From Hypericibacter adhaerens (GTDB lineage: Bacteria; Pseudomonadota; Alphaproteobacteria; Dongiales; Dongiaceae), in contig NZ_CP042582.1 of the NCBI RefSeq assembly GCF_008728835.1, positions 1,054,001 through 1,118,000 on the forward strand: DNA of 64,000 nt. Direction: 5' to 3'. Each line of letters starts with the position of its first letter. Position 1 is the first letter of the stretch. The translations under genes and the position numbers were made by a program. Below are positions 1 to 64,000 of this stretch, piece after piece. The notes beneath the pieces are model-generated. The model searched no databases, was not told where the DNA came from, and was given only the letters and a program-made list of their open reading frames with translations.

Positions 1-390
1 GTTGAGCCTGAGCGCGTTGCGGCCGGTGAGGCCATAGGCCTCGTATTCGACGCCGAGCCTCTTGTTGTGGAGCTTGAGCTCGGCCAGCATCGCCTTGAGC
101 TCGAGCGCCGGCGAAGCCTCGGGGCCGTCGACCCAGATGCGGATATCCTCGATCACCGAGGTGTGCTGCGCCTGCCTTAGATCGGGGGCGCGGGTCAGCA
201 GGAAGAAGCGGCCGTCGGCACCCAGATAGAGGCACTGGAAGAAGACATAGCCGAAGGTGTCGTAGCCGGTCAGGTAGTACATGCTCTCCTGCCGGAAGAT
301 CAGCAGCCCGTCGAGGCCGCGCTCCTGCAGGGCCGCGACCGCGCGGGTGCGGCGGCCGGCCAGCTCATCGGTCGAGAAATGCAAAGCCAT
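1..390 (-). CDS. M24-family metallopeptidase (Xaa-Pro peptidase-like), N-terminal part only
   Basis: The gene runs off the left edge, so only its first 130 codons are present, starting at the ATG complementary to 388-390. The translation reads like a creatinase N-terminal domain: an early FRQESMYYLTGYDTFGYVFF stretch (about residues 38-57), then alternating strands and helices as in Xaa-Pro aminopeptidases and ectoine hydrolases. The metal-binding pita-bread domain lies outside the window, so metal ligands cannot be checked. It is downstream of pgeF on the same strand with a 56-bp gap and is probably in the same operon. Family call is good; the exact substrate (proline dipeptides or a derivative) cannot be told. 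Confidence 0.8.
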   Translation of the reverse strand, partial: MALHFSTDELAGRRTRAVAALQERGLDGLLIFRQESMYYLTGYDTFGYVFFQCLYLGADGRFFLLTRAPDLRQAQHTSVIEDIRIWVDGPEASPALELKAMLAELKLHNKRLGVEYEAYGLTGRNALRLN

Positions 391-446
391 GGTTCGTCCT
401 CGGGTTCGAGGGGGAGGGTGCGCGCGGGCGAAGGTCTCGGACGGCG

Positions 447-1247
447 CTAAGGTTCCAGGCAGATCAGCGACAGCAGCCGGCCGTAATCCTTCTGGCCTTC
501 GAGCGTGGTGCGCCGGTAGCTGAAGAAGCGGTCGGCCTCGGCGCAGGTATCGCAATAGGCGAGGTTGACGCGCTTGACGCCGGCGGCGCCGAGCCGCGAG
601 GCGACATAGCCCGGCAGGTCGAAGAGATAGTGGCCGGCCCGACGCGAGGGCGCGAAATAATCCTCGTTCTGCGGGTTCTGGGCCAGGAACGGCGCCGGAA
701 ATTCGGGGCCCACCTCGTAGGAGCGCTGCGCGATGCAGGGACCGATGCCGGCGGTGATGCTGTCGATCCGCGCGCCCAGCTTCACCATGAGCTCGAGCGT
801 CGCCTCCACCACGCCGCCGATGGCGCCGCGCCATCCGGCATGGGCGGCGCCGACGATCCGGGCCTTGGCGTCGGCGAGCAGGACCGGTGCGCAATCGGCG
901 GTGAGGATGCCGAGCGCGATCCCGGGCCGGTCGGTCGCCATGGCATCCACCTGCGGCGCCTCCTCGCGCTTCCAGGGGCTGGTGACATGGACGGCCTTGG
1001 CGCTGTGCACCTGGTAGCAGGTCACGAGCGGCAGGCCATCGAGATCGGCATGCGACAGGGCGCGGTTGCGGTTCTCGGTCACGCGCTCGGGATCGTCGCC
1101 CGAGCCGTAGCCGCAATTGAGCGAAGCGTAGAGCCCCTCGCTCACGCCGCCGAGCCGCGTCATGAAACCGTGACGCACGCCGTCGAGATCATTGAGCCGA
1201 CCGAGGGTGATCATGGCGATCGCGGGATCCGGGCTTCTCGTGACCAT
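447..1247 (-). CDS. pgeF: Peptidoglycan editing factor PgeF (YfiH/laccase-domain purine nucleoside phosphorylase family)
   Basis: A 266-residue protein of the DUF152/YfiH family. Family members act on misincorporated peptidoglycan precursors and show purine-nucleoside phosphorylase or copper oxidase activity in vitro. The characteristic metal or active-site residues are visible: CYQVHSA (His), TADCAPVL (Cys) and GAAHAGWRGA (His), followed by GIGPCIAQRSYEVG. Length is normal. Its start codon overlaps the stop of the upstream methyltransferase gene, indicating translational coupling in the lgt–midA–pgeF run common in alphaproteobacteria. An alternative ATG at codon 12 (ITLGRL follows) would remove a poorly conserved N-terminus. 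Confidence 0.93.
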   Translation of the reverse strand: MVTRSPDPAIAMITLGRLNDLDGVRHGFMTRLGGVSEGLYASLNCGYGSGDDPERVTENRNRALSHADLDGLPLVTCYQVHSAKAVHVTSPWKREEAPQVDAMATDRPGIALGILTADCAPVLLADAKARIVGAAHAGWRGAIGGVVEATLELMVKLGARIDSITAGIGPCIAQRSYEVGPEFPAPFLAQNPQNEDYFAPSRRAGHYLFDLPGYVASRLGAAGVKRVNLAYCDTCAEADRFFSYRRTTLEGQKDYGRLLSLICLEP

Positions 1248-2368
1248 CAGCCGCCGGGCGCCGTAAATCCGGCGGGCGCGGGGCCGTCGGGCGCCGTCAG
1301 CGCCAGCGCCTGAAACAAGGTGCCCATTTCCTGCGGATCGAGCAAGCGCGCGAGCGCGCGCTCGACGGCGGCGCGCTGGACGGCATCGGCATCGCGGGTC
1401 AGGCGCTGCGCCCGCAAGCGGATGCCGAGCGCCTCGAGGAAGGCGCCTTGGGCCAGCGGTCCGTGGGCGCGTGCGCCGCCCTGGGTCGCGGCCCGGGCCA
1501 AAGCCATGAAATCGACATGGACACTGAGATCGACCAGGCCCGGATCGGTCAGGGGATTCTCGAGGCGGCGATGGCCTTGCACCGCCTGCAGGCTCCAGCC
1601 GCCGCCGGCGCCATAGCCGTAGTCGACCAGCAGCGCCGCCCCGCCTTGCTGCGCCAGGCGGCGCCCGATCTCGTCCGCGACCGAAAGTCCGGCAGGCGAG
1701 ATCTCGGCCAGGCTGCCGACGGGTGCCTCGCGCCGGTCGCGGCCGAGCAGCCCGAGCTGCGGGCCCGCGGGCGCCAAGGTAAAAGCCAGCGGCGCGTCGA
1801 TCTGCGGCTCGACCACCACGCGCTCGCGCCAGCCTTCGGGCCCGCGCTCGAACTGGTGCACCGGCAGCGCGTCGAAGAATTCATTGGCGAGCAGCAGCAA
1901 CGGCGCCCCGTGCGTCCCATCGTCAGGCAGTGCCGCCAGCGTCTCGTGCCAGGCGGCCGGCGCGATCTGCCCGGCGAAGGGCGCCAGGGCCTCGCGCTGG
2001 CGCTGGCGCAAGACCGGGCTCGCCTCGACCAGATGCAGACGCAGCGCCCGATGGAAGGCGGGCCGCAGCCGCGTCGCCCGCAGCGCATCGGCGATCAGCG
2101 TGCCGCGGCCGGGGCCGAGCTCGACCAGCAGGACCGGATCGGGCGCGCCCATGCGCTCCCAATAATCGAGGCACCAGAGACCCAGGAGCTCGCCGAACAT
2201 CTGGCTGACCTCGGGCGCGGTCACGAAGTCGCCGGCGGCGCCCAGCGCCGGCTGCCGGCGGTAATAGCCATGCTCGGGATGGAGCAGCGCCTCCTGCATG
2301 AAGGCGGCCACCGTCATCGGCCCGGTCAGCCGCAAGCGGCGGCGCAGGAGCGAGTCGAGCGGCGTCAT
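1247..2368 (-). CDS. MidA/NDUFAF7-family SAM-dependent methyltransferase
   Basis: A 373-residue class I methyltransferase of the COG1565 family. The human homologue NDUFAF7 methylates an arginine of a complex I subunit; the bacterial target is not established. Family features are the N-terminal MTVAAFMQEALLHPEHGYY segment, GDFVTAPEVSQMFGELLG and the SAM motif LVELGPGRGTL, followed by LLANEFFDALPVHQF. Length is typical. It lies between lgt and pgeF, separated from lgt by a gap containing an inverted pair of hairpin repeats. The family is certain; the substrate is inferred. Confidence 0.92.
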   Translation of the reverse strand: MTPLDSLLRRRLRLTGPMTVAAFMQEALLHPEHGYYRRQPALGAAGDFVTAPEVSQMFGELLGLWCLDYWERMGAPDPVLLVELGPGRGTLIADALRATRLRPAFHRALRLHLVEASPVLRQRQREALAPFAGQIAPAAWHETLAALPDDGTHGAPLLLLANEFFDALPVHQFERGPEGWRERVVVEPQIDAPLAFTLAPAGPQLGLLGRDRREAPVGSLAEISPAGLSVADEIGRRLAQQGGAALLVDYGYGAGGGWSLQAVQGHRRLENPLTDPGLVDLSVHVDFMALARAATQGGARAHGPLAQGAFLEALGIRLRAQRLTRDADAVQRAAVERALARLLDPQEMGTLFQALALTAPDGPAPAGFTAPGG

Positions 2369-2420
2369 GGGCGGAACCCGCGCTCGCCGCGACGTCGATG
2401 CCTCCGCTCTTCTTTCTTAT

Positions 2421-2552
2421 CCCCTCCCCCCTCGAGGGGGAGGGCTAGGGAGGGGGCTGCTCGGTCGATGAAGCCGGCGCCGCGCAACTTAAGCGCAATG
2501 TCTGCTGCCGAGACTTCCCCCTCCCTAGCCCACCCCCTCGAGGGGGGAGGGG
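2421..2552. repeat. Inverted pair of REP-like hairpin elements (pair 1)
   Basis: Two copies of a C/G-rich hairpin with a CTCGAG loop (2421-2443 and about 2532-2552) lie in the lgt–midA gap in opposite orientation. Each carries an asymmetric tail (GCTAGGGAGGGGG at 2444-2456 and its complement at about 2518-2530). Tails face inward across about 60 bp of unrelated DNA, resembling bipartite REP/BIME elements. Confidence 0.75.
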
Positions 2553-2581
2553 AAGAAAGCGGGAAGAGCGCCGACGTCATC

Positions 2582-2611
2582 GCGCCCGCTTTCACTGCGC
2601 CCGCTTTCACT
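2582..2611. repeat. Tandem 15-bp repeat at the 3' end of lgt
   Basis: The unit GCGCCCGCTTTCACT occurs twice back to back (2582-2596 and 2597-2611). The second copy overlaps the lgt stop codon (complement 2607-2609), so a duplication happened exactly at the end of the gene. It does not alter the conserved part of the protein. Confidence 0.8.
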
Positions 2612-3410
2612 GCGATTGTGGCGCCGGCTTGGCCCGCAGGATGAAGATCACGCCGATGGCGATCATCGGCAGCGACAGCAGCTGGCCCATGGTGGTGCCG
2701 AAGGTGAGGAAGCCCAGCTGCGGATCGGGCTCGCGGAAGAACTCGACGAAGAAGCGGCAGAGGCCGTAGCCGGTGAGGAAGATGCCGGAGAGCAGGCCGA
2801 GCTTGCCGCGCGCCGGGGTGAAGCGCGCGAAATAGAGCAGCACCAGGAACAGCACGATGCCTTCGAGCGCCGCTTCGTAGAGCTGGCTCGGATGGCGCGG
2901 CTCCGGGCCGCCGCGGTCGAAGATCATGGCCCAGGGGACGTCGCTGACGCGGCCGAACAGCTCGCCATTGTTGTAGTTGGCGAGCCGGCCGAAGAAGAGG
3001 CCGATCGGCGTGGCGCAGGCGATCACGTCGGCCAGCGCGAAGAAAGGCAGCCCGCGGCTGCGGGCGAAGAGGATCATCGCCAGGATCACGCCGACGAGCC
3101 CGCCATGGAACGACATCCCGCCATGCCAGACCTCGAAGATCTTCAGCGGATCGGCGAGGTATTCCCCGGCATTGTAGAAGATCACATAGCCGAGGCGCCC
3201 GCCGAGGATGACGCCCAGCACGGCCCAGACCAGGAAGTCGTCGAACAGCGCGCGGCCCAGCGGCATCGGCGGCAGGCTGCCGAGCCAGACGCAATAGCGC
3301 CAGCCGGCGATGAGCCCGATCACATAGGCCAGCGCATACCAGCGGATCGCGAAGGGCCCGATCTGCAGCAGGACCGGATCGAGATGGGGATAGAGGATCG
3401 CCGACAGCAT
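2607..3410 (-). CDS. lgt: Prolipoprotein diacylglyceryl transferase
   Basis: Lgt moves diacylglycerol from phosphatidylglycerol to the lipobox cysteine of prolipoproteins at the inner membrane. The 267-residue protein has about seven hydrophobic segments and the family signatures: HGGMSFHGGLVG with the catalytic-region His, FGRLANYNNGELFGR (Lgt signature with Arg, Asn and Glu), RHPSQLYEA, and a C-terminal YGLCRFFVEFFREPD. Length is typical. It is the first gene of the minus-strand run leading to midA and pgeF. A likely client, a glycine-zipper lipoprotein, lies at 34332. Confidence 0.97.
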   Translation of the reverse strand: MLSAILYPHLDPVLLQIGPFAIRWYALAYVIGLIAGWRYCVWLGSLPPMPLGRALFDDFLVWAVLGVILGGRLGYVIFYNAGEYLADPLKIFEVWHGGMSFHGGLVGVILAMILFARSRGLPFFALADVIACATPIGLFFGRLANYNNGELFGRVSDVPWAMIFDRGGPEPRHPSQLYEAALEGIVLFLVLLYFARFTPARGKLGLLSGIFLTGYGLCRFFVEFFREPDPQLGFLTFGTTMGQLLSLPMIAIGVIFILRAKPAPQSQ

Positions 3411-3804
3411 GGGGCCGCCCGTTGCGGAAGAGATGGGCTGTTATAGGTGCGGACATGCGGCGGCGGCAAGCATGGGGTCCTCCTGGCTTCTTGGCGCAGG
3501 CCGGGGATCGCGGCGACAATCGCGCGGGCGCGGGCAAGCTCGGGTTCGCGCCGAAGGAGGCGGACCGATGAACGAATCATGGCTGCGCGGCGTGCACACA
3601 AACTCACGCCCCCTCCCCTTGCGGGAGGGGGTAGGGGGGCGGGAGGGGGTAGGGGGAGGGAGAGGCGGCGCAACGTCACAATCTCCAGCTCTCTTCGCCG
3701 CTCCCTTGCGCGTCAAAAAAGCCTTGATCGAGATCGATGACCGGTGTCGCGGCCCTCTCCTGAAACGCCCCCTCCCCCTTCCCCCTCCCGCAAGGGGAGG
3801 GGGC
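3411..3804. other. Gene-free stretch between lgt and the serine hydrolase
   Basis: This divergent intergenic region holds an unused-looking but strong initiation site (GGAGG at 3556-3560, ATG at 3568) in frame with the downstream hydrolase, followed by an inverted pair of REP-like elements. No promoter with good -35/-10 matches was identified. See the finding on the hydrolase start. Confidence 0.6.
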
Positions 3805-3806
3805 TT
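3608..3806. repeat. Inverted pair of REP-like hairpin elements (pair 2)
   Basis: The left copy (about 3608-3660) is CCCCTCCCCTTGCGGGAGGG followed by a GGTAGGGGG-type tail that is itself partly duplicated. The right copy (about 3767-3804) is the inverse, ending CCCTCCCGCAAGGGGAGGG. Tails face inward across about 105 bp. The right copy runs up to the candidate start codon of the serine hydrolase gene. Confidence 0.75.
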
Positions 3807-5046
3807 GAGAATTTTTATCGGCCGCTCGCTTAGAAGCTCGTGTGCAACTCTGCTGAGTGCCGCTCTGCTCACGTTGTTGCTGACGGCTGGCCCCTCCGAT
3901 GCCCGCGCCGACGACTATCCGGTCGGCAGCAAGAGCAGCATGTGGGCCGATCCCTATCTCGTCGGCTCCTACCGCCATATGGACGAGATCTATGCCTCGC
4001 GGCCGGTGCCGCGCGCGGGCGCGGTCTCGGCGCTGCCGGCCGGCGAGCCGCTGGCGCTCGAGAGCTTTCCGGTCAGGGGCACGACCGTGGCGCTCGACGA
4101 TTTCGTCGCCGAGGCCCGCACCACCGGCCTCATCGTGCTCAAGGACGGCAAGGTCGTGCTCGAGCGCTACTGGCAGGGCGCCGATGCCAGCTCGCGATTC
4201 GCCTCCTGGTCGATGGCGAAGTCCTTCGTCTCGACGCTGGTGGGCTTCGCCATCGGCGACGGGCTGATCCGCAGCCTCGACGATCCCGTCACCGACTATC
4301 TGCCCGAGCTCAAGGGCAGCGGCTATGACGGCGTGCCGATCAAGGCGGTGCTGCAGATGTCCTCCGGCGTCGCCTTCCGCGAGGATTATGTCGACAGCAC
4401 CTCCGATGCGCTGGTGATGTGGAACGACGTGCTGCAGTACAACAAGCGCCGCTTCGCCGACTTCGCCGCCCGATCGAAGCGGGCGGCCGAGCCCTTCACG
4501 CGCTTCAACTATGCCGGGCTCGACAGCGTCGTGCTCGGCCTCCTCGTGCATAAGGTGACCGGCCAATCGCTTTCGGCCTATCTGGCCCGGAAGCTCTGGG
4601 GACCGCTCGGCATGGAGGGCGATGCCGGCTGGCTGACCGAGGATCGCAGCGACCAGGCGCTCGAGGCGCCGTTCTGCTGCCTCAATGCGCGGCTGCGCGA
4701 CTATGCCCGCTTCGGGCAGTTCATGCTGCAGAACGGCGCCTGGGGCGGCCGCCAGCTCCTGCCGCCGGGCTGGGTGGCGGAGGCGACCTATCCCTCCGGC
4801 GCGCAGGTCGCCTTCGGCAAGCTCTATCCGGGCGATCCCATGGGCTATCAGTATCAATGGTGGATCGAGCCCGGTTCCGACCGCGCCTACGCCGCCGAAG
4901 GTGTCAATGGGCAGTTCATCTACGTGAACCCGGCGAAGAAGCTGGTCATCGTCATGACCAGCGTCTGGAAGCAGTTCTGGAACGACCGGCTGGCGATCCG
5001 GAGCTGGGCGCTGTTCGACGCCATCGCCGCCCGCTACGGCTCGTGA
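3805..5046 (+). CDS. Secreted serine hydrolase of the class C beta-lactamase / esterase superfamily
   Basis: The product resembles 6-aminohexanoate-dimer hydrolases and EstB-type esterases. The nucleophile motif SMAK (Ser136, Lys139 from the chosen start) sits in FASWSMAKSFVS. The tyrosine motif is FNYAGLDS (Tyr236), Y-A-G rather than the classical Y-A-N, and a GVNGQFIYVNP segment lies near the C-terminus. The N-terminus from TTG 3805 has Arg residues, a hydrophobic stretch (SAALLTLLLTAG) and an Ala-Asp-Ala-Arg-Ala cleavage region, so periplasmic export is likely. TTG was chosen because it places the signal peptide at the N-terminus. The same frame stays open back to an ATG with a strong ribosome site at 3568, across the repeat pair. 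Natural substrate unknown. Confidence 0.85.
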   Translation: MRIFIGRSLRSSCATLLSAALLTLLLTAGPSDARADDYPVGSKSSMWADPYLVGSYRHMDEIYASRPVPRAGAVSALPAGEPLALESFPVRGTTVALDDFVAEARTTGLIVLKDGKVVLERYWQGADASSRFASWSMAKSFVSTLVGFAIGDGLIRSLDDPVTDYLPELKGSGYDGVPIKAVLQMSSGVAFREDYVDSTSDALVMWNDVLQYNKRRFADFAARSKRAAEPFTRFNYAGLDSVVLGLLVHKVTGQSLSAYLARKLWGPLGMEGDAGWLTEDRSDQALEAPFCCLNARLRDYARFGQFMLQNGAWGGRQLLPPGWVAEATYPSGAQVAFGKLYPGDPMGYQYQWWIEPGSDRAYAAEGVNGQFIYVNPAKKLVIVMTSVWKQFWNDRLAIRSWALFDAIAARYGS

Positions 5047-5187
5047 CGGCGCAGGCACGGCGGCGGCCGCTCATCTCCCTGGTAAACTTACGAAACTGCG
5101 GATCGTTCGATCGGCCTTGTCCTGGAGCGCGAGCCGTATAACATCGTCGCCGCCATGACCCAGAACGCCGACAGCAGGAGCCTTCGC

Positions 5188-5511
5188 GTGCAGACCCAGA
5201 ATCGGTTCCTCGACGACCTCGCCAAAGTGGCGGCGAGCGCGCTCGGCGGCATGAGCTCGATGCGCCAGGAGATCGAAGGCAGGATTCGCGAGCAGTTCGC
5301 GCGTCTGCTGTCCGGCATGGAGCTCGTGAACCGCGAGGAATTCGATGCGGTGAAAGCGATGGCGGCCGAAGCGCGGATGGACCAGGAGCGGCTGCGCGCC
5401 CGACTGGCCCAGCTCGAGGCGGAGCTTGCCAAGGCCCGCGAAGCGGCCAAGGCCGAGCCGCCCTCGACGCCGACGACCCCGTCGTCGCCCGCCTCCCCGT
5501 CGCAAGACTGA
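5188..5511 (+). CDS. ubiK: UbiK/BMFP-family accessory factor
   Basis: A small coiled-coil protein of the YqiC/UbiK family, which assists the ubiquinone-biosynthesis complex in enterobacteria and has membrane-fusogenic activity. GTG 5188 is preferred: AGGAG lies 8 bases upstream and it yields the family-typical N-terminus (M)QTQNRFLDDLAKVA. An upstream ATG at 5155 would add 11 residues. The conserved REQFARLL..MELVNREEFDAVK block is followed by a heptad-rich helix (about residues 55-90) and a Pro/Ser-rich tail. Family call is firm; the ubiquinone role in this organism is inferred. Confidence 0.87.
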   Translation: MQTQNRFLDDLAKVAASALGGMSSMRQEIEGRIREQFARLLSGMELVNREEFDAVKAMAAEARMDQERLRARLAQLEAELAKAREAAKAEPPSTPTTPSSPASPSQD

Positions 5512-5879
5512 CGCGAGCCCGCTCCCTCCTTCGCCGCTCGATCGCCTGCGATCGGGGCGCATCGCGCTCGCGCCGGCCGCCGGAATGTTACAGCTGCAAG
5601 TGGCCCGGCGGCCCATTTGTCCACAGCGACCCGGGAACCCGGCGCCAATTTTCCCTCTTCACGACAGAGATAGCAGTTGCGCCCGGAGTCCTGATTTGGC
5701 ACGCTAAATCTGGTGGGTAGATTGAGCTGTCATTCTACATATCGGGGCCACCACAATACCTACCCGGATGTCCCGTCGGCGGAAGCCGCGCGCCCAGCGC
5801 ATTTCGATCCGACCAGGTCATTCCGAAACCGCCTATGTCTCGGTGCCCCGAGGCCGGCTCTTGGCAAGGAGGGCGCCTG
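5512..5879. other. Gene-free stretch between ubiK and the YbjN-type gene
   Basis: No open frame with a ribosome site and no repeat of the window's REP family is present. A short inverted repeat (CGATCG either side of CCTG, about 5537-5552) follows ubiK but has no T-run, so it is a weak terminator candidate. Two TTG-type -35 hexamers occur around 5698-5730 but lack well-spaced -10 partners. Confidence 0.5.
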
Positions 5880-6383
5880 ATGGCGACAGCCAGGTTTGAG
5901 CGGACCGAGCCCCGGCACAATCCCCTCGATATCCTCGAAGAACTGGTCAGCGCCAACGAATGGCGTTTCGACCGGAGCGCCGACGAGGAGATGGTGGTGG
6001 AGCTGCCCGGCCGCTGGTGCGATTTCCGGATGTTCTTCGTCTGGCACGAAGATCTGGAGGCGGTTTACTTCTCCTGCACGTTCGATCTGAGGGTGCCCGC
6101 GCATAAGCGTGGTGCGGTCGCCGAACTGCTCGCGCTGATCAACGAAAAACTCTGGCTCGGCCATTTCGACGTCTGCTCGGACGAGCTGGTGCCCATGTTC
6201 CGTCACACGGTCCTGCTGCGCGGGGCCGGTGGCGTGAGCCCGGAACAGCTCGAGGACCTGGTCGATATCGCGATCAGCGAATGCGAGCGCTTCTATCCTG
6301 CCTTTCAGTTCCTGCTGTGGGGTGGCCGCAAGCCCGATCAGGCGATCGAGGCGGCGCTGCTCGACACCGTCGGCGAGGCCTGA
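5880..6383 (+). CDS. YbjN domain-containing protein
   Basis: A 167-residue protein with the YbjN fold related to type III secretion chaperones, common in alphaproteobacteria; E. coli YbjN affects motility and stress but its biochemistry is unknown. The start at 5880 is fixed by AAGGAGGG at 5866-5873. The conserved regions are NPLDILEELVSANEW, a WCDFRMFFVWHEDLEAVYFSC strand pair interrupted here only for length, and a C-terminal helix CERFYPAFQFLLWGGRKP. It is 82 bp upstream of proC in the same direction, the usual alphaproteobacterial arrangement. No signal peptide or membrane segment. Confidence 0.85.
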   Translation: MATARFERTEPRHNPLDILEELVSANEWRFDRSADEEMVVELPGRWCDFRMFFVWHEDLEAVYFSCTFDLRVPAHKRGAVAELLALINEKLWLGHFDVCSDELVPMFRHTVLLRGAGGVSPEQLEDLVDIAISECERFYPAFQFLLWGGRKPDQAIEAALLDTVGEA

Positions 6384-6465
6384 TAAGCCGCCATCCCCGG
6401 GGTCCGGTCGACGACCGGCCGGACCCCGGCGGAACTGCCCGGTGAACTGAAAAGCGAGGTTTTCC

Positions 6466-7284
6466 ATGCGCGATCTCGAGGGACCGCTGCTGCTGGTGGG
6501 CTGCGGCAAGATGGGCGGCGCCATGCTGGCCGGTTGGCTGGAGCGGGGGCTCGACCCGGCGGAAACCCATGTGATCGAGCCCAACAAGGCGGCCCTCGGC
6601 CCCATCGCCGACCAGATCCGCCACCATCACGCCGATTTCTCGACGCTGCCGGCCAAGCTCAGCCCCCGCGTCGTGGTGCTCGCGGTCAAGCCGCAGATGA
6701 TGGCCTCGGCCCTGCCGGGCTGCCGGCGCTTCGTCGGCCCCGGCACGCTGTTCCTGTCGATCGCCGCCGGCAAGACCATCGCCTATTTCGAGCGCGAGCT
6801 GGGGAAGGGGCCGCTGGTCCGCGCCATGCCCAACACGCCGGCCGCGATCGCGCGGGGCATCTCGGTCGCGGTCGCCAACCCGCTGGTCAGCGCCGACCAG
6901 AAGGACCAAGCCGACGCGCTGCTCAAGGCGGTGGGGGAGGTCGCCTGGGTCGAGGCTGAGGCGCTGATCGATCCGGTGACGGCGCTCTCGGGCGGCGGTC
7001 CCGCCTATGTCTTTCTGCTGATGGAATATCTGGCGGAAGCCGGGGCCGCGGCCGGGCTGCCGCCGGAACTGGCGCGCCGGCTGGCGCGGGTGACGGTCTC
7101 GGGCGCCGGGGAGTTGGCGCGCCGCAGCCCGGAATCGGTCGAGCAGCTGCGCCAGAACGTGACCAGCCCCAACGGCACCACGCTCGAGGCGCTCAAGATC
7201 CTGATGGCCGAGGACGGGCTGAAGCCCCTGCTGACCCGGGCCATCGCGGCGGCGACGCGGCGGTCCCGCGAGCTGGCCGACTGA
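6466..7284 (+). CDS. proC: Pyrroline-5-carboxylate reductase
   Basis: ProC performs the last step of proline synthesis, reducing 1-pyrroline-5-carboxylate with NAD(P)H in the cytoplasm. The N-terminal Rossmann motif is LLVGCGKMGGAML (residues about 7-19). The AVKPQMM region follows, then RAMPNTPA, and the catalytic or dimerisation signature LSGGGPAYVFLLMEYLAEAG. The C-terminal block NVTSPNGTTLEALKIL is also diagnostic. Length (272) is normal. The downstream deacylase gene starts 11 bp later, so the two are co-transcribed. Confidence 0.96.
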   Translation: MRDLEGPLLLVGCGKMGGAMLAGWLERGLDPAETHVIEPNKAALGPIADQIRHHHADFSTLPAKLSPRVVVLAVKPQMMASALPGCRRFVGPGTLFLSIAAGKTIAYFERELGKGPLVRAMPNTPAAIARGISVAVANPLVSADQKDQADALLKAVGEVAWVEAEALIDPVTALSGGGPAYVFLLMEYLAEAGAAAGLPPELARRLARVTVSGAGELARRSPESVEQLRQNVTSPNGTTLEALKILMAEDGLKPLLTRAIAAATRRSRELAD

Positions 7285-7295
7285 AGGATCGGCCC

Positions 7296-7802
7296 ATGGC
7301 GGAACAACCCGGCGCGGGCCTTCGTCCGAGCGCCCAGCGCGTCCAGGCCTTGCTGCGCGCCGCCGGCCATAGCGGGGAGGTGGTCGAGTTCGCCGAGACC
7401 ACCCGGAGCTCGGCCGAAGCCGCCGCGGCGATCGGCTGCGACGTGGCGCAGATCGCCAAATCGGTGATCTTCCGGGCCAAACCGTCGGATCGGGCGGTGC
7501 TGGTGATCGTCTCGGGCCGCAACCGGGTCAATGAGAAGAAAGTGGCGGAGCGGCTGGCGGCGCGCGGGCTGGGGGAGGGGATCGGCCGCGCCGATGCCGA
7601 TTTCGTCCGCGAAAAGACCGGTTTCGCCATCGGCGGCGTCGCCCCGATCGGCCATGCCACGCCGCCGGTCATCTTCATCGACCAGGACCTCATGGGCTTT
7701 GCCGAGATCTGGGCGGCGGCCGGAACACCCTTCGCCGTCTTCAAGCTGACGCCCGGGGAGCTGGTGCGCCTGACCGGCGGCGAGGTGATGGCGGTGAGCT
7801 GA
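7296..7802 (+). CDS. YbaK/EbsC-type aminoacyl-tRNA deacylase
   Basis: A 168-residue single-domain protein of the YbaK/ProRS INS superfamily, whose members hydrolyse mischarged tRNA (typically Cys- or Ala-tRNAPro). The conserved lysine lies in QIAKSVIFRAK, followed by LVIVSGRNRVNEKK, and GFAIGGVAPIGH contains the substrate-pocket glycines. Placement directly after proC, 11 bp away, links proline supply with prolyl-tRNA quality control, though this link is an inference. Which mischarged tRNA it prefers cannot be read from the sequence. Confidence 0.88.
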   Translation: MAEQPGAGLRPSAQRVQALLRAAGHSGEVVEFAETTRSSAEAAAAIGCDVAQIAKSVIFRAKPSDRAVLVIVSGRNRVNEKKVAERLAARGLGEGIGRADADFVREKTGFAIGGVAPIGHATPPVIFIDQDLMGFAEIWAAAGTPFAVFKLTPGELVRLTGGEVMAVS

Positions 7803-7879
7803 GGCCGACCCCCGCCTTTCGAGGGCGGCCTCGATTCCCTACATTAAGGGCAGGCGGATTTCGTCACGGGGAACGGACC

Positions 7880-8566
7880 ATGGCACGCAGAGCCAGAGCG
7901 CGACGCACCGGTCGAGGCGCCCGCACCGAAGGAGGCCCGCAGCGCGCCGGCGCCCGGCGGCGGGCGGGATCGCGGTCGGCCGAGGCCGGCGGCGCCAAGG
8001 GCTTCGGCCCCGCGGTCGATGCCGCGCTCGCCCTGGCCGAACGCCAGCCCTGGGCCCGAATCACCCTCACCGACATCGCGTCCGAAGCGGGCTTTTCGCT
8101 CGCGGCCCTGATGCAGGAGTTTCCGTCCAAGGCCGCGATCCTGGCCGCCTTCCAGCGCGGGATCGACCAGGCGGTGCTGGCGGCCGGCGAGGTCGGGGAG
8201 GGCAGTGCCCGCGACCGGCTGTTCGAGCTTCTGATGCGCCGCCTGGAAGCCCTGAAGCCGCATCGCAAGGCGCTGGCCTCGATCGCGGCCGCGGCTCCCC
8301 AGGATCCCGCCGGCATCCTTTGCGGCTGGGGCCGGCTGTTGCACGCGATGGGCACCACCCTGACGCTCGCCGGGCTTTCGGCCGAGGGCCTGCCGGGCCT
8401 CGTTCGCGCCAAGGGCCTGGCCGCGATCTATGGCTCGGTGCTGCCTGTTTTCTGGCGCGACGAGAGCGCCGATCTGTCGCGGACCATGGCCGCCCTGGAC
8501 GGCCGGTTGCAGCGCGTCGAAACGGCCATGAGTTGGCTCAGGGGCCTCAGCAAAACCGCAACCTGA
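7880..8566 (+). CDS. TetR/AcrR-like transcriptional regulator
   Basis: A 228-residue protein. After a basic, Ala/Arg/Gly-rich N-terminal tail of about 45 residues comes a TetR-type helix-turn-helix: ITLTDIASEAGFSLAALMQEF then PSKAAILAAFQRGI. The C-terminal half is an all-helical ligand or dimer domain without recognisable specificity (RLFELLMRRLEALKPHRKAL). It lies 150 bp upstream of the phasin gene on the same strand. It could regulate polyhydroxyalkanoate granule genes, but nothing in the sequence shows which operators it binds. The N-terminal tail is unusually basic for the family; a later start is possible but no in-frame ATG precedes the HTH. Confidence 0.75.
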   Translation: MARRARARRTGRGARTEGGPQRAGARRRAGSRSAEAGGAKGFGPAVDAALALAERQPWARITLTDIASEAGFSLAALMQEFPSKAAILAAFQRGIDQAVLAAGEVGEGSARDRLFELLMRRLEALKPHRKALASIAAAAPQDPAGILCGWGRLLHAMGTTLTLAGLSAEGLPGLVRAKGLAAIYGSVLPVFWRDESADLSRTMAALDGRLQRVETAMSWLRGLSKTAT

Positions 8567-8607
8567 CATTCAATTTATTGAAACAACGAATTATTTTTCA
8601 TTTTTGT

Positions 8608-8616
8608 TGCAGCGCA
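8608..8616 (+). promoter_or_regulatory. Putative PhaR operator 1 (TGC-N3-GCA)
   Basis: TGCAGCGCA, within the longer palindrome TTGCAGCGCAA (8607-8617), lies 9 bp upstream of the phasin -35 hexamer. PhaR of Paracoccus and Rhodobacter binds TGC-N3-GCA-type sites at phasin promoters. No phaR gene is in the window, so the assignment rests on motif and position. Confidence 0.5.
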
Positions 8617-8625
8617 AAATAACCC

Positions 8626-8653
8626 TTGACGACGGCGGGCCAAGCGCCATATT
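8626..8653 (+). promoter_or_regulatory. Phasin promoter (-35 TTGACG, -10 CATATT)
   Basis: TTGACG at 8626-8631 and CATATT at 8648-8653 are separated by 16 bp. They sit in the only A/T-rich gap of this region and precede the ATG at 8716 by about 60 bp. A T-rich upstream segment (about 8572-8606) could act as an UP element. Sigma-70-like, predicted from sequence only. Confidence 0.55.
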
Positions 8654-8654
8654 G

Positions 8655-8663
8655 TGCACCGCA
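8655..8663 (+). promoter_or_regulatory. Putative PhaR operator 2 (TGC-N3-GCA)
   Basis: TGCACCGCA directly follows the -10 hexamer, covering the predicted transcription start; its centre is 47 bp from that of site 1. Binding here would block initiation, which fits repression that is relieved when PhaR moves to nascent polyester granules. Confidence 0.5.
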
Positions 8664-8715
8664 ACAAAGCACCGGTATCCCTCGGGCCCCCACCCCAAGT
8701 CGCGGAGAATTAACC

Positions 8716-9222
8716 ATGGCCAAGGCGCAAAACACTGTGTTCGACTATGAATTCCCCAAGCTGCCCGATTTCAGCCAGCTGCAGCAGGACTACAGCCGCT
8801 ATTTCGGCGATTTCAGCAAGATCTTCAGCAACGGCAAGTTCCCCGGCTTCGACGTCGAGGCGGCCATGACCTTCCAGCGCAAGAATTTCGAGGCGCTCAC
8901 CCAGGTCAACCAGGCGGCCCTCGAGAGCGTCCAGGCGCTGGCGAAGCGCCAGGCCGAGATCGCCCGCGAGGCGATCGAGAGCTACTCGAAGTTTGCCAAG
9001 GAAATCGGTGCCGTCAGCGCCGAGGACCGTTTCGCGAAGCAGGCCCAGGCCACGAAGGAGATCTTCGAGCAGGCCGTCGCGAACCTGAACGAGCTGCGTG
9101 AGCTCGCCCAGAAGTCGCAGGACAAGGTCGCGACCCTGATCAGCAAGCGCGTCAGCGACAACCTCGACGAGGTCAAGTCCGCTCTCCAGCCGAAGGCCAC
9201 GAACGGCGCGGCGAAGAACTAA
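8716..9222 (+). CDS. Phasin family protein (PHA granule-associated)
   Basis: A 168-residue amphipathic helical protein of the phasin_2 type, coating polyhydroxyalkanoate granules. The start at 8716 follows GGAGA at 8704-8708. The N-terminus has a short aromatic, hydrophobic segment (FDYEFPKLPDFSQ), then a long heptad-rich helix with the family signature: FQRKNFEALTQVNQAALESVQALAKRQ is the core, split here as FQRKNFEALTQVNQ and ALESVQALAKRQAEI. EAIESYSKFAKEIG follows and the Ala/Lys-rich tail is typical. A promoter with two possible PhaR sites precedes it, and a strong terminator follows, so it is a single-gene transcript. It implies the organism makes PHB/PHA, although no synthase gene is in the window. 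Confidence 0.92.
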   Translation: MAKAQNTVFDYEFPKLPDFSQLQQDYSRYFGDFSKIFSNGKFPGFDVEAAMTFQRKNFEALTQVNQAALESVQALAKRQAEIAREAIESYSKFAKEIGAVSAEDRFAKQAQATKEIFEQAVANLNELRELAQKSQDKVATLISKRVSDNLDEVKSALQPKATNGAAKN

Positions 9223-9251
9223 CACCCGATTTCAGTCGGTTCCTCCTCCCG

Positions 9252-9290
9252 GGACCGCTTCGCTCGACGGCGAAGCGGTCCTTTCTTTTT
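9252..9290 (+). terminator. Intrinsic terminator of the phasin gene
   Basis: A perfect 12-bp stem (GGACCGCTTCGC at 9252-9263 with its complement at 9270-9281) encloses a six-base loop and is followed by TTTCTTTTT (9282-9290). Confidence 0.92.
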
Positions 9291-9397
9291 GCGGGTTCGT
9301 CGTCGGCGCCGGCTTGCCATTTCGCCGAATAGGCAGGACGGCGATTTCTGCCTATGGTCCAGGAATCGGGCCGGATCGAACCGGAGGGGCCATCGCC

Positions 9398-9772
9398 ATG
9401 ACCGAGACCAGGAAGCCCACGGTGCCGCTGCTGCGCGCCACCATCACCTATGAGGATTTCGACCGGGTCGATATCCGCGTCGGCACCATCGTCGCGGTCG
9501 ATCCGTTCCCCGAGGCCCGGCGCCCGGCCTTCAAGCTGCAGGTCGATTTCGGTCCCGAGATCGGGACCCGGCGCACCTCGGCGCAAGTGACCAAGCACTA
9601 TCACCCGCAGACCCTGATCGGCCGCCAGGTGGCGGCGGTGGTGAACTTCCCGGCCAAGCAGATCGGCAAGTTCATGTCCGAGGTGCTGGTGCTGGGCTTC
9701 CCCGACCATGAAGGCGAGGTCGTCCTGATCGGCCCGGAACGCCCGGTGCCGAACGGGGGGAAGCTGTATTGA
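9398..9772 (+). CDS. csaA: CsaA-type tRNA-binding protein
   Basis: A 124-residue OB-fold protein of the CsaA family, related to the tRNA-binding domain of methionyl- and phenylalanyl-tRNA synthetases and reported as export chaperone-like in Bacillus. The start at 9398 follows GGAGGGG at 9382-9388. Signature segments are YEDFDRVDIRVGTIV at the first strands, KLQVDFGPEIGTRRTSAQVT, VAAVVNFPAKQIGKFMSEVLVL and the C-terminal PERPVPNGGKLY. Length is normal. A longer in-frame start at 9314 lacks a ribosome site. Convergent with the histidine kinase gene; an inverted repeat pair separates them. Confidence 0.92.
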   Translation: MTETRKPTVPLLRATITYEDFDRVDIRVGTIVAVDPFPEARRPAFKLQVDFGPEIGTRRTSAQVTKHYHPQTLIGRQVAAVVNFPAKQIGKFMSEVLVLGFPDHEGEVVLIGPERPVPNGGKLY

Positions 9773-9802
9773 GGCAGCCAGTAGACTCCCGCTTTCAATG
9801 AT

Positions 9803-9902
9803 CCCTTCCCCCCTTGTGGGGGAAGGTTAGGAAGGGGGGTGATCGTGGAACGCGATGGCTGCCCCACGCCCTCCCTGGCCCTCTCCCATCAGGGGGAGGG
9901 GA
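9803..9902. repeat. Inverted pair of REP-like hairpin elements (pair 3)
   Basis: Left copy 9803-9839 (CCCTTCCCCCCTTGTGGGGG stem plus TTAGGAAGGGGGG tail), right copy about 9867-9902 in the opposite orientation (tail CCCTCCCTGGCC, then a CTCTCCCATCAGGGGGAGGG hairpin). It lies between the convergent csaA and histidine kinase genes, tails inward. Confidence 0.7.
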
Positions 9903-9935
9903 TAATGAGAACCGGGGAGGGGATAACAGGGAACG

Positions 9936-11297
9936 CTAGACCGGCAGCCTGAGCAGCGCCCGCAAGCCGCCCATCGGCGAGCGGTCGAGCACGAGCTCGC
10001 CGCCATGGCTGCGCATCACGTCGCGAGCGATGGTGAGGCCGAGGCCGGTGCCGCCGGTCTCACGGTTGCGCGAGTTCTCGAGCCGGAAGAAGGGGCGGAA
10101 CACCTCCTCGCGCATCTCCTCGGGGATGCCGGGGCCGTCATCGTCGATCGTGATCTCGATCGCGGCGCCGACATAATCGGCGGCGATCGCGACCCGGCGC
10201 GCATGGCGCCGCGCATTGGCGATCAGGTTGTCGAGGCAGCGCCGGATCGCGTCGGGACGGATCGAGACCGGCATCGGTCCCTCGACCTTGAGCTCGACCG
10301 GCTGGCCCGCGCGCGCGGCCCCGTTGGCGACCTCGCGCAGCAGCTGGGCGAGATCGACGGGCTCGGGCTTGCCGGCGCTCTCGCCGCGGGCGAAGGCGAG
10401 ATAGCCCTCGACCATCTTGCCCATCTCCGCCACGTCGGCCCTGAGCTCGTTGACCTCGGCGCTCTCCGGCATCATGGCGAGCTCGAGCTTCATGCGGGTC
10501 AAGGGCGTGCGCAGATCGTGGCTGACGCCCGCCAGCATCTCGGTGCGCTGCTGGATCTGGCGCTGGATGCGGTCGCGCATCAGGTTGAAGGCGGCGCCCG
10601 CCTGGCGCACCTCCTCGGCCCCCCGCAGTTCGAAATCGGGCACGTCGTGGCCCTTGCCGAAGGCGTCGGCGGCCGCGGCCAGGCGCCGGATCGGGTGCAT
10701 CTGGGCGCGCATGAAGTAGGTCGCGGCGCCGAACAGCACCAGCGAGGTGCCCACCATCCAGAGGATGAAGACATAGGTCGTCGAGCTGAACAGCCGCTTG
10801 CGCGGCGCCACCACGCGCAGCACGCCTTCGGGCAGCTGCACATAGACCTCGACCAGGTTCTTGAGCGAGCGGCTGTCGATGAGGAAGGGCCGGTTGACCC
10901 GCGCATTGAGCGCGTTGGCGAGCTTGGCGTCGGTCAGCATCTGCTGCGCCAGGATCGGCTCGTTCGGCAGCACGGCACCGGGCATGAGCTCGGCATCGAG
11001 CAGCATCTTGTCGTGGGCGGTCTGGAAGATGCGCGGATAGTCCTGCGGCCCGTCGGCCATCTGCATCATCTCGATGATCATGCCGATATCGCCGCCCACG
11101 CCATAGGCGAGCTGGCGCGTCACCGTGTCCCAATGGTCGTCATAGAAGACCCAGGTCGCGATCACCTGCAGCATGATCAGCGGCGTCACGATGATCATGA
11201 CGGCGCGCCCGAAGAGCGAGCGCGGCAACACCGCGTTCCAGAGCCGCGCGAAATCGCGGACCGGCTGCTTGCGGCTGGGGAGGGCGGTCGTGGCCAT
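9936..11297 (-). CDS. EnvZ-type sensor histidine kinase
   Basis: A 453-residue membrane kinase. One N-terminal transmembrane segment (about 33-50, MIIVTPLIMLQVIATW), a periplasmic domain to about 180, a second membrane segment (FILWMVGTSLVLFGAATYF) and a HAMP domain containing HPIRRLAAAADAF come first. The H-box is GVSHDLRTPLTRMKLEL, the N-box RCLDNLIANARRHA, G1 DDDGPGIPEEM and G2 GGTGLGLTIARDV. It starts 3 bp after the stop of the OmpR-like regulator, its obvious partner. The periplasmic domain gives no recognisable ligand. In alphaproteobacteria such pairs often respond to envelope or acid stress, which is only a guess here. Confidence 0.93.
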   Translation of the reverse strand: MATTALPSRKQPVRDFARLWNAVLPRSLFGRAVMIIVTPLIMLQVIATWVFYDDHWDTVTRQLAYGVGGDIGMIIEMMQMADGPQDYPRIFQTAHDKMLLDAELMPGAVLPNEPILAQQMLTDAKLANALNARVNRPFLIDSRSLKNLVEVYVQLPEGVLRVVAPRKRLFSSTTYVFILWMVGTSLVLFGAATYFMRAQMHPIRRLAAAADAFGKGHDVPDFELRGAEEVRQAGAAFNLMRDRIQRQIQQRTEMLAGVSHDLRTPLTRMKLELAMMPESAEVNELRADVAEMGKMVEGYLAFARGESAGKPEPVDLAQLLREVANGAARAGQPVELKVEGPMPVSIRPDAIRRCLDNLIANARRHARRVAIAADYVGAAIEITIDDDGPGIPEEMREEVFRPFFRLENSRNRETGGTGLGLTIARDVMRSHGGELVLDRSPMGGLRALLRLPV

Positions 11298-11300
11298 GGC

Positions 11301-11990
11301 TCAATCCAGCCGCAGCATATAGCCGCGCCCGCGCACGGTCTGGAGATAGCGCGGGAAGCGCGGATCGGGCTCGATCTTGCGCCGCAGCCGCGTGATCTGC
11401 ACATCGACCGCCCGGCCGCTGCCCTCGGCCGAGGGCTGCTGCGACAGCTCCTCGCGGCTGACCGCCTGGCCGGCGCGCTGAGCCAGCGCCGCCAGGAGCT
11501 CGGCCTCGGCGGTGGTGAGCCGGATCTCGTCCTGGCCGCGCTTCAGCTCGCGCCGGTCGAGATCGAAGGCATGGGGGCCGAAACGCAGCAGCCGGCGCGG
11601 CGCCTGGGCCTCGCTGTCGCGGGTCCGGCGCAGCACGCTCTGGATCCGCAAGACCAACTCGCGCGGCTCGAACGGCTTGGCGAGATAATCGTCGGCGCCT
11701 TGCTCGAAGCCGGCGATGCGGTGCTGGGCCTCGCTCATCGCGGTCAGCAGCAGGATCGGCACGTTGCTTTCCTGCCGCAGGGACTGGGTGAATTGCAGGC
11801 CGCTTTCACCGGGCATCATGATGTCGCAGACGATGAGGTCGAAGGCGAGGCCGGCCAGACGCTCGCGCGCCTGCCGGGCGTCGGCCGCCGCGGTCACGCG
11901 GAAACCCTTGTCGGTGAGGTATTTGCGCAGAAGCTCCCGCAGCCGGTTGTCGTCGTCCACGACGAGGATGTGAGGCGCTTCGGCGGTCAT
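11301..11990 (-). CDS. OmpR-family response regulator
   Basis: A 229-residue two-domain regulator. The receiver has the acidic pair in LVVDDDNRLREL, phospho-acceptor Asp56 in LIVCDIMMPGESG, and the lysine in DDYLAKPFEPRELVLR. The C-terminal winged helix (about 130-228) includes RLTTAEAELLAALAQRAG and VDVQITRLRRKIEPDPRFP, ending with the wing TVRGRGYMLR. Typical length. It precedes its kinase by 3 bp, so both are made from one transcript. Target genes are not evident from the neighbourhood. Confidence 0.94.
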   Translation of the reverse strand: MTAEAPHILVVDDDNRLRELLRKYLTDKGFRVTAAADARQARERLAGLAFDLIVCDIMMPGESGLQFTQSLRQESNVPILLLTAMSEAQHRIAGFEQGADDYLAKPFEPRELVLRIQSVLRRTRDSEAQAPRRLLRFGPHAFDLDRRELKRGQDEIRLTTAEAELLAALAQRAGQAVSREELSQQPSAEGSGRAVDVQITRLRRKIEPDPRFPRYLQTVRGRGYMLRLD

Positions 11991-12071
11991 GGCCGCGGGA
12001 TTATAGGCCGGTGCGCCGGGGCCAAGCCAGCATGGCCGGGCTTCCCCGGGAAGCTCTCGGCAAGGCCCTCG

Positions 12072-12566
12072 TCAGGGCTGGCGGCGGGGCTGGGCGAGGA
12101 TGGCGCGATCCTCCTCATTGATCAGCCCCAGCAGCACCTTGCGGAACCCTTCGACCGCCTCGGCGCCGGCGCTGCGATAAGCCGCTGCCATCAGCGCCCG
12201 CTGGCGCTCCGACAGCCGGCGCTCCAGCTCCGCGCCCTTCTCGGTCAGCTCGAGCAGCCGCTGCCGGCGGTCCCGCTCTCCCGGCCGCTGGCTCACGAAG
12301 CCCTGCTCGACCAGGGCGCCCAGCACGCGCGACAGCGATTGCTTGGTGATCTTGAGGATCGCCAAGAGCTCCGACACGGTCATGCCGGGCTTGCGGCCGA
12401 CGAAATAGATGACCCGGTGATGGGCGCGGCCGAAGCCGTATTCCGCCAGCATCGCATCGGCGGTGAAGGTGAAATCGCGGTAGGCATAGAACAGCAGCTC
12501 CATGCCCTGGCGAAGATCCTCTTCGCGTAGGAACAAGGGGTTGGCAGGCGGTCGAGGATCAGCCAT
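12072..12566 (-). CDS. MarR-family transcriptional regulator
   Basis: A 164-residue winged-helix regulator. The recognition region is MTVSELLAILKITKQSLSRVLGALVEQG, quoted here as TVSELLAILKITKQSLSR, followed by the wing RPGERDRRQRLLELTEKG, both classic MarR features. N- and C-terminal helices form the dimer interface. A 21-bp inverted repeat (12591-12611) lies directly upstream, so autoregulation is likely. It is divergent from ilvE, which may share the operator. Ligand unknown. Confidence 0.9.
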   Translation of the reverse strand: MADPRPPANPLFLREEDLRQGMELLFYAYRDFTFTADAMLAEYGFGRAHHRVIYFVGRKPGMTVSELLAILKITKQSLSRVLGALVEQGFVSQRPGERDRRQRLLELTEKGAELERRLSERQRALMAAAYRSAGAEAVEGFRKVLLGLINEEDRAILAQPRRQP

Positions 12567-12590
12567 CGGATGGGGTCAGCCGCACCGGTT

Positions 12591-12611
12591 TATGTCAGTA
12601 ATATTGACATA
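12591..12611. promoter_or_regulatory. Perfect inverted repeat between marR and ilvE, likely MarR operator
   Basis: TATGTCA at 12591-12597 and TGACATA at 12605-12611 form a perfect 7-bp inverted repeat with a 7-bp spacer. It overlaps a TTGACA -35 hexamer (12604-12609), which has a TAAAAC -10 candidate at 12628-12633 (18-bp spacing) pointing toward ilvE. Size and position fit a MarR dimer site controlling the divergent pair. Confidence 0.6.
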
Positions 12612-12815
12612 TTTCCAGGTTTTCATCTAAAACTGGGCTTGATGCTGCTGCTAGTATAAGTGCAGCGGTTCATGCTGTCCCCGCGCAAAAGAATGCGTTC
12701 AACCGATTTTGCAGGTTGACCGGCGTTTATGGCTGGGAACCGTTTCGGGCGAGCCGGGGACGGGTCATGCGCCCGCGGGGAGCGGGCGCGGTTCAAGAGA
12801 AAGGTTACGAGAATC

Positions 12816-13715
12816 ATGAGTGTGTTGCCCTTCGACGATCGCGACGGCGTCATCTGGTTCGACGGCAAGCTGGTGCCCTGGCGCGAGGCGAAGATTCACG
12901 TACTCACCCACGCGCTGCACTACGCCTCCTGCGTGTTCGAAGGCGAGCGCGCCTATGACGGCCAGGTCTTCAAGCTGACCGAGCATAGCGAGCGGCTGGT
13001 GAAGTCGGCCGACCTGCTGGGGTTCAAGATTCCTTATGGCGTCGCCGAGATCGACGCCGCCACCAACCAGGTGTTGAAGGCGATGAACCTCAAGGACGCC
13101 TATGTGCGTCCGGTGGCTTGGCGCGGCAGCGAGATGATGGGCGTCTCGGCCCAGCAGAGCAAAATCCATCTCGCCATCGCGGTCTGGGAATGGCCGTCCT
13201 ACTTCTCGCCCGAGCTGCGCGAGAAGGGGATCAAGATCCAGTGGTCGAATTGGCGCCGGCCGGCGCCCGACACGGCCCCCACCGCGAGCAAGGCGGCCGG
13301 CCTCTACATGATCTGCACCCTCTCCAAGCATGAGGCGGAGCGCAACGGCTGTGCCGACGCGCTGATGCTCGACTATCGCGGCCAGGTCGCGGAATGCACC
13401 GGTGCGAACGTGTTCCTCGTCATCAATGGCGAGATCCACACGCCCAAGCCCGACTGCTTCCTCGACGGCATCACGCGGCGCACGGCGATCGAGCTCGCGC
13501 GCCGCCGCGGCATCAAGGTGATCGAGCGCGCGATCTTCCCGGACGATCTGAAGAAGGCGCAGGAATTCTTCATCACCGGGACCGCCGCCGAGGTGACGCC
13601 GGTGGGCGAGGTCGGCGAGCAGAAATTCACGGTCGGCGCGGTGACGCGCCAGATGATGGCGGATTACAGCGCCGAGGTGCGCAAGCCCGCGAGCCAGCGC
13701 AGCGCCGCCGAATAA
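12816..13715 (+). CDS. ilvE: Branched-chain amino acid aminotransferase
   Basis: A class IV PLP-dependent transaminase for Leu, Ile and Val. From ATG 12816 it is 299 residues. It contains WFDGKLVPWREAKIHVLTHA, YASCVFEGERAYDG, and the PLP lysine Lys159 in PTASKAAGLYMIC. The family signature is CTGANVFLVINGEIHTP followed by FLDGITRRTAIELAR. An upstream ATG at 12729 would add 29 residues without similarity and without a good ribosome site. It has its own terminator, and its promoter region carries the MarR-type palindrome, an unusual control for ilvE. Confidence 0.95.
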   Translation: MSVLPFDDRDGVIWFDGKLVPWREAKIHVLTHALHYASCVFEGERAYDGQVFKLTEHSERLVKSADLLGFKIPYGVAEIDAATNQVLKAMNLKDAYVRPVAWRGSEMMGVSAQQSKIHLAIAVWEWPSYFSPELREKGIKIQWSNWRRPAPDTAPTASKAAGLYMICTLSKHEAERNGCADALMLDYRGQVAECTGANVFLVINGEIHTPKPDCFLDGITRRTAIELARRRGIKVIERAIFPDDLKKAQEFFITGTAAEVTPVGEVGEQKFTVGAVTRQMMADYSAEVRKPASQRSAAE

Positions 13716-13736
13716 CGAACGAGACGCTTGCCAGCG

Positions 13737-13778
13737 AAAGGGCCGCGTCCCGACAGGGACGCGGCCCTTTCCGTTTGT
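13737..13778 (+). terminator. Intrinsic terminator of ilvE
   Basis: A 15-bp perfect stem, AAAGGGCCGCGTCCC (13737-13751) pairing with 13756-13770 around a GACA loop. The A-run/T-run arms and a CCGTTTG tail make it potentially bidirectional. Confidence 0.9.
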
Positions 13779-13843
13779 GCCGCGCGTTGCGCGCGTCGCC
13801 CGTTGCTCTCTTCATTCCCGGTTTCTCTTTTCATTCGAGGCCG

Positions 13844-13863
13844 CGCTGATACCGGTATCAGCG
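13844..13863. promoter_or_regulatory. LacI-family-like operator, perfect 20-bp palindrome
   Basis: CGCTGATACCGGTATCAGCG is a perfect palindrome with the central CG of LacI-family operators. No LacI-family gene is in the window. A second, slightly degenerate copy lies 108 bp downstream (centre to centre). Confidence 0.55.
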
Positions 13864-13953
13864 TGGAAGAATCCATCACGTGCGTGAACGATCGCGACCG
13901 TCGCATCGTGACTCCGTACGGAGCGCGCGAAGATCGTCGCCCGCGCGCATGCG

Positions 13954-13969
13954 CTGATACCGGTATCGA
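13954..13969. promoter_or_regulatory. Second LacI-family-like operator (core GATACCGGTATC)
   Basis: CTGATACCGGTATCGA keeps the 12-bp perfect core (13956-13967) of the first site but loses flanking symmetry. It is framed by two GCATGCG copies. Its distance from the first site, about ten helical turns, would allow repression by looping. Confidence 0.5.
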
Positions 13970-14051
13970 CACGCATGCGAACGCGCGAACGACATCGCAA
14001 ATGTCGCGCGACAAAAATCTCATCCGCATCGGAAACCCGCATCGGCTCGCG

Positions 14052-14082
14052 TTGACATTGCCGATGCAATTATCGCAATAAT
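14052..14082 (+). promoter_or_regulatory. Candidate promoter of the acetamidase–ABC operon
   Basis: A consensus TTGACA (14052-14057) and AATAAT (14077-14082, five of six matches to TATAAT) are 19 bp apart, slightly long. The spacer and -10 contain a tandem repeat, GCAATTATC then GCAATAATC (14066-14083), possibly an activator or repressor site. It would read through to the acetamidase start at 14470. Confidence 0.4.
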
Positions 14083-14172
14083 CGAAGCGCTGGTGATCGA
14101 GCCAAGAAAAACAAGCTCCGCCAGCAGAGATACCTGCATAAGCCGATATGCGGCCGGCAGGACGGGGGACGC

Positions 14173-14301
14173 ATGACGAACACCATCCGGAGCGGCGAAC
14201 GGGGATGGCGCCATGGCGAGGGCAGCCCGAGCCAATGCGCGGCCGGCAGCCTGAGCACCGACCTCTTCTACGGATCGCTCGGCGCCGGCGTTCTGCCCTA
14301 G
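14173..14301 (+). CDS. Possible 42-residue ORF upstream of the acetamidase gene
   Basis: ATG 14173 follows GGGGG at 14163-14168 and gives a 42-codon frame ending in TAG (14299-14301). The product has no recognisable domain. It lies between the candidate promoter and the first operon gene, so it could be a leader peptide or chance. Weak support. Confidence 0.15.
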   Translation: MTNTIRSGERGWRHGEGSPSQCAAGSLSTDLFYGSLGAGVLP

Positions 14302-14469
14302 GCCTCGTGCGACAAGGTCCGTCTTCCGCGCCTTCCTTGCTGTCGCAGAGCTCAGGACGTTGATGCACCGCCGCTCCACCGGGCGAAGCCTTCTTCCTTC
14401 ACGATATTGCCGCAAGGGCCGCTTGCTGCGCCCCGCCGCCCGGGCATTTCCCTTCCGCGGAGGAACAAT

Positions 14470-15411
14470 GTGAAGCTCCACCATCACACGCTGCATTCGA
14501 ACCATCGTCACTTCGGCTGGACGCGCGATCTGGCGCCGGCGCTCACGCTGGCGCCCGGCGATACGGTCGAGATCGACATCGTCGATGGCGGGGGCGGGCA
14601 GATCACGCCCCGCTCGACCCGCGACGACATCGCGCGCCTCGACTATTCGAAGCTGCTGCCGCTGTTCGGGCCCATCGCCGTCGACGGCGCCAAGCCGGGC
14701 GACGCGCTGAAGATCACGATCCTGGGCTTCACGCCCTCGGGCTGGGGCTGGAGCGGCGTGATCCCCGGCTTCGGCATCCTCGAGGAGGAGTTCAAGGATC
14801 CCGAGCTCGCGATCTGGCGTTACGATCCCAGCGGCAAGGTGCCGGCCTTGTTCGGTTCCCATGCGCGCGTGCCGCTGAAGCCCTTTCCCGGCACCATCGG
14901 CCTCGCGCCCGACGAGCCCGGTACCGTCACGGCCCTGCCGCCGCGGCGCGTCGGCGGCAATCTCGACACGCGCGACATCGCCGAGGGAACGGTGCTGCAT
15001 CTGCCCGTCGAGGTGGCGGGCGGCCTTCTGTCGGTCGGCGACACCCATGCGGCCCAGGGCGATGGCGAGCTCGCGGGCTCGGCGATCGAAAGCCCGATGA
15101 AGATCGCGCTCAAGGTCGAGCTGGAGCGCGAGGCGCGGATCCCGGGTCCCTGGTTCGACACCGCGGGGCCCGCGACCCGTCATCTCGATGCCGCCGGCTA
15201 TCACGTCGCGATCGGCCTGGGCCAGGAGCTCATGGAGGCCGCGCGCAACGCCGTGCGCAACATGATCGACCTGCTCTGCCGGCTGCACAAGCTCGCGCCC
15301 GTCGAGGCCTACATGCTGTGCAGCGTCTGCGGCGATCTGCGGATCAGCCAGCTCGTCAACAAGCCGACCTGGAGCGTGTCCCTCTATTTTCCGCGCGTCG
15401 TCTTCGAATAG
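14470..15411 (+). CDS. Acetamidase/formamidase family protein
   Basis: A 313-residue FmdA/AmdA-family amidase, which hydrolyses short aliphatic amides to acid and ammonia. GTG 14470 is the start; GGAGGAAC at 14459-14466 precedes it. The first residues KLHHHTLHSNHRHFGW are typical, followed by APGDTVEIDIVDGGGGQI, DGAKPGDALKITIL, DTHAAQGDGELAGSAIE and a C-terminal VEAYMLCSVCGDLRISQ, all family signatures. It is the first gene of an operon with a quaternary-amine-type ABC transporter (67 bp to the binding-protein gene) and a metal amidohydrolase, so it probably cleaves an amide obtained through that transporter. Actual substrate unknown. Confidence 0.9.
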   Translation: MKLHHHTLHSNHRHFGWTRDLAPALTLAPGDTVEIDIVDGGGGQITPRSTRDDIARLDYSKLLPLFGPIAVDGAKPGDALKITILGFTPSGWGWSGVIPGFGILEEEFKDPELAIWRYDPSGKVPALFGSHARVPLKPFPGTIGLAPDEPGTVTALPPRRVGGNLDTRDIAEGTVLHLPVEVAGGLLSVGDTHAAQGDGELAGSAIESPMKIALKVELEREARIPGPWFDTAGPATRHLDAAGYHVAIGLGQELMEAARNAVRNMIDLLCRLHKLAPVEAYMLCSVCGDLRISQLVNKPTWSVSLYFPRVVFE

Positions 15412-15478
15412 AGGCGCCCGGCAAGGGCGTCCTCGAAGCCTGGCCTATCGAGTTCCGTTGCAAGGGAGGAAGTGACCA

Positions 15479-16450
15479 ATGAACAGGAACCGGATTGCAT
15501 CCCGTCTCTTCGCTGCGACCTTCGGCGTTCTGGGCGCCGCCGTGGTCGGTGCCTCAGCCCAGGCCGCGTCGATCCCGGAATCCCCGGACCCCATCATCCT
15601 GGCGATCAATGAATGGACCGGGCAGCATGTGACGACCCATATCGCGGGCGAGATCCTCACGCGCATGGGCTACAAGGTCGAGTATGTGACGGCCTCCTAC
15701 ACGCCGCAATTCGCCGCGATCCAGGCCGGCGACATCTCCGCCGCGCTGGAGATCTGGGAAGGCACCGGCTCGGGCGAGATCTTCGACAAGGCGGTCGCCA
15801 GCGGCCAGGCGGAAGATCTGGGCGATCTCGGCCTCAAGGAGCATCAGAGCTTCTGGTATCCGCTCTATGTCAAGGAGATGTGCCCGGGCCTGCCCGACTG
15901 GCATGCGCTCAACAAATGCGCCGAGCTGTTCGCGACGCCCGAGACCTCGCCGAAGGGACGCCTGGTCGACTACCCGCTCGAATGGGAGGGCCACAACCAG
16001 GACCGCCTCGACGCGCTGGGAATCAATTTCGTCGCCGTGCCGGCCGGCTCCGAAGGCGCCATCGTGACCGAGATCAAGTCGGCGGCCGCCCGCAAGGCGC
16101 CGATCCTCGCCATGTTCTGGACTCCTCACTGGCTGCTGCAGGAGGTGCCGGGCGAGTTCGTCGACCTGCCGGCCTATGACGCGCGCTGCTATACCGACGC
16201 GTCCTGGGGCACCAACCCGGACAAGACCTACGATTGCGACTGGAACCGGGGCTGGATCAAGAAGCTGGCCTGGGCGGGGCTGAAGGACAAATGGCCCGCC
16301 GCCCACAACATGCTGCTGCATCTGACCATCGACAACGATACGCAGATCAAGCTGATCCACGAGATCGATGCCGAGGGCAAGCCGGTCGAAGAGGCGACCA
16401 AGGCCTGGGTCGATGCCAACGAGGCCGTCTGGAAGCCTTGGATCCAGTAG
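15479..16450 (+). CDS. Glycine-betaine-type ABC transporter substrate-binding protein
   Basis: A 323-residue periplasmic OpuAC/ProX-family protein. The signal peptide covers about residues 1-29 (RLFAATFGVLGAAVVGAS, Ala-Gln-Ala-Ala cleavage region). Tryptophans that usually form the aromatic box for trimethylammonium groups are present in ILAINEWTGQH, EIWEGTGSGE and FWYPLYVKEMC. Four cysteines (in EMCPG, NKCAE, DARCY and DCDW) suggest two disulfides, not standard for ProX. The ligand is probably a quaternary amine or betaine derivative. It is followed by a GC-rich intercistronic hairpin and then the ATPase gene. Confidence 0.9.
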   Translation: MNRNRIASRLFAATFGVLGAAVVGASAQAASIPESPDPIILAINEWTGQHVTTHIAGEILTRMGYKVEYVTASYTPQFAAIQAGDISAALEIWEGTGSGEIFDKAVASGQAEDLGDLGLKEHQSFWYPLYVKEMCPGLPDWHALNKCAELFATPETSPKGRLVDYPLEWEGHNQDRLDALGINFVAVPAGSEGAIVTEIKSAAARKAPILAMFWTPHWLLQEVPGEFVDLPAYDARCYTDASWGTNPDKTYDCDWNRGWIKKLAWAGLKDKWPAAHNMLLHLTIDNDTQIKLIHEIDAEGKPVEEATKAWVDANEAVWKPWIQ

Positions 16451-16488
16451 CCGGTTTCGGCGACAGGCGTCATTGTCGGTGAGCGTTC

Positions 16489-16516
16489 CGCCGCGCCCCC
16501 AACCGGGGGCGCGGCG
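16489..16516 (+). other. Intercistronic hairpin between binding-protein and ATPase genes
   Basis: A perfect 12-bp stem, CGCCGCGCCCCC (16489-16500) with GGGGGCGCGGCG (16505-16516) around AACC, without a T-run. Such hairpins commonly protect the upstream mRNA and give higher binding-protein expression than the membrane genes. Confidence 0.65.
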
Positions 16517-16544
16517 GGATGCCCGATTTTCCAAGGATCGCGCC

Positions 16545-17618
16545 ATGACGGATCCCACCGGTCGCAACGCCAAGCTGGTCTGCCGGCGGCTCTGGAAGCT
16601 CTATGGGGCCGAACCGCTGCGCCGGCTGCGCGAACGCGGGATCGATCTGGCCGCCGCCGATCCCGCCGACTCCCGCCGCGTCGCGACCGAGCTCGGCCTC
16701 ATCGTCGCCGCCGGCAATGTCAGCTTCGAGGTCGAGCCCGGCGAATGCTTCATCGTCATGGGTCTTTCCGGCTCGGGCAAATCGACGGTGATCCGCTGCC
16801 TGTCGCGGCTGGTCGAGCCGACGGCGGGGGAGGTCGAGCTCGACGGGAAGTCCCTTCTGGCCATGTCCGAGCGCGAGCTGATCGCGGTGCGCCGGCGGCG
16901 CATGGGCATGGTGTTCCAGCATTTCGGCCTGTTCGGCCATCAGACCGTGCTGGAGAACGTCGCCTTTCCGCTGAAGGTGCAAGGCATCGGCAGGCCGGAG
17001 CGCGAGAAGCGCGCGCGAGAGACGATCGAGCTGGTGGGCCTCAAGGGGCGCGAGGAGAGCTACCCCTGGCAGCTCTCGGGCGGCCAGCAGCAGCGCGTCG
17101 GCTTCGCCCGCAGCCTCGCGGTCGGTCCCGATCTCTGGTTGCTCGACGAGCCCTTCAGCGCGCTGGATCCCCTGATCCGCCGCCAGATGCAGACCGAGTT
17201 CCTCAATCTCAAGCGCATGCTGGGGAAGACCGTCGTCTTCATCACGCATGACTTCCTGGAAGCGGTCTATCTCGCCGATCGCGTCGCCATCATGCGCGAG
17301 GGCGAGATCGTGCAGATCGGCACACCGGCCGAGCTCATGCTGCGCCCGGCCACGGACTATGTGCGCCAGTTCACCCGCGACGTGCCGCGGCCGATGGTGC
17401 TGACGGCCGGGGATATCGCCGAGCCGCTCGGAGGGAACGGCGAGATTGCGGCCGGCGCGCCCGAGGTCCGGGCCGGCACGCGGCTGGCCGAGATCCTGGC
17501 CCAGGTCTCGATCCACGCGCCGACCTTGACGGTGGTCGATCCCGCGGGCCGCCCGGTCGGACGCCTGACTCCGCAATCGCTGTCGCGTGCGCTCGGCAGC
17601 GCCGAGCGGCCGGCGTGA
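16545..17618 (+). CDS. Quaternary-amine-type ABC transporter ATP-binding protein (ProV/OpuAA family)
   Basis: A 357-residue ATPase. The ProV-type N-terminal region (KLVCRRLWKLYGAEPLRRL) precedes Walker A GLSGSGKST, Q-loop FQHFGLF, signature LSGGQQQRVGFARSLA, Walker B LWLLDEPFSALDP and H-loop VFITHDFLEA. About 90 C-terminal residues replace the tandem CBS domains of full-length ProV, so osmotic sensing through CBS modules looks reduced or absent. Its stop overlaps the GTG start of the fused permease (GTGA at 17615-17618). The start at 16545 was chosen over an upstream in-frame ATG because similarity begins there. Confidence 0.93.
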   Translation: MTDPTGRNAKLVCRRLWKLYGAEPLRRLRERGIDLAAADPADSRRVATELGLIVAAGNVSFEVEPGECFIVMGLSGSGKSTVIRCLSRLVEPTAGEVELDGKSLLAMSERELIAVRRRRMGMVFQHFGLFGHQTVLENVAFPLKVQGIGRPEREKRARETIELVGLKGREESYPWQLSGGQQQRVGFARSLAVGPDLWLLDEPFSALDPLIRRQMQTEFLNLKRMLGKTVVFITHDFLEAVYLADRVAIMREGEIVQIGTPAELMLRPATDYVRQFTRDVPRPMVLTAGDIAEPLGGNGEIAAGAPEVRAGTRLAEILAQVSIHAPTLTVVDPAGRPVGRLTPQSLSRALGSAERPA

Positions 17619-19735
17619 CCATCACGGCCGGCCCGCTGGCATCACCGCGCCCGCTCGCCTCGTCGCGGGTGGCGCTCTGGGCCTGGAGCGGCGTGAGCCT
17701 CCTGGCCCTGCTGCTGCTGGCCCTTCGCAGCGAGCTTCCCTGGACGGTCAAATGGCCGGCCGATCTCGTCCTGCCCTTCGATTCCTGGCTCGACGCCGCG
17801 ATGGCGTTCGTGACCCAGCATTGCCATCGCCTGTTCCGGTTCCTGGCGGCAGGCTTGCGCGCCGTGATGGACGGATTGCGCTGGCTGCTGCTGGGGATGC
17901 CCTGGATCACCGCCACGACGCTCGCGGGCCTGGTCGCCCATTCGGCCGGCGGGCGGCGCCTGACGATCCTGACCGTCGCCGCCTGCCTCTACATCGTGCT
18001 TTTCGGCTTCTGGCCCTACACGATGAACACGCTGTCGCTGGTGGGCGTGGCCGTGCCGATCGCGATCGCGCTGGGGTTTCTGCTGGGCGTGCTGGGATTC
18101 CGCCATCCGCGCTTCCGCCGCGGCCTGATGCCGGCGCTCGACGTGATGCAGACGATCCCGAGCCTCGCCTATCTCATCCCCTTCGTCCTGCTGTTCGGCT
18201 ACGGGCCGGTGGTCGGCCTGGCGGCCAGCGTGATCTTCGCCTGTCCGCCGATGATCCGGAACGTGATCCTGGGGCTGGAGCAGGTGCCGAGCGAGGTCGT
18301 GGAATCCGGCATGATGGCCGGCTGCACGCGCCTGCAGCATCTCTTCTGGGTCCGGGTGCCGGCGGCGATGCCGGCGATCCTGATCGGCATCAACCAGGCG
18401 ATCATGACGACCCTGTCGATGGTGATCCTGGCCGCGATCGTCGGCGGTTACGACGATATCGGCTGGCAGCTGCTCAGCACGCTGCGGAAATCGCTGTTCG
18501 GGCAGAGCCTGCTGGCGGGGCTGGTGATCGCGATCGTCGCCATCGTCTTCGACCGCGTCGGCCAGGCCTTTGCGGCCCGGCGGATGGGGGTGGTTCGCTC
18601 GCGCGCGGAGCGGCGCCGGCGGTGGATGATCGCAGGCCTGGCGATCCTCGCCAGCCTCGTCCTGGCGCTGGTCGTCCCGCCCTTGCGCGACTATCCGTCG
18701 GGCTGGGTGCTGCACCCGGCCCAGCCGCTCAACGATGCGGTGACCTGGATCACCGCCAACTATTTCTTCGTCAGCGATGCGATCAAGAACGCGGTGCTCT
18801 TCTATTTCCTGTTTCCGCTGAAGATCGGTTTCGAGGGCACGGTGCGCCCGAGCTTCTGGGGCTTCGCCCTGACGCCCACGGTGTCGGCGATCTATCTGGC
18901 GGTCGCGCTGGCCTTCACCTTGCTGGCCTGGCGGCTGGGGAAATGGCGGGCGGCCGCGGCGGCGGTCGCGGTCTTCTATCTCTATTATTTCGGCACCACG
19001 GGGACGCCCTGGCCGGTCTTCATGGCGGCGGTGACGCTGCTGGCCTGGCAGGTGGGCGGACCGAGATTGGCGCTGTTCGCGCTCGCCGGCATGGCGTTCA
19101 TGCTTCTCACCGGCATGTGGCAGCGGGCGATGCTGACGGTGCAGCTCTGCGGCGCCGCCGTGATCCTGTCCTTCCTCATCGGCTCGGCGATCGGCATCTG
19201 GGCCGCCGGCAGCGACCGCGTGTCGCGGATCGTCGGGCCGATCTGCGACACGCTGCAGACCATGCCGCAGTTCGTCTTCCTGATCCCGATCCTGATGGTG
19301 TTCCTGGCCGGCGAGTTCTCGGCCATGCTGGCGGTCCTGCTTTACGCCGTGGTGCCGCCGATCCGCTACATGGAAAGCGGCCTGCGCCGCGTGCCGGCGC
19401 AATCGATCGAGGCCGCGCGCTCGCTCGGCTGCACGCCGGGCCAGCTTCTCTGGCAGGTCAAGATCCCGCTGGCCCTGCCGGAGATCATGCTCGGCCTCAA
19501 CCAGACCATCATGATGGCGCTCTACATGGTCGTCGTCGCGGCGCTGGTCGGCGATGTGGGGCTGGGCCAGCTCGTCTATCAGGGTGTCGGCACCGCGAAC
19601 TTCGGCGAAGGGGCCGGGGCCGGCATCGGCATCGCGCTGATCGCGATGATCGCCGACGGCATCCTGCAGGCGCTCAGCCGACGCCAGGCCGCCGCGCGCG
19701 GCCTCAATGCCCGTCTCTCGAACGATAAGGGGTGA
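17615..19735 (+). CDS. Fused double permease of the glycine-betaine-type ABC transporter
   Basis: A 706-residue inner-membrane protein with two ProW-type modules in one chain. Each half carries its own EAA cytoplasmic loop: VVESGMMAGCTRLQHLFWVR (about residues 228-247) in the first, and IEAARSLGCTPGQLLWQVKI (about 597-616) in the second. QTIPSLAYLIPFVLLFGYG and QTMPQFVFLIPILMVFL are matching segments of the two halves. ProW is normally a single module that dimerises, so here one chain supplies both pore halves. It is translationally coupled to the ATPase gene, and the amidohydrolase gene starts 3 bp after it. Confidence 0.93.
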   Translation: MTITAGPLASPRPLASSRVALWAWSGVSLLALLLLALRSELPWTVKWPADLVLPFDSWLDAAMAFVTQHCHRLFRFLAAGLRAVMDGLRWLLLGMPWITATTLAGLVAHSAGGRRLTILTVAACLYIVLFGFWPYTMNTLSLVGVAVPIAIALGFLLGVLGFRHPRFRRGLMPALDVMQTIPSLAYLIPFVLLFGYGPVVGLAASVIFACPPMIRNVILGLEQVPSEVVESGMMAGCTRLQHLFWVRVPAAMPAILIGINQAIMTTLSMVILAAIVGGYDDIGWQLLSTLRKSLFGQSLLAGLVIAIVAIVFDRVGQAFAARRMGVVRSRAERRRRWMIAGLAILASLVLALVVPPLRDYPSGWVLHPAQPLNDAVTWITANYFFVSDAIKNAVLFYFLFPLKIGFEGTVRPSFWGFALTPTVSAIYLAVALAFTLLAWRLGKWRAAAAAVAVFYLYYFGTTGTPWPVFMAAVTLLAWQVGGPRLALFALAGMAFMLLTGMWQRAMLTVQLCGAAVILSFLIGSAIGIWAAGSDRVSRIVGPICDTLQTMPQFVFLIPILMVFLAGEFSAMLAVLLYAVVPPIRYMESGLRRVPAQSIEAARSLGCTPGQLLWQVKIPLALPEIMLGLNQTIMMALYMVVVAALVGDVGLGQLVYQGVGTANFGEGAGAGIGIALIAMIADGILQALSRRQAAARGLNARLSNDKG

Positions 19736-19738
19736 ACG

Positions 19739-20935
19739 ATGCTCTGGATCACCGGTGCGCAGGTCTACGATGTCGAGCGGGGCGGGTTCTCGGCCCGGAC
19801 TGTCGCCGTGAGCGGCGATCGGATCGAGGCCGTGGGCGATGCGCCGCCATCCTCCGATGCCGGGAAGACGATCGACCTGAAAGGCGCTTACCTGCTGCCG
19901 GGCCTGATCGACTGCCATGTGCATCTGACCTTGCAGTCCGAGGTGACGGGGACCGCGGCCTTCGGCACCCGCGACCGCGACCGGATCCGGCAGGACACGA
20001 TCCGCGCGGCGGCGCTGACGCTCCGGGGCGGCATCACGACGGTGCGCGATTGCGGCGGCTGGGACTATATCGAGATGGGCGTGCGCGACGAGGTCGAGGC
20101 CGGCCGCCTGCCGGGCCCCCGCATGTTCCTGTCGGGCCGCCTGATCTCGATCGAGACGCCGGGGGCCGCCGACTATCCCGGCATGTACGATTTCGCGGGC
20201 TCGGCCGCCGAGCTGAAGGAAGCGGCCCAGCGCCAGATCGATCGCGGCGCGGATTTCGTCAAGATCATGGTGACCGGCATGTTCCTCGCGCCGGAGACCG
20301 AGCGCGCCGAGGATTGCTACTACGAGACCGACGAGCTGTCGGCCCTGGTCCGCTTCTCGCACGAGCAGGGCCGCCACGTGGCCTGCCACGCCCATGCGGT
20401 CGAGGGCGTGCGGCTCGCCGTCGCCGCCAAGGTCGACAGCCTCGAGCACGGCACCTATGCCGACAAGCCGTCGCTCCAGGCCATGGCCAAGGCCGGCATC
20501 TATCTGGTTCCGACCTGCACGGTGATGTCGGCCATGATCGACGACGCGGATATCCGCAAGGCCATGCCGAGCTATCTGATCGCCAGATACGAGGCGGCGC
20601 GGAAGACCCATCGCGACGCCATGAAGACCGCCTATGACGTGGGTGTCCCTATCGTCATGGGGACCGACGCCGGCGCGCCCGGCAATCATCACGGCATGAA
20701 TGCGCAGGAATGCGTGCGCATGGTCCGCGATGTGGGCATGGCGCCGCAGGACGTGCTCGAGGCCGCCACGCTCTCGGGCGCGCGGCTGCTGAAGCAGGAG
20801 GCTCAGCTCGGCAGCATCGCGCCCGGCAAGCTTGCCGACCTGATCGCCACCCGGCGCAATCCCCTGGAGGACATGACGGCGCTCCAGGATCTGAGCCTGG
20901 TGATGAAGGGCGGCGCCGTGGTGCGGCGCGCCTGA
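19739..20935 (+). CDS. Metal-dependent amidohydrolase (imidazolonepropionase/Xaa-Pro-type)
   Basis: A 398-residue amidohydrolase-superfamily enzyme. Metal ligands are visible: HxH in IDCHVHL, the candidate carboxylated Lys in DFVKIMVTG, His in VACHAHA and SLEHGTY, and Asp in IVMGTDAGAPG. The superfamily includes dipeptidases for Xaa-Arg/Lys and Xaa-Pro, imidazolonepropionase and others. It starts 3 bp after the permease stop and is clearly the last operon gene. Cytoplasmic (no signal peptide), so it acts on imported substrate. Converges with the amidase gene 14 bp away. Confidence 0.9.
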   Translation: MLWITGAQVYDVERGGFSARTVAVSGDRIEAVGDAPPSSDAGKTIDLKGAYLLPGLIDCHVHLTLQSEVTGTAAFGTRDRDRIRQDTIRAAALTLRGGITTVRDCGGWDYIEMGVRDEVEAGRLPGPRMFLSGRLISIETPGAADYPGMYDFAGSAAELKEAAQRQIDRGADFVKIMVTGMFLAPETERAEDCYYETDELSALVRFSHEQGRHVACHAHAVEGVRLAVAAKVDSLEHGTYADKPSLQAMAKAGIYLVPTCTVMSAMIDDADIRKAMPSYLIARYEAARKTHRDAMKTAYDVGVPIVMGTDAGAPGNHHGMNAQECVRMVRDVGMAPQDVLEAATLSGARLLKQEAQLGSIAPGKLADLIATRRNPLEDMTALQDLSLVMKGGAVVRRA

Positions 20936-20949
20936 GCCCCCCGGGGCGG

Positions 20950-22377
20950 CTAGAGCTTCGGCCGGCGGTCGTCGCTGTCGTACATCGGCCGCAGCCGCTC
21001 ATAGGCGCTGGCAGCGCGGAACACCGCGACATCGTCGTAGGGCCGGCCGACGATCTGCAGGCCGGTCGGCACGCCGGACTTGGCGAAGCCCGAGGGCACG
21101 CTCATCACCGGGCAGCGGCTCATGGCGTTGAAGGGCGGCGTCATGCACCAGTCGAGATAGCCGTCGATCTTGACGCCGTTGATCTTCATGCCGGGATCGC
21201 CCAGATCGGCGTCGGCCTTGATCGCCGGCAGGGCCAGCGTCGGGCAGATCAGGAGGTCGTAGGTCTGGAACAGCGCGCCCAGCTTCTCATACATGACGCT
21301 CTCGATCTCCATGCCCTCGACGAAATCGACCAGCGTCGTCTTCTTGGCGCGGCGCGCGAACTCGCGCGTGTAGGGCATCATCTTGCGGCCATGCTCGGGG
21401 ATCAGGCGCGAGACCCAGGCCCCGAACAGGCCCGAGAGATGCGCCCAGGTGGCTTTCTTCACGTCCTTGGTCCAGCCGATCTTGACCTCTTCGACCTTGG
21501 CGCCGAGGTCGCGCAGGGCCGCCGCCGCGGCCTTGGTGTTGGCCACCACCTCGCTGTCCACCTCGTAGAAGTCGAGATCGACCGAGAGCGCGATGCGCCA
21601 GCCCTTGATGCCCTCGAACTTGTCGGGAATGCGCAGCTTGGGCCGCACCGGCACGATGTCGCGCGGATGCGGGCCCGACATCACGTTCTGCAGCATCGCC
21701 ACGTCGCTGACCGAGCGGCCCATCGGCCCCGCATGATTGTACCAGTCGAGGCTGAAGGGGCCGGCATCGGGATTGCGGCCGTAGGGCGGCTTGAAGCCAT
21801 AAACGCCGCAGGCGGAGGCCGGGATACGGATCGAGCCGCCGATGTCCGAGCCGTTGGCCAGCGTGGTGGTGCCGGCCGCGAGCGACGCGCCGGAACCGCC
21901 GGAGGAGCCGCCCGAGGTGTAGTAGAGGTTCCAGGGCGTGCGGGTGGTGCCCCAGAGCTTGGTGTGGGTGATGGGCGCGCAGGAGAATTCCGGCGCGCAG
22001 GACCGCGCCAGCATGATGGCGCCAGCCTTGAAGATCATCTCGGCCGGCGGCGCCGTGACGCTGTCGACATTGTCCTTGAAGATCAGCGAGCCGAAGGTGG
22101 TGCGCTCGCCCTTGATGGTGGTCTCGTCCTTGATGACGATCGCGACCCCTTCGAGCGGCCGGGTGCGGCCGTCGGTGCGCATGTATTTCGCCTCGGCCTT
22201 CTTCGCCTGGTCGATGGCCCGGTCGTAGAAGGTGTAGGTGAAGGCGTTGACCTTGCTCTCGACCCGCTCGGCGCGCTCGATCAAGGCGCGTACCAGCTCG
22301 ACCGGCGACAGTTTCTTGGATTTGAACCGCCGCACCGCCTCGGTCGCGGTCATGTAGCAGAGATCGAGATCGGTCAT
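20950..22377 (-). CDS. Amidase signature-family protein
   Basis: A 475-residue amidase. The Ser-cisSer-Lys triad region is recognisable: Lys in IVIKDETTIKG, the glycine/serine-rich signature TSGGSSGGSGASLAAG, and GSDIGGSIRIPASACGVYGFKP with the nucleophilic serine region. N-terminal YMTATEAVRRFKSKKLSPVE is typical. Family members hydrolyse amides or esters, and some act as Asp/Glu-tRNA amidotransferase subunits. The lone gene, without gatB/gatC, points to a catabolic amidase. It converges with the transporter operon that already has two hydrolases; a functional link is possible but unproven. Confidence 0.92.
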   Translation of the reverse strand: MTDLDLCYMTATEAVRRFKSKKLSPVELVRALIERAERVESKVNAFTYTFYDRAIDQAKKAEAKYMRTDGRTRPLEGVAIVIKDETTIKGERTTFGSLIFKDNVDSVTAPPAEMIFKAGAIMLARSCAPEFSCAPITHTKLWGTTRTPWNLYYTSGGSSGGSGASLAAGTTTLANGSDIGGSIRIPASACGVYGFKPPYGRNPDAGPFSLDWYNHAGPMGRSVSDVAMLQNVMSGPHPRDIVPVRPKLRIPDKFEGIKGWRIALSVDLDFYEVDSEVVANTKAAAAALRDLGAKVEEVKIGWTKDVKKATWAHLSGLFGAWVSRLIPEHGRKMMPYTREFARRAKKTTLVDFVEGMEIESVMYEKLGALFQTYDLLICPTLALPAIKADADLGDPGMKINGVKIDGYLDWCMTPPFNAMSRCPVMSVPSGFAKSGVPTGLQIVGRPYDDVAVFRAASAYERLRPMYDSDDRRPKL

Positions 22378-22543
22378 CGGATTTCCCCTGGATTCTTCTC
22401 CGCCGGTGTTGACCGTGCGGACAGCCTGATTTCGGTCATAGCACAGGGACGAAGAGGGCCCAAGGGGATCGGCAGGCTCAAGTCACGCGCCGGAAATCAG
22501 TGATTCTACCGAGAGGGAAACGGCCTCGACCGGCGCCGGCGTA

Positions 22544-22990
22544 TCAGCGCCAGCGCTTCTTCGCGCTCTCGTCGCTGTCGCGCGCGCTCACCCATTCGCC
22601 GCCCTCCGGCGTCTCCTCGAGCTTCCAGAAGGGCGCGTCGGTCTTGAGCCAGTCGATCAGGAACTGGCAGCTCTCGAGCGCGGCCTGGCGATGGGCGGCG
22701 GCGGTGATCACCAGCACGATGCGATCGCCGGGCTCGAGCCGGCCATAGCGATGGATCACGAGGCTGCCCTGGAGCGGCCAGCGCCGATGGGCCTCGGCCT
22801 CGATCTCGGCGAGCTTCTTCTCGGTCATGCCGGGGTAATGCTCGAGCGTCATCGACCGGATCGGCTTGTCGTCGGCCATATCGCGCACCAGCCCGACGAA
22901 GCAGGCGACGCCGCCGACATCGTGGCGGCCGCGGGTGAGCGCCGACATCTCGGCGCCCGGGTCGAAATCCTCGCGCTGGACGCGGATCAT
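22544..22990 (-). CDS. moaE: Molybdopterin synthase catalytic subunit MoaE
   Basis: MoaE with MoaD transfers sulfur to precursor Z (cPMP) to make molybdopterin. In the 148-residue protein the family segments are GGVACFVGLVRDMA, MTLEHYPGMTEKKLAEIE, HRYGRLEPGDRIVLVI, and the active-site lysine region DAPFWKLEETPEGGEWV. It follows moaD by 10 bp on the same strand, so the subunits are co-translated. It is separated by about 4.7 kb from moeA and mobB. Confidence 0.95.
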   Translation of the reverse strand: MIRVQREDFDPGAEMSALTRGRHDVGGVACFVGLVRDMADDKPIRSMTLEHYPGMTEKKLAEIEAEAHRRWPLQGSLVIHRYGRLEPGDRIVLVITAAAHRQAALESCQFLIDWLKTDAPFWKLEETPEGGEWVSARDSDESAKKRWR

Positions 22991-23000
22991 GGCCCGCCGC

Positions 23001-23252
23001 TCAGCCGCCGGTCACGGGCGGGAACAAGGCGACCTCGTCGTTGGCCGCCACCGGGTGATCGAGGCCGACATAGTCCTGATTGACCGCCACGCGCACCAGC
23101 CGGCGATCGGCGAAGGCCGCGCGGTAACCGGGGCCGCGCTCGGCCAGCCAGTCGACCAGGGCCCCGACCGTCCCGACCTCGGCGGGCAGCGCCAGATCCT
23201 CCTCCCCGCGGCCGATGCGGGCGCGGAAGAGGGCGAAATAGAGCAGCTTCAT
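23001..23252 (-). CDS. moaD: Molybdopterin synthase sulfur carrier subunit MoaD
   Basis: An 83-residue ubiquitin-fold protein that ends in the obligatory Gly-Gly (ALFPPVTGG), which is adenylated and thiocarboxylated by MoeB-type enzymes. KLLYFALFRARIGRGEEDL at the N-terminus and VAVNQDYVGLDHPVAANDEVALF in the middle, quoted in part, are typical. It lies 10 bp upstream of moaE. Confidence 0.95.
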   Translation of the reverse strand: MKLLYFALFRARIGRGEEDLALPAEVGTVGALVDWLAERGPGYRAAFADRRLVRVAVNQDYVGLDHPVAANDEVALFPPVTGG

Positions 23253-23300
23253 GAAGCCGAGATTAGCCCCGGGCGCCCGGTGCTTCCAGCCCCGGGGCGA

Positions 23301-23546
23301 TCAGGCGGCCTCGTCCGGATCGGGCGCCGAAACCTTGCGATAGCTGTCGCGAATGGCCTCAGCCTCCGCGGGGTCAAAGCTCCGGTTCATCCAGCGGCCG
23401 CTGGCGGCCAACCAGAGCGCCGACCGGTGCGGGCGCGACGCGGTGGGGCCGCCGCGGCCCGGCGCGGGCGGCGGCGCGGCGGCGGGGCCTTGCTCCTTCG
23501 GCAAGACGGGAAGGGCTGGCAACAGGACGGGGCCGTGATCGGTCAT
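23301..23546 (-). CDS. Hypothetical 81-residue protein
   Basis: The ATG complementary to 23544-23546 has AGGAG eight bases upstream, which decides this start over a longer frame beginning at 23669. The N-terminal half is Pro/Ala-rich. The C-terminal half has a helical region (SALWLAASGRWMNRSF, then DPAEAEAIRDSYRKV). No family was recognised and no signal peptide or membrane span is present. It lies between the sulfotransferase gene and moaD on the same strand, so it could be the last member of the sulfotransferase cassette. Confidence 0.5.
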   Translation of the reverse strand: MTDHGPVLLPALPVLPKEQGPAAAPPPAPGRGGPTASRPHRSALWLAASGRWMNRSFDPAEAEAIRDSYRKVSAPDPDEAA

Positions 23547-23797
23547 GAGCGCACTCCTGCCTCGAATGTTCTCGCGTTCTTCCGGCGAAGATCGTCCCTG
23601 GGCGGTCAGGCTCGAGATCGATGCGTCGAAGGGCAGTTGAAGGAACGCGACGTTTGCGATGCGATCCATTCAACGCCGGTTCGATGGCCGGAATATGGCA
23701 GTCGGCGCGGGCGAGAATGATTTCTCTGTGATGATATCGGGGCAGGCCTTACGCTGCCGCAACGCAGCATTCGCGGCGAAGCGCCGCATCGCGCGCC

Positions 23798-24922
23798 TCA
23801 GCCGTAGCCGAAGCAGGCGGCGACGGTGGCGGTGCGTTCATGAATCGCATCCGCTTCGGCCGCCGGGAACTGCGGCCGATAGTAGCGCGGCAGATGCAGC
23901 CGCGCTTCCGCCTGCCGCAGCAGCGTCTCGTCGGGCTCGAGGGCCGCATGCGCGAAGATGCGGAGCAAGGTCTCGCGCGGCCTTGCGACGAGATCCTCGT
24001 AGCGCACCACCAGGATCGCCTTTGCCAGCGCGTCGTCGGTCTCGATCTCCTTGGCCATGAGGCCGTAGAGCTCGGCCCATTGCAGCGCCCAGCCCTCGGC
24101 CTCGCAGCCGCTCTGCCAGAGCGCGCGGATCTCGTTGGTCGCGTCCTGGTTGCCGCAGTGGGTCGGCTGCCGGTCGAGGCCGAACTCGAAATGGCCGACC
24201 CGGGCCAGATGCCGGCGCGCGGCCGGGTAGCGGGCCTGCGCCGCCGAGAACAGGCGATGCTGCTTCATCAGCGAGGCGACATGCCAGAGGGGCTCCCGGA
24301 TCGGCACGATGAAGCGGGCATCGGGAAAGAGCTTCCGCAGATAGCCGTGGCGGGTGCTGTCGTAGTTGGCCTTGGCGAGATAGCGCGGCCGACCCCGCAC
24401 CAGGAGCAGCTTGCGCATATGATCGCGCAGGAATGCCTCGAACACGGGCCGCTCGACCGTCGCATCCAGCAGCATCGGGCTGCGGCCGTCATGGAGGTGG
24501 GGGAAGAACGCCATCCAGGCCGGCTCCTCGAAAGCCTCGGGGCTGTCGGAGGTGACCAGGATGCCGTCGCCATGCGCGCGCTCGGCGGGCGCTTCCGCCT
24601 TGAGCGGCATATATTCGAGCAGCCGGTTCCAGAGATAGGGGGTCAGCACCGGCGGGAAGTCTCGATAACGATGGCTGGCGAGCTCGGGATGCGAGGCCAG
24701 GAGCTCCAGGAGAATGGTCGAGCCGCTGCGCGCGAGGCCCGTGATCCAGAGCGGCGCCGTCAGCGGCTGGCGGTCCAGCCGCTCGCGCAGGAGCCGGCTC
24801 TCCCAACCCGCTGCCGCGCGCATCACCCTCTGGCGCTGGCACAGGATCGTGCCGAGCTTGTCCATCCAGCCCGCCACCTGAAAGCCGGAGAGCGGATCGG
24901 GTGCCACCGCGCGGTCGCTCAT
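23798..24922 (-). CDS. Sulfotransferase family protein (PAPS-dependent type)
   Basis: A 374-residue cytoplasmic protein. The 5'-phosphosulfate-binding loop is WITGLARSGSTILLELLASH; the 3'-phosphate-binding region is FIVPIREPLWHVASLMKQH, with the expected Arg and Ser; and VVRYEDLVARPRETL is the usual C-terminal sulfotransferase_3 segment. Family members move sulfate from PAPS to hydroxyl groups of sugars, lipids or small molecules. Its start overlaps the stop of the upstream membrane protein gene (24919-24922), tying it to the cassette that also has an ASST-type enzyme. The acceptor is unknown. Confidence 0.88.
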   Translation of the reverse strand: MSDRAVAPDPLSGFQVAGWMDKLGTILCQRQRVMRAAAGWESRLLRERLDRQPLTAPLWITGLARSGSTILLELLASHPELASHRYRDFPPVLTPYLWNRLLEYMPLKAEAPAERAHGDGILVTSDSPEAFEEPAWMAFFPHLHDGRSPMLLDATVERPVFEAFLRDHMRKLLLVRGRPRYLAKANYDSTRHGYLRKLFPDARFIVPIREPLWHVASLMKQHRLFSAAQARYPAARRHLARVGHFEFGLDRQPTHCGNQDATNEIRALWQSGCEAEGWALQWAELYGLMAKEIETDDALAKAILVVRYEDLVARPRETLLRIFAHAALEPDETLLRQAEARLHLPRYYRPQFPAAEADAIHERTATVAACFGYG

Positions 24923-25659
24923 GCGATCCGCCAGAGCCGCTTGATGGCGAGCGAGGCGGTGAGCATCACCGCGAAGAAGAGCGGCTCCCAGCCGCGCAGC
25001 CAGGCGGGTCCCATCTGCAGCATCTCCTGGGCGGGAAGCGCGATCTCGACGCGCTCGACCGCGCTGTCATCCGGCAGATAGCCCGCGGGATTGCCGATCA
25101 GCGCATGCCACCAGCGCCGCTTCTCCAGGACCGGCACCGGCTGGGCCAGGGGAATCGCGGCCGAGACGCTGCCGCTCGGATCGCGCAGCACCACGCGCCG
25201 GCTCTCGGGCTTCGTCGCCTGATGCGGCATGACGGAAAGCTCCGCCTGGACACCGGCGCTCCGGGGGTGGGTCGCGACATTCACCGCATCGTTCGGATCG
25301 GGAAAGCGATAGCCATAGCTGGTCGAGAGCCAGGCCAGCAGCGCCAGGATCGGCAGCATGGCCAGCATCACGCCCGGCAGCACCAGGCCGATGCGGCGGA
25401 ACGCCGTCCGCAGCACGTCGCGGATCAGGGGCCAGGCCTCGGCGAACTCGCCGTCGAAGCGATCGAGCGCGCGCCGCGCCGCCAGCGCCTGGTCCTGCGC
25501 CTGCGCGATCCGCCGTTGCGGCGAGGCGTAGCGATAGATCGCCATGGACAGCGCCGCCGCGATCATGGCCCAGAGGACGAGGCGCCAGGGCGCCGCCAGC
25601 CCCCGCATCATCCCGTCGATCCAGGTGAAGGCGAGGCCGGGCCAATCCAGCGCACCCAT
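24919..25659 (-). CDS. Integral membrane protein of the sulfotransferase cassette
   Basis: A 246-residue protein not assigned to a named family. Hydrophobic segments are at about residues 25-45 (WRLVLWAMIAAALSMAIY), 88-112 (IGLVLPGVMLAMLPILALLA) and near 225-242 (LFFAVMLTASLAI). Between the last two, a region of about 110 residues with strand-like composition is probably extracytoplasmic. The first cytoplasmic loop is charged and helical. It starts 36 bp after the small membrane protein gene, and its stop overlaps the sulfotransferase start. This coupling suggests a complex or channel for the sulfated product, an inference only. Confidence 0.75.
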   Translation of the reverse strand: MGALDWPGLAFTWIDGMMRGLAAPWRLVLWAMIAAALSMAIYRYASPQRRIAQAQDQALAARRALDRFDGEFAEAWPLIRDVLRTAFRRIGLVLPGVMLAMLPILALLAWLSTSYGYRFPDPNDAVNVATHPRSAGVQAELSVMPHQATKPESRRVVLRDPSGSVSAAIPLAQPVPVLEKRRWWHALIGNPAGYLPDDSAVERVEIALPAQEMLQMGPAWLRGWEPLFFAVMLTASLAIKRLWRIA

Positions 25660-25695
25660 GATGAGATCCTCGATCTGCCGCCCGTGGCGGCCCTG

Positions 25696-25929
25696 TCATT
25701 CAGCCGGCCGGGCGGTGCGGTCGGATGCCGCTGCCGCGCGGCGGCGCGACAGCCAGCGCCGGACCGGCCAGCCCAGGACGAAACCGATGGCCGCGAGCAG
25801 GGCCAGCAACAAGCCCCAGAGCGCGCCCAGCAGGCTCAGGCCCGCGCCGGGTCCGACATAGGCGAAAGCGGGCGCCGCAACCGTCGCGGCCGTCAGGATC
25901 ACGGCGGCGACGAGAACGATCTTGGCCAT
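25696..25929 (-). CDS. Small membrane protein with YVGPGAGLS motif
   Basis: A 77-residue protein with an N-terminal signal-like stretch (VLVAAVILTAATVAAPAFA), then YVGPGAGLSLLGALWG, a hydrophobic segment (LLLALLAAIGFVLGW) and an Arg-rich tail. The Y-[VI]-GPGAG motif after a signal sequence is found in small proteins near envelope or polysaccharide gene clusters. Function unknown. It lies 47 bp downstream of the ASST-type gene and 36 bp upstream of the membrane protein gene, the second member of the four-gene cassette. Confidence 0.7.
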   Translation of the reverse strand: MAKIVLVAAVILTAATVAAPAFAYVGPGAGLSLLGALWGLLLALLAAIGFVLGWPVRRWLSRRRAAAASDRTARPAE

Positions 25930-25976
25930 GCGAATTCTCCTTTCCTGCTATCCTCCCCCGATCCGTCCCATTCCCT

Positions 25977-27404
25977 TCATTGCGGCCCGAGCCAGGCCTT
26001 GACCTCGTCGCCCGGGACCCGCTGGCCGCTGGCGAGGATCGGGATGCGCCGATCCGAAAGGCCCGCCCGCACCGGGTTGATATATTCCCAGGCGACCTCG
26101 TCCTTCGCGGTCACCTCGAGCATCCGCCCGCCGTCGGATTCGGTGATCAGCGTGTTGCCATTGGGCAGGCGCTGCGCGTTCGAGCGCAGTACGCTCTCGA
26201 GCGGACGGTCGCCTGTGCCCTGGTACTGCCAGGCGACGGCCCCGTCGGCGGGATCGATCTCCAGCACGCGCGAGCTGCCGGCATTGCCGACATTGCCCAG
26301 GTTGTCGAACAGCAGGATATGGCCGTTCGCCAGCAGCGAGGGATCATGCTGGCCCATCCAGGAGCCGCGCAGCTCCCAGACGAAGCGCCCCTCGTTCGGA
26401 TCGAGCACGGCGAGCAGGCTCGGCTCGCGGAAGGAGAGCAGCACGTCGCCGGCCTTCCAGCCGGCGGGCGCCGCGGTGCCGACCCTGTCGATCGGCTTGG
26501 CCGCGTTGGTATGGAGCGGATCCTGGCGCGCATAGTCGGAGAGCGCCGCCAGGAACTTCCGATAGGGCGAGGCCGCCATGGCGTCGAGCAGCGAGATCTT
26601 CTTCTCGACCTCGCCGTCGGGCGAGAGCACCACCAGGAAATCCTCGAGCATCGGCGTCTCGAGCTGTGGCAGGCCGGGAACCGGCTCGCTGCGCAGGCGA
26701 TGCGTCAGGGTGTAGATGCGGCCGTCGGCGCCGACCTCGACATCGTGATGTACGCGGTCGAGATATTTCCAGATCACGTGCGAATCCTTCGTCATCTTGA
26801 CCAGCCCCAGCCCCCAGGGCGTGTCGCCCACGCCGCTATAGACGGCGAGCAGATCGCCGTTGGGATAGAGATGGACCTTGTCGAAGGAGACGAAGGCGTC
26901 GGGCCGCGGCTTCTCGACGACCGAGCTCGAATCCCAGACCTGGCTGAAGGGCAGGCGCCATTCATGGATGATGCGGCCCTCCATGTCGGTCAGGTAGGCG
27001 GCCGCCTCGTTCCCGGCGCTGTAGAGCGTGTAGCCGGCGAAGGCCTTGCCGGCGTCATAGGCGGTGACGCCGCGCCCGTCGCTGCGCGCATCGGCCCAGA
27101 GGTCGGTCTGCAGCGGATTGTCGTAATGGACCGTCTTGTCGTAGAGCGCCCAGCCGGCGCTGTAGGCGTTCTTCAGCAGTCCATAGGGCGGCAGCCGGTC
27201 GAGCACCACATAAGCGCCGCCGACGAAGGCGAGAAAGCAGCAGCAGAGCGTGAAGAGGACGGCCCCGGCGACGCCCCCGCCGCCGCGCTCCGGCTCGGCC
27301 GGGCCGGACAGCCGCGGGCGCACGTCATCATGGCCCCATCCCCGGCCAAAGGATGGCGTGGGACCGAGAAGCGTCGGGTCGAGCTGAGGACGGTCCAGCG
27401 ACAT
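25977..27404 (-). CDS. Arylsulfotransferase (ASST)-family protein, membrane-anchored
   Basis: A 475-residue protein with one N-terminal membrane segment (about residues 48-68, AVLFTLCCCFLAFVGGAYV) and a large periplasmic beta-propeller. Repeated NG turns mark the blades: LYPNGDLLAVYSG, LLANGHILLFDNLGN and RLPNGNTLITESDGGRMLEV. WKYLDRVHHDVEVGADGRIY carries the His-rich segment expected in the PAPS-independent arylsulfotransferase family. ASST enzymes move sulfate between phenolic compounds in the periplasm; whether this one is active is uncertain. ATG 27404 is chosen; a TTG three codons upstream is possible. It heads the cassette that includes a cytoplasmic sulfotransferase. Confidence 0.82.
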   Translation of the reverse strand: MSLDRPQLDPTLLGPTPSFGRGWGHDDVRPRLSGPAEPERGGGGVAGAVLFTLCCCFLAFVGGAYVVLDRLPPYGLLKNAYSAGWALYDKTVHYDNPLQTDLWADARSDGRGVTAYDAGKAFAGYTLYSAGNEAAAYLTDMEGRIIHEWRLPFSQVWDSSSVVEKPRPDAFVSFDKVHLYPNGDLLAVYSGVGDTPWGLGLVKMTKDSHVIWKYLDRVHHDVEVGADGRIYTLTHRLRSEPVPGLPQLETPMLEDFLVVLSPDGEVEKKISLLDAMAASPYRKFLAALSDYARQDPLHTNAAKPIDRVGTAAPAGWKAGDVLLSFREPSLLAVLDPNEGRFVWELRGSWMGQHDPSLLANGHILLFDNLGNVGNAGSSRVLEIDPADGAVAWQYQGTGDRPLESVLRSNAQRLPNGNTLITESDGGRMLEVTAKDEVAWEYINPVRAGLSDRRIPILASGQRVPGDEVKAWLGPQ

Positions 27405-27554
27405 GAGGAGCAACGTGACCGAAACGAGGACGAAAGGGATCGCTTGCGGCCCGCTGTGATCAGGCGAAGAGAATCACGTTCCGAATGGCCGAGAGGCTTC
27501 GGTTGATGACCGCACAACATTCTCTTAACCGCAAATATCGAGGCGGGAACGGTT

Positions 27555-27570
27555 TCGCAACCGCTTGCGA
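27555..27570. promoter_or_regulatory. Inverted repeat upstream of the ASST-type gene
   Basis: TCGCAA and TTGCGA (27555-27560, 27565-27570) form a perfect 6-bp inverted repeat with a 4-bp spacer. On the minus strand the distal arm reads as a weak -35 (TTGCGA), with a TATTTG 17 bp further toward the ASST gene. It is a candidate operator; promoter matches are poor. Confidence 0.3.
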
Positions 27571-27654
27571 TGTGGCGAGTTTGTGGCTCGCGCGGGTACC
27601 GGCGGATTTCGCGGGCGCAGCGCAGCAGGCTCGGGCCGCCGCGAGGGGCGGGTT

Positions 27655-28941
27655 TCACCGCATTTCGGCGAAGGGCAGGAAATCCAGGAGGTCGCCCGGG
27701 GCTACCTCGGTCACATCCTCCGCGATCTCGATCAGTCCCGCGGCGGCCGTCATCGAGGTGAGGATGGCCGAGCTTTCCTGCTCGAAGCGCTGCAGCCTCT
27801 GCCGGCCGTTGCCGTCGGTCTCGACCCAGCCGCGCAGGAACTCGCGGCGGTCGCGCTTCTTGCGGAGCGCGAAGGCGGCGGGCAGGCGATAGCGGACCGG
27901 CTCCAGATCCTTCGCGCCCATCAACCCCAGGATCAGCGGCCGCGCGATCCGCAGATAGGTCACCATCGCCGCGACCGGATTGCCGGGCAGGCCGATGAAG
28001 GGCACCGCGCGGTCCGCGGCGTCGATCTGGCCCAGCGCCACGGGACGCCCCGGCTTGATCGCGAGCCGCCAGACATGCAGCCGGCCCATCGACAGGAGGG
28101 CCGCCTTGACATGATCTTCCTCGCCGCTCGAGACGCCGCCCGAGGTCAGCAGCAGATCGTGATCGCGCGCGGCTACCTGCAGCGCCAGGCGCACCGCGTC
28201 GGGCCGGTCGGGCAGGATGCCGAGATCGCCGACCGCGGCACCGCTTTGGCGCAGCAGGGCGCCCAGGACATAGCGGTTGGAATCGTGGATCGTGCCCGCG
28301 CCCAGCGGTTGGCCCGGCTCGGCCAGCTCGTCCCCGGTCGAGAACAGCGCGACCCTCAGGCGCGCCCGCAACGGAATCACGGCTTGTCCCGCCGCGGCAG
28401 CGAGCCCGATCTCCTGCGGCCGCAGCCGTTGGCCCGCCTCGAGGATCTTGCGGCCGGCCCGGATATCCTCGCCGCGCCGGCGCCGGTTGCGGCCGCGCTC
28501 GAGGCCCGCCGGGATCACGACGGTTCCCTCTTCGATGCGGCATTCCTCCTGCATCGCCACCGTGTCGGGCCCGGGCGCGGCTTGAAGGCCCGCCGGCATC
28601 ATCGCGCCGGTGAAGATGCGCACGGCGGTGCCGCGCGCCTGAAGCCCCGCCAGCGGATGTCCCGCGGCGGCGCGGCCGGCGATCGGCAGGCGGGTTTCGC
28701 CCGTCGGGTTCAGATCCTCGCCATAGACCGCATAGCCGTCGACGGCGGCGTTGTCATGGCCCGGCACGTCGAAGCCGGCGACGATATCCGCCGCCAGGAT
28801 GCGGCCCAGCGCCGCCTCCAACGGCAGGCGCTCGATCCCGACGACGGGGCGGATGCGCGCGCAGAGCAGCGCCAGCGCGGCTCCCAGCGTCATCAGCGGC
28901 TCGCTGCCGGAGAAGCAGTCTCGATCGAGCGGCTGGCTCAT
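27655..28941 (-). CDS. moeA: Molybdopterin molybdenumtransferase MoeA
   Basis: MoeA inserts molybdate into adenylylated molybdopterin. The 428-residue protein begins at the ATG overlapping the mobB stop (ATGA, 28938-28941), in preference to an ATG ten codons upstream. Family motifs are ADIVAGFDVPGHDNAAVDGY, IFTGAMMPAG, LFSTGDEL, LTSGGVSSGEEDHVK and IGLPGNPVAAMVTYL. Domain order (beta-roll, MoaB-like fold, C-terminal domain) and length are standard. It is in the mobB–moeA pair, separated from moaD/moaE by the sulfotransferase cassette. Confidence 0.96.
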   Translation of the reverse strand: MSQPLDRDCFSGSEPLMTLGAALALLCARIRPVVGIERLPLEAALGRILAADIVAGFDVPGHDNAAVDGYAVYGEDLNPTGETRLPIAGRAAAGHPLAGLQARGTAVRIFTGAMMPAGLQAAPGPDTVAMQEECRIEEGTVVIPAGLERGRNRRRRGEDIRAGRKILEAGQRLRPQEIGLAAAAGQAVIPLRARLRVALFSTGDELAEPGQPLGAGTIHDSNRYVLGALLRQSGAAVGDLGILPDRPDAVRLALQVAARDHDLLLTSGGVSSGEEDHVKAALLSMGRLHVWRLAIKPGRPVALGQIDAADRAVPFIGLPGNPVAAMVTYLRIARPLILGLMGAKDLEPVRYRLPAAFALRKKRDRREFLRGWVETDGNGRQRLQRFEQESSAILTSMTAAAGLIEIAEDVTEVAPGDLLDFLPFAEMR

Positions 28942-29453
28942 TCGGCCGACCGGCCGGCCCTTAGCCCGCAATGCCGGATGACGAAATCGGCGATCGCCTT
29001 GATGTCGTCGAGCGGCAGCACCGGCAGGGTGACGCCGGGCAGGGCCGTGTCGCTGGCGACCGCGACGATATGCGGGTCCTCGGGATGAATCAGGGGCTTG
29101 CCGTTGGCCTGGCGGTGCACTTCGAGCTTGGGATGCGGCTCGCGCTTGAAGCCTTCGATGAGCACCAGATCGACGGGGGTCATATGCCGCATCAAGTCGG
29201 CTGCGCCCGGTTCCGGCTCGCCCCGGATCTCGTGCATCAGGGCCCAGCGATGGGCCGATGCGACCATGACCTCCTTGGCGCCGGCCGAGCGATGGACATA
29301 GGAGTCCTTCCCGGGCTGGTCGATGTCGAAGCTGTGATGGGCGTGCTTCATGGTCGAGACCGTGAGCCCGCGCCCGATCAGCTCGGGCAGGAGACGCATC
29401 ATCAAGGTGGTCTTGCCGCTGCCGCTCCAGCCGGCGAGGCCCATCACCTTCAT
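28938..29453 (-). CDS. mobB: Molybdopterin-guanine dinucleotide biosynthesis protein B
   Basis: MobB is a P-loop GTPase that supports MobA in making the MGD form of the molybdenum cofactor. From ATG 29453 it is 171 residues. Walker A is AGWSGSGKTTLMMRLL near the N-terminus, then STMKHAHHSFDIDQPGKDSY and LVLIEGFKREPHPKLEVHR, both diagnostic. Its start overlaps pgsA's 3' end by 4 bp. No mobA gene is seen nearby. MGD enzymes would need it, whereas MsrP at 62093 uses the molybdopterin form without nucleotide. Confidence 0.94.
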   Translation of the reverse strand: MKVMGLAGWSGSGKTTLMMRLLPELIGRGLTVSTMKHAHHSFDIDQPGKDSYVHRSAGAKEVMVASAHRWALMHEIRGEPEPGAADLMRHMTPVDLVLIEGFKREPHPKLEVHRQANGKPLIHPEDPHIVAVASDTALPGVTLPVLPLDDIKAIADFVIRHCGLRAGRSAE

Positions 29454-30022
29454 CGCGAGCCCTGGCTCTCGCTCTGCATATGCTTGAGGCCGGTGACGAG
29501 ATAGTCGTAGCCGGTGACGAGCGTCAGGATGGCGGCGATCCAGAAGCCGATCTCGCCGATCAGCTTGACCGGCAGCACCGCCGGCCCGGCATCGCCCAGG
29601 ATGAGGAATCCCAGCGCGATCATCTGCACCGTGGTCTTCCATTTGGCGAGCATGGAGACCGGCACGCCCACGCGCAGCTCGGCCAGGAACTCGCGCAAGC
29701 CCGAGACCAGGATCTCGCGGCAGAGGATCACCACGCCGGCGAGCACGGTCCAGCCCGAGATATAACCCAACGCCGTCATCACCACGATCGCGGCCGCGAC
29801 CAGGAGCTTGTCGGCGATGGGATCGAGAAAGCGGCCCAGGGCCGAGGTCTGGCTCAGGCTGCGCGCCAGATGGCCGTCGAGATAGTCGGTGATGCAGGCG
29901 ACCGCATAGACCACGCAGGCCGCCCAGCGCCAGATGTCCCCCGGCAGGTAAAGCAGCGCCACGAGCAGCGGGATGGCGACGATTCGGGAGAGCGTCAGCA
30001 GGTTGGGCAGGCTGGTGATCAT
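29450..30022 (-). CDS. pgsA: CDP-diacylglycerol–glycerol-3-phosphate 3-phosphatidyltransferase
   Basis: PgsA makes phosphatidylglycerol phosphate in the inner membrane. The 190-residue protein has four to five hydrophobic segments and the CDP-alcohol phosphotransferase signature, here DYLDGHLARSLSQTSALGRF continuing into LDPIADK, with the metal-binding Asp residues. N-terminal SLPNLLTLSRIVAIPLLVAL is typical. It lies between uvrC and mobB, the order often found in alphaproteobacteria. Confidence 0.96.
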   Translation of the reverse strand: MITSLPNLLTLSRIVAIPLLVALLYLPGDIWRWAACVVYAVACITDYLDGHLARSLSQTSALGRFLDPIADKLLVAAAIVVMTALGYISGWTVLAGVVILCREILVSGLREFLAELRVGVPVSMLAKWKTTVQMIALGFLILGDAGPAVLPVKLIGEIGFWIAAILTLVTGYDYLVTGLKHMQSESQGSR

Positions 30023-30138
30023 GGCGTTGAAAGGACGGGTCTTTTGGGAGGCCGGCAGGGCTGTCTGGCGGTCGCCGGCGGGGGCGGGGGGAGTTTAGGG
30101 GGTGGCGCCGGATTTGTCATGGCTGGCCCGGCCGGGCG

Positions 30139-32265
30139 TTACGAGCGCTGGAAATGGTCGTAGATCTTCTGGGCGACCGTCTCGCTGATGCCCTCCACCT
30201 GGGCGAGGTCGGTGAGGCCGGCGCGGGCCACGGCGGCGGCCGAGCCGAAATGCAGCAGCAGCGCCTTCTTGCGCTTGGCGCCGATGCCGGGGATCTCGTC
30301 CAGCAGGGACTGGCCGATCTGCTTCGAGCGCTTGGCGCGATGGGTTCCGATCGCGAAGCGGTGCGCCTCGTCGCGCAGGCGCTGCAGGAAATAGAGCACC
30401 GGGTCCTTGGGCTCGAGGCTGAAGGGCGGCTTGCCCGGCATGAAGAAACGCTCGCGGCCCGCATCGCGGTCGGGCCCCTTGGCGATGGCGACGATCGGCA
30501 CGTCGTCGATGCCGAGCTCGGCGAAGACCTCGAGCGCCGAATTGAGCTGCCCCTGGCCGCCATCGAGCATGACCAGATCCGGCCAAGTGCCGCGCTCGCG
30601 CTCGGGATCCTCCTTGAGCGCGCGGGCGAAGCGGCGCTGCATCACCTCGCGCATCATCGCGTAATCGTCGCCGCCGGTCGGCGGCGGCAGCGCCGCCACG
30701 ATCTCGGCCGGCGTCGCCTCCGCCTCGCTCGCGAGCGGCGCCGGCGCGAAGGCATCGGAGAGCTCGTTGAGCCTGGCCGAGGCCGCCGGCGTCTCGGGCG
30801 GCTTGGTCCTGCCCTTGGCCGTGCCGCCGCCGATCGAGAATTTCCGATAGGCGTTCTTGATGAAGCCGTCGGGGCCGGCCACGATCATGCAGCCATAGGC
30901 ATTGCGGCCCTGGATGTGGCTGTTGTCATAGACCTCGATCCGGTCGGGCGGGCCGTCCAGACCCAGCTTCTGCGCCACCCCGTCGAGCAGCTGGCGCTGG
31001 GTGGAATTCTCCGCCATGCGCCGTGCCAGCGCCTCGCGCGCATTGGCCAGCGCATGATCGATCACGCGGCGCTTCGAGCCGCGCTGCGGCACCAGCAGCT
31101 CGACCTTGCGGTTTGCGGAGACGCCGAGCGCCTCCTGCAGCAGCGCCTCCTCGGCGGGCCTGTCGCTGAGCAGGATCAGCCGCGGCGGTGTCTTGTTCTC
31201 GTAGAACTGGCCGATGAAGGCGGCCAGCACCTCGTCCAGCGCGGTCTCGCGGTCGTGGGACGGGAAATAGGAGCGGTTGCCGTAGTTGGAGCCGGCGCGG
31301 AAGAAGAACACCTGCACGCAAGTCTGGCCGCCCGCCTGGTGGATGGCGATGACATCGGCCTCGTCGATATCCTCGACATTGATGTCCTGATGCGCCTGCA
31401 CCTGCGCCAGTGCGCGGATGCGGTCGCGCAGCCGGGCGGCGGTCTCGAAATCGAGCGCTTCGCTCGCGGCCTGCATGGCCTGGGCCAGGCGCTGCTGCAC
31501 GGCCCGGCTCTGGCCCGCCAGGAAATCATGCGCCTCGGCCACGAGCTGCGCATAGTCGGCTTCGCCGATGCGGCCGACACAGGGCGCCGAGCAGCGCTTG
31601 ATCTGAAAGAGCAGGCAGGGCCGGGTGCGGGTCGCGTAGACGCTGTCGGAGCAGGAGCGCAGCAGGAAGGCGCGCTGCAGTGCGGTCAGGGTGCGGTTGA
31701 CGGCGCCGGCCGACGCGAAGGGGCCGAAATACTCGCCCGGCCGCGAGCGGGCGCCGCGGTGCTTGGTGATCTGCGGTGCCGGATGATCGGCTGTCACAAG
31801 AATGTAAGGAAACGACTTGTCGTCGCGGAGCTGCACGTTGTAGCGGGGCCGCAGCCGCTTCACGAGATTGCTCTCGAGCAGCAGCGCTTCCACCTCGGTG
31901 TGAGTCACCACCACCTCGAGGTGATGCGTTTCCGCCACCATGCGCCGGAGCCGGATCGGCAGCCGATCGATCTGGATGTAGGAGGTGACGCGCCGCTTCA
32001 GATTCCGGGCCTTGCCCACATAAAGCGCGTCGCCCGCCGCGTTCAGCATCCGGTAGACGCCGGGCGAGGAGGGCAGGGTCTTCAGATGGGCTTCGAGCAC
32101 CGCGACCCCTTCGGCCAGGCTCTGAACGCGCATGCGCCGGGCCGGCGTGCCCGCGGCATCTCCGGCCTCGGTCAAGGCCTTGCCGGGCGCCAGGGCAGGA
32201 TCAGGAACCGAATCCGGCCGGCCGCCGCTCATCGCCTTCCTCCGGCGCTCCGCCGATGCCGCCAC
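30139..32265 (-). CDS. uvrC: UvrABC system protein C
   Basis: UvrC makes both incisions in nucleotide excision repair. Domains in order: GIY-YIG endonuclease ([20 protein letters not shown], about 66-85), Cys-containing segment ([18 protein letters not shown]), UVR motif (about 255-290), C-terminal RNase H-like endonuclease ([22 protein letters not shown]), and helix-hairpin-helix ([28 protein letters not shown]). At 708 residues it is about 90 longer than most UvrC. Some of this is an N-terminal extension (alternative Met at residues 12 and 45). About 50 residues are an Ala/Pro-rich insertion at about 479-530, inside the endonuclease domain between YRKFSI and DDYAMMREV. UvrB is at 52006. Confidence 0.96.
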
Positions 32266-32671
32266 GATGAAATCGCGCGGGAATCCAGGGGCGCCCTCAG
32301 ATATCCACGGAATCGGTGCATAACGCTGTTGATAATGCCGGCCGGTTCGGGGTTCCAGCCAGCGAATCCGTCCCTTTCACGTCATTGCCTATAAAATAGG
32401 CATAACTCATAACTTATTGAAATAACGCCACAAAAATAAGAATTTGCATGAACTCTTGATGAAGACGGGGCGAAGCCGGGAAGGGGTGATGGGGCGGCTT
32501 CGGGAGCAGGCCCGCTGTGCACAACTTGAAGCCTTGGGGCCGATGTCAAGCCCTTAACCAATAGTTCCGCCATTTCAAAGGGTTCAAGGAAGCTCCCACA
32601 TCCCGGATTATGCAGGCGGAGGCCGTCTCCGGGTTGTAATGCTCGCGCAAGGTAAACCGTGACGGTTTTGT
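32266..32671. other. Gene-free stretch upstream of uvrC
   Basis: The region between uvrC and folB contains an unusually A/T-rich block (about 32385-32455) in this G/C-rich genome. Inside are a perfect hairpin GCCTAT-AAA-ATAGGC (32387-32401) and the tandem repeat CATAACTCATAACT (32401-32414). It is the probable promoter and operator region of uvrC. No SOS box (GTTC-N7-GTTC or CTGT-type) was recognised. The rest (about 32460-32670) shows nothing. Confidence 0.55.
32387..32414. repeat. Short palindrome plus tandem heptamer in the uvrC upstream region
   Basis: GCCTATAAAATAGGC is a 6-bp inverted repeat with a 3-base centre. It directly abuts CATAACT repeated twice. Together they form a compact A/T-rich block likely to bind a regulator. 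Confidence 0.5.
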
Positions 32672-33106
32672 TCAAGCGCCGGGACGGCGGCGCTCGATCT
32701 CGATGCCGACGCTCTCGGCTTCCGGAAACACGTCGAGCTTCTCGATCCGCACCTTGGCACTCTGGACGCGGCGATCGGCGAAGCACATCTCCGCGATCCG
32801 CTCGCACAGCGTCTCCACCAGATTCACGTGCCCGTGCCCGACCACATGTCTAATTCCTGTCATCAATTCGCCATAACAGACCGTCTTCTCCAGATCGTCG
32901 TTGATCGGCCCTTCGGCTTCGACCTCCAGCTCGAGATTGAGACGGATCCGCTGATTGGCCACGCGTTCATGTTGATGAACGCCGATCCGGGCCGACAGCA
33001 CCAGGTCGCGGATGAACAGGCGCATCGGCACGCGCGCCGCTCGAGGGGCGGGAAAGGCGCTGATCACCTTCTTGCTCGCAGCGCTCTTCGGTTTGCTGAT
33101 GGCCAT
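32672..33106 (-). CDS. folB: Dihydroneopterin aldolase
   Basis: FolB cleaves 7,8-dihydroneopterin in folate synthesis. The 144-residue protein has MRLFIRDLVLSARIGVHQHE, typical of FolB N-termini, starting at residue 28. KTVCYGELMTGIRHVV and VNLVETLCERIAEMCF follow, with the conserved Tyr and Glu. KVRIEKLDVFPEAESVGIEI is the C-terminal strand containing the catalytic Lys (the KL/KP position). The first 27 residues are Lys/Ala-rich and may be non-native; a start at 33025 would give the usual length but has no clear ribosome site. Its neighbour is a pteridine-reductase-like SDR on the same strand. Confidence 0.9.
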   Translation of the reverse strand: MAISKPKSAASKKVISAFPAPRAARVPMRLFIRDLVLSARIGVHQHERVANQRIRLNLELEVEAEGPINDDLEKTVCYGELMTGIRHVVGHGHVNLVETLCERIAEMCFADRRVQSAKVRIEKLDVFPEAESVGIEIERRRPGA

Positions 33107-33295
33107 GGCGGTCGCCCTATCTGTCGGTGAGATCGTTACTGATCGAGTCAGGATCCCGGGTCTGCCCCGGGAATGCCGGTCGCGCTGTCCCGCTTGGCTG
33201 CTGCCTCTGACGGCGAGGGGCTTCCTCGGGATTTGGGAAGCCGGTATCGCGGCGGAAAGGTCCGTTGCCGGCGCCGCGCACAGTAGCGCCGGGGC

Positions 33296-34075
33296 TTATT
33301 CCTGCGCAACAAAGCCGCGGGAGGGTACGGCCCAGCCCAGATGCTCGCCGCCGTCCAGCGCGATCATTTGGCCGGTCATGGAGGGCGCGGCCAGGATGAA
33401 GCGCAGCGCCTCGCAGATTTCCTGCGGCGTGGTGCCGCGCCCGAGCGGCATCGCGGCACATTGGCGCTCGAACTGCTCCGCAGTCTGGCGCGGGCTCGGC
33501 AAGGTCGGGCCGGGCCCGATGCCGTTCACCCGGATCCGCGGCGCCAGCGCCAGGGCGAGGGTGCGCGTCAGCGTCCACAAGCCCATCTTGCCGACCGTAT
33601 AGGAGAGGAAATAGGGCGTCGGCTTCCAGACCCGCTGGTCGAGCATATTGACGATGTTGCCCGGCGCGCCGGCCGGGAGCTGTCGCGCGAAGGCCTGGCA
33701 GAGCACCAGCGGCGCCCGCAGGTTGGTCTCGATATGCGCGTCCCAGGAGGCGCGCGTCGCCGTGTCGATCTTGTCCATCTCGAACAGCGACGCGTTGTTG
33801 ACCAGGAGCGAGAGCGGCCCCAGCGCGGCGCTCGCGCGCGGCAGCAGGCCTTCGACCTCGACCTCGCGCTGCAGGTCGGCATGCAGCGCCACCGCGCGTC
33901 CGCCGCCCTGCTGGATCGAGCGTGCCAACGCCTCGGCCTCGTCGCGCGAGCTGTTGTAGTGGATGGCGACGGCCCAGCCTTGCCGGGCGAGATCCTCGGC
34001 GATGGCGCGGCCGATGCGCTTGGCGGCGCCCGTCACGAGGGCCGTGCGGAGCGAAGCGGAGGGAGGATTCGTCAT
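33296..34075 (-). CDS. SDR-family oxidoreductase, pteridine reductase (FolM/PTR1)-like
   Basis: A 259-residue short-chain dehydrogenase. The cofactor motif is TGAAKRIGRAIAEDL; the Arg within TGxxxRIG is characteristic of NADPH-specific pteridine reductases. LLVNNASLFEMD, then the catalytic YTVGKMGL (Tyr-x-x-x-Lys), and IRVNGIGPGPTLP complete the fold. The usual catalytic serine position reads NMLDQRVWKPTPYFLSYTVG, close to PTR1 and FolM sequences. It is next to folB, so dihydrofolate or dihydromonapterin reduction is the likely role. Start at 34075 chosen for the family-typical N-terminus and GGAGG at 34060-34064 complement context. Confidence 0.85.
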   Translation of the reverse strand: MTNPPSASLRTALVTGAAKRIGRAIAEDLARQGWAVAIHYNSSRDEAEALARSIQQGGGRAVALHADLQREVEVEGLLPRASAALGPLSLLVNNASLFEMDKIDTATRASWDAHIETNLRAPLVLCQAFARQLPAGAPGNIVNMLDQRVWKPTPYFLSYTVGKMGLWTLTRTLALALAPRIRVNGIGPGPTLPSPRQTAEQFERQCAAMPLGRGTTPQEICEALRFILAAPSMTGQMIALDGGEHLGWAVPSRGFVAQE

Positions 34076-34331
34076 GGCCCGGAGAATGGCCCGGCCCCTT
34101 GCCGGTGGCAACCCTGCAGAGCCGCGGGGCGAGCCGGCAAGGCCCTGATCGCGCCGCGAGATTCAAGCCTGCCCGGCTCTGCGACCCGCATGGTATAAGA
34201 CCGCAGGGGAAGAGCGAACGGCCGGAGCCGGGCGCAAGGGTGGGCGCTCGCGGTGCCGGAAGTTGCCGTCGGTTCGATGTCGCCCGGCCAGAGGGGAGGG
34301 CCGGAGGGACGCTGCAGAAGGGTGTGTCCGC

Positions 34332-34715
34332 ATGATGCGATCTGTCGCTTCGCTTGCCCTTGTTCTTGCCCTCGGTCTCGCCGGCTGTGCCCAGTCCTAC
34401 CAGCCGATCGTGGACACCAAGGGCGTCGATACCGCCAAGTATCAGCAGGATCTCTATGAATGCCGCCAATATGCCGAGCAGGTGAGCCCGGTGGGCGATG
34501 CCGCCACGGGTGGCCTGATCGGAGCCGCGGGCGGGGCCGCGCTGGGCGCCATCGTCGGCGCCTTCTCCGGCGGTGCCGGGACGGGCGCGGCGATCGGAGC
34601 GGCGACGGGCGGCGCTGTCGGTGCCGGTGCCGGGGGCGTCAGCGGCGTCAGCGAGCAGAAGCGCATCATCGACAACTGCCTGCGCGGGCGCGGCTACAAC
34701 GTATTGAACAACTGA
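34332..34715 (+). CDS. Glycine-zipper lipoprotein
   Basis: A 127-residue secreted protein. The signal peptide ends in a lipobox, LALGLAGC, with Cys19-20 the expected lipidation site, so Lgt at 2607 would act on it. After a short linker with a conserved CRQYAEQV comes a glycine zipper (GGLIGAAGGAALGAIVGAF, then GTGAAIGAATGGAVGAGAGG). A C-terminal CLRGRGYNVLN motif follows, typical of outer-membrane-associated Rickettsia 17-kDa-like and OmpA-like lipoproteins. Two adjacent ATGs (34332, 34335) are possible starts. Role probably structural in the envelope. Confidence 0.85.
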   Translation: MMRSVASLALVLALGLAGCAQSYQPIVDTKGVDTAKYQQDLYECRQYAEQVSPVGDAATGGLIGAAGGAALGAIVGAFSGGAGTGAAIGAATGGAVGAGAGGVSGVSEQKRIIDNCLRGRGYNVLNN

Positions 34716-34866
34716 CCCGAGAGCCGAGCCCGGTCATCCGCGGCGCGGCTGCGCAACGCCGTTTTGTTGCGGCCAGCTCAACAATTGATGGCTTGCACGG
34801 CGCTCCGCGGCCGGCTCACGATGAGTGGGGAGCGCTGCGCGCCCGAAGGAGGCGAAGGATCCGATC

Positions 34867-35343
34867 ATGACCGAGACGTCCGCCGGGAAATGGCGCAGCG
34901 ACGGCGTTCAAGTGATTCCGGGGTCGTCGCTCGATCCCAACACGGCCCAGACGCCGGGCATGTCGCGGGCGACGGCGATCAATTTCGCGCGCGCCGGCGC
35001 GCAGAAGATCTGGGCGGGCACGGTGACGATCGCGCCCAACGCCAAGACCGGGGCGCATCATCACGGTGCGCTCGAGAGCGTGATCTATGTGGTGCGCGGC
35101 AAGGCGCGGATGCGCTGGGGCGAGAAGCTGGAGTTCGTGGCCGAGGCCGGCCCCGGCGATTTCATCTTCATTCCGCCCTACGTGCCCCACCAGGAGATCA
35201 ACGCCGATCCGGGCGAGAAGCTCGAATGCGTGCTGGTGCGCAGCGACCAGGAGCCGGTCGTGGTCAATCTCGACATCGAACCGGTCGAGAAGCCGGATGC
35301 CGTCGCCTGGATCGACCCGATCCATCGCCACCCGCACAAATGA
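34867..35343 (+). CDS. Cupin domain-containing protein
   Basis: A 158-residue single-domain cupin. Motif 1 is TGAHHHGALESVIYVVRGK with the metal-binding histidines and glutamate; motif 2 is PGDFIFIPPYVPHQEIN with the last His. ATG 34867 follows GAAGGA at 34854-34859. The enzyme or binding substrate is unknown. The 52-bp gap to the aldehyde dehydrogenase gene indicates an operon, so it may act on an aldehyde precursor or as a regulator-like binding protein. Confidence 0.85.
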   Translation: MTETSAGKWRSDGVQVIPGSSLDPNTAQTPGMSRATAINFARAGAQKIWAGTVTIAPNAKTGAHHHGALESVIYVVRGKARMRWGEKLEFVAEAGPGDFIFIPPYVPHQEINADPGEKLECVLVRSDQEPVVVNLDIEPVEKPDAVAWIDPIHRHPHK

Positions 35344-35395
35344 CGTGTCTGCTGCGCTCGTCAGGGCGGGGTTTCACTGAATCCAGGAGTAGATC

Positions 35396-36841
35396 ATGAA
35401 TGCCGAACGCGGCCGTGACATCCAGCTGCTGATCGATGGCGAGTTTCGGGCGGGCAGCTCGAACGACTGGCTTGCGATCGTGAACCCCGCGACCGAGGCG
35501 ACCGTCGGCCGCCTCGCCGTCGCGACGAAGGCGGATCTCGACCGGGCACTGGCCGCCGCCGCGCGCGGCTTCGCGCAATGGCGCACGGTCTCGCCGTTCG
35601 AGCGCTCGAAGCTGCTGCGCCGCGCGGGCGACCTGATCCGGTCGCGCGCCGACGGCCTGGCCGAGGCGCTGACCGCGGAGCAGGGCAAGCCGCTGGCCGA
35701 GGCGCGCATCGAGATCATGACCTGCGGCGACATCCTCGACTGGTATGCGGAGGAAGGGCGGCGCACTTACGGCCGCACCATCCCGGCGCGCCTGCCGGGC
35801 GTGACGCAGATCGTGACACAGGAGCCGGTCGGCCCCGTCGCGGCCTTCAGCCCCTGGAACTTTCCGGCCTCGCAGGCGATGCGCAAGATCGCCGGCGCGC
35901 TCGCCGCCGGCTGCTCGATCATCATCAAGCCGCCGGAAGAGGCGCCGAGCGCGGCGCTCGCCTTCGGCGCGGCGCTGACCGAGGCCGGGGTGCCGGCCGG
36001 CGTGGTCAATATCGTGTTCGGCCGTCCGGCGGAGATCTCCGAGCATCTGATCCCTTCGCCGATCATCCGCAAGGTCTCCTTCACCGGCTCGGTGCCGGTC
36101 GGCAAGCATCTGGCGCAGCTCGCCGGCGCGCATATGAAGCCGGCCACGATGGAGCTCGGCGGCCATGCGCCGGTCCTGGTGTTCGACGATGTCGATCCGG
36201 CCAAGGCGGCGCAGATCCTGGTCGGCATGAAGTTCCGCAACGCCGGGCAGGTCTGCGTGTCGCCGACGCGCTTCTATGTGCAGGGCGACAGCTACCGACC
36301 CTTCCTCAAGGCCTTCGCCGGCGCGGCGCAGGCCTTGCGCGTGGGCGAGGGCCGCGATCCGCAATCGCAGATGGGACCGCTCGCCAACCGCCGCCGGCTC
36401 GACGCCGTCGAGAGCCTGGTGAACGACGCGGTCGCGGACGGTGCCAAGGTCGCCACGGGCGGCAAGCGCATCGGCAATCGCGGCTATTTCTACGCGCCCA
36501 CCGTGCTGACCGATCTGCCGGCCTCGGCGCGGATCCTCTCGACCGAGCCCTTCGGCCCGGTCGCCCTGATCCAGCCCTTCGGCGATCCGGCCGAGGCGAT
36601 CGAGAAAGCCAATGCCACCAGCTATGGGCTGGCTTCCTATGCCTTCACGAAATCCTCCGAACGGGCGGCGCTGGCAGCGGGCTCGCTGCAGTCCGGCATG
36701 GTCGGCATCAATCATTTCGGGGTGGGGCTGATCGAGACGCCGTTCGGCGGCATCAAGGACAGCGGCTACGGCCACGAAGGCGGCAGCGAAGGCCTCGCAG
36801 CCTATCTGGTGAAAAAGTTCGTCAGCCAGGCGCCGATCTGA
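35396..36841 (+). CDS. NAD(P)-dependent aldehyde dehydrogenase (succinate-semialdehyde dehydrogenase type)
   Basis: A 481-residue ALDH. The catalytic Cys lies in FRNAGQVCVSPTRFYV, the general-base Glu in TMELGGHAPVLVF, and the cofactor motif in SFTGSVPVGKHL; FSPWNFPASQAMRKI is the oxyanion-hole Asn region. ETPFGGIKDSGYGHEGGSEG at the C-terminus is typical of GabD/SSADH and related enzymes. Length is normal. It follows the cupin gene and converges with the flavin monooxygenase gene 13 bp away. Exact aldehyde unknown. Confidence 0.9.
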   Translation: MNAERGRDIQLLIDGEFRAGSSNDWLAIVNPATEATVGRLAVATKADLDRALAAAARGFAQWRTVSPFERSKLLRRAGDLIRSRADGLAEALTAEQGKPLAEARIEIMTCGDILDWYAEEGRRTYGRTIPARLPGVTQIVTQEPVGPVAAFSPWNFPASQAMRKIAGALAAGCSIIIKPPEEAPSAALAFGAALTEAGVPAGVVNIVFGRPAEISEHLIPSPIIRKVSFTGSVPVGKHLAQLAGAHMKPATMELGGHAPVLVFDDVDPAKAAQILVGMKFRNAGQVCVSPTRFYVQGDSYRPFLKAFAGAAQALRVGEGRDPQSQMGPLANRRRLDAVESLVNDAVADGAKVATGGKRIGNRGYFYAPTVLTDLPASARILSTEPFGPVALIQPFGDPAEAIEKANATSYGLASYAFTKSSERAALAAGSLQSGMVGINHFGVGLIETPFGGIKDSGYGHEGGSEGLAAYLVKKFVSQAPI

Positions 36842-36854
36842 TCCGGCCGCGCCG

Positions 36855-37952
36855 TCACTCGGCGGCGCTGACGCCGCGGCTGCGCGCCCGGTCGGCGGCG
36901 AGCCGGCGGGTCAGCGGGATCAGTTCGCGGCCATAATCGATCGCGTCCTCCAGCGGATCGAAGCCGCGGATCAGGAAGGTCGTGACGCCGAGATCGAAAT
37001 AATCGAGCAGGCCCTCGGCGACCTGCTCCGGCGTTCCCACCAGCGAGGTGCTGTTGCCGCGCGCGCCGGTCGCGGCGGCGGCGGCCGTCCAGAGGCGCTT
37101 GTCGAGGCGGGCGCCCTGGGCCGCCGCCGCCAGCAGGCGCTGCGAGCCGGTATTGGCGGGCTTGAGATCGGCCGCGCCGAGCCCGGCCTCTGCCCGCACG
37201 GCGCGGATGCGCTCGAGGATCTCGTCCGCCCGCTTCCAGGCCGCCTCTTCCGTGCCGGCCAGGATCGGCCGCAGCGAGAGGCTGAAGCGGACCTGCCGCC
37301 CATGCTTCGCCGCGGCGGCGCGCACCCGCGTGACGGTCTCGCGCACCTGTGCAAGGGTCTCGCCCCACAGCGCATAGATGTCCGCATGCTTGCCGGCGAT
37401 CTCGACCGCCGCGTCGGAGGAGCCGCCGAAATAGACCGGGATCGACGGCGTCTGCAGCGGCTTCACCTGGGAGAAGGCGCCGTCGACCCGGTAATACTTG
37501 CCGCTGAAGTCGAAGGGCTTCTCGCTGGTCCAGGTCCGGCGCAGCAGCGTGACGAACTCGTCGGTGCGCTCATAGCGCTCGTCGTGGGTGAGATAGTCGC
37601 CGTCGCGGCGCTGCTCGGCATCGTCGCCGCCCGAGATGATATGGACTGCCACGCGCCCGCCGGTGACGTGATCGAGCGTGGCGAAGTTGCGCGCGGCATA
37701 GGTCGGCGCCACGAAGCCCGGGCGATGCGCGATCATCAGGCCCAGCCGTTGCGTGACGCTGGCGGCATAGGCGGCGATCTGGGCGCCATCGGGGGCGTCC
37801 GAATGATGCGCGACCAGGATGCGGTCGAACCCGGCCGCCTCATGCGCCTGCGCGAAGCGCCGGACATAGTCGAGATCGACGATCGGCCCGCGCGCCGGGA
37901 TCGTCTCGGAGGCGAGGCGGTGGGCGATCATGCCGATGAAGTCGATGGTCAT
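36855..37952 (-). CDS. LLM-class flavin-dependent monooxygenase (SsuD-like)
   Basis: A 365-residue FMNH2-dependent monooxygenase of the alkanesulfonate monooxygenase type. Recognisable segments are FDRILVAHHSDAPDGAQIAA, RPGFVAPTYAARNFATLDHV, GRVAVHIISGGDDAEQRRDGD, and YFGGSSDAAVEIAGKHADIY. SsuD releases sulfite from alkanesulfonates using reduced flavin from a partner reductase. The gene lies 37 bp downstream of an acyl-CoA-dehydrogenase-like oxygenase on the same strand, a combination found in sulfur-acquisition clusters. No transporter or flavin reductase is adjacent. Confidence 0.9.
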   Translation of the reverse strand: MTIDFIGMIAHRLASETIPARGPIVDLDYVRRFAQAHEAAGFDRILVAHHSDAPDGAQIAAYAASVTQRLGLMIAHRPGFVAPTYAARNFATLDHVTGGRVAVHIISGGDDAEQRRDGDYLTHDERYERTDEFVTLLRRTWTSEKPFDFSGKYYRVDGAFSQVKPLQTPSIPVYFGGSSDAAVEIAGKHADIYALWGETLAQVRETVTRVRAAAAKHGRQVRFSLSLRPILAGTEEAAWKRADEILERIRAVRAEAGLGAADLKPANTGSQRLLAAAAQGARLDKRLWTAAAAATGARGNSTSLVGTPEQVAEGLLDYFDLGVTTFLIRGFDPLEDAIDYGRELIPLTRRLAADRARSRGVSAAE

Positions 37953-37989
37953 GGCGGTTTTTCCGGGGCTCTTTGGAAGGGGCGTCGCG

Positions 37990-39174
37990 TCAGGGGACCG
38001 GCGCCTCGAGATCGAGGGCCAGCCGTCCGCTCGCGATCCGTACCGAATCGTCCTGGGGTGTGTGGATGCGGCCGCAGACCACGTCGCGGAAATGGCGCTC
38101 CAGCGGCTCCTCGGTGGAAAGGCCGGGATTGCCGGAGAGCCTGACCGCGGTTTCGACGGCAGCGATCGCCTGGCTGGTCACGGTCAGCTTGATCTGGCCG
38201 CTTTCCGTGAGGCGGGGCGGATGGCCTTCGTCGGCGTCGCGGGCGGCGCTGCGCAGAAGACGCTTATTGACGTCGAGTAGCGTCTCGATCTCGCCGGCTG
38301 CCTCCTGGAAGCGCGGCAGGCTCGCGAGCGGCGCGCCCAGATTGGCCGGTGCGCGTGTCTGCAGAAATCGCAGGAACCATTGGCGGGCCGCCAGAGCGAT
38401 GCCGTGATAGACCGCGGCCACCAGCAGCGTGTTCCACGCATAGACGGTCGGGTCCTGCGGATGCCAGGCGGCGGGGGCGCGGATATCGACGGCGTGATCC
38501 GCCGGAATCGCCACATCGCGCAGGATCACGTCATGGCTGGCCGAGGCCCGCATGCCGAGCTGGTTCCAACTTTCCCTGACTTCGATGCCGGGCGTGCCGC
38601 CGGGCACCAGGAACGTGCCGACCCTGGGGTCGGGCCCCTCGGTGTGGGCCCAGACCGCGAGCCAGGACAGGATGGGGATGCCGGTCGAGTAGATCTTGTG
38701 CCCGCTGAGGCTCCAGCCGTTCGCCGTTCGCCGCGCCACGGTCGCCGGCAGGCCGCCGCGCGCCGGCGTGCCCAGGGCGGGCTCGACCCTGAGCGCGTTG
38801 ATCAGCGAGATCCCGGTCGCCGCTTCGCGGCCGAGCCGCTCCGCCCAGGCGGCGGGCCAGCTGCGTGCCGCCGTCGCGAGATGGATATAATGCATGGCGA
38901 GCACCAGCGCGGTCGAAGGCTCGCCCTGTGCGATGTCGCGGATCACGGCGACGGCATCCTCGAGCCCGCGGGCGTGGCCGCCGAAACGCTGCGGCGCATT
39001 GAGTGCCAGCAGGCCTTCCTGGGCGAGCCGGTCGAAATTCGCATGGGGAAAGCTCGGGGCCCGGTCGTGAGCGCCGGCGGTCAGGGCGAATTCCTCGCCG
39101 AGCCGGGCCGCGCGATGAACCGGCGATTCGACCTCGATGGACGGACTCGGGTGGGGCTTGGCCATGGGGACCAT
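37990..39174 (-). CDS. Acyl-CoA-dehydrogenase-fold flavin monooxygenase (SfnB/DszC-like)
   Basis: A 394-residue protein with the acyl-CoA dehydrogenase fold. FDRLAQEGLLALNAPQRFGG at the N-terminus, GWSLSGHKIYSTGIPILSWL, a central beta-domain (FLVPGGTPGIEVRESWNQLG) and the helical C-terminus are typical. SfnB and DszC-type members lack the dehydrogenase glutamate and use reduced flavin and oxygen in sulfur scavenging. The C-terminal GNPGLSTEEPLERHFRDVVC is consistent with that group. An alternative ATG four codons in is equally possible. Coupled with the SsuD-like gene, so desulfonation or sulfone oxidation is the inferred role. Confidence 0.84.
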   Translation of the reverse strand: MVPMAKPHPSPSIEVESPVHRAARLGEEFALTAGAHDRAPSFPHANFDRLAQEGLLALNAPQRFGGHARGLEDAVAVIRDIAQGEPSTALVLAMHYIHLATAARSWPAAWAERLGREAATGISLINALRVEPALGTPARGGLPATVARRTANGWSLSGHKIYSTGIPILSWLAVWAHTEGPDPRVGTFLVPGGTPGIEVRESWNQLGMRASASHDVILRDVAIPADHAVDIRAPAAWHPQDPTVYAWNTLLVAAVYHGIALAARQWFLRFLQTRAPANLGAPLASLPRFQEAAGEIETLLDVNKRLLRSAARDADEGHPPRLTESGQIKLTVTSQAIAAVETAVRLSGNPGLSTEEPLERHFRDVVCGRIHTPQDDSVRIASGRLALDLEAPVP

Positions 39175-39374
39175 TGGAATGGGCCAATTTCGGGGATGGG
39201 GCCGTCACCGCCCCGCCCCAGAGAACGCGCTGGACGCCCGCGCCGTAAATCGAGCATTTCTTCTGCGGGCCTTGAGAAAATCTCGTTGGTCGCGACCGAG
39301 GCCAGCGTATTTAGAAGGCGGTGCGGCCGCGCCGGACGGCGCGTTCCTACGGCCTCTCTCAATGGGTTGGAACC

Positions 39375-40487
39375 ATGGATCTTTTCACACCGGTCACGAT
39401 CGGGCCGCTGAAACTGCCCAACCGCATCGTCATGGCGCCGATGACGCGCAACCGCGCCCGCGACGATCAGACGCCGACGGAGGCGATGGCGACCTACTAT
39501 GCCCAGCGCGCCAGCGGCGGCCTGATCGTGACGGAGGCGAGCCAGGTCTCGCATCTGGGCGTCGGCTACCCGCGCACGCCCGGCATCCATAACGAGGCGC
39601 AGATCGAGGGCTGGCGCCGGGTGACCGACATGGTGCATGGCGCGGGCGGACGGATCTTCCTGCAGCTCTGGCATGCCGGCCGTGCCTCGCATCCCTCGCT
39701 GCTGCCGGACAGCGCCTTGCCGGTCGCGCCCTCGGCCATCGCGGCCCGGGGCAAGGCCTTTACGTTGCAGGGCCTGTTGCCTTTCCCGACGCCGCGAGCA
39801 CTCGAGACGCGCGAGATCGCCGGGCTGGTCGCCGAGTTCGGCGCGGCCACCCAACGCGCACAGCTTGCCGGTTTCGACGGCGTCGAGATCCATGCCGGCA
39901 ATGGTTATCTCATCGATCAGTTCCTCCGGGACGGCACCAACCGGCGCACCGACCGCTATGGCGGCGATGCCGCCGGTCGCGCGCGGTTCCTGCTCGAGAT
40001 CGCCGAGGCGGTCATCGGCAACTGGAGCGCCGACCGGGTGGGCGTGCGCCTGTCGCCGGTGCAGAGCTTCAACGACATGAGCGATTCCGACCCCGCCGCC
40101 ACCTTCGGCCATGTGGCCGCCGCCTTGGATCCGCTGGGGCTCGCCTATCTCCATGTGGTGGAGCCGGTCACCGGCAGCGAGGCCGGCCAGTTCCCGCCGG
40201 TCGCCCCGGGCCTGCGACGCGCTTTCAAGGGGCCGCTGATCCTCAATGGCGGCTACACCCATGCGCTGGCCCAGAAGGCGATCGCGGCGGGCGAGGCCGA
40301 CCTGATCTCGTTCGGCGCGGCCTTCCTCGCCAATCCCGATCTGCCGGAGCGGCTGCGCCGCCGCACGCCGCTCAACCCGGCCGATCGCGCGACCTTCTAT
40401 GGCGGCGACGAGCGCGGCTACACCGACTATCCGCCGCTGCCGGATACGGTCGCGGTGGAGGAAGGCGAGGGTCCCAGCCTGTCCTGA
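39375..40487 (+). CDS. Old yellow enzyme family alkene reductase (NemA-like)
   Basis: A 370-residue FMN-dependent reductase of activated double bonds. Start ATG 39375. The substrate-anion-binding pair appears as FDGVEIHAGNGYLIDQFL (His-x-x-Asn), followed by RDGTNRRTDRYGGDAAGRAR, a family signature. FMN-binding segments include NRIVMAPMTRNRA near the N-terminus and FGAAFLANPDLPERL near the end. Typical length. The gene is divergent from the SfnB-like gene with 200 bp between them, and converges with the chemosensory operon. Confidence 0.94.
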   Translation: MDLFTPVTIGPLKLPNRIVMAPMTRNRARDDQTPTEAMATYYAQRASGGLIVTEASQVSHLGVGYPRTPGIHNEAQIEGWRRVTDMVHGAGGRIFLQLWHAGRASHPSLLPDSALPVAPSAIAARGKAFTLQGLLPFPTPRALETREIAGLVAEFGAATQRAQLAGFDGVEIHAGNGYLIDQFLRDGTNRRTDRYGGDAAGRARFLLEIAEAVIGNWSADRVGVRLSPVQSFNDMSDSDPAATFGHVAAALDPLGLAYLHVVEPVTGSEAGQFPPVAPGLRRAFKGPLILNGGYTHALAQKAIAAGEADLISFGAAFLANPDLPERLRRRTPLNPADRATFYGGDERGYTDYPPLPDTVAVEEGEGPSLS

Positions 40488-40505
40488 CGGCGCCGGCCGG
40501 GCGCC

Positions 40506-42653
40506 TCAGCCGCGGTCGAGGATGGTCCGGATCTTCACCGCCAGGGCCCGCTTGCCGAAGGGCTTGGGCAGCAGATGGACGCCGGGGTCGAGGCGGCCGT
40601 GATGCACGACGGCATTCTCGGTATAGCCGGAGGTGAAGAGGATCTTGATGCCGGGCCAGCGGCGATGCACCTCGTCGGCGAGCTCGCGCCCCGAGAGCCC
40701 GCCCGGCATCACGATGTCGGTGAACAGCAGATCCACCTTCGGCGCCTTCTCCAGCGCGGCGATCGCGTCGGGGCCGTTGGCGGCCTCGACGACGGTGTAG
40801 CCGAGCGACTGCAGCAGGCCCACGACATATTCGCGCACCATCCCGTCGTCCTCGACCACCAGGATCGTCTCCTGGCCGCGCGGCTGGGCCGCCGTGTCCG
40901 ACTGCGGGACCGCCGCCGCCTGCTCGGCCTCCGACAAGGCACGCGGCAGATACATCTTCACCACCGTGCCGTGGCCGATCTCGCTGTAGATCTTGATATG
41001 GCCGCCGGACTGCTTGACGAAGCCGTAGATCATGCTGAGGCCCAGCCCGGTCCCCTTGCCGACCTCCTTGGTCGTGAAGAAGGGCTCGAAGGCGCGGGCC
41101 TGGACCTCGGGCGTCATGCCCGTGCCCGTGTCCGTCACCGCCAGCATGACATACTGGCCCGGCTCCACATCGGCGTTGGCGACGGCATAGTCCTCGCTGA
41201 GCCGCGTGTTGGCGGTCTCGATCGTCAGCTTGCCGCCGTTCGGCATGGCGTCGCGGGCATTGACGGCCAGATTGAGGATCGCGGCCTCGATCTGCGCCGG
41301 GTCGGCGAAGCAGGGCCAGAGCCCGCCGGCCAGCACGCATTCGATCTCGATGGATTCGCCGAGCGTGCGCTGCAGCATGGCTTCCATGTTGGCGGCGAGA
41401 CGGTTCATCTCCACCTTCCGCGGCTCCAGCGGCTGGCGCCGGCCGAAGGCGAGGAGCCGCCGCGTCAGGTCGCTGGCGCGCGAGGCGGCCTGGTCGATCG
41501 TCTGGATCTGGTGCCGGCGGGCCTCGTCGAGGTTGGGCGCCGCGCTCAGCATCTCCGTATAGCCGATGATCACCGTCAGCAGATTGTTGAAGTCGTGGGC
41601 GATCCCGCCCGTGAGCTGGCCGATCGCTTCCATCTTCTGCGCCTGGCGGAGCTGCTGCTCGAGCTGGCGGCGCTCGTCGATGTCGATCAGGACGCCGACA
41701 TGGCCCAGATAGCGGCCGTCGGCCGAGAAGCGCGGGACCGAGGTGTCGAGGAACCAGCGGTATTTCCCCTCCTTGTCGCGCAGCTGATATTCGTCGACGC
41801 AGCTCGTCCGGTCCGCCACCATCTTGCGCTGGAGGCTCCTCGACGCCTCGCGATGGCTCGGATGCATGTTCTCGGCAAAGCCCTGGCCCAGCTCGTCGTT
41901 GAACTCGCGGCCCGAATATTCCAGCCAGCGCTTGTTGACGAAGATGCACTCGCCCTGGTCGTCCGACATCCACAGCAGCGCCGGCATGGTGTCCGCGATC
42001 GCGCGGAACCGGCTTTCGCTCTCGCGCAGCTCGTGGATCTTGTCGTTCAGCTGGAGGTTGGCTTTGCGCAGCTCGGCGGTGCGTTCGGCGACGCGCGCCT
42101 CCAGCTCCGTCTTCGCGGCGGCCAGGGCGGCCCGGTTCTCCTGCAGCTCGTTGTTGGCCCGGACCACGTCCTCGAAGGTCGAGATCAGGAGGTCGACGAT
42201 CTGCTCCTTGTCGGAGGTGATGGTGAAGCGCTTGCCCAGGAAGGCGACCTCGACCCCGAGCTTGACCTTCCCGTCCTGGCGCAGCGACTTGCTCTCCAGC
42301 AGCGTGCGCACGCGATGGAGCAGCTCGCCCGTCTGGTAGGGCTTGGTCAGGAAGTTGTCGGCCCCGGAATCGAGGCCCTCGATGATGGCCATCGGATTGT
42401 CGAGCGTGGTCAGCAGGATCACCGGCGTCCGCTGCGAGGCCGGAAGCTGCTTGACCCTGCGGCAGAGCTCGTAGCCGGACTGCCCGGGCATCACGACGTC
42501 GGAGATGACCAGGTCGAACTGCTTCTCCTGCAGGACCGCCAGCGCTTCCTCGGCGCTGCCGGCATGCTCGACCGTGAAGCCCTCGCTTTCCAGGATCATC
42601 CGGAGCCGCTCCGCCTGGGTGGGGCTGTCTTCGACGATGAGGATCTCGACCAT
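40506..42653 (-). CDS. Hybrid sensor kinase REC–PAS–HisKA–HATPase–REC, terminal gene of the chemosensory operon
   Basis: A 715-residue soluble protein. Receiver 1 (about 1-120) has Asp52 in [14 protein letters not shown] and [10 protein letters not shown] coiled-coil linker (160-210) leads to a PAS domain (about 210-330; [20 protein letters not shown]). The kinase H-box is [20 protein letters not shown] with His353, followed by an HATPase domain ([32 protein letters not shown]). Receiver 2 (about 590-712) has [15 protein letters not shown]. No membrane segment is seen. It occupies the place of WspR in Wsp clusters. Receiver 1 is probably phosphorylated by CheA and gates the kinase, an inference. 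Confidence 0.9.
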
Positions 42654-42671
42654 GCGGTACTCCGGATCTCC

Positions 42672-43700
42672 TTAGACCATGTCCAGCAACTGCGGCGCGA
42701 TGGCGGGCAGGGGCAGGATCGCATCGACCTGATTGGCGGCAATGGCGGCGGCCGGCATGCCGAACACGACCGAGGTCGCCTCGTCCTGCGCGATGACGAA
42801 CCCGCCGCGCTCGCGCACGAAGGACAGGCCGTCGACGCCGTCGCGGCCCATGCCGGTCAGGATGATGGCGGTGACCGCCCGCCCGGCCGCCTGGGCGACC
42901 GATTGAAAGAGGAACGTCGCCGAAGGGCGGAATCCGCCGAGGGGCGGTGCCGCCGAAAGCAGGACCGTCCAGTTCGGGAGCAACCCCAGGTGCCGGTTGT
43001 CCGGCGCGACATAGACGGTCCGGGGCTCCAGCGTCTCCTCGGCCTCCGCCACCTTCACCCGCAGCGAGCAGACCGTGTTGAGCCAGGTGGTGAAGCCGGC
43101 GATGAAGCCGCCGGCGATATGCTGCACGACCAGGATGGGGGCGGGGAATTCCGTCGGCAGCTGCCCCAGCAGGGTCTGGAGAGCGGCCGGCCCGCCGGTG
43201 GAGGCCGCGATGGCGACGACCCGGCTGTGCCGCTGCGGCCTGACCTCCGCCGTCGCGCGCGCCCGGGGTGCCGTGTCCCGCGTTCCCCAGTGGCGCACCA
43301 CCTTGACCTCCGCCATCGCCTTGACGGTGGCGGCGAAGCGTTGCCGCTGCTCGCGCTCCGCCGCGGAGACCGGCTCGGGCGGTCGCGGCAGGACCGTGAG
43401 CGCGCCGGCACGAAGGGCCAGGATCGAGAGCTCGACCTGGCGTTCCGACGGCGCCGAGGAGACGATCACGATCGGCGTGGGCGCCTCGATCATGATCCGC
43501 TTCGTGGTGTCGAAACCGTTCATGCCCGGCCCGTCGATATCCATGACCACGACGTCGGGCCGCAGCCGCTTGGTCATGGCGACGAGGCTGTTGCCGTCGC
43601 CGGCCTCGCCGACTGTGGCGATCGCCGGGTCGGCCGAGAAGAGATCGAGCAGAAGGCGGCGACCGGTGACGGAGGAGTCGGCGAGGAGGATGCGGATCAT
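42672..43700 (-). CDS. cheB: Chemotaxis protein-glutamate methylesterase CheB (WspF-like)
   Basis: A 342-residue two-domain protein. The receiver has phospho-acceptor Asp54 in VVMDIDGPGMNG; the usual acidic pair near the N-terminus reads LLADSSVTG, leaving one Asp. The methylesterase catalytic triad is present: Ser167 in IAASTGGPAAL, His194 in VVQHIAGGF and Asp287 in LTGMGRDGVDGL. It removes methyl groups from the receptor to adapt signalling. It lies between cheA and the hybrid kinase in the operon, the position of WspF. Confidence 0.93.
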   Translation of the reverse strand: MIRILLADSSVTGRRLLLDLFSADPAIATVGEAGDGNSLVAMTKRLRPDVVVMDIDGPGMNGFDTTKRIMIEAPTPIVIVSSAPSERQVELSILALRAGALTVLPRPPEPVSAAEREQRQRFAATVKAMAEVKVVRHWGTRDTAPRARATAEVRPQRHSRVVAIAASTGGPAALQTLLGQLPTEFPAPILVVQHIAGGFIAGFTTWLNTVCSLRVKVAEAEETLEPRTVYVAPDNRHLGLLPNWTVLLSAAPPLGGFRPSATFLFQSVAQAAGRAVTAIILTGMGRDGVDGLSFVRERGGFVIAQDEATSVVFGMPAAAIAANQVDAILPLPAIAPQLLDMV

Positions 43701-43713
43701 GGCCTGGGTCCGC

Positions 43714-45972
43714 TCACAGCATCTGACGGATCGTCTCGATCAGCATCGTCTGATCGAAGGTGCTCTTCGGCAGATAGGCATTGGCGCCGACCTCCAGGCC
43801 CCGCGCCTTGTCGGATTCGGTTTCGCGGCCGGTGACGAGAATCACCGGCAGGCGGCGGAATCGCGCCGAGCCGCGGATCGTCGCGGTCAGCTCGAACCCG
43901 TCCATCCGCGGCATCTCCACATCGCTGACGACCAGGTCGGCGCCCTTCTCCTGCAGCAGGCGCCAGGCCTCGGCGCCATCCGACGCGACCGTCACCTCGT
44001 AGCCGGCCGCCTCGAGAATGCTTTTCTCCAGCGTGCGGGTGGTGACGGAATCGTCGGCCACGATCAGCCGCGGCCTGGTCACGGCCTGCGAGGCCTCGGG
44101 CAGGCTCGGCCGGCTCGGCAGATGGCGGGCCGCGCGATGCGCCAGATCGGCCGCGTTCAGGATCGGCGCCACCCGTCCGTTCGGGAGGACCAGCCCGCCC
44201 GTGACCTCCTTCAAGCCCGCCAGCCGCGGTCCCAGGCTCCGCACCATCGCTTCCTGCTCGGCGATCAGCTCGTCGACCAGCAGCACCACCCGCTGGCCGG
44301 CGACCGCAAGAAGGACCGCGGGGCGCTGGTGGCGGTCGCCCGCCGGTTCCGCCGGGGGCATGCCGAGAAGCTCCGAAAGGGCGACCACCGGCAGCGGCGG
44401 CCCGCCCAGGATCAGCACATCGCGCCCGTCGATCGAACGCAGATCGTCGGCGCGGATCCGCAGCAGCCGCTCGATCGACGCGTTGTCGAACGCCAGGGTC
44501 CGGCCCGAAGCCCTGACCAGCATCACGCGGATGGTCGTGAGCGTCAGGGGCAGCGTCATCGTGAACCGGGTGCCGCGGCCCGCCTCGAAGGCGACATCGA
44601 CGCCGCCGCGCATGGTTTCCGCCTGCGTCTTGACGGCATCCAGCCCGACGCCGCGGCCGGAAATCTCGGTGACGATCGGGGCCGTCGAGAAGCCGGGCAG
44701 GAAGATATGCTGCGCGAGCTCGCGGTCGTCCGCCGTCTCGGGAATGTTCTTCTCTCGGGCGCGTTCGCGGATGGCCGCTATATCGAGCCCGGCACCATCG
44801 TCGGCGACCGTGACCTCCACCCGGGCGCCGCGCAGCGCCGCGGCGACGGTGACGCGGCCCCGGCTCGGCTTGCCGCGCGCGCGGCGGACGGAAGGCAGCT
44901 CGACTCCGTGGTCCATGGCGTTGCGCACGAGGTGCAGGAGCGGATCCTTCAGCCCCTCGAGCACCGATCGGTCGAGCTCGATCTCGGCGCCGTTGATCGC
45001 CAGCTCCGCCTCCTTGCCGCTGCTCTTCGCGAGATCGCGCACCACGCGCTCCAGCCCTTCGCAGGCCTCGGCGAAGGGCAGCAGGCGGGCCCGGCGGACC
45101 TCGGAATCGAGCATGCCGGTGGCGCGCTCGAAGACCCGCCGGTCGGCGACCAGGCCGCCGGCGAGGCGCTGAAGATCCTGCTCGATGCGATGCATGGCCT
45201 CGGTCGCGCGCCGGAACGCGGCCGTCGAGCGCGGCGAAACGCCCGGGCGCCGCTCGGCGGCGGCCGGAGCGGCGGAAGGCTCCGTGCCCGAGCCCTCCCG
45301 CAGCAGGCGCTCCATGGCGCGTTCGACCGTCCGCCAGTCGGATCGCCAGCGCTTGACGGTCTCGAGCGTGCCGGCGGCATCGGCCGCGCGTGCCGCGGCG
45401 CCGCGTTGCGCCACCATGAGCTCGCCGCTATAGGCCATGAGCGCGTCGAGCTTCTCGGCCGGAATCCGCACCAGCCGGTCGGAGAGCGGGCGCTCATCGA
45501 CCGCCGCGGCCGGCCGGGCGGGCGGCTCGGAGGGAGCAGGCGGGCGGGGCCGGGTCGGCTCCTTGGCCGTCTTGCCGGCCAGCGCCGTATCGAGGCGCTG
45601 CAGCGGCTGAGCCAGGGTCTGGGCGTCGAGATCCTTCTGCGCGCGAAGCTGCTTCACCATGTCGTCGATCGCGTCGACGATCGCGAACAGGGCCCGGAAC
45701 AGGTCCGCATCGATGGAACGCCCATCGACGGCGGTGGCGAACAGCTCCTCCAGCTTGTGGCAGGCGGTCTCGATCGCCGGCACCGTCACCGCATGGGCCG
45801 CTCCCTTCAGGCTGTGGGCGGTGCGGAACAGGGTCTTCAAGGTCGCGCCGCGATCGGCTGCCGCAGGTTGCTTTTCCAGCTCCAGCAAGCCGCGGTTCAG
45901 CGCCTGGACATGTTCCTCGGCTTCGCCGAGGAAGGTCTTCATCAGGCGGGCGATGAGGGCGTCGTTTTCCAA
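43714..45972 (-). CDS. cheA: Hybrid chemotaxis histidine kinase CheA–REC (WspE-like)
   Basis: A 752-residue CheA with fused receiver. Hpt domain with His53 in FRTAHSLKGAAHAV; a Pro/Ala-rich linker; dimerisation region; HATPase (RNAMDHGVELPSVRRARG; VTVADDGAGLDIAAI; GRGVGLDAVKTQAETMRGG); a CheW-like domain (about 500-600, TLTTIRVMLVRASGRTLAF). The C-terminal receiver (RLIVADDSVTTRTLEK) has Asp684 in LVVSDVEMPRMDGFEL. A CheA-REC fusion is characteristic of Wsp/alternative-function systems rather than flagellar chemotaxis. It is 10 bp downstream of the receptor gene. Confidence 0.94.
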   Translation of the reverse strand: MENDALIARLMKTFLGEAEEHVQALNRGLLELEKQPAAADRGATLKTLFRTAHSLKGAAHAVTVPAIETACHKLEELFATAVDGRSIDADLFRALFAIVDAIDDMVKQLRAQKDLDAQTLAQPLQRLDTALAGKTAKEPTRPRPPAPSEPPARPAAAVDERPLSDRLVRIPAEKLDALMAYSGELMVAQRGAAARAADAAGTLETVKRWRSDWRTVERAMERLLREGSGTEPSAAPAAAERRPGVSPRSTAAFRRATEAMHRIEQDLQRLAGGLVADRRVFERATGMLDSEVRRARLLPFAEACEGLERVVRDLAKSSGKEAELAINGAEIELDRSVLEGLKDPLLHLVRNAMDHGVELPSVRRARGKPSRGRVTVAAALRGARVEVTVADDGAGLDIAAIRERAREKNIPETADDRELAQHIFLPGFSTAPIVTEISGRGVGLDAVKTQAETMRGGVDVAFEAGRGTRFTMTLPLTLTTIRVMLVRASGRTLAFDNASIERLLRIRADDLRSIDGRDVLILGGPPLPVVALSELLGMPPAEPAGDRHQRPAVLLAVAGQRVVLLVDELIAEQEAMVRSLGPRLAGLKEVTGGLVLPNGRVAPILNAADLAHRAARHLPSRPSLPEASQAVTRPRLIVADDSVTTRTLEKSILEAAGYEVTVASDGAEAWRLLQEKGADLVVSDVEMPRMDGFELTATIRGSARFRRLPVILVTGRETESDKARGLEVGANAYLPKSTFDQTMLIETIRQML

Positions 45973-45982
45973 GGGGCCGGGC

Positions 45983-47449
45983 TCAGCGTCCGCCGTTGAC
46001 GAGCAGCCGCAGCTTCGCGCTCAGCAGGTCCAGGTCCTGCGCGGCGCGCTCGGTCTGCCGGGTCGACACCAGATTCTGGTTGGCGACCTGGTTGATGTTC
46101 TTCATGGCCTGGTGGATCTGCGCCATCCCCGTCGCCTGCTGCCCGACGGAGGCCGAGATCTGCGCCGCGAGCTGCGCCGCCTCGGTGATGGTCTCGGCCA
46201 GCGCCCGGATCGTATCGCCGGCCCGGCCCACCACCAGGATCGCCTCGTTGACGTTGCGGGTACCTTCCTCGGTCCGCATCACCGCGCCGTTGGTCGCCTT
46301 CTGGATGTCGCCCAGGATCTGGCGGATCTGCGCCGTCGCCTTCTTGGACTGGTCGGCCAGCGACTTGACCTCGCCGGCGACGACGGCGAAGCCGCGGCCG
46401 TGCTCGCCGGCGCGCGACGCCTCGATGGCGGCGTTGAGTGCCAGGAGGTTGGTCTGCTCCGCGATCTCGTTGACCGTGGCGATGATGTCGCCGATCGACT
46501 GCGCCTGCTCGGCCAGCCCCAAGATCCCTTCGGCGATGGATTCCGACTGCTCCTTGACCTTGCCCATCACGGTGACGGCTTCGTCCACGGCCCGCCGCCC
46601 GGCCTTGCCGCTCTCGACCGAGCGCTGGGCGGCCTCGGAAACGGCTTTCGAGCGCTGTGCCGCCTGATCGGAAGTCTGCGTCACCTCGTCCACCGTGCTG
46701 ACGGTTTCGGCGACGGCCGCCGCCTGCTCCTGCGAGCCCGAGGCGAGCTGCGTGGTGGCGGCCAGGATCTCGGCGGTCGCCGAGGCGAGGTTGCCGACCG
46801 CCGTGGTCACCGGGATCGTGATGCTGCGCAGGATGAAGAAGCCGGCCAACAGCATCAGGGCGACCGCGATCAGCGTTCCATAGATGATGCTGTCGAAGGT
46901 GGACTGCGCGGTATCCGCGGCGACCTTGTCCCGCCCCGTCTGCAGCATCGCTTCCTCGTCATCCATGTCCTTGAGGATGCCGCGGGCGTCGTCCATGAGC
47001 GCCTTGACGGTGCCGGCCTTGACCAGGCTCATGGCGCCATCCAGACCGGAGCTGCGTCGCGCATCGACCGTTTCCGCAAAGCGGTCGAACAGCGTCTTGG
47101 TCGTGTCGCGCAGCTTCTGCAGGCGTGCCTGCTGGTTGGGATTGTCCGCGGTCAGCGCGGTGACATCGGCCAGCGCCGCATCGAAGGCTTGCCTTCCGCT
47201 CTGGTAGGGATCCAGGAAGCTCTCGTCGCCGGTCAGCAGGTAGCCGCGCTCGCCGGTTTCCATGTCGATCAGGCCGGTCTTCACCTCGCCGATGGCCTTC
47301 TCGACCTCGAGCGAGTGGCGGGCGATGGCACGAGCGGTCATCAGGTCGCTCGTGTTGCTGTAGGACACCGCGCCGATGATAAGCAGGAACAGGAGGGCGA
47401 GGCCGAATCCAGTGCCGATCTTCGCCCTTATAGACAAGGTTTGCAGCAT
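45983..47449 (-). CDS. Methyl-accepting chemotaxis protein with CHASE3-like sensor
   Basis: A 488-residue inner-membrane receptor. TM1 at about 11-30 ([20 protein letters not shown]); a periplasmic helical domain with the CHASE3-type [22 protein letters not shown]2 at about 188-207 ([20 protein letters not shown]). Only about 25 residues separate TM2 from the methylation helices, so a HAMP domain seems to be missing. The hairpin tip [20 protein letters not shown] is intact, and the C-terminus ends LRLLVNGGR without a CheR-tethering pentapeptide. It fills the WspA role in the cluster. Confidence 0.92.
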
Positions 47450-47458
47450 TCCATCCCC

Positions 47459-48094
47459 CTATGGCTGGCGCGGCCGCGCCTGGCGGTCCGGCGCCACGAA
47501 CAGACGGCGATCCTTCAGCAGCGCCGCCCCATCGATCACGATCAAGGCCGTCTCGGTCACGCCCAGCCGGAGATCGGACGGCTGGCCCGGTGCGAAATCC
47601 GTCGATGTCAGAAGGCTCGGGGCCGGCAGCTCCACGGTCTCATGGAACTCCGTCACCGCGGCGCCCAGATCGGCGAACGCCTCGCCCAGGATAAGAACCC
47701 AGCTCGCCTCTTCTGGCGTCGTATGGCCGATACCGAAGAGGCGGCGAAGATCGGCGATCGGCAGGATGTCGCCGCGAAGATTGACGAGCCCCAGGAAGAG
47801 ATCGGCAGCGCCCGGTATCGGCGCGACCTCGTTCACACGGACGGCTTCGCGCACATAGCGGGCTTCGATCGCGTAGCGCTCCGTTCCCAGGGAGAAGACG
47901 ACGAGCTTGAGGCCGTCCCCGACCTCCGTCCGGTCGGAAAGCGGCTGCGCCAGGGCCCGGGCGCGCTGGTCCAGCGTGGCCCGCGCTTGCTCGCCTGCCG
48001 GTTCGTGGGGCTCGAGTGCGGCGGCGGACCGCGCCAGCCGCTCGCGTACCCGAGCCCAGTCTATCGACGATCTCTGCTCGTTCGAATCCGTCAC
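47459..48094 (-). CDS. cheW: CheW-type coupling protein with N-terminal extension
   Basis: A 211-residue CheW-domain protein. The first 55 or so residues form a charged helical extension (RERLARSAAALEPHEPAGEQ); the CheW domain follows with LVVFSLGTERYAIEARYVRE, DLFLGLVNLRGDILPIADLR and RLGVTETALIVID. It links receptor and CheA. Its start overlaps the cheR stop (48091-48094). Of the two CheW genes in the cluster it corresponds to WspD, by position between cheR and the receptor. Confidence 0.9.
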   Translation of the reverse strand: MTDSNEQRSSIDWARVRERLARSAAALEPHEPAGEQARATLDQRARALAQPLSDRTEVGDGLKLVVFSLGTERYAIEARYVREAVRVNEVAPIPGAADLFLGLVNLRGDILPIADLRRLFGIGHTTPEEASWVLILGEAFADLGAAVTEFHETVELPAPSLLTSTDFAPGQPSDLRLGVTETALIVIDGAALLKDRRLFVAPDRQARPRQP

Positions 48095-49563
48095 GGCCGC
48101 CCGCCCTGGTCATCGCCGATCAGCGCCAGTTGCGCTTTTGCGGCCGCCGTCAGTCGTCCGGCCGTCTCGCCCTCCGACAAGGGCACGGCCTCGTCCGCCG
48201 CTTTTCCGGCGGCCAGATCGCGGCCTCGGCGGTAGGCGCGCCGTGCGCCCGCCAGATCGCCGATCCGGCGCAGAACAGAGCCGAGCGCCAGATGGGCGAC
48301 CGCCAGCGAGCGGTCCAGATAGAGCGTCCGTTGCAGGGCCCGCTCCGCTTCCTCGTTGCGATCGAGACCGATCAGGAGCATGGCATGGAGAAAATGCAGC
48401 TCGGCCGTCAGCGGATGGGCGGCAATCGCGGCGCCGGCGAGCTTCTCGGCTTCCAGCGCGTCGCCGCTGTTGGCCAGGGCCTGCAGATGAAGCACGGCGG
48501 CGTGCGGGTCGGCCGCCCGCGAACGCCGCGTGAGCTCGATGACCTTGGCATGGTCCCCACGCGCGGCGGCGGCCCGCGCTTGCGCAAGAAGATCCGCCGT
48601 CTCCGCTGCCGGAGGGGCCTGGTCGCGATCCGGTGGCGGCGCCGGTTTGCGGTCCCACGACGCCGGGGGAGCCGGTTTCGGCGGTTCCGGCGGCCATTCC
48701 AGCTTTTGAGCCCAGCCGCGGAGGGTGGAACGCGGACGCCGCTCATGCCGATAGAACACGCCGGCCGGCGTCACCATGATCTCGTGCGGGCCTTCCTCCT
48801 GATAGACGGGATCGGACGGACCCATGATCAGCACGCCGCCGTCGGCGAGGGAATCGATCAGCGCGCGCATGACGCGCCGGCCCGTCTCGCGGTCGAAATA
48901 GATCAGGACGTTGCGGCACAGGATCAGATCCATGCCCCAGGCGCCGCTGGCGAGGGAGGGGTAGTGGTCGAGCGCCAGGTTCAGATATTCGAAATTGACC
49001 TTCTGGCGGAACCGCTCGGCCAGGAGCAGCCGGTCGCCGCCGCGCCGGAAATAGCGGTCGGCCAGCATCCCATCGTCGCCGCGCAGGGACCAGGAGCCGT
49101 AGCTCGCAGCGCGGGCGCGCGCCAGCGCCGCACGCGATATATCGGTCGCGAGGATGGTGAAGCGCTGATCGACCATCTCCTGCTCGAACAGGATGGCCAG
49201 CGAATAGGCCTCCTCCCCGGAGGCGCAGCCGGCACTCCAGGCGCGGATGGCGTGGTCGTGGCCGTGGCGGCGACGTATCTGCGGCAGAAGCTCGTGGCGG
49301 ATGAACTCGAACTGGCCGGGGTCGCGGAAGAAATAGGTCTCGCCGACGGTGAGCTCGGTGATGAAATCGTCCAGCGGCAGGCGCTGGCTGCCCAGGAGCT
49401 GCCGGCACAGCGCGACATCGTCGATGCCGGCCTTCGTCATCACCCGACGGATACCCGCCTCCGCGTCGTGGCGGCGATGGGGATTGAAATAGAGCCCCGT
49501 GCGTGCCTGGAGCCAGCCGGCAACCGCTTCATAGGCCGGATCGGTCCATGCGTCCGGTGTCAT
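48091..49563 (-). CDS. cheR: CheR methyltransferase with C-terminal TPR repeats (WspC-like)
   Basis: A 490-residue protein. The N-terminal helical domain precedes the SAM-dependent methyltransferase core: ITELTVGETYFFRDPGQFEF, IRAWSAGCASGEEAYSLAI, FTILATDISRAALARARA and MDLILCRNVLIYFDRETGRR. A Pro-rich linker (about 295-330) leads to tetratricopeptide repeats (about 330-470; AAVLHLQALANSGDALEAEK, ERALQRTLYLDRSLAVAHLA). TPR-bearing CheR is typical of WspC. It methylates the receptor. Overlaps both neighbouring genes by 4 bp. Confidence 0.94.
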   Translation of the reverse strand: MTPDAWTDPAYEAVAGWLQARTGLYFNPHRRHDAEAGIRRVMTKAGIDDVALCRQLLGSQRLPLDDFITELTVGETYFFRDPGQFEFIRHELLPQIRRRHGHDHAIRAWSAGCASGEEAYSLAILFEQEMVDQRFTILATDISRAALARARAASYGSWSLRGDDGMLADRYFRRGGDRLLLAERFRQKVNFEYLNLALDHYPSLASGAWGMDLILCRNVLIYFDRETGRRVMRALIDSLADGGVLIMGPSDPVYQEEGPHEIMVTPAGVFYRHERRPRSTLRGWAQKLEWPPEPPKPAPPASWDRKPAPPPDRDQAPPAAETADLLAQARAAAARGDHAKVIELTRRSRAADPHAAVLHLQALANSGDALEAEKLAGAAIAAHPLTAELHFLHAMLLIGLDRNEEAERALQRTLYLDRSLAVAHLALGSVLRRIGDLAGARRAYRRGRDLAAGKAADEAVPLSEGETAGRLTAAAKAQLALIGDDQGGRP

Positions 49564-50015
49564 GCCGGGGCCTCGGTCTCGACCAGCGCGTCGATCGCGT
49601 CCGCCTCGGCGGCCGAGAGGAAGGCCTGGAGGTTGTGGATGAGCACGAGGCCATCGGGCAGCTTGGCCACCCCGGCCACGAGATCGGCCCTGGTGCCGAT
49701 CGATGCGGGATTCTCGATCAGGCCGGGGTCGATGGCGATGAAATCCATCGCCCCCTCGACCCGCAGCGCCACGAGGCGGGGACCGGCACGCGCGACGATC
49801 AGCCGGTCGGCCGCCGACAGGGGCTTGGCGGGAAGGTTGAAGCGCGCGCGGATATCGAGGACGGGGACGAGCCTGCCCCGGAGATTGATCACGCCTTCGA
49901 CAATGGCGGGCGCGCGCGGCAACGCGGCCATGGTGACCGCCCGCACCACCTGATCGACATCGGTGCCGATCAGGCCATAACGCTGCCCGCTCAGAAGAAA
50001 AACGAGGACGTCCAT
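49560..50015 (-). CDS. cheW: CheW-type coupling protein, first gene of the chemosensory operon
   Basis: A 151-residue single CheW domain. VLVFLLSGQRYGLIGTDVDQ, IVEGVINLRGRLVPVLDIR and RLIVARAGPRLVALRVEG match the family. Length is shorter than classical CheW but complete. It is the promoter-proximal gene and corresponds to WspB. Its stop overlaps the cheR start (49560-49563). A TTAACA-N3-TGTTAA palindrome lies about 130 bp upstream. Confidence 0.9.
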   Translation of the reverse strand: MDVLVFLLSGQRYGLIGTDVDQVVRAVTMAALPRAPAIVEGVINLRGRLVPVLDIRARFNLPAKPLSAADRLIVARAGPRLVALRVEGAMDFIAIDPGLIENPASIGTRADLVAGVAKLPDGLVLIHNLQAFLSAAEADAIDALVETEAPA

Positions 50016-50146
50016 GAGCCGCCCTTCTCAGTGCCCCGCTTGTCCTGGCCTAGATCAATTTCCCTTTACCGGCCCTCGGTTCAATGGAGGTTCCAATGCC
50101 CGACCCTAGGGCACAACCTGACCAACTGGGTATCTTTCAAAAGTGA

Positions 50147-50161
50147 TTAACAAGATGTTAA
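50147..50161. promoter_or_regulatory. Perfect inverted repeat upstream of the chemosensory operon
   Basis: TTAACA-AGA-TGTTAA (6-bp arms) lies in an A/T-rich block of the 298-bp gap upstream of the first cheW gene. It is a candidate regulator site; the bound factor is unknown. TTAA half-sites in alphaproteobacteria also recall CtrA boxes (TTAA-N7-TTAA), but the spacing here does not fit that consensus on either strand. The rest of the gap shows a GAGAACGG-GCGA-CCGTTCTC hairpin (50203-50222) but no gene. Confidence 0.4.
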
Positions 50162-50313
50162 GGTTATTGGTTCCCTGCGATTCGGCCTGAAAATCCGCAA
50201 GCGAGAACGGGCGACCGTTCTCTCGCGGCGGTCGCGGGCGGCCACGCCGGATCGGCGCAATCCGAGCGAGGGCGGCCGGAGCCGGGGAAGGGGGCCGAGG
50301 GCGGGAAAAGCGC

Positions 50314-50910
50314 CTAGCGCGCCGCGACGGGTGCGCCGGCCGGCAGGAAATCGCGCCCCAGCACGCGGGCCTGCCGCAGCAGCGCCTGGCTCGCGGCATC
50401 GCTCTCGGTCGAGTTGAGCAGCAGCTCGAGCCGCCCGTTCTGCACGCCGCAATAGTCGAGGATGCCCTGGACCAGCTGGGTCTCCATGGCGCCGCGATAG
50501 CCGCGCGGGCCGTCATAGGTTTTGTTCCCGCCGGCAGCGAGGCCGATCAGGAGCCCGTGCTGGAGCGCGAGCCGGCTTTCGTCATAGGCCCAGCCGCGAT
50601 TCCAGACTCGATCGATCCAGCCCTTGAGCATCGCCGGAAAGGACCACCACCAGACCGGAAAGACCATCGCGATCGCCTGATGGCGTTCGACTCGGGCCTG
50701 CTCGGCCAGCACCGCATCGGAATAGCGCTTGGTCGCGTCGTCCCAATCCGGCTCGTCGGGCGGCAGGACCAGGGGATCGAAGCCCTCGGCATAGAGGTCG
50801 GCCAGCTCGCCGCCATGGCCGCTCTCGGCCAGCCCGGCACGAAACTCTCGAGCGACGGCCGCCGTCAGGGAATCGCGGCGCGGATGGCAGAGCACGGTCA
50901 GGACTTGCAT
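50314..50910 (-). CDS. NAD(P)H-dependent oxidoreductase of the flavodoxin-like (NQO/MdaB) fold
   Basis: A 198-residue flavoprotein. N-terminal LTVLCHPRRDSLTAAVAREF is the FMN/FAD phosphate region; AMVFPVWWWSFPAMLKGWID followed by RVWNRGWAYD is the family signature; GLLIGLAAGGNKTYDGPRGY is the third. Family members reduce quinones by two electrons. The gene stands alone between the chemosensory operon and msrB. Confidence 0.92.
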   Translation of the reverse strand: MQVLTVLCHPRRDSLTAAVAREFRAGLAESGHGGELADLYAEGFDPLVLPPDEPDWDDATKRYSDAVLAEQARVERHQAIAMVFPVWWWSFPAMLKGWIDRVWNRGWAYDESRLALQHGLLIGLAAGGNKTYDGPRGYRGAMETQLVQGILDYCGVQNGRLELLLNSTESDAASQALLRQARVLGRDFLPAGAPVAAR

Positions 50911-50940
50911 GCGCGCGGATTCCCTCTCGGTGACGGCCGG

Positions 50941-51369
50941 TTACTTCTTCTTCTCGTCTTTCGGCTCGAAGGTCAAGGAAGCGGAGTTGATGCAGAAGCG
51001 CAGGCCTGTCGGCGCCGGCCCGTCCGGGAACACATGGCCCAGATGCGCCGCGCAGCGCGCGCAATGCACTTCGGTGCGGACCATCATGTGGCTGCGGTCG
51101 ATCTGGGTCTCGACGACGTCCTTGCTCTCGGGCTGGGTGAAGCTCGGCCAGCCGCAGCCGGAATCGAACTTGTCGTCGGATTCGAACAGCAGCTCGCCGC
51201 AGCAGACGCAGCGATAGCGCCCGGTCTCGTGATTGTCCCAGTACGCGCCGGTGAAGGCGCGCTCGGTGCCCTGCTGCCGGGTGACGCGATACTGTTCCGG
51301 CGTCAGCTCCTGGCGCCATTCGGCGTCTGATTTCTGGATCTTCGGGGCCTTGGTGCCGCTCTCGGTCAT
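50941..51369 (-). CDS. msrB: Peptide-methionine (R)-S-oxide reductase
   Basis: MsrB reduces the R-form of methionine sulfoxide in proteins. From ATG 51369, with GGAGG seven bases upstream, it is 142 residues. Two zinc CxxC pairs (CVCCGELLF and [12 protein letters not shown]) and the catalytic Cys in [12 protein letters not shown] are present. [20 protein letters not shown] is also diagnostic. No signal peptide, so cytoplasmic; MsrP at 62093 would cover the periplasm. Confidence 0.96.
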
Positions 51370-51392
51370 GATGAACCTCCTCGGGTGCAAGC

Positions 51393-51791
51393 TCAGGACA
51401 GAAGCCGGTCGATCACGCCGACGAGCGCGCCCAGCAGCAGCATGATACAGGCCGCCGCCGCTATCACGAAACCGGGCCCGCGCGTCGCCGGATCGCGGAA
51501 ATAGGCGACGAGGTAGAAAATCCGTCCGGCAACCCAGACCGCGCCCAGCAGCGCCGCCCAGACCGGCGACAGGAACAGGGCGAACAGCCAGAGCGAGGCC
51601 AGGAACGGCACGAGCTGCTCCAGCGTGTTCGCCTGGATGCGCAGGGCACGCTTGAATTCCTCAGGCCCCTCGGTCGAGGGCGCCACGACGCGATGCTTGG
51701 CCCGCATCCGGCTCGCCAGCGCGAAGCTCGCGAGATAGACGAGCAAGGCCGCGATCGTCGCCAGGGCGGGCCATGCGTAGGGGTCAGCCAT
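51393..51791 (-). CDS. MAPEG family membrane protein
   Basis: A 132-residue protein with four predicted membrane helices (about 7-27, 60-80, 85-103 and 110-130). The conserved MAPEG segment is [20 protein letters not shown], followed by [17 protein letters not shown]. Eukaryotic members are membrane glutathione transferases and eicosanoid enzymes; bacterial functions are mostly unknown. Located 23 bp upstream of msrB on the same strand, so it may be part of a thiol or oxidative-stress unit. Confidence 0.9.
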
Positions 51792-51881
51792 CGGATTGCG
51801 CGTTCCTGGGTGGGTTGCCGTGCCCTAGAGATAAGGAGCCGGGTCGCGGTTGCGAGTCACGAGCGGGTGACCCGGCCATGA

Positions 51882-51981
51882 CTCCCCTCCCCCGGAACGG
51901 GGGAGGGCGAGGGAGGGGGCTGCTCGCTGTCGAAGATCGCGCAGCCCCCTTCCCAACCTTCCCCCGAAGACGGGGGAAGGG
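51882..51981. repeat. Inverted pair of REP-like hairpin elements (pair 4)
   Basis: Left copy 51882-51920 (CCCCTCCCCCGGAACGGGGG stem, AGGGCGAGGGAGGGGGCTGC tail). Right copy 51942-51981, inverted (GCAGCCCCCTTCCCAACCTT tail, CCCCCGAAGACGGGGG stem). The left tail is nearly identical to that of the first copy at 2440-2460, including the following CTGCTCG. Confidence 0.75.
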
Positions 51982-52005
51982 ACAATCATTACCTCTACCC
52001 GGCAG

Positions 52006-54252
52006 CTACCGCCGCCCGCGGCCGCGGAACCCGCCGCGCTTCGGCCGCCCGGCCTTCGGTGCGCCGGCGGGTCGGTCCCAGGGGGTGAGGGCGGGCTCGG
52101 CCGCCTTGGGCAGGCGCGCGCGGGGCGTCTTGGCCGGCTCGCCGGCGCGGCCCGCGATCGAGCGCGGGGCGGGCGAGCCGTCGGCGGGGATCTCCAGATC
52201 GATCGCCTCCAGGCGGCGGATCTCGTCGCGCAGCCGGGCCGCTTCCTCGAACTCGAGATCGGCCGCGGCGGTGCGCATGCGCTTCTCGAGATCAGCGAGG
52301 GTCGTCTGCAGGTTATGGCCGATATGGTGGAGCGCGTCCTTGTCGCCGGTCGTGACCGTGACATGGTCGCGCTCATAGACGCTCTCGAGGATGTCGGAGA
52401 TCGACTTCTTCACGGATTCCGGGGTGATGCCGTGCGCCGCGTTCCAGGCGGTCTGCTTGTCGCGGCGGCGCTGCGTCTCCGAGAGGGCCACCTCCATGGA
52501 CTTGGTCATCACGTCGGCATAGAGGATCACGCGGCCTTCGACGTTGCGCGCGGCACGGCCGATGGTCTGGATCAGCGAGGTCTGCGAGCGCAGATAGCCT
52601 TCCTTGTCGGCGTCGAGGATGGCGACCAGCGCGCATTCGGGAATGTCGAGGCCCTCGCGCAGCAGGTTGATGCCGATCAGCACGTCGAAGGCCCCGAGCC
52701 TCAGGTCGCGGATGATCTCGATGCGCTCCAGCGTCTCGACGTCGGAATGGATGTAGCGCACGCGCACGCCGGCCTCGTGCATATATTCCGTCAGGTCCTC
52801 GGCCATGCGCTTGGTCAGGGTCGTGATCAGCACGCGCTGGCCCTTGGCGGCGGCGGCCTTGCATTCGGCGATCACGTCGTCGACCTGGGTCTCGGTCGGG
52901 CGGATGATGCAGGGCGGATCGATCAGGCCGGTCGGGCGGATCACCTGCTCGGCGAAGACGCCATGGGTGCGCTCCATCTCCCAGGGGCCGGGCGTGGCCG
53001 AGACATAGACCGACTGCGGCCGCATCTGGTCCCACTCCTCGAACTTGAGCGGACGGTTGTCGATGCAGGAAGGCAGGCGGAAGCCGTATTCCGAGAGCGT
53101 CGATTTGCGTTGATAGTCGCCGCGGAACATGCCGCCCACCTGGGGCACCGTCACATGGCTTTCGTCGACGATGAGGAGCGCATCGGCGGGGATATATTCG
53201 AACAGGGTGGGCGGCGGCTCGCCGGGCCTGCGGCCGGTCAGGTAGCGGGAATAGTTCTCGATGCCGGCGCAGGAGCCGGTCGCCGCCATCATCTCGATGT
53301 CGAACTGGGTCCGCTGCTCCAGCCGCTGCGCCTCCAGCAGCTTGCCCGATTGGGCGAACTCCTCAAGCCGTAGCTTGAGGTCCACCTTGATCTGCTCGAT
53401 CGCCTGGTTGAGCGTCGGCTTCGGCGTCACATAGTGGCTGTTGGCGTAGATCTTGATCTCGTTGAGCGCTGCCGTGCGCTCGCCGGTCAGGGGATCGAAC
53501 TCGACGATGCTCTCGACCTCGTCGCCGAACAGCGACAGCCGCCAGGCGCGGTCCTCCAGGTGGGCCGGAAAGATCTCGATCGAATCGCCGCGCACGCGGA
53601 AGGCGCCGCGCTGGAAGGCGGCGTCGTTGCGCTTGTACTGGATCTCGACCAGGCGGCGCAGCAGCTCCTGGCGCTGCAGGAACTCGCCCTTCTTGATCGT
53701 GATCGTCATGGTCGAATAGGTCTCGGGCGAGCCGATGCCGTAGATGCAGGAGACCGACGCGACGATCACCACGTCGCGCCGCTCGAACAGCGCCCGCGTC
53801 GCCGAGTGGCGCATGCGGTCGATCTGCTCGTTGATCGAGCTTTCCTTCTCGATATAGGTGTCGGTGCGCGGGACGTAGGCTTCCGGCTGGTAGTAGTCGT
53901 AATAGGAGACGAAATACTCGACCGCGTTCTCCGGGAAGAAGCTCTTCATCTCGCCATAGAGCTGGGCCGCCAGCGTCTTGTTCGGCGCGAGGATCAGGGT
54001 CGGGCGCTGCAGGCGCTGGATCACATGCGCCATGGTGTAGGTCTTGCCCGAGCCGGTGACGCCCAGCAGCACCTGGTCGCGCTCGCCCTGGAGCAGGCCG
54101 TCGCTGAGCTGGGCGATCGCCTGCGGCTGGTCGCCCGCCGGCGCGAAGGGCGAGACGAGCTTGAAGGGCGTGCCGTCGCCGGCCATCGGGCGCTCGAGCA
54201 CGATCGGGTCGGAGCCCGGCGGGGCCCCTTTCACGGAATTCAGCTTGGGCAT
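52006..54252 (-). CDS. uvrB: UvrABC system protein B
   Basis: UvrB is the damage-verifying helicase-like subunit of excision repair. About 748 residues. Walker A is [16 protein letters not shown]; the beta-hairpin region is [20 protein letters not shown]; helicase motifs include [20 protein letters not shown] and [20 protein letters not shown]. The C-terminal UVR motif ([20 protein letters not shown]) interacts with UvrC. A basic, disordered tail of about 60 residues ([11 protein letters not shown] end) extends it beyond typical length. Start 54252 (MPKLNSV) is chosen over 54276; both lack a strong ribosome site. Confidence 0.96.
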
Positions 54253-54386
54253 GGCCCCAGATATAGCGAGCGTCACCCGCCCTGGGTAGGGGCGGGGAGG
54301 GAAGACCTTGTCGCGTCCGGGGAGATTGTCAGGGCCTGTCAGGGGGCGGCGGCGAGCGGGGCCTGGCCCCGAGAGCCGGATTCCGC

Positions 54387-54418
54387 AAAAGAAAACCCGG
54401 CCTCTGCGGGAGGCCGGG
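54387..54418 (-). terminator. Intrinsic terminator of the small membrane protein gene
   Basis: On the minus strand, CCCGGCCTC and GAGGCCGGG (54410-54418 with 54396-54404) pair in a 9-bp perfect stem with a five-base loop, followed by TTTTCTTTT (complement of 54387-54395). It ends transcription of the gene at 54475-54720 before uvrB. Confidence 0.88.
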
Positions 54419-54474
54419 AGGGCGGACGGGGCCGCTCTAAGGGGAACCGACTGTCATGAACGGGTCGGACCCTG

Positions 54475-54720
54475 TCACCGGTCCGACTCATCCAGGTGAT
54501 GCGACCAAGCCGGGACTGAAGGCCCCAGCTGGGCCACGCTGACGAGGCCCGGCGGCGGTTTGAGGCCGAGAGACTCGGCCACACGCGGAACCGACAGCAC
54601 GAGCAGCGCCAACAACATGGCGCCCGACATCAGACCGATCCGGATGCTGGCGATCAGCTTGCGGCCCTTGCCGCCTTGGATCGACCCGTTGCCCTGCGCA
54701 AACTTGGCATTACCGCGCAT
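54475..54720 (-). CDS. Small membrane protein, hypothetical
   Basis: An 81-residue protein starting at ATG 54720. It has a basic N-terminus (QGGKGRKLIASIRIG), one hydrophobic segment (about 29-48, GLMSGAMLLALLVLSVP) and a Pro-containing periplasmic-side tail. An intrinsic terminator follows, which supports it being a real gene. No family recognised. The longer in-frame start at 54864 adds low-complexity sequence with no support. Confidence 0.55.
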   Translation of the reverse strand: MRGNAKFAQGNGSIQGGKGRKLIASIRIGLMSGAMLLALLVLSVPRVAESLGLKPPPGLVSVAQLGPSVPAWSHHLDESDR

Positions 54721-55016
54721 CCTGCACCCCCTTAACCCTTCGCATGCATCCCGAAGCGGCCCTCTCGGCCGTCGGGACGATCCAGATATGGTCGCTCGCT
54801 GTGGCGAGACACGTTCCCCAAAGGGGCGTTTCCGTGATTCTTTGCGGCGGAATTGTGGCGCCATCCTTGGCGTCCCGATTCGGCGCCGCGCGTCCTCACC
54901 TCTCGCCGGTCTTCGATGATTGCGCGCAGCGCGGTTGCGGCCCTGTTAAGGGGCGTGGTTAACGCGCGGGATTTTTTCCCAAGCGGTCGATGCCGGCAAA
55001 TTTGGCGCGAATGCGC

Positions 55017-55042
55017 GCGATCTCTCGGCAGCGAGAGATCGC
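55017..55042 (-). terminator. Hairpin downstream of the cytochrome c gene
   Basis: GCGATCTCTCG (55017-55027) and CGAGAGATCGC (55032-55042) form an 11-bp perfect stem with a GCAG loop. No T-run follows directly on the minus strand, so it may be a transcript-end stabiliser or factor-dependent terminator. Confidence 0.45.
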
Positions 55043-55059
55043 ACCTGTCTCGAGTTTCT

Positions 55060-55086
55060 CGCCCCCTCCCGCAAGGGGAGGGGGCG
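55060..55086. repeat. Single REP-like hairpin element
   Basis: GCCCCCTCCCGCAAGGGGAG with the following GGGGC is the same hairpin as in pairs 2 and 7, but no inverted partner is visible nearby. It lies 10 bp beyond the cytochrome c stop. Confidence 0.65.
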
Positions 55087-55095
55087 TGAGCTCTG

Positions 55096-55623
55096 TTACT
55101 GCGGCACCGCGACCGTGAAGTAGGGCGCCGTGGGCTTCTCCTGGGGGCCGAAGGGACCCGGTACCTTGTGCGGGAAGGGCGGGAGCGACTTGAGATAGGC
55201 CACCAGCGCCTTGGCATCGGCGTCCGTGAGCGCGCCATAGGAATGCCAGGGCATGATCGGCGCCAGCTCGCGCCCGTCCGGCCGCACGCCCTTGCGCACC
55301 GCATCGATGATCTCGGCCTCGCTCCAATGGCCGAGACCGGTCTCCTGGTCGGGCGTCAGGTTGGGCGGATAGAACACGCCGAGGCCCGGGATCTCGAAGC
55401 CGAGATCGGAACCGCCCAGCGGATGGGTCAGGTCGGGCTGGGGCGTCATCGCGCCCGGTGTATGGCAACCGCCGCAATCCATGATGGTCGCGAGATAGCG
55501 GCCGCGTTCGACCTTGCTCTCGGCCTGGGCGGCGGTCGCTCCGACCAGACCGAAGCCGGCCAGGCCGAAGGCGAGCGCGAGGATGGCGGCGCGCGCTGGA
55601 AGCTGCGTCTTGATCGTAGGCAT
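55096..55623 (-). CDS. Periplasmic c-type cytochrome
   Basis: A 175-residue protein with a signal peptide (about 1-34; AAILALAFGLAGFGLVG, AQA cleavage). The heme-attachment motif CGGCH is at 50-54, and a methionine in PIMPWHSYGAL is the probable sixth ligand. GRYLATIMDCGGCHTPGAM and YPPNLTPDQETGLGHWSEAE resemble cytochromes that serve as electron-transfer subunits of membrane dehydrogenases. No dehydrogenase gene is adjacent; a DUF305 metal-binding protein gene lies 287 bp upstream on the same strand. Confidence 0.9.
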   Translation of the reverse strand: MPTIKTQLPARAAILALAFGLAGFGLVGATAAQAESKVERGRYLATIMDCGGCHTPGAMTPQPDLTHPLGGSDLGFEIPGLGVFYPPNLTPDQETGLGHWSEAEIIDAVRKGVRPDGRELAPIMPWHSYGALTDADAKALVAYLKSLPPFPHKVPGPFGPQEKPTAPYFTVAVPQ

Positions 55624-55910
55624 GGGTTGGGCCTCTCCCCTGGAGGTGTGACGCCGGCTTCTCAGCCGGCGCGGATCCGGGGTGCGAAGCGGCGACCACA
55701 CGCCGCTGATGAACCCGCCCCCGTTCGTCAGGGGCGTCGTTCTACGGGAGAAAATCCGCGCTTGTCGAGAGGCGATGCACAGGATTCAACGCAGTGCCGC
55801 CATGCGGGGAGAACATCGTTTCACGTCCCCGCTCTGGCGGCAACAATGCACGACATAGATGAAACAATTCCTGCCGTTCTAGAGGCGATCGACCCTGCGT
55901 TTCGCCTCGA

Positions 55911-56615
55911 TCATTGCGCGGCCGGATGGTTCGCCAACCAGTCCTTCATCATGTCCAGCTCCTTCTGCTGCGCCGAGACGATGTTCTGTGCGAGCTGCTT
56001 GATTTGCGGGTCCTTGCCATATTGCAGTACGGCTTGCGCCATCGCGACGGCACCCTCGTGATGCGCGATCATGTGCGCGACGAAGTCGCGATCGGCGTCG
56101 CCGCTGTAAGGCTGGTTCATCGCCCGGTGCATCTGCATCTCGGCCTGCCACAACGCCTGGGATCCCCGAGCGCCATTGCCCATCATGCCGCCGCCCATCA
56201 TGCCGGGGCCGACGCCATAACCTTGCTGGCCCATCATGCCGGGACCCATGCCATACGCCGGTGCGTTCATCGTGCCTGCGCCATAGCCGCAGCCCATGCA
56301 GCCCGGGCCATAGCCGTAGCCCATCATCATGCCGGGCCCGTAGCCATAGCCCATCATTCCCGGCATCCAGCCTTGACGCATCATCGGCATCCCGCCGCCC
56401 GCCATCATCTGTTGCATCACGCCGAACATCTGCTGATGCAGTTCCAGCATCTGTTCCCGCAAATCCTGAAGCTGCTGCTGGGTCTGGTCCTGTTGTGCCG
56501 CTGCCGGTTCGGGGCTTGCGGCCAGGCTGAAGACAAAGGCGAGGATGACGGCGGTGCCGGACAGCCATCCTGCGAATCGATGGATGGCGGCAGGTCTGAT
56601 CGTGTCAAAGTTCAT
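55911..56615 (-). CDS. DUF305 protein with Met/Gly-rich copper-binding-like region
   Basis: A 234-residue exported protein (signal about 1-40). A Gln-rich helical segment (43-62) is followed by a low-complexity Met/Gly/Tyr region (about 63-147) with repeats such as GYGYGPGMM and one CMGC (Cys106/Cys109). The DUF305 domain (150-232) has AEMQMHRAMNQPYSGDADRD and HMIAHHEGAVAMAQ, whose histidines and methionines are thought to bind metal. Family members occur in copper or silver resistance contexts. The inserted Met-rich block is much longer than usual. Its partner is probably the neighbouring cytochrome or extracellular copper handling, unproven. Confidence 0.87.
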   Translation of the reverse strand: MNFDTIRPAAIHRFAGWLSGTAVILAFVFSLAASPEPAAAQQDQTQQQLQDLREQMLELHQQMFGVMQQMMAGGGMPMMRQGWMPGMMGYGYGPGMMMGYGYGPGCMGCGYGAGTMNAPAYGMGPGMMGQQGYGVGPGMMGGGMMGNGARGSQALWQAEMQMHRAMNQPYSGDADRDFVAHMIAHHEGAVAMAQAVLQYGKDPQIKQLAQNIVSAQQKELDMMKDWLANHPAAQ

Positions 56616-56678
56616 GTCGGTCGCTCCTTGATAGGGGTTTCCCGTCCGCGGGCCCCAGGGTCACGGCGGCCACCCTAA

Positions 56679-58786
<2,108 letters not shown>

Positions 58787-59102
58787 GGAGCGTCCGTCCT
58801 CCCGGTGGAAACGGGCGAAAGCGGAGGGGCGGCTTCCACCACCAGGGATCGGGGGTCGGCGAGCCCATGGCCCCTATAGACGGATTCAACGAGGGGCCAG
58901 GTGCGAGGTTCCTGCAGAACCCGCTTCCGATCCGGCCTCGATCTTTCCCTGGGTTCAGAACGCATTGCGGCAAAAGGGCCGGCGGAGTTTTCCCCCTTGC
59001 CACTGCGCCGCACACGCCCGGATGATGAGGGCAACCAAGGGCGGAAGGCTCCGCCAGGGCCGAACCGCCCCTTTTCGTGACGACACAACGCGATCAGGGA
59101 GT
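58787..59102. other. Gene-free stretch between exoD and the EF-G-like gene
   Basis: Upstream region of the EF-G-like gene and of exoD (divergent). It ends in two mutually exclusive hairpins (59039-59075) described separately. No promoter with good -35/-10 match or other element was recognised. Confidence 0.5.
59039..59075 (+). promoter_or_regulatory. Possible attenuator upstream of the EF-G-like gene
   Basis: GGCGGA-AGGC-TCCGCC (59040-59055) forms a small hairpin. The same GGGCGG (59039-59044) can instead pair with CCGCCC (59065-59070), which is followed by CTTTT (59071-59075), giving a terminator-like alternative. The start codon is 28 bp downstream. Confidence 0.3.
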
Positions 59103-61157
59103 ATGGCCATGGGCGAGAAAACGACGGCGGCGCCCCGTTGCGCCGCCTTGGTGGGTCCTTATCTCAGCGGCAAGACGACGCTGCTCGAAAGCCTCCTCTT
59201 CGTCACCGGTGCCGTGTCCAGGAAGGGCACCATCAAGGAAGGCAACACGGTCGGCGACAGCGCACCTGAAGCGCGCGCCCGCAAGATGTCGGTCGAGATC
59301 GCCTCGGCCACGACCGAGTTCCTCGGCGAATCCTGGTGCTTTCTCGATTGTCCCGGCTCCGTCGAGCTCGCCCGCGAAGCGCAGCAGGCGCTCATGGTGG
59401 CCGACGCCGCCATCGTGGTGTGCGAGCCCGAGCCGGCCAAGGCGCTGACCCTGGCGCCGCTGCTGAAATTCCTCGACGACCGCAAGATCCCCCACCTGCT
59501 GTTCGTCAACAAGATGGACATCGCGCCTTATCGCGTGGCCGAGCTGATGGCGGCGCTGCAGGCGGTGTCGGCGCGCCCGCTGGTGCTGCGCCAGGTGCCG
59601 ATCCGGACCGCGGACAAGAACGGCGTCGACCAGATCACGGGCTATGTCGATCTGGTGAGCGAGCGCGCCTATCAGTACAAGCCGGGCCAGCCCTCGGATC
59701 TGATGAAGATGCCGGAGACGGTGCTGGAGCGCGAGCAGACGGCGCGCCGCTCCCTGCTGGAATCGCTGGCCGACTTCGACGATGCGCTGCTCGAGCAGCT
59801 GCTGGAGGACGCGGTGCCCTCCAAGGACAGCATCTATCAGCAGCTGACCAAGGATCTGGCCGCCGACCTGATCGTGCCGGTCTTCCTGGGCGCGGCCGAG
59901 CGCGATCATGGCGTGCGCCGGCTGCTCAAGACGCTGCGCCACGAGGTGCCGGATGTACGCGAGACCGCGAAGCGGCTCGGTATCGCTTCCGACGCAGGCG
60001 ACACCGTCGCGCAGGTGTTCAAGACCTATCATCAGGCCCATACCGGCAAGCTCTCGCTGGCCCGCGTCTGGAGCGGCAAGCTGCAGGACGGGATGACGCT
60101 CTCGGGCCATCGCGTGGGCAGCGTGTCGCGGATGAAGGGCCATGAGCTGGCGAAGCTTGCGGGTGCCGCAGCCGGCGAGGTGGTGGCGCTGGGGCGCATG
60201 GAGGAGGTGGCCGGTGGCGCGTTGCTCTCGGCCTCCGGCAAGGCCAGGACGACCACGCCCTGGCCGGCGAAGCCGGCGCCGCTGTTCTCGCTCGCCATCG
60301 ACACCGAGAACCGCGCCGACGAGGTCAAGCTGACGGCGGCGCTGCACAAGCTGGTCGAGGAAGACGAGGCGCTGTCGGTCGATCAGAATCCCGACACGCA
60401 CGAGCTGGTGCTGTGGGGGCAGGGCGAGATCCATCTGCAGATCGCCATCGATCGGCTCAGGCTCAAATACAACCTGCCGGTCAAGTCGCACCGTCCCCAG
60501 GTCAATTACAAGGAGACCATCCGCAAGGGCACCAAGCAGCATTCCCGCTTCAAGCGCCAGAGCGGCGGCCATGGCCAGTTCGCCGACATCCATGTCGGCA
60601 TCTCGCCCTTGCCGCGCGGCAAGGGCTTCGAGTTCCACGACGAGATCGTGGGCGGTGCCGTCCCGCGCCAATACATCCCCTCGGTCGAGGAAGGGGTGCG
60701 CGAGTATCTCGTGCGCGGGCCGCTGGGCTTTCCGGTGGTCGACCTCGCCGTCACCCTGACCGACGGGCAGTTCCACACGGTTGACAGCTCGGACATGGCC
60801 TTCAAGACCGCCGCCCGCATGGCGATGACCGAGGCCCTGCCCAACTGCGAGCCGGTGCTGCTGGAGCCGATCTATGCCGTCACCGTGACGGTGCCGACGG
60901 AGTTCACCTCGCGCGTCCATGGCCTCATCAGCGGCCGGCGCGGGCAGATCCTGGGCTTCGACGCCAAGGAGGGCTGGTCGGGCTGGGACGAGGTCAGCGC
61001 GCATATGCCGCAGTCGGAGCTGCACGACCTGATCATCGAGCTGCGTTCGCTCACACTCGGCGTCGGGACCTTCGCCTGGAAGTTCGATCACCTGCAGGAG
61101 CTGATCGGGCGAATCGCCGACAAGGTCGTCGAGCAGCGGGTCCAGCCGGCGCATTGA
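59103..61157 (+). CDS. Elongation factor G-like translational GTPase (EF-G2 type)
   Basis: A 684-residue protein of the EF-G superfamily, distinct from canonical FusA of the str operon. G1 is ALVGPYLSGKTTLLESLL; G3 reads FLDCPGSVELAREAQQAL (Asp-Cys-Pro-Gly rather than Asp-Thr-Pro-Gly); G4 is LLFVNKMDI. The EF-G IV domain (about 480-600; VNYKETIRKGTKQHSRFKRQ and GHGQFADIHV) and C-terminal V domain (PIYAVTVTVPTEFTSRVHGL) are complete. Two ATGs (59103, 59109) are possible. Homologues are common in alphaproteobacteria as an 'elongation factor G' paralogue, of unclear role. Confidence 0.9.
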   Translation: MAMGEKTTAAPRCAALVGPYLSGKTTLLESLLFVTGAVSRKGTIKEGNTVGDSAPEARARKMSVEIASATTEFLGESWCFLDCPGSVELAREAQQALMVADAAIVVCEPEPAKALTLAPLLKFLDDRKIPHLLFVNKMDIAPYRVAELMAALQAVSARPLVLRQVPIRTADKNGVDQITGYVDLVSERAYQYKPGQPSDLMKMPETVLEREQTARRSLLESLADFDDALLEQLLEDAVPSKDSIYQQLTKDLAADLIVPVFLGAAERDHGVRRLLKTLRHEVPDVRETAKRLGIASDAGDTVAQVFKTYHQAHTGKLSLARVWSGKLQDGMTLSGHRVGSVSRMKGHELAKLAGAAAGEVVALGRMEEVAGGALLSASGKARTTTPWPAKPAPLFSLAIDTENRADEVKLTAALHKLVEEDEALSVDQNPDTHELVLWGQGEIHLQIAIDRLRLKYNLPVKSHRPQVNYKETIRKGTKQHSRFKRQSGGHGQFADIHVGISPLPRGKGFEFHDEIVGGAVPRQYIPSVEEGVREYLVRGPLGFPVVDLAVTLTDGQFHTVDSSDMAFKTAARMAMTEALPNCEPVLLEPIYAVTVTVPTEFTSRVHGLISGRRGQILGFDAKEGWSGWDEVSAHMPQSELHDLIIELRSLTLGVGTFAWKFDHLQELIGRIADKVVEQRVQPAH

Positions 61158-61231
61158 GCGGCGACGGCCCGCCGGCCCGGGAGTTTTCGCCGTCGGCGCC
61201 TGTCACAGTTTGGAAATGATCCAGATCGGGC

Positions 61232-61259
61232 TTGAAGGTCCGATTCAGGCGTCTATAAA
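61232..61259 (+). promoter_or_regulatory. Predicted promoter of dps (-35 TTGAAG, -10 TATAAA)
   Basis: TTGAAG at 61232-61237 and TATAAA at 61254-61259 have 16-bp spacing, 71 bp upstream of the dps ATG. Good sigma-70-like hexamers for this G/C-rich genome. No OxyR-like site was identified with confidence. Confidence 0.6.
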
Positions 61260-61330
61260 CTCGGCCGCGGCCCGCAACGGGCCGCCGGACCGGATGCCAT
61301 CGATTTTGAACCGTTGGGGGAGACAAGGAC

Positions 61331-61816
61331 ATGGGAAAGAAGGATGAGATGCCGATCGAGATCGGCATCTCGGAGAAAGATCGCAAGAAGATCGCCGATG
61401 GCCTGTCGAACCTGCTGGCCGACAGCTACACGCTCTATCTCAAGACCCACAATTTCCATTGGAACGTGACCGGCCCGATGTTCAACACGCTGCATCTCAT
61501 GTTCGAGACGCAGTACACCGAGCTGGCGCTCGCGGTCGATCTCATCGCCGAGCGCATCCGCGCGCTGGGTCATCCGGCGCCGGGCAGCTACAAGGCCTAT
61601 TCGAAGCTCTCCTCGATCAAGGAAGCCGACGGCGTGCCGGACGCGGAGGAGATGATCCGCCAGCTGGTCGCCGGTCAGGAGGCGGTGACGCGCACCGCCC
61701 GCAGCGTCTTCCCGGTCGTCGACAAGGCGCATGACGAGCCGACCGCCGACCTGCTGACCCAGCGCATGCAGGTTCACGAGAAGAACGCCTGGATGCTCCG
61801 CAGCCTGCTCGACTGA
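61331..61816 (+). CDS. dps: Dps family ferritin-like DNA-protection protein
   Basis: A 161-residue ferritin-fold protein that stores iron oxidised by hydrogen peroxide and protects [23 protein letters not shown] holds the ferroxidase His residues, [20 protein letters not shown] and [20 protein letters not shown] complete the inter-subunit site, and the C-terminal [14 protein letters not shown] is typical. Length is normal. Ribosome site GGGGGAG at 61315-61321. Own promoter at 61232; a hairpin repeat follows the stop. Confidence 0.95.
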
Positions 61817-61822
61817 GAACTT

Positions 61823-61993
61823 TTCCCCTCCCCCTCGTTTACGAGGGGGAGGGTTGCGCAGGCTCAGGCGAGACGAAGTCGAGCCTTGGCCGGAGCTGGA
61901 AGAGGGCGGTCTCTCCGGGCGCGCACCGCACCCCTCACCCTTCCATCGCGTCGCCATGGGTCCCTCCCTCTCCCCACAAGGTGGGGCGGGGGT
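61823..61993. repeat. Two REP-like hairpin elements (pair 6)
   Basis: First copy 61823-61853 (CCCCTCCCCCTCGTTTACGAGG then GGGAGGG, written here in parts) directly after dps. Second copy about 61961-61993 (CCCTCCCTCTCCCCACAAGG then TGGGGCGGGGG). The second is degenerate and the orientation is less clear than in other pairs. About 100 bp between them contains no gene. Confidence 0.55.
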
Positions 61994-62092
61994 TGTTTTC
62001 CGGATCGCAATCGCCTCACCCTTTCTTGAGTTGAGCGGAGCGGGCGCCGGGCCTAGCTCTGTATCGGCCCATTCAGGAGAGGAGTGCCTGCC

Positions 62093-63055
62093 ATGCTGAT
62101 TCGGACCCGACGGCGCTGGGAACTGCCGGAGCGGATGGCGACGCCCGAGGCCCTGTTCCGCGACCGCCGGCGCCTGCTGAAGGGGCTGGCGCTGGGGCCG
62201 ATCCTGCTGGCCGGCGCCGGCGCGATGCCGGCCGAAGCGGCCATGGAGGATCCCTCCGCCAAGCTCTATCCGGTGACGCGCAACGACAGCTACACGCTCG
62301 ACCGGCCGTTGACCGAGGAGAAGTTCGCGACCAGCTGGAACAATTTCTACGAGTTCAACGACAGCAAGGACGTGGTCGACGATGCCCAGGCGCTGCCGAT
62401 CCGCCCCTGGAGCGTGAAGATCGACGGCATGGTGGCGCAGCCGATGGAGATCGCGATCGACGATCTTCTCGCCAAGATGCCGCTCGAGGAGCGGCTCTAT
62501 CGCCATCGCTGCGTCGAGGCCTGGTCGATGGCGGTGCCCTGGAGCGGCTTCCCGCTGAAGGCGCTGGTGGCGATGGCTCAGCCTTCGGCGGGCGCCAAAT
62601 ACCTGCGCATGGAGACCTTCATGAACCCCGACGCGGCGCCGGGCCAGCAGCAGAGCTGGTATCCCTGGCCCTATGTCGAGGGGCTGACGCTCGCGGAAGC
62701 GACCCACGATCTGGCCTTCATCGCGACCGGCGTCTATGGCAAGCCGCTGCCGGCCCAGAACGGATCGCCGCTGCGCCTGACCGTGCCGTGGAAATACGGC
62801 TTCAAGTCGATCAAGTCGATCGTGCGCTTCAGCTTCACCGACCAGCAGCCGATGAATTTCTGGCAGGCGCTGCAGGCGAGCGAGTACGGCTTCTGGGCCA
62901 ACGTCAATCCCGAGGTGCCGCATCCGCGCTGGAGCCAGGCGCATGAGCGCGTGCTCGGCACCGACCAGGTGGTGGCGACCCAGCTCTTCAACGGCTATGC
63001 CGACGAGGTCGCCGGCCTCTACAAGGACCTGCAGAACGAGCGGCTTTACGCGTAG
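62093..63055 (+). CDS. msrP: Periplasmic methionine sulfoxide reductase catalytic subunit (YedY/MsrP)
   Basis: A 320-residue molybdoenzyme repairing oxidised methionines in periplasmic proteins. The N-terminus has a twin-arginine signal (RDRRRLLKGLALG, about residues 23-35), so it is exported folded with its cofactor. The molybdenum-ligating Cys140 lies in YRHRCVEAWSMAVPWSGFPL, with FMNPDAAPGQQQSWYPWPYV and TVPWKYGFKSIKSIVRFSF being family signatures. AGGAGAGGAG at 62074-62083 supports ATG 62093. Its heme-binding partner MsrQ, usually adjacent, is not in the window. The moa, moe and mob genes of this window supply the cofactor. Confidence 0.95.
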   Translation: MLIRTRRRWELPERMATPEALFRDRRRLLKGLALGPILLAGAGAMPAEAAMEDPSAKLYPVTRNDSYTLDRPLTEEKFATSWNNFYEFNDSKDVVDDAQALPIRPWSVKIDGMVAQPMEIAIDDLLAKMPLEERLYRHRCVEAWSMAVPWSGFPLKALVAMAQPSAGAKYLRMETFMNPDAAPGQQQSWYPWPYVEGLTLAEATHDLAFIATGVYGKPLPAQNGSPLRLTVPWKYGFKSIKSIVRFSFTDQQPMNFWQALQASEYGFWANVNPEVPHPRWSQAHERVLGTDQVVATQLFNGYADEVAGLYKDLQNERLYA

Positions 63056-63365
63056 GCCTTGGTCAGATCTCGCTCTGCATCACCCCTCCCCCTACCCCCT
63101 CCCGCAAGGGGAGGGGGCTGGTACATCAAGCATCGCGCCCCCTCCCCTTTGCGGGAGGGGGTAGGGGGAGGGGACGTTTCAGGATCGAACAGAGCGCAGA
63201 TCGTCGGGCGCGTTCGAAGCTTGAAATCAGAGCGTAGCGATCACTTAAGAGACGCCGTGTCAACGCGGTTGCCCCGCGGCTGCGCAATGATGCCCCGTTG
63301 CCGGCCCGTCGCGGAACCGTCAAGGTCACGGGCAGCGCAGCATGCCTTGCCGAAGGGACGCTCTC
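63056..63365. other. Gene-free stretch between msrP and kbl
   Basis: The left half is taken up by an inverted pair of REP-like hairpins. The right half (about 63180-63365) should contain the kbl promoter. No good -35/-10 pair or riboswitch was recognised. Confidence 0.5.
63083..63176. repeat. Inverted pair of REP-like hairpin elements (pair 7)
   Basis: Left copy 63083-63118 (tail CCCCTCCCCCTACC, then the CCCTCCCGCAAGGGGAGGG hairpin). Right copy about 63138-63176 (CCCTCCCCTTTGCGGGAGGG hairpin, then a GGTAGGGGGAGGGG tail). Here the tails face outward, the reverse of pairs 1-4. Confidence 0.75.
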
Positions 63366-64000
63366 ATGACGGCCGCCTTCCTTGCCCATATCGACGCCAC
63401 CCTGGCGCAGATCCGCGCCGACGGCTTCTACAAGGCGGAACGGCGCATCGCCACGCCGCAGAACTCGGCCATCCGCCTCGAGAACGGGGCCGAGGTGCTG
63501 AACTTCTGCGCCAACAACTATCTGGGGCTGGCCGACGACCCGCGGCTGATCGAGGCCGCGCGCAAGGGCCTCGACCAGTACGGCTTCGGCATGGCCTCGG
63601 TCCGCTTCATCTGCGGCACCCAGACCCTGCATAAGGAGCTGGAGGCCGCGCTGAGCCGGTTCCTCGGCACCGAGGACACGATCCTCTATTCGAGCTGCTT
63701 CGACGCCAATGGCGGGCTGTTCGAGACGATCCTGGGCGAGGAGGACGCCGTCATCAGCGACGCCCTCAACCATGCCTCGATCATCGACGGCATCCGGCTC
63801 TGCAAGGCCAAGCGCTACCGCTACGCCAACAACGACATGGCCGACCTCGAGGCCCAGCTCAAGGCGGCGACCGAGGCCGGCGCCCGCTTCAAGCTGATCG
63901 CCACCGACGGCGTGTTCTCGATGGACGGCATCATCGCCAACCTCAAGGGCATCTGCGAGCTGGCCGACCGCCATGACGCGCTGGTCATGGTCGACGATTC
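63366..64000 (+). CDS. kbl: Glycine C-acetyltransferase (2-amino-3-ketobutyrate CoA ligase), N-terminal part
   Basis: The first 211 codons are present; the gene runs off the right edge. Kbl cleaves 2-amino-3-ketobutyrate with CoA to glycine and acetyl-CoA in threonine breakdown. [40 protein letters not shown] and [20 protein letters not shown] are characteristic. [20 protein letters not shown] and [20 protein letters not shown] contain the PLP-binding residues seen so far. The PLP lysine lies beyond the window. A downstream tdh (threonine dehydrogenase) gene is expected but not visible. Confidence 0.95.

Follow-up and report, generated by a model that had tools for sequence, protein, structure and literature searches.

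Several chemosensory systems are known to signal to a histidine kinase. In the Wsp system of Burkholderia, the histidine kinase WspH/WspHRR replaces the diguanylate cyclase, according to the available portions of two reports (PMC8552884, PMC4324302). The same portions place suppressors of Burkholderia wsp mutants in WspHRR and in the DNA-binding regulator Bcen2424_1436, describe c-di-GMP as unchanged in WspH mutants, and implicate a DNA-binding regulator (RowR). In Rhodospirillum centenum, CheA3 phosphorylates CheS3, a hybrid kinase, on its first receiver (REC1) and thereby controls the attached kinase, and the receiver of CheA3 acts as a phosphate sink (PMC3868531). In the available part of a survey of cheR-TPR clusters, about 40% of the response regulators carry HisKA-HATPase (PMC3447774). 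The idea that a chemosensory array feeds a kinase, which the initial annotation of the present locus put forward as distinctive, was thus already established by WspH/WspHRR, the CheA3-CheS3 pair, and these kinase-bearing regulators, as far as the available portions of the sources go.

The operon analyzed here lies in a 64-kb window (the whole stretch of DNA under study) and is a variant of these systems, with another gene order, a single REC1 followed by a connector, a HisKA kinase, and a C-terminal REC. As described in the available portions of PMC8552884 and PMC4324302, the WspH system (H-system) of Burkholderia cenocepacia has similar parts (two CheW, CheR-TPR, CheA-REC, CheB, a receptor, and a hybrid kinase in place of WspR), the kinases being compared by description. 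However, those portions describe it as limited to Burkholderia, the window receptor is placed between cheW2 and cheA, and neither a connector nor REC-EAL neighbours are described for WspH there. The R. centenum Che3 cluster likewise combines CheA-REC, a hybrid kinase with N-terminal REC and PAS, and two CheW (PMC3868531). In CheS3, REC-REC(no Asp)-PAS-HWE kinase stands where the window kinase has a single N-terminal REC, connector, HisKA, and C-terminal REC; Che3 also includes CheY3, whereas no single-domain CheY is linked to the window operon. ACF clusters with cheR-TPR share CheR-TPR and a multidomain response regulator (REC-PAS-HK-REC here), but the available part of this general survey does not single out a connector subclass (PMC3447774). 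The comparison with the Pseudomonas Wsp pathway (R-system) drawn in the initial annotation stands: the component set is shared up to CheB, WspR (REC-GGDEF) is absent from the cluster, and the position of the receptor departs from the Wsp order mcp-cheW-cheR-cheW-cheA-cheB.

Gene content and surroundings of the operon

Seven close-set minus-strand genes had been proposed at 40506-50015, and Pfam bears out all proteins and their order (Table 1); the junctions of -4, -4, 9, 10, 13, and 18 bp are also as originally given. The CheR tail (residues 387-450) contains weak matches to TPR_14 and TPR_8, each below the Pfam cut-off. Pfam recognizes CHASE3 (E 9.2e-36) and MCPsignal (E 6.3e-41) but no HAMP in the chemoreceptor, whose hydrophobic peaks lie near residues 11 and 188. 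CheA has its phospho-acceptors at H53 in Hpt and D684 in REC, and Pfam finds no P2 domain. The hybrid kinase is laid out as REC1(D52)-connector-helix-PAS-HisKA(H353)-HATPase-REC2(D646). All of these phospho-residues, including the originally named CheA H53 and REC1 D52, are present here and invariant across the aligned orthologues.

Table 1. Features of the operon and its flanks (window positions)
Feature	Position	Strand	Size and description	Support or remark
cheW1	49560..50015	-	151 aa	PF01584, E 1.3e-26
cheR-TPR	48091..49563	-	490 aa	PF01739, E 1.2e-43
cheW2	47459..48094	-	211 aa, GTG start	PF01584, E 2.2e-23
chemoreceptor	45983..47449	-	488 aa, TM-CHASE3-TM-MCP signalling domain	Pfam
cheA-REC	43714..45972	-	752 aa, TTG start	Pfam Hpt, H-kinase_dim, HATPase_c, CheW, Response_reg
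cheB	42672..43700	-	342 aa, REC + methylesterase	PF01339, E 7.3e-58
hybrid kinase	40506..42653	-	715 aa	Pfam and orthologue alignment
connector (LINK)	42138..42284	-	kinase residues about 124-172, ~45 residues	beta-hairpin, then start of long helix
CtrA-type box	50147..50161	read on operon strand	TTAACATCTTGTTAA	about 130-146 nt upstream of cheW1 start
species-variable block	40449..50346		~9.9 kb	absent in other species of genus, flanks collinear

The window was scanned with self-built profiles for REC, GGDEF, EAL, and HK. As first claimed, these find no GGDEF, and around the operon they find no CheY standing alone. No EAL is detected by profile in the 64-kb window, and there is no linked REC-EAL. 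The sole other window match of the four profiles is an HK/REC gene pair (9939-12071, minus strand), unrelated to the operon. The host genome (5.87 Mb, one contig) contains a single further che cluster, at 3.945 Mb.

Of two species of the genus, one has the operon and the other lacks it as a clean block. In the same-genus genome (L186), positions 8398-9474 correspond to window 39372-40448 and positions 9533-10232 to window 50347-51057. A second block (window 35344-39371), encoding a luciferase-like monooxygenase and an acyl-CoA dehydrogenase, is likewise missing there, with collinear flanks.

A CtrA-type box upstream of cheW1 suggests that the operon is under CtrA control, a prediction from sequence. 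TTAA-N7-TTAA occurs once in the 64-kb window, compared with 0.01 expected, and a one-mismatch box at the same position in G002 (L117) is the sole such site in 19 kb. The other orthologous clusters contain no exact box, one-mismatch forms apart.

Conservation of the gene order

The order cheW-cheR-cheW-mcp-cheA-cheB-kinase is also found in G002, G004, and G007, which belong to the same family; identity between G002 and the window is 55-67% for most proteins and 41% for CheW2. The same seven-gene order is present in a Rhodospirillaceae MAG (L082) and in G112 (L140), and G075 (L143) follows it as far as the contig end. The more distant L122, L144, and L146 share the first six genes, followed by a REC-REC-HK gene and another REC/HK gene. 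Co-occurrence of kinase and cluster, which the initial annotation had proposed to check, is thus borne out by an order shared with distant relatives. This recurrence of gene order and kinase in distant Proteobacteria looks new. In a CheA tree built without a class-labelled reference, the window CheA lies among the connector-cluster CheAs and outside the main flagellar-type clade (100/98); the connector-cluster label needs 2 changes on this tree, compared with a shuffled mean of 14.6.

Wsp-ordered clusters occur in the window's class as well (L119 4612-12989 and L145), and L119 ends in REC-GGDEF; the available part of PMC8552884 reports Wsp from beta- and gammaproteobacteria alone. The output of another Wsp-ordered cluster (L121 5896-7470) resembles a REC-PP2C phosphatase, judged by eye and without a profile. 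The outputs across these clusters (kinase, REC-GGDEF, PP2C-like) argue that receptor position and kinase output go together and that the output module is exchangeable. Nitrospirillum-type loci (L067-L077), in which che genes accompany a PAS-kinase-REC protein, have a flagellar-like order, a separate kinase, and no connector, and were set aside as a different thing.

A connector between REC1 and the kinase

The segment that follows REC1 is highly conserved in the alignment, matches no Pfam family, and gives nothing significant against PDB sequences and solved structures. A connector profile, used in searches whose first pass scores limited candidates per genome so that absence is less certain than presence, has three matches among 385 genomes from the class, each next to an ACF-type CheA (the window, G112, and G075), and 26 among 398 genomes from the phylum. 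Twenty of the phylum places were retrieved for context, one of them an additional place in a genome that was already represented. Nineteen belong to Che clusters: the connector directly follows CheB in 12, is fused behind it in 6, and is divergent from the cluster in 1 (L157); L173 has a connector without a Che gene nearby. With G112 and G075 included, 21 of the 22 loci found by the connector alone have a Che-cluster context. The fusions (L161-L164, L166, and L170) encode REC-CheB-REC-connector(-HK) in one reading frame, which in L164 stops at the contig end. In L155 and L156, GGDEF-EAL-REC is part of the connector protein itself. A plasmid search with REC1-connector returned mostly ordinary receivers.

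An AlphaFold model of low depth, built from two sequences (mean pLDDT 64), places a beta-hairpin at residues 134-145 and a long helix from residue 149, with helix pLDDT mostly 80-90 over residues 160-200. The modelled connector would fit a relay from the receiver to a coiled coil, which is only suggestive. As the mark of a class, with no Pfam family, specificity for Che clusters, and CheB fusion in six loci, the connector looks new. With it, chemosensory pathways that drive kinases can be recognized from sequence, and the single window case becomes part of a class that is widespread in Proteobacteria. It also provides a defined element for studying how a receiver, once phosphorylated, controls the kinase attached to it without phosphate transfer, a question open for CheS3. 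Possibly, although we lean against it, the connector is a transmission module, so far unnamed, that serves only chemosensory outputs and through which CheA controls effectors that can replace one another (hybrid kinase, plain kinase, or GGDEF-EAL), in a subclass that would usually end in c-di-GMP turnover via a kinase-to-REC-EAL relay.

Proposed signal path and output

We favour a scheme in which a non-flagellar array acts through the hybrid kinase on an unlinked regulator, most likely a REC-EAL c-di-GMP phosphodiesterase; for the scheme as a whole we estimate a probability of about 0.6. An ACF-type array of CHASE3 receptor, two CheW, and CheA-REC, with CheR-TPR and CheB for adaptation, would signal when CheA phosphorylates REC1 of the kinase. 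This transfer is the best reading of the pair, by analogy with CheA3 and REC1 of CheS3. The signal from phosphorylated REC1 would pass through the conserved beta-hairpin-plus-helix connector to PAS and the CckA-like core, turning it on or off, while the receiver of CheA would probably serve as a phosphate sink. Phosphate from the kinase would then travel via REC2 and a histidine phosphotransferase to the unlinked response regulator. We infer all of these phosphotransfers and the sign of control.

The REC-EAL end of the path is suggested by relatives. In L082, L120, L140, L157, and L158, a gene next to the kinase encodes a REC-EAL phosphodiesterase. Alteromonas macleodii plasmid pMIT1002 (L187) is annotated with this pairing too, along with genes for an Hpt and a receiver at the opposite end of the cluster. 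L157 and L187, being nearly identical, were counted as one, and the REC-EAL neighbours represent about five independent lineages; REC-EAL is nearby in some relatives, not all. These neighbours, and the GGDEF-EAL-REC of two connector proteins, make it doubtful that the array feeds a kinase "rather than c-di-GMP", as originally worded. The kinase-REC-EAL adjacency looks new, and the pathway may end in the degradation of c-di-GMP. REC-EAL thereby becomes a testable output for systems of unknown end point, such as WspH; this link and the connector are the parts worth following. A tree built to pick out a dedicated Che-linked clade does not separate Che-linked from other REC-EALs.

The host genome encodes one REC-EAL of this family that is intact and lies about 8 kb or more from any kinase (G000:C1:2929393-2930541). 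It is present in the same-genus genome without the operon, too; the protein is thus not dedicated to the operon and is a candidate rather than a demonstrated partner, and a doubtful one on the sequence evidence. An EAL protein encoded near the flagellar che cluster (G000:C1:3951570-3952706) has a degenerate receiver, apparently without the usual acceptor pattern.

The window has no linked regulator, which is also consistent with a hybrid kinase that, as proposed for WspH and RowR, would act on an unlinked DNA-binding regulator of surface polysaccharide or attachment genes, without c-di-GMP. Burkholderia WspHRR genetics and unchanged c-di-GMP favour this path in the available portions of PMC4324302 and PMC8552884, but the REC-EAL genes beside the kinase in several relatives and the GGDEF-EAL of two connector proteins make it unlikely here.

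The favoured relay to an unlinked regulator includes a histidine phosphotransferase. The orphan Hpt for which a search had been suggested is not evident in the host genome, where the sole Hpt outside large kinases adjoins another hybrid kinase; ChpT, which the genome encodes, would therefore have to serve. Nor was a full-length WspR orthologue found elsewhere in the genome, in keeping with the absence of WspR first noted; the best match of REC-GGDEF type is partial, with 39% identity across residues 72-339 in a frame of 469 aa, and was rejected as WspR.

ChpT, the CtrA-type box preceding the operon, and the CckA-like kinase core would also suit a dead end, in which REC1 gates the kinase, REC2 is a phosphate sink, and the system acts via the general CckA/ChpT-CtrA network. 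The window kinase resembles CckA-type kinases in its PAS, HDFNN H-box, HATPase, and C-terminal REC, but it adds an N-terminal REC1-connector and scores far below the cut-off of the NCBIfam CckA models (463.5 vs 1000 bits). Moreover, the likeness is not specific because the host genome has 13 matches to CckA-like hybrid kinases, and we regard this integration as improbable.

The kinase might instead have no functional tie to the cluster, with CheA working via the flagellar CheY or a single-domain regulator not yet known; in favour of this are the stand-alone REC genes of the cluster at 3.94 Mb, whose CheA groups with flagellar-type CheAs. Such a reading is strongly opposed by a kinase-cluster linkage kept over great distances, CheB fusions included, and is very improbable.

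Plasmid pMIT1002 (103 kb, typed non-mobilizable) bears the whole chemosensory-to-REC-EAL set together with Hpt, so that accessory replicons carry the system as well.
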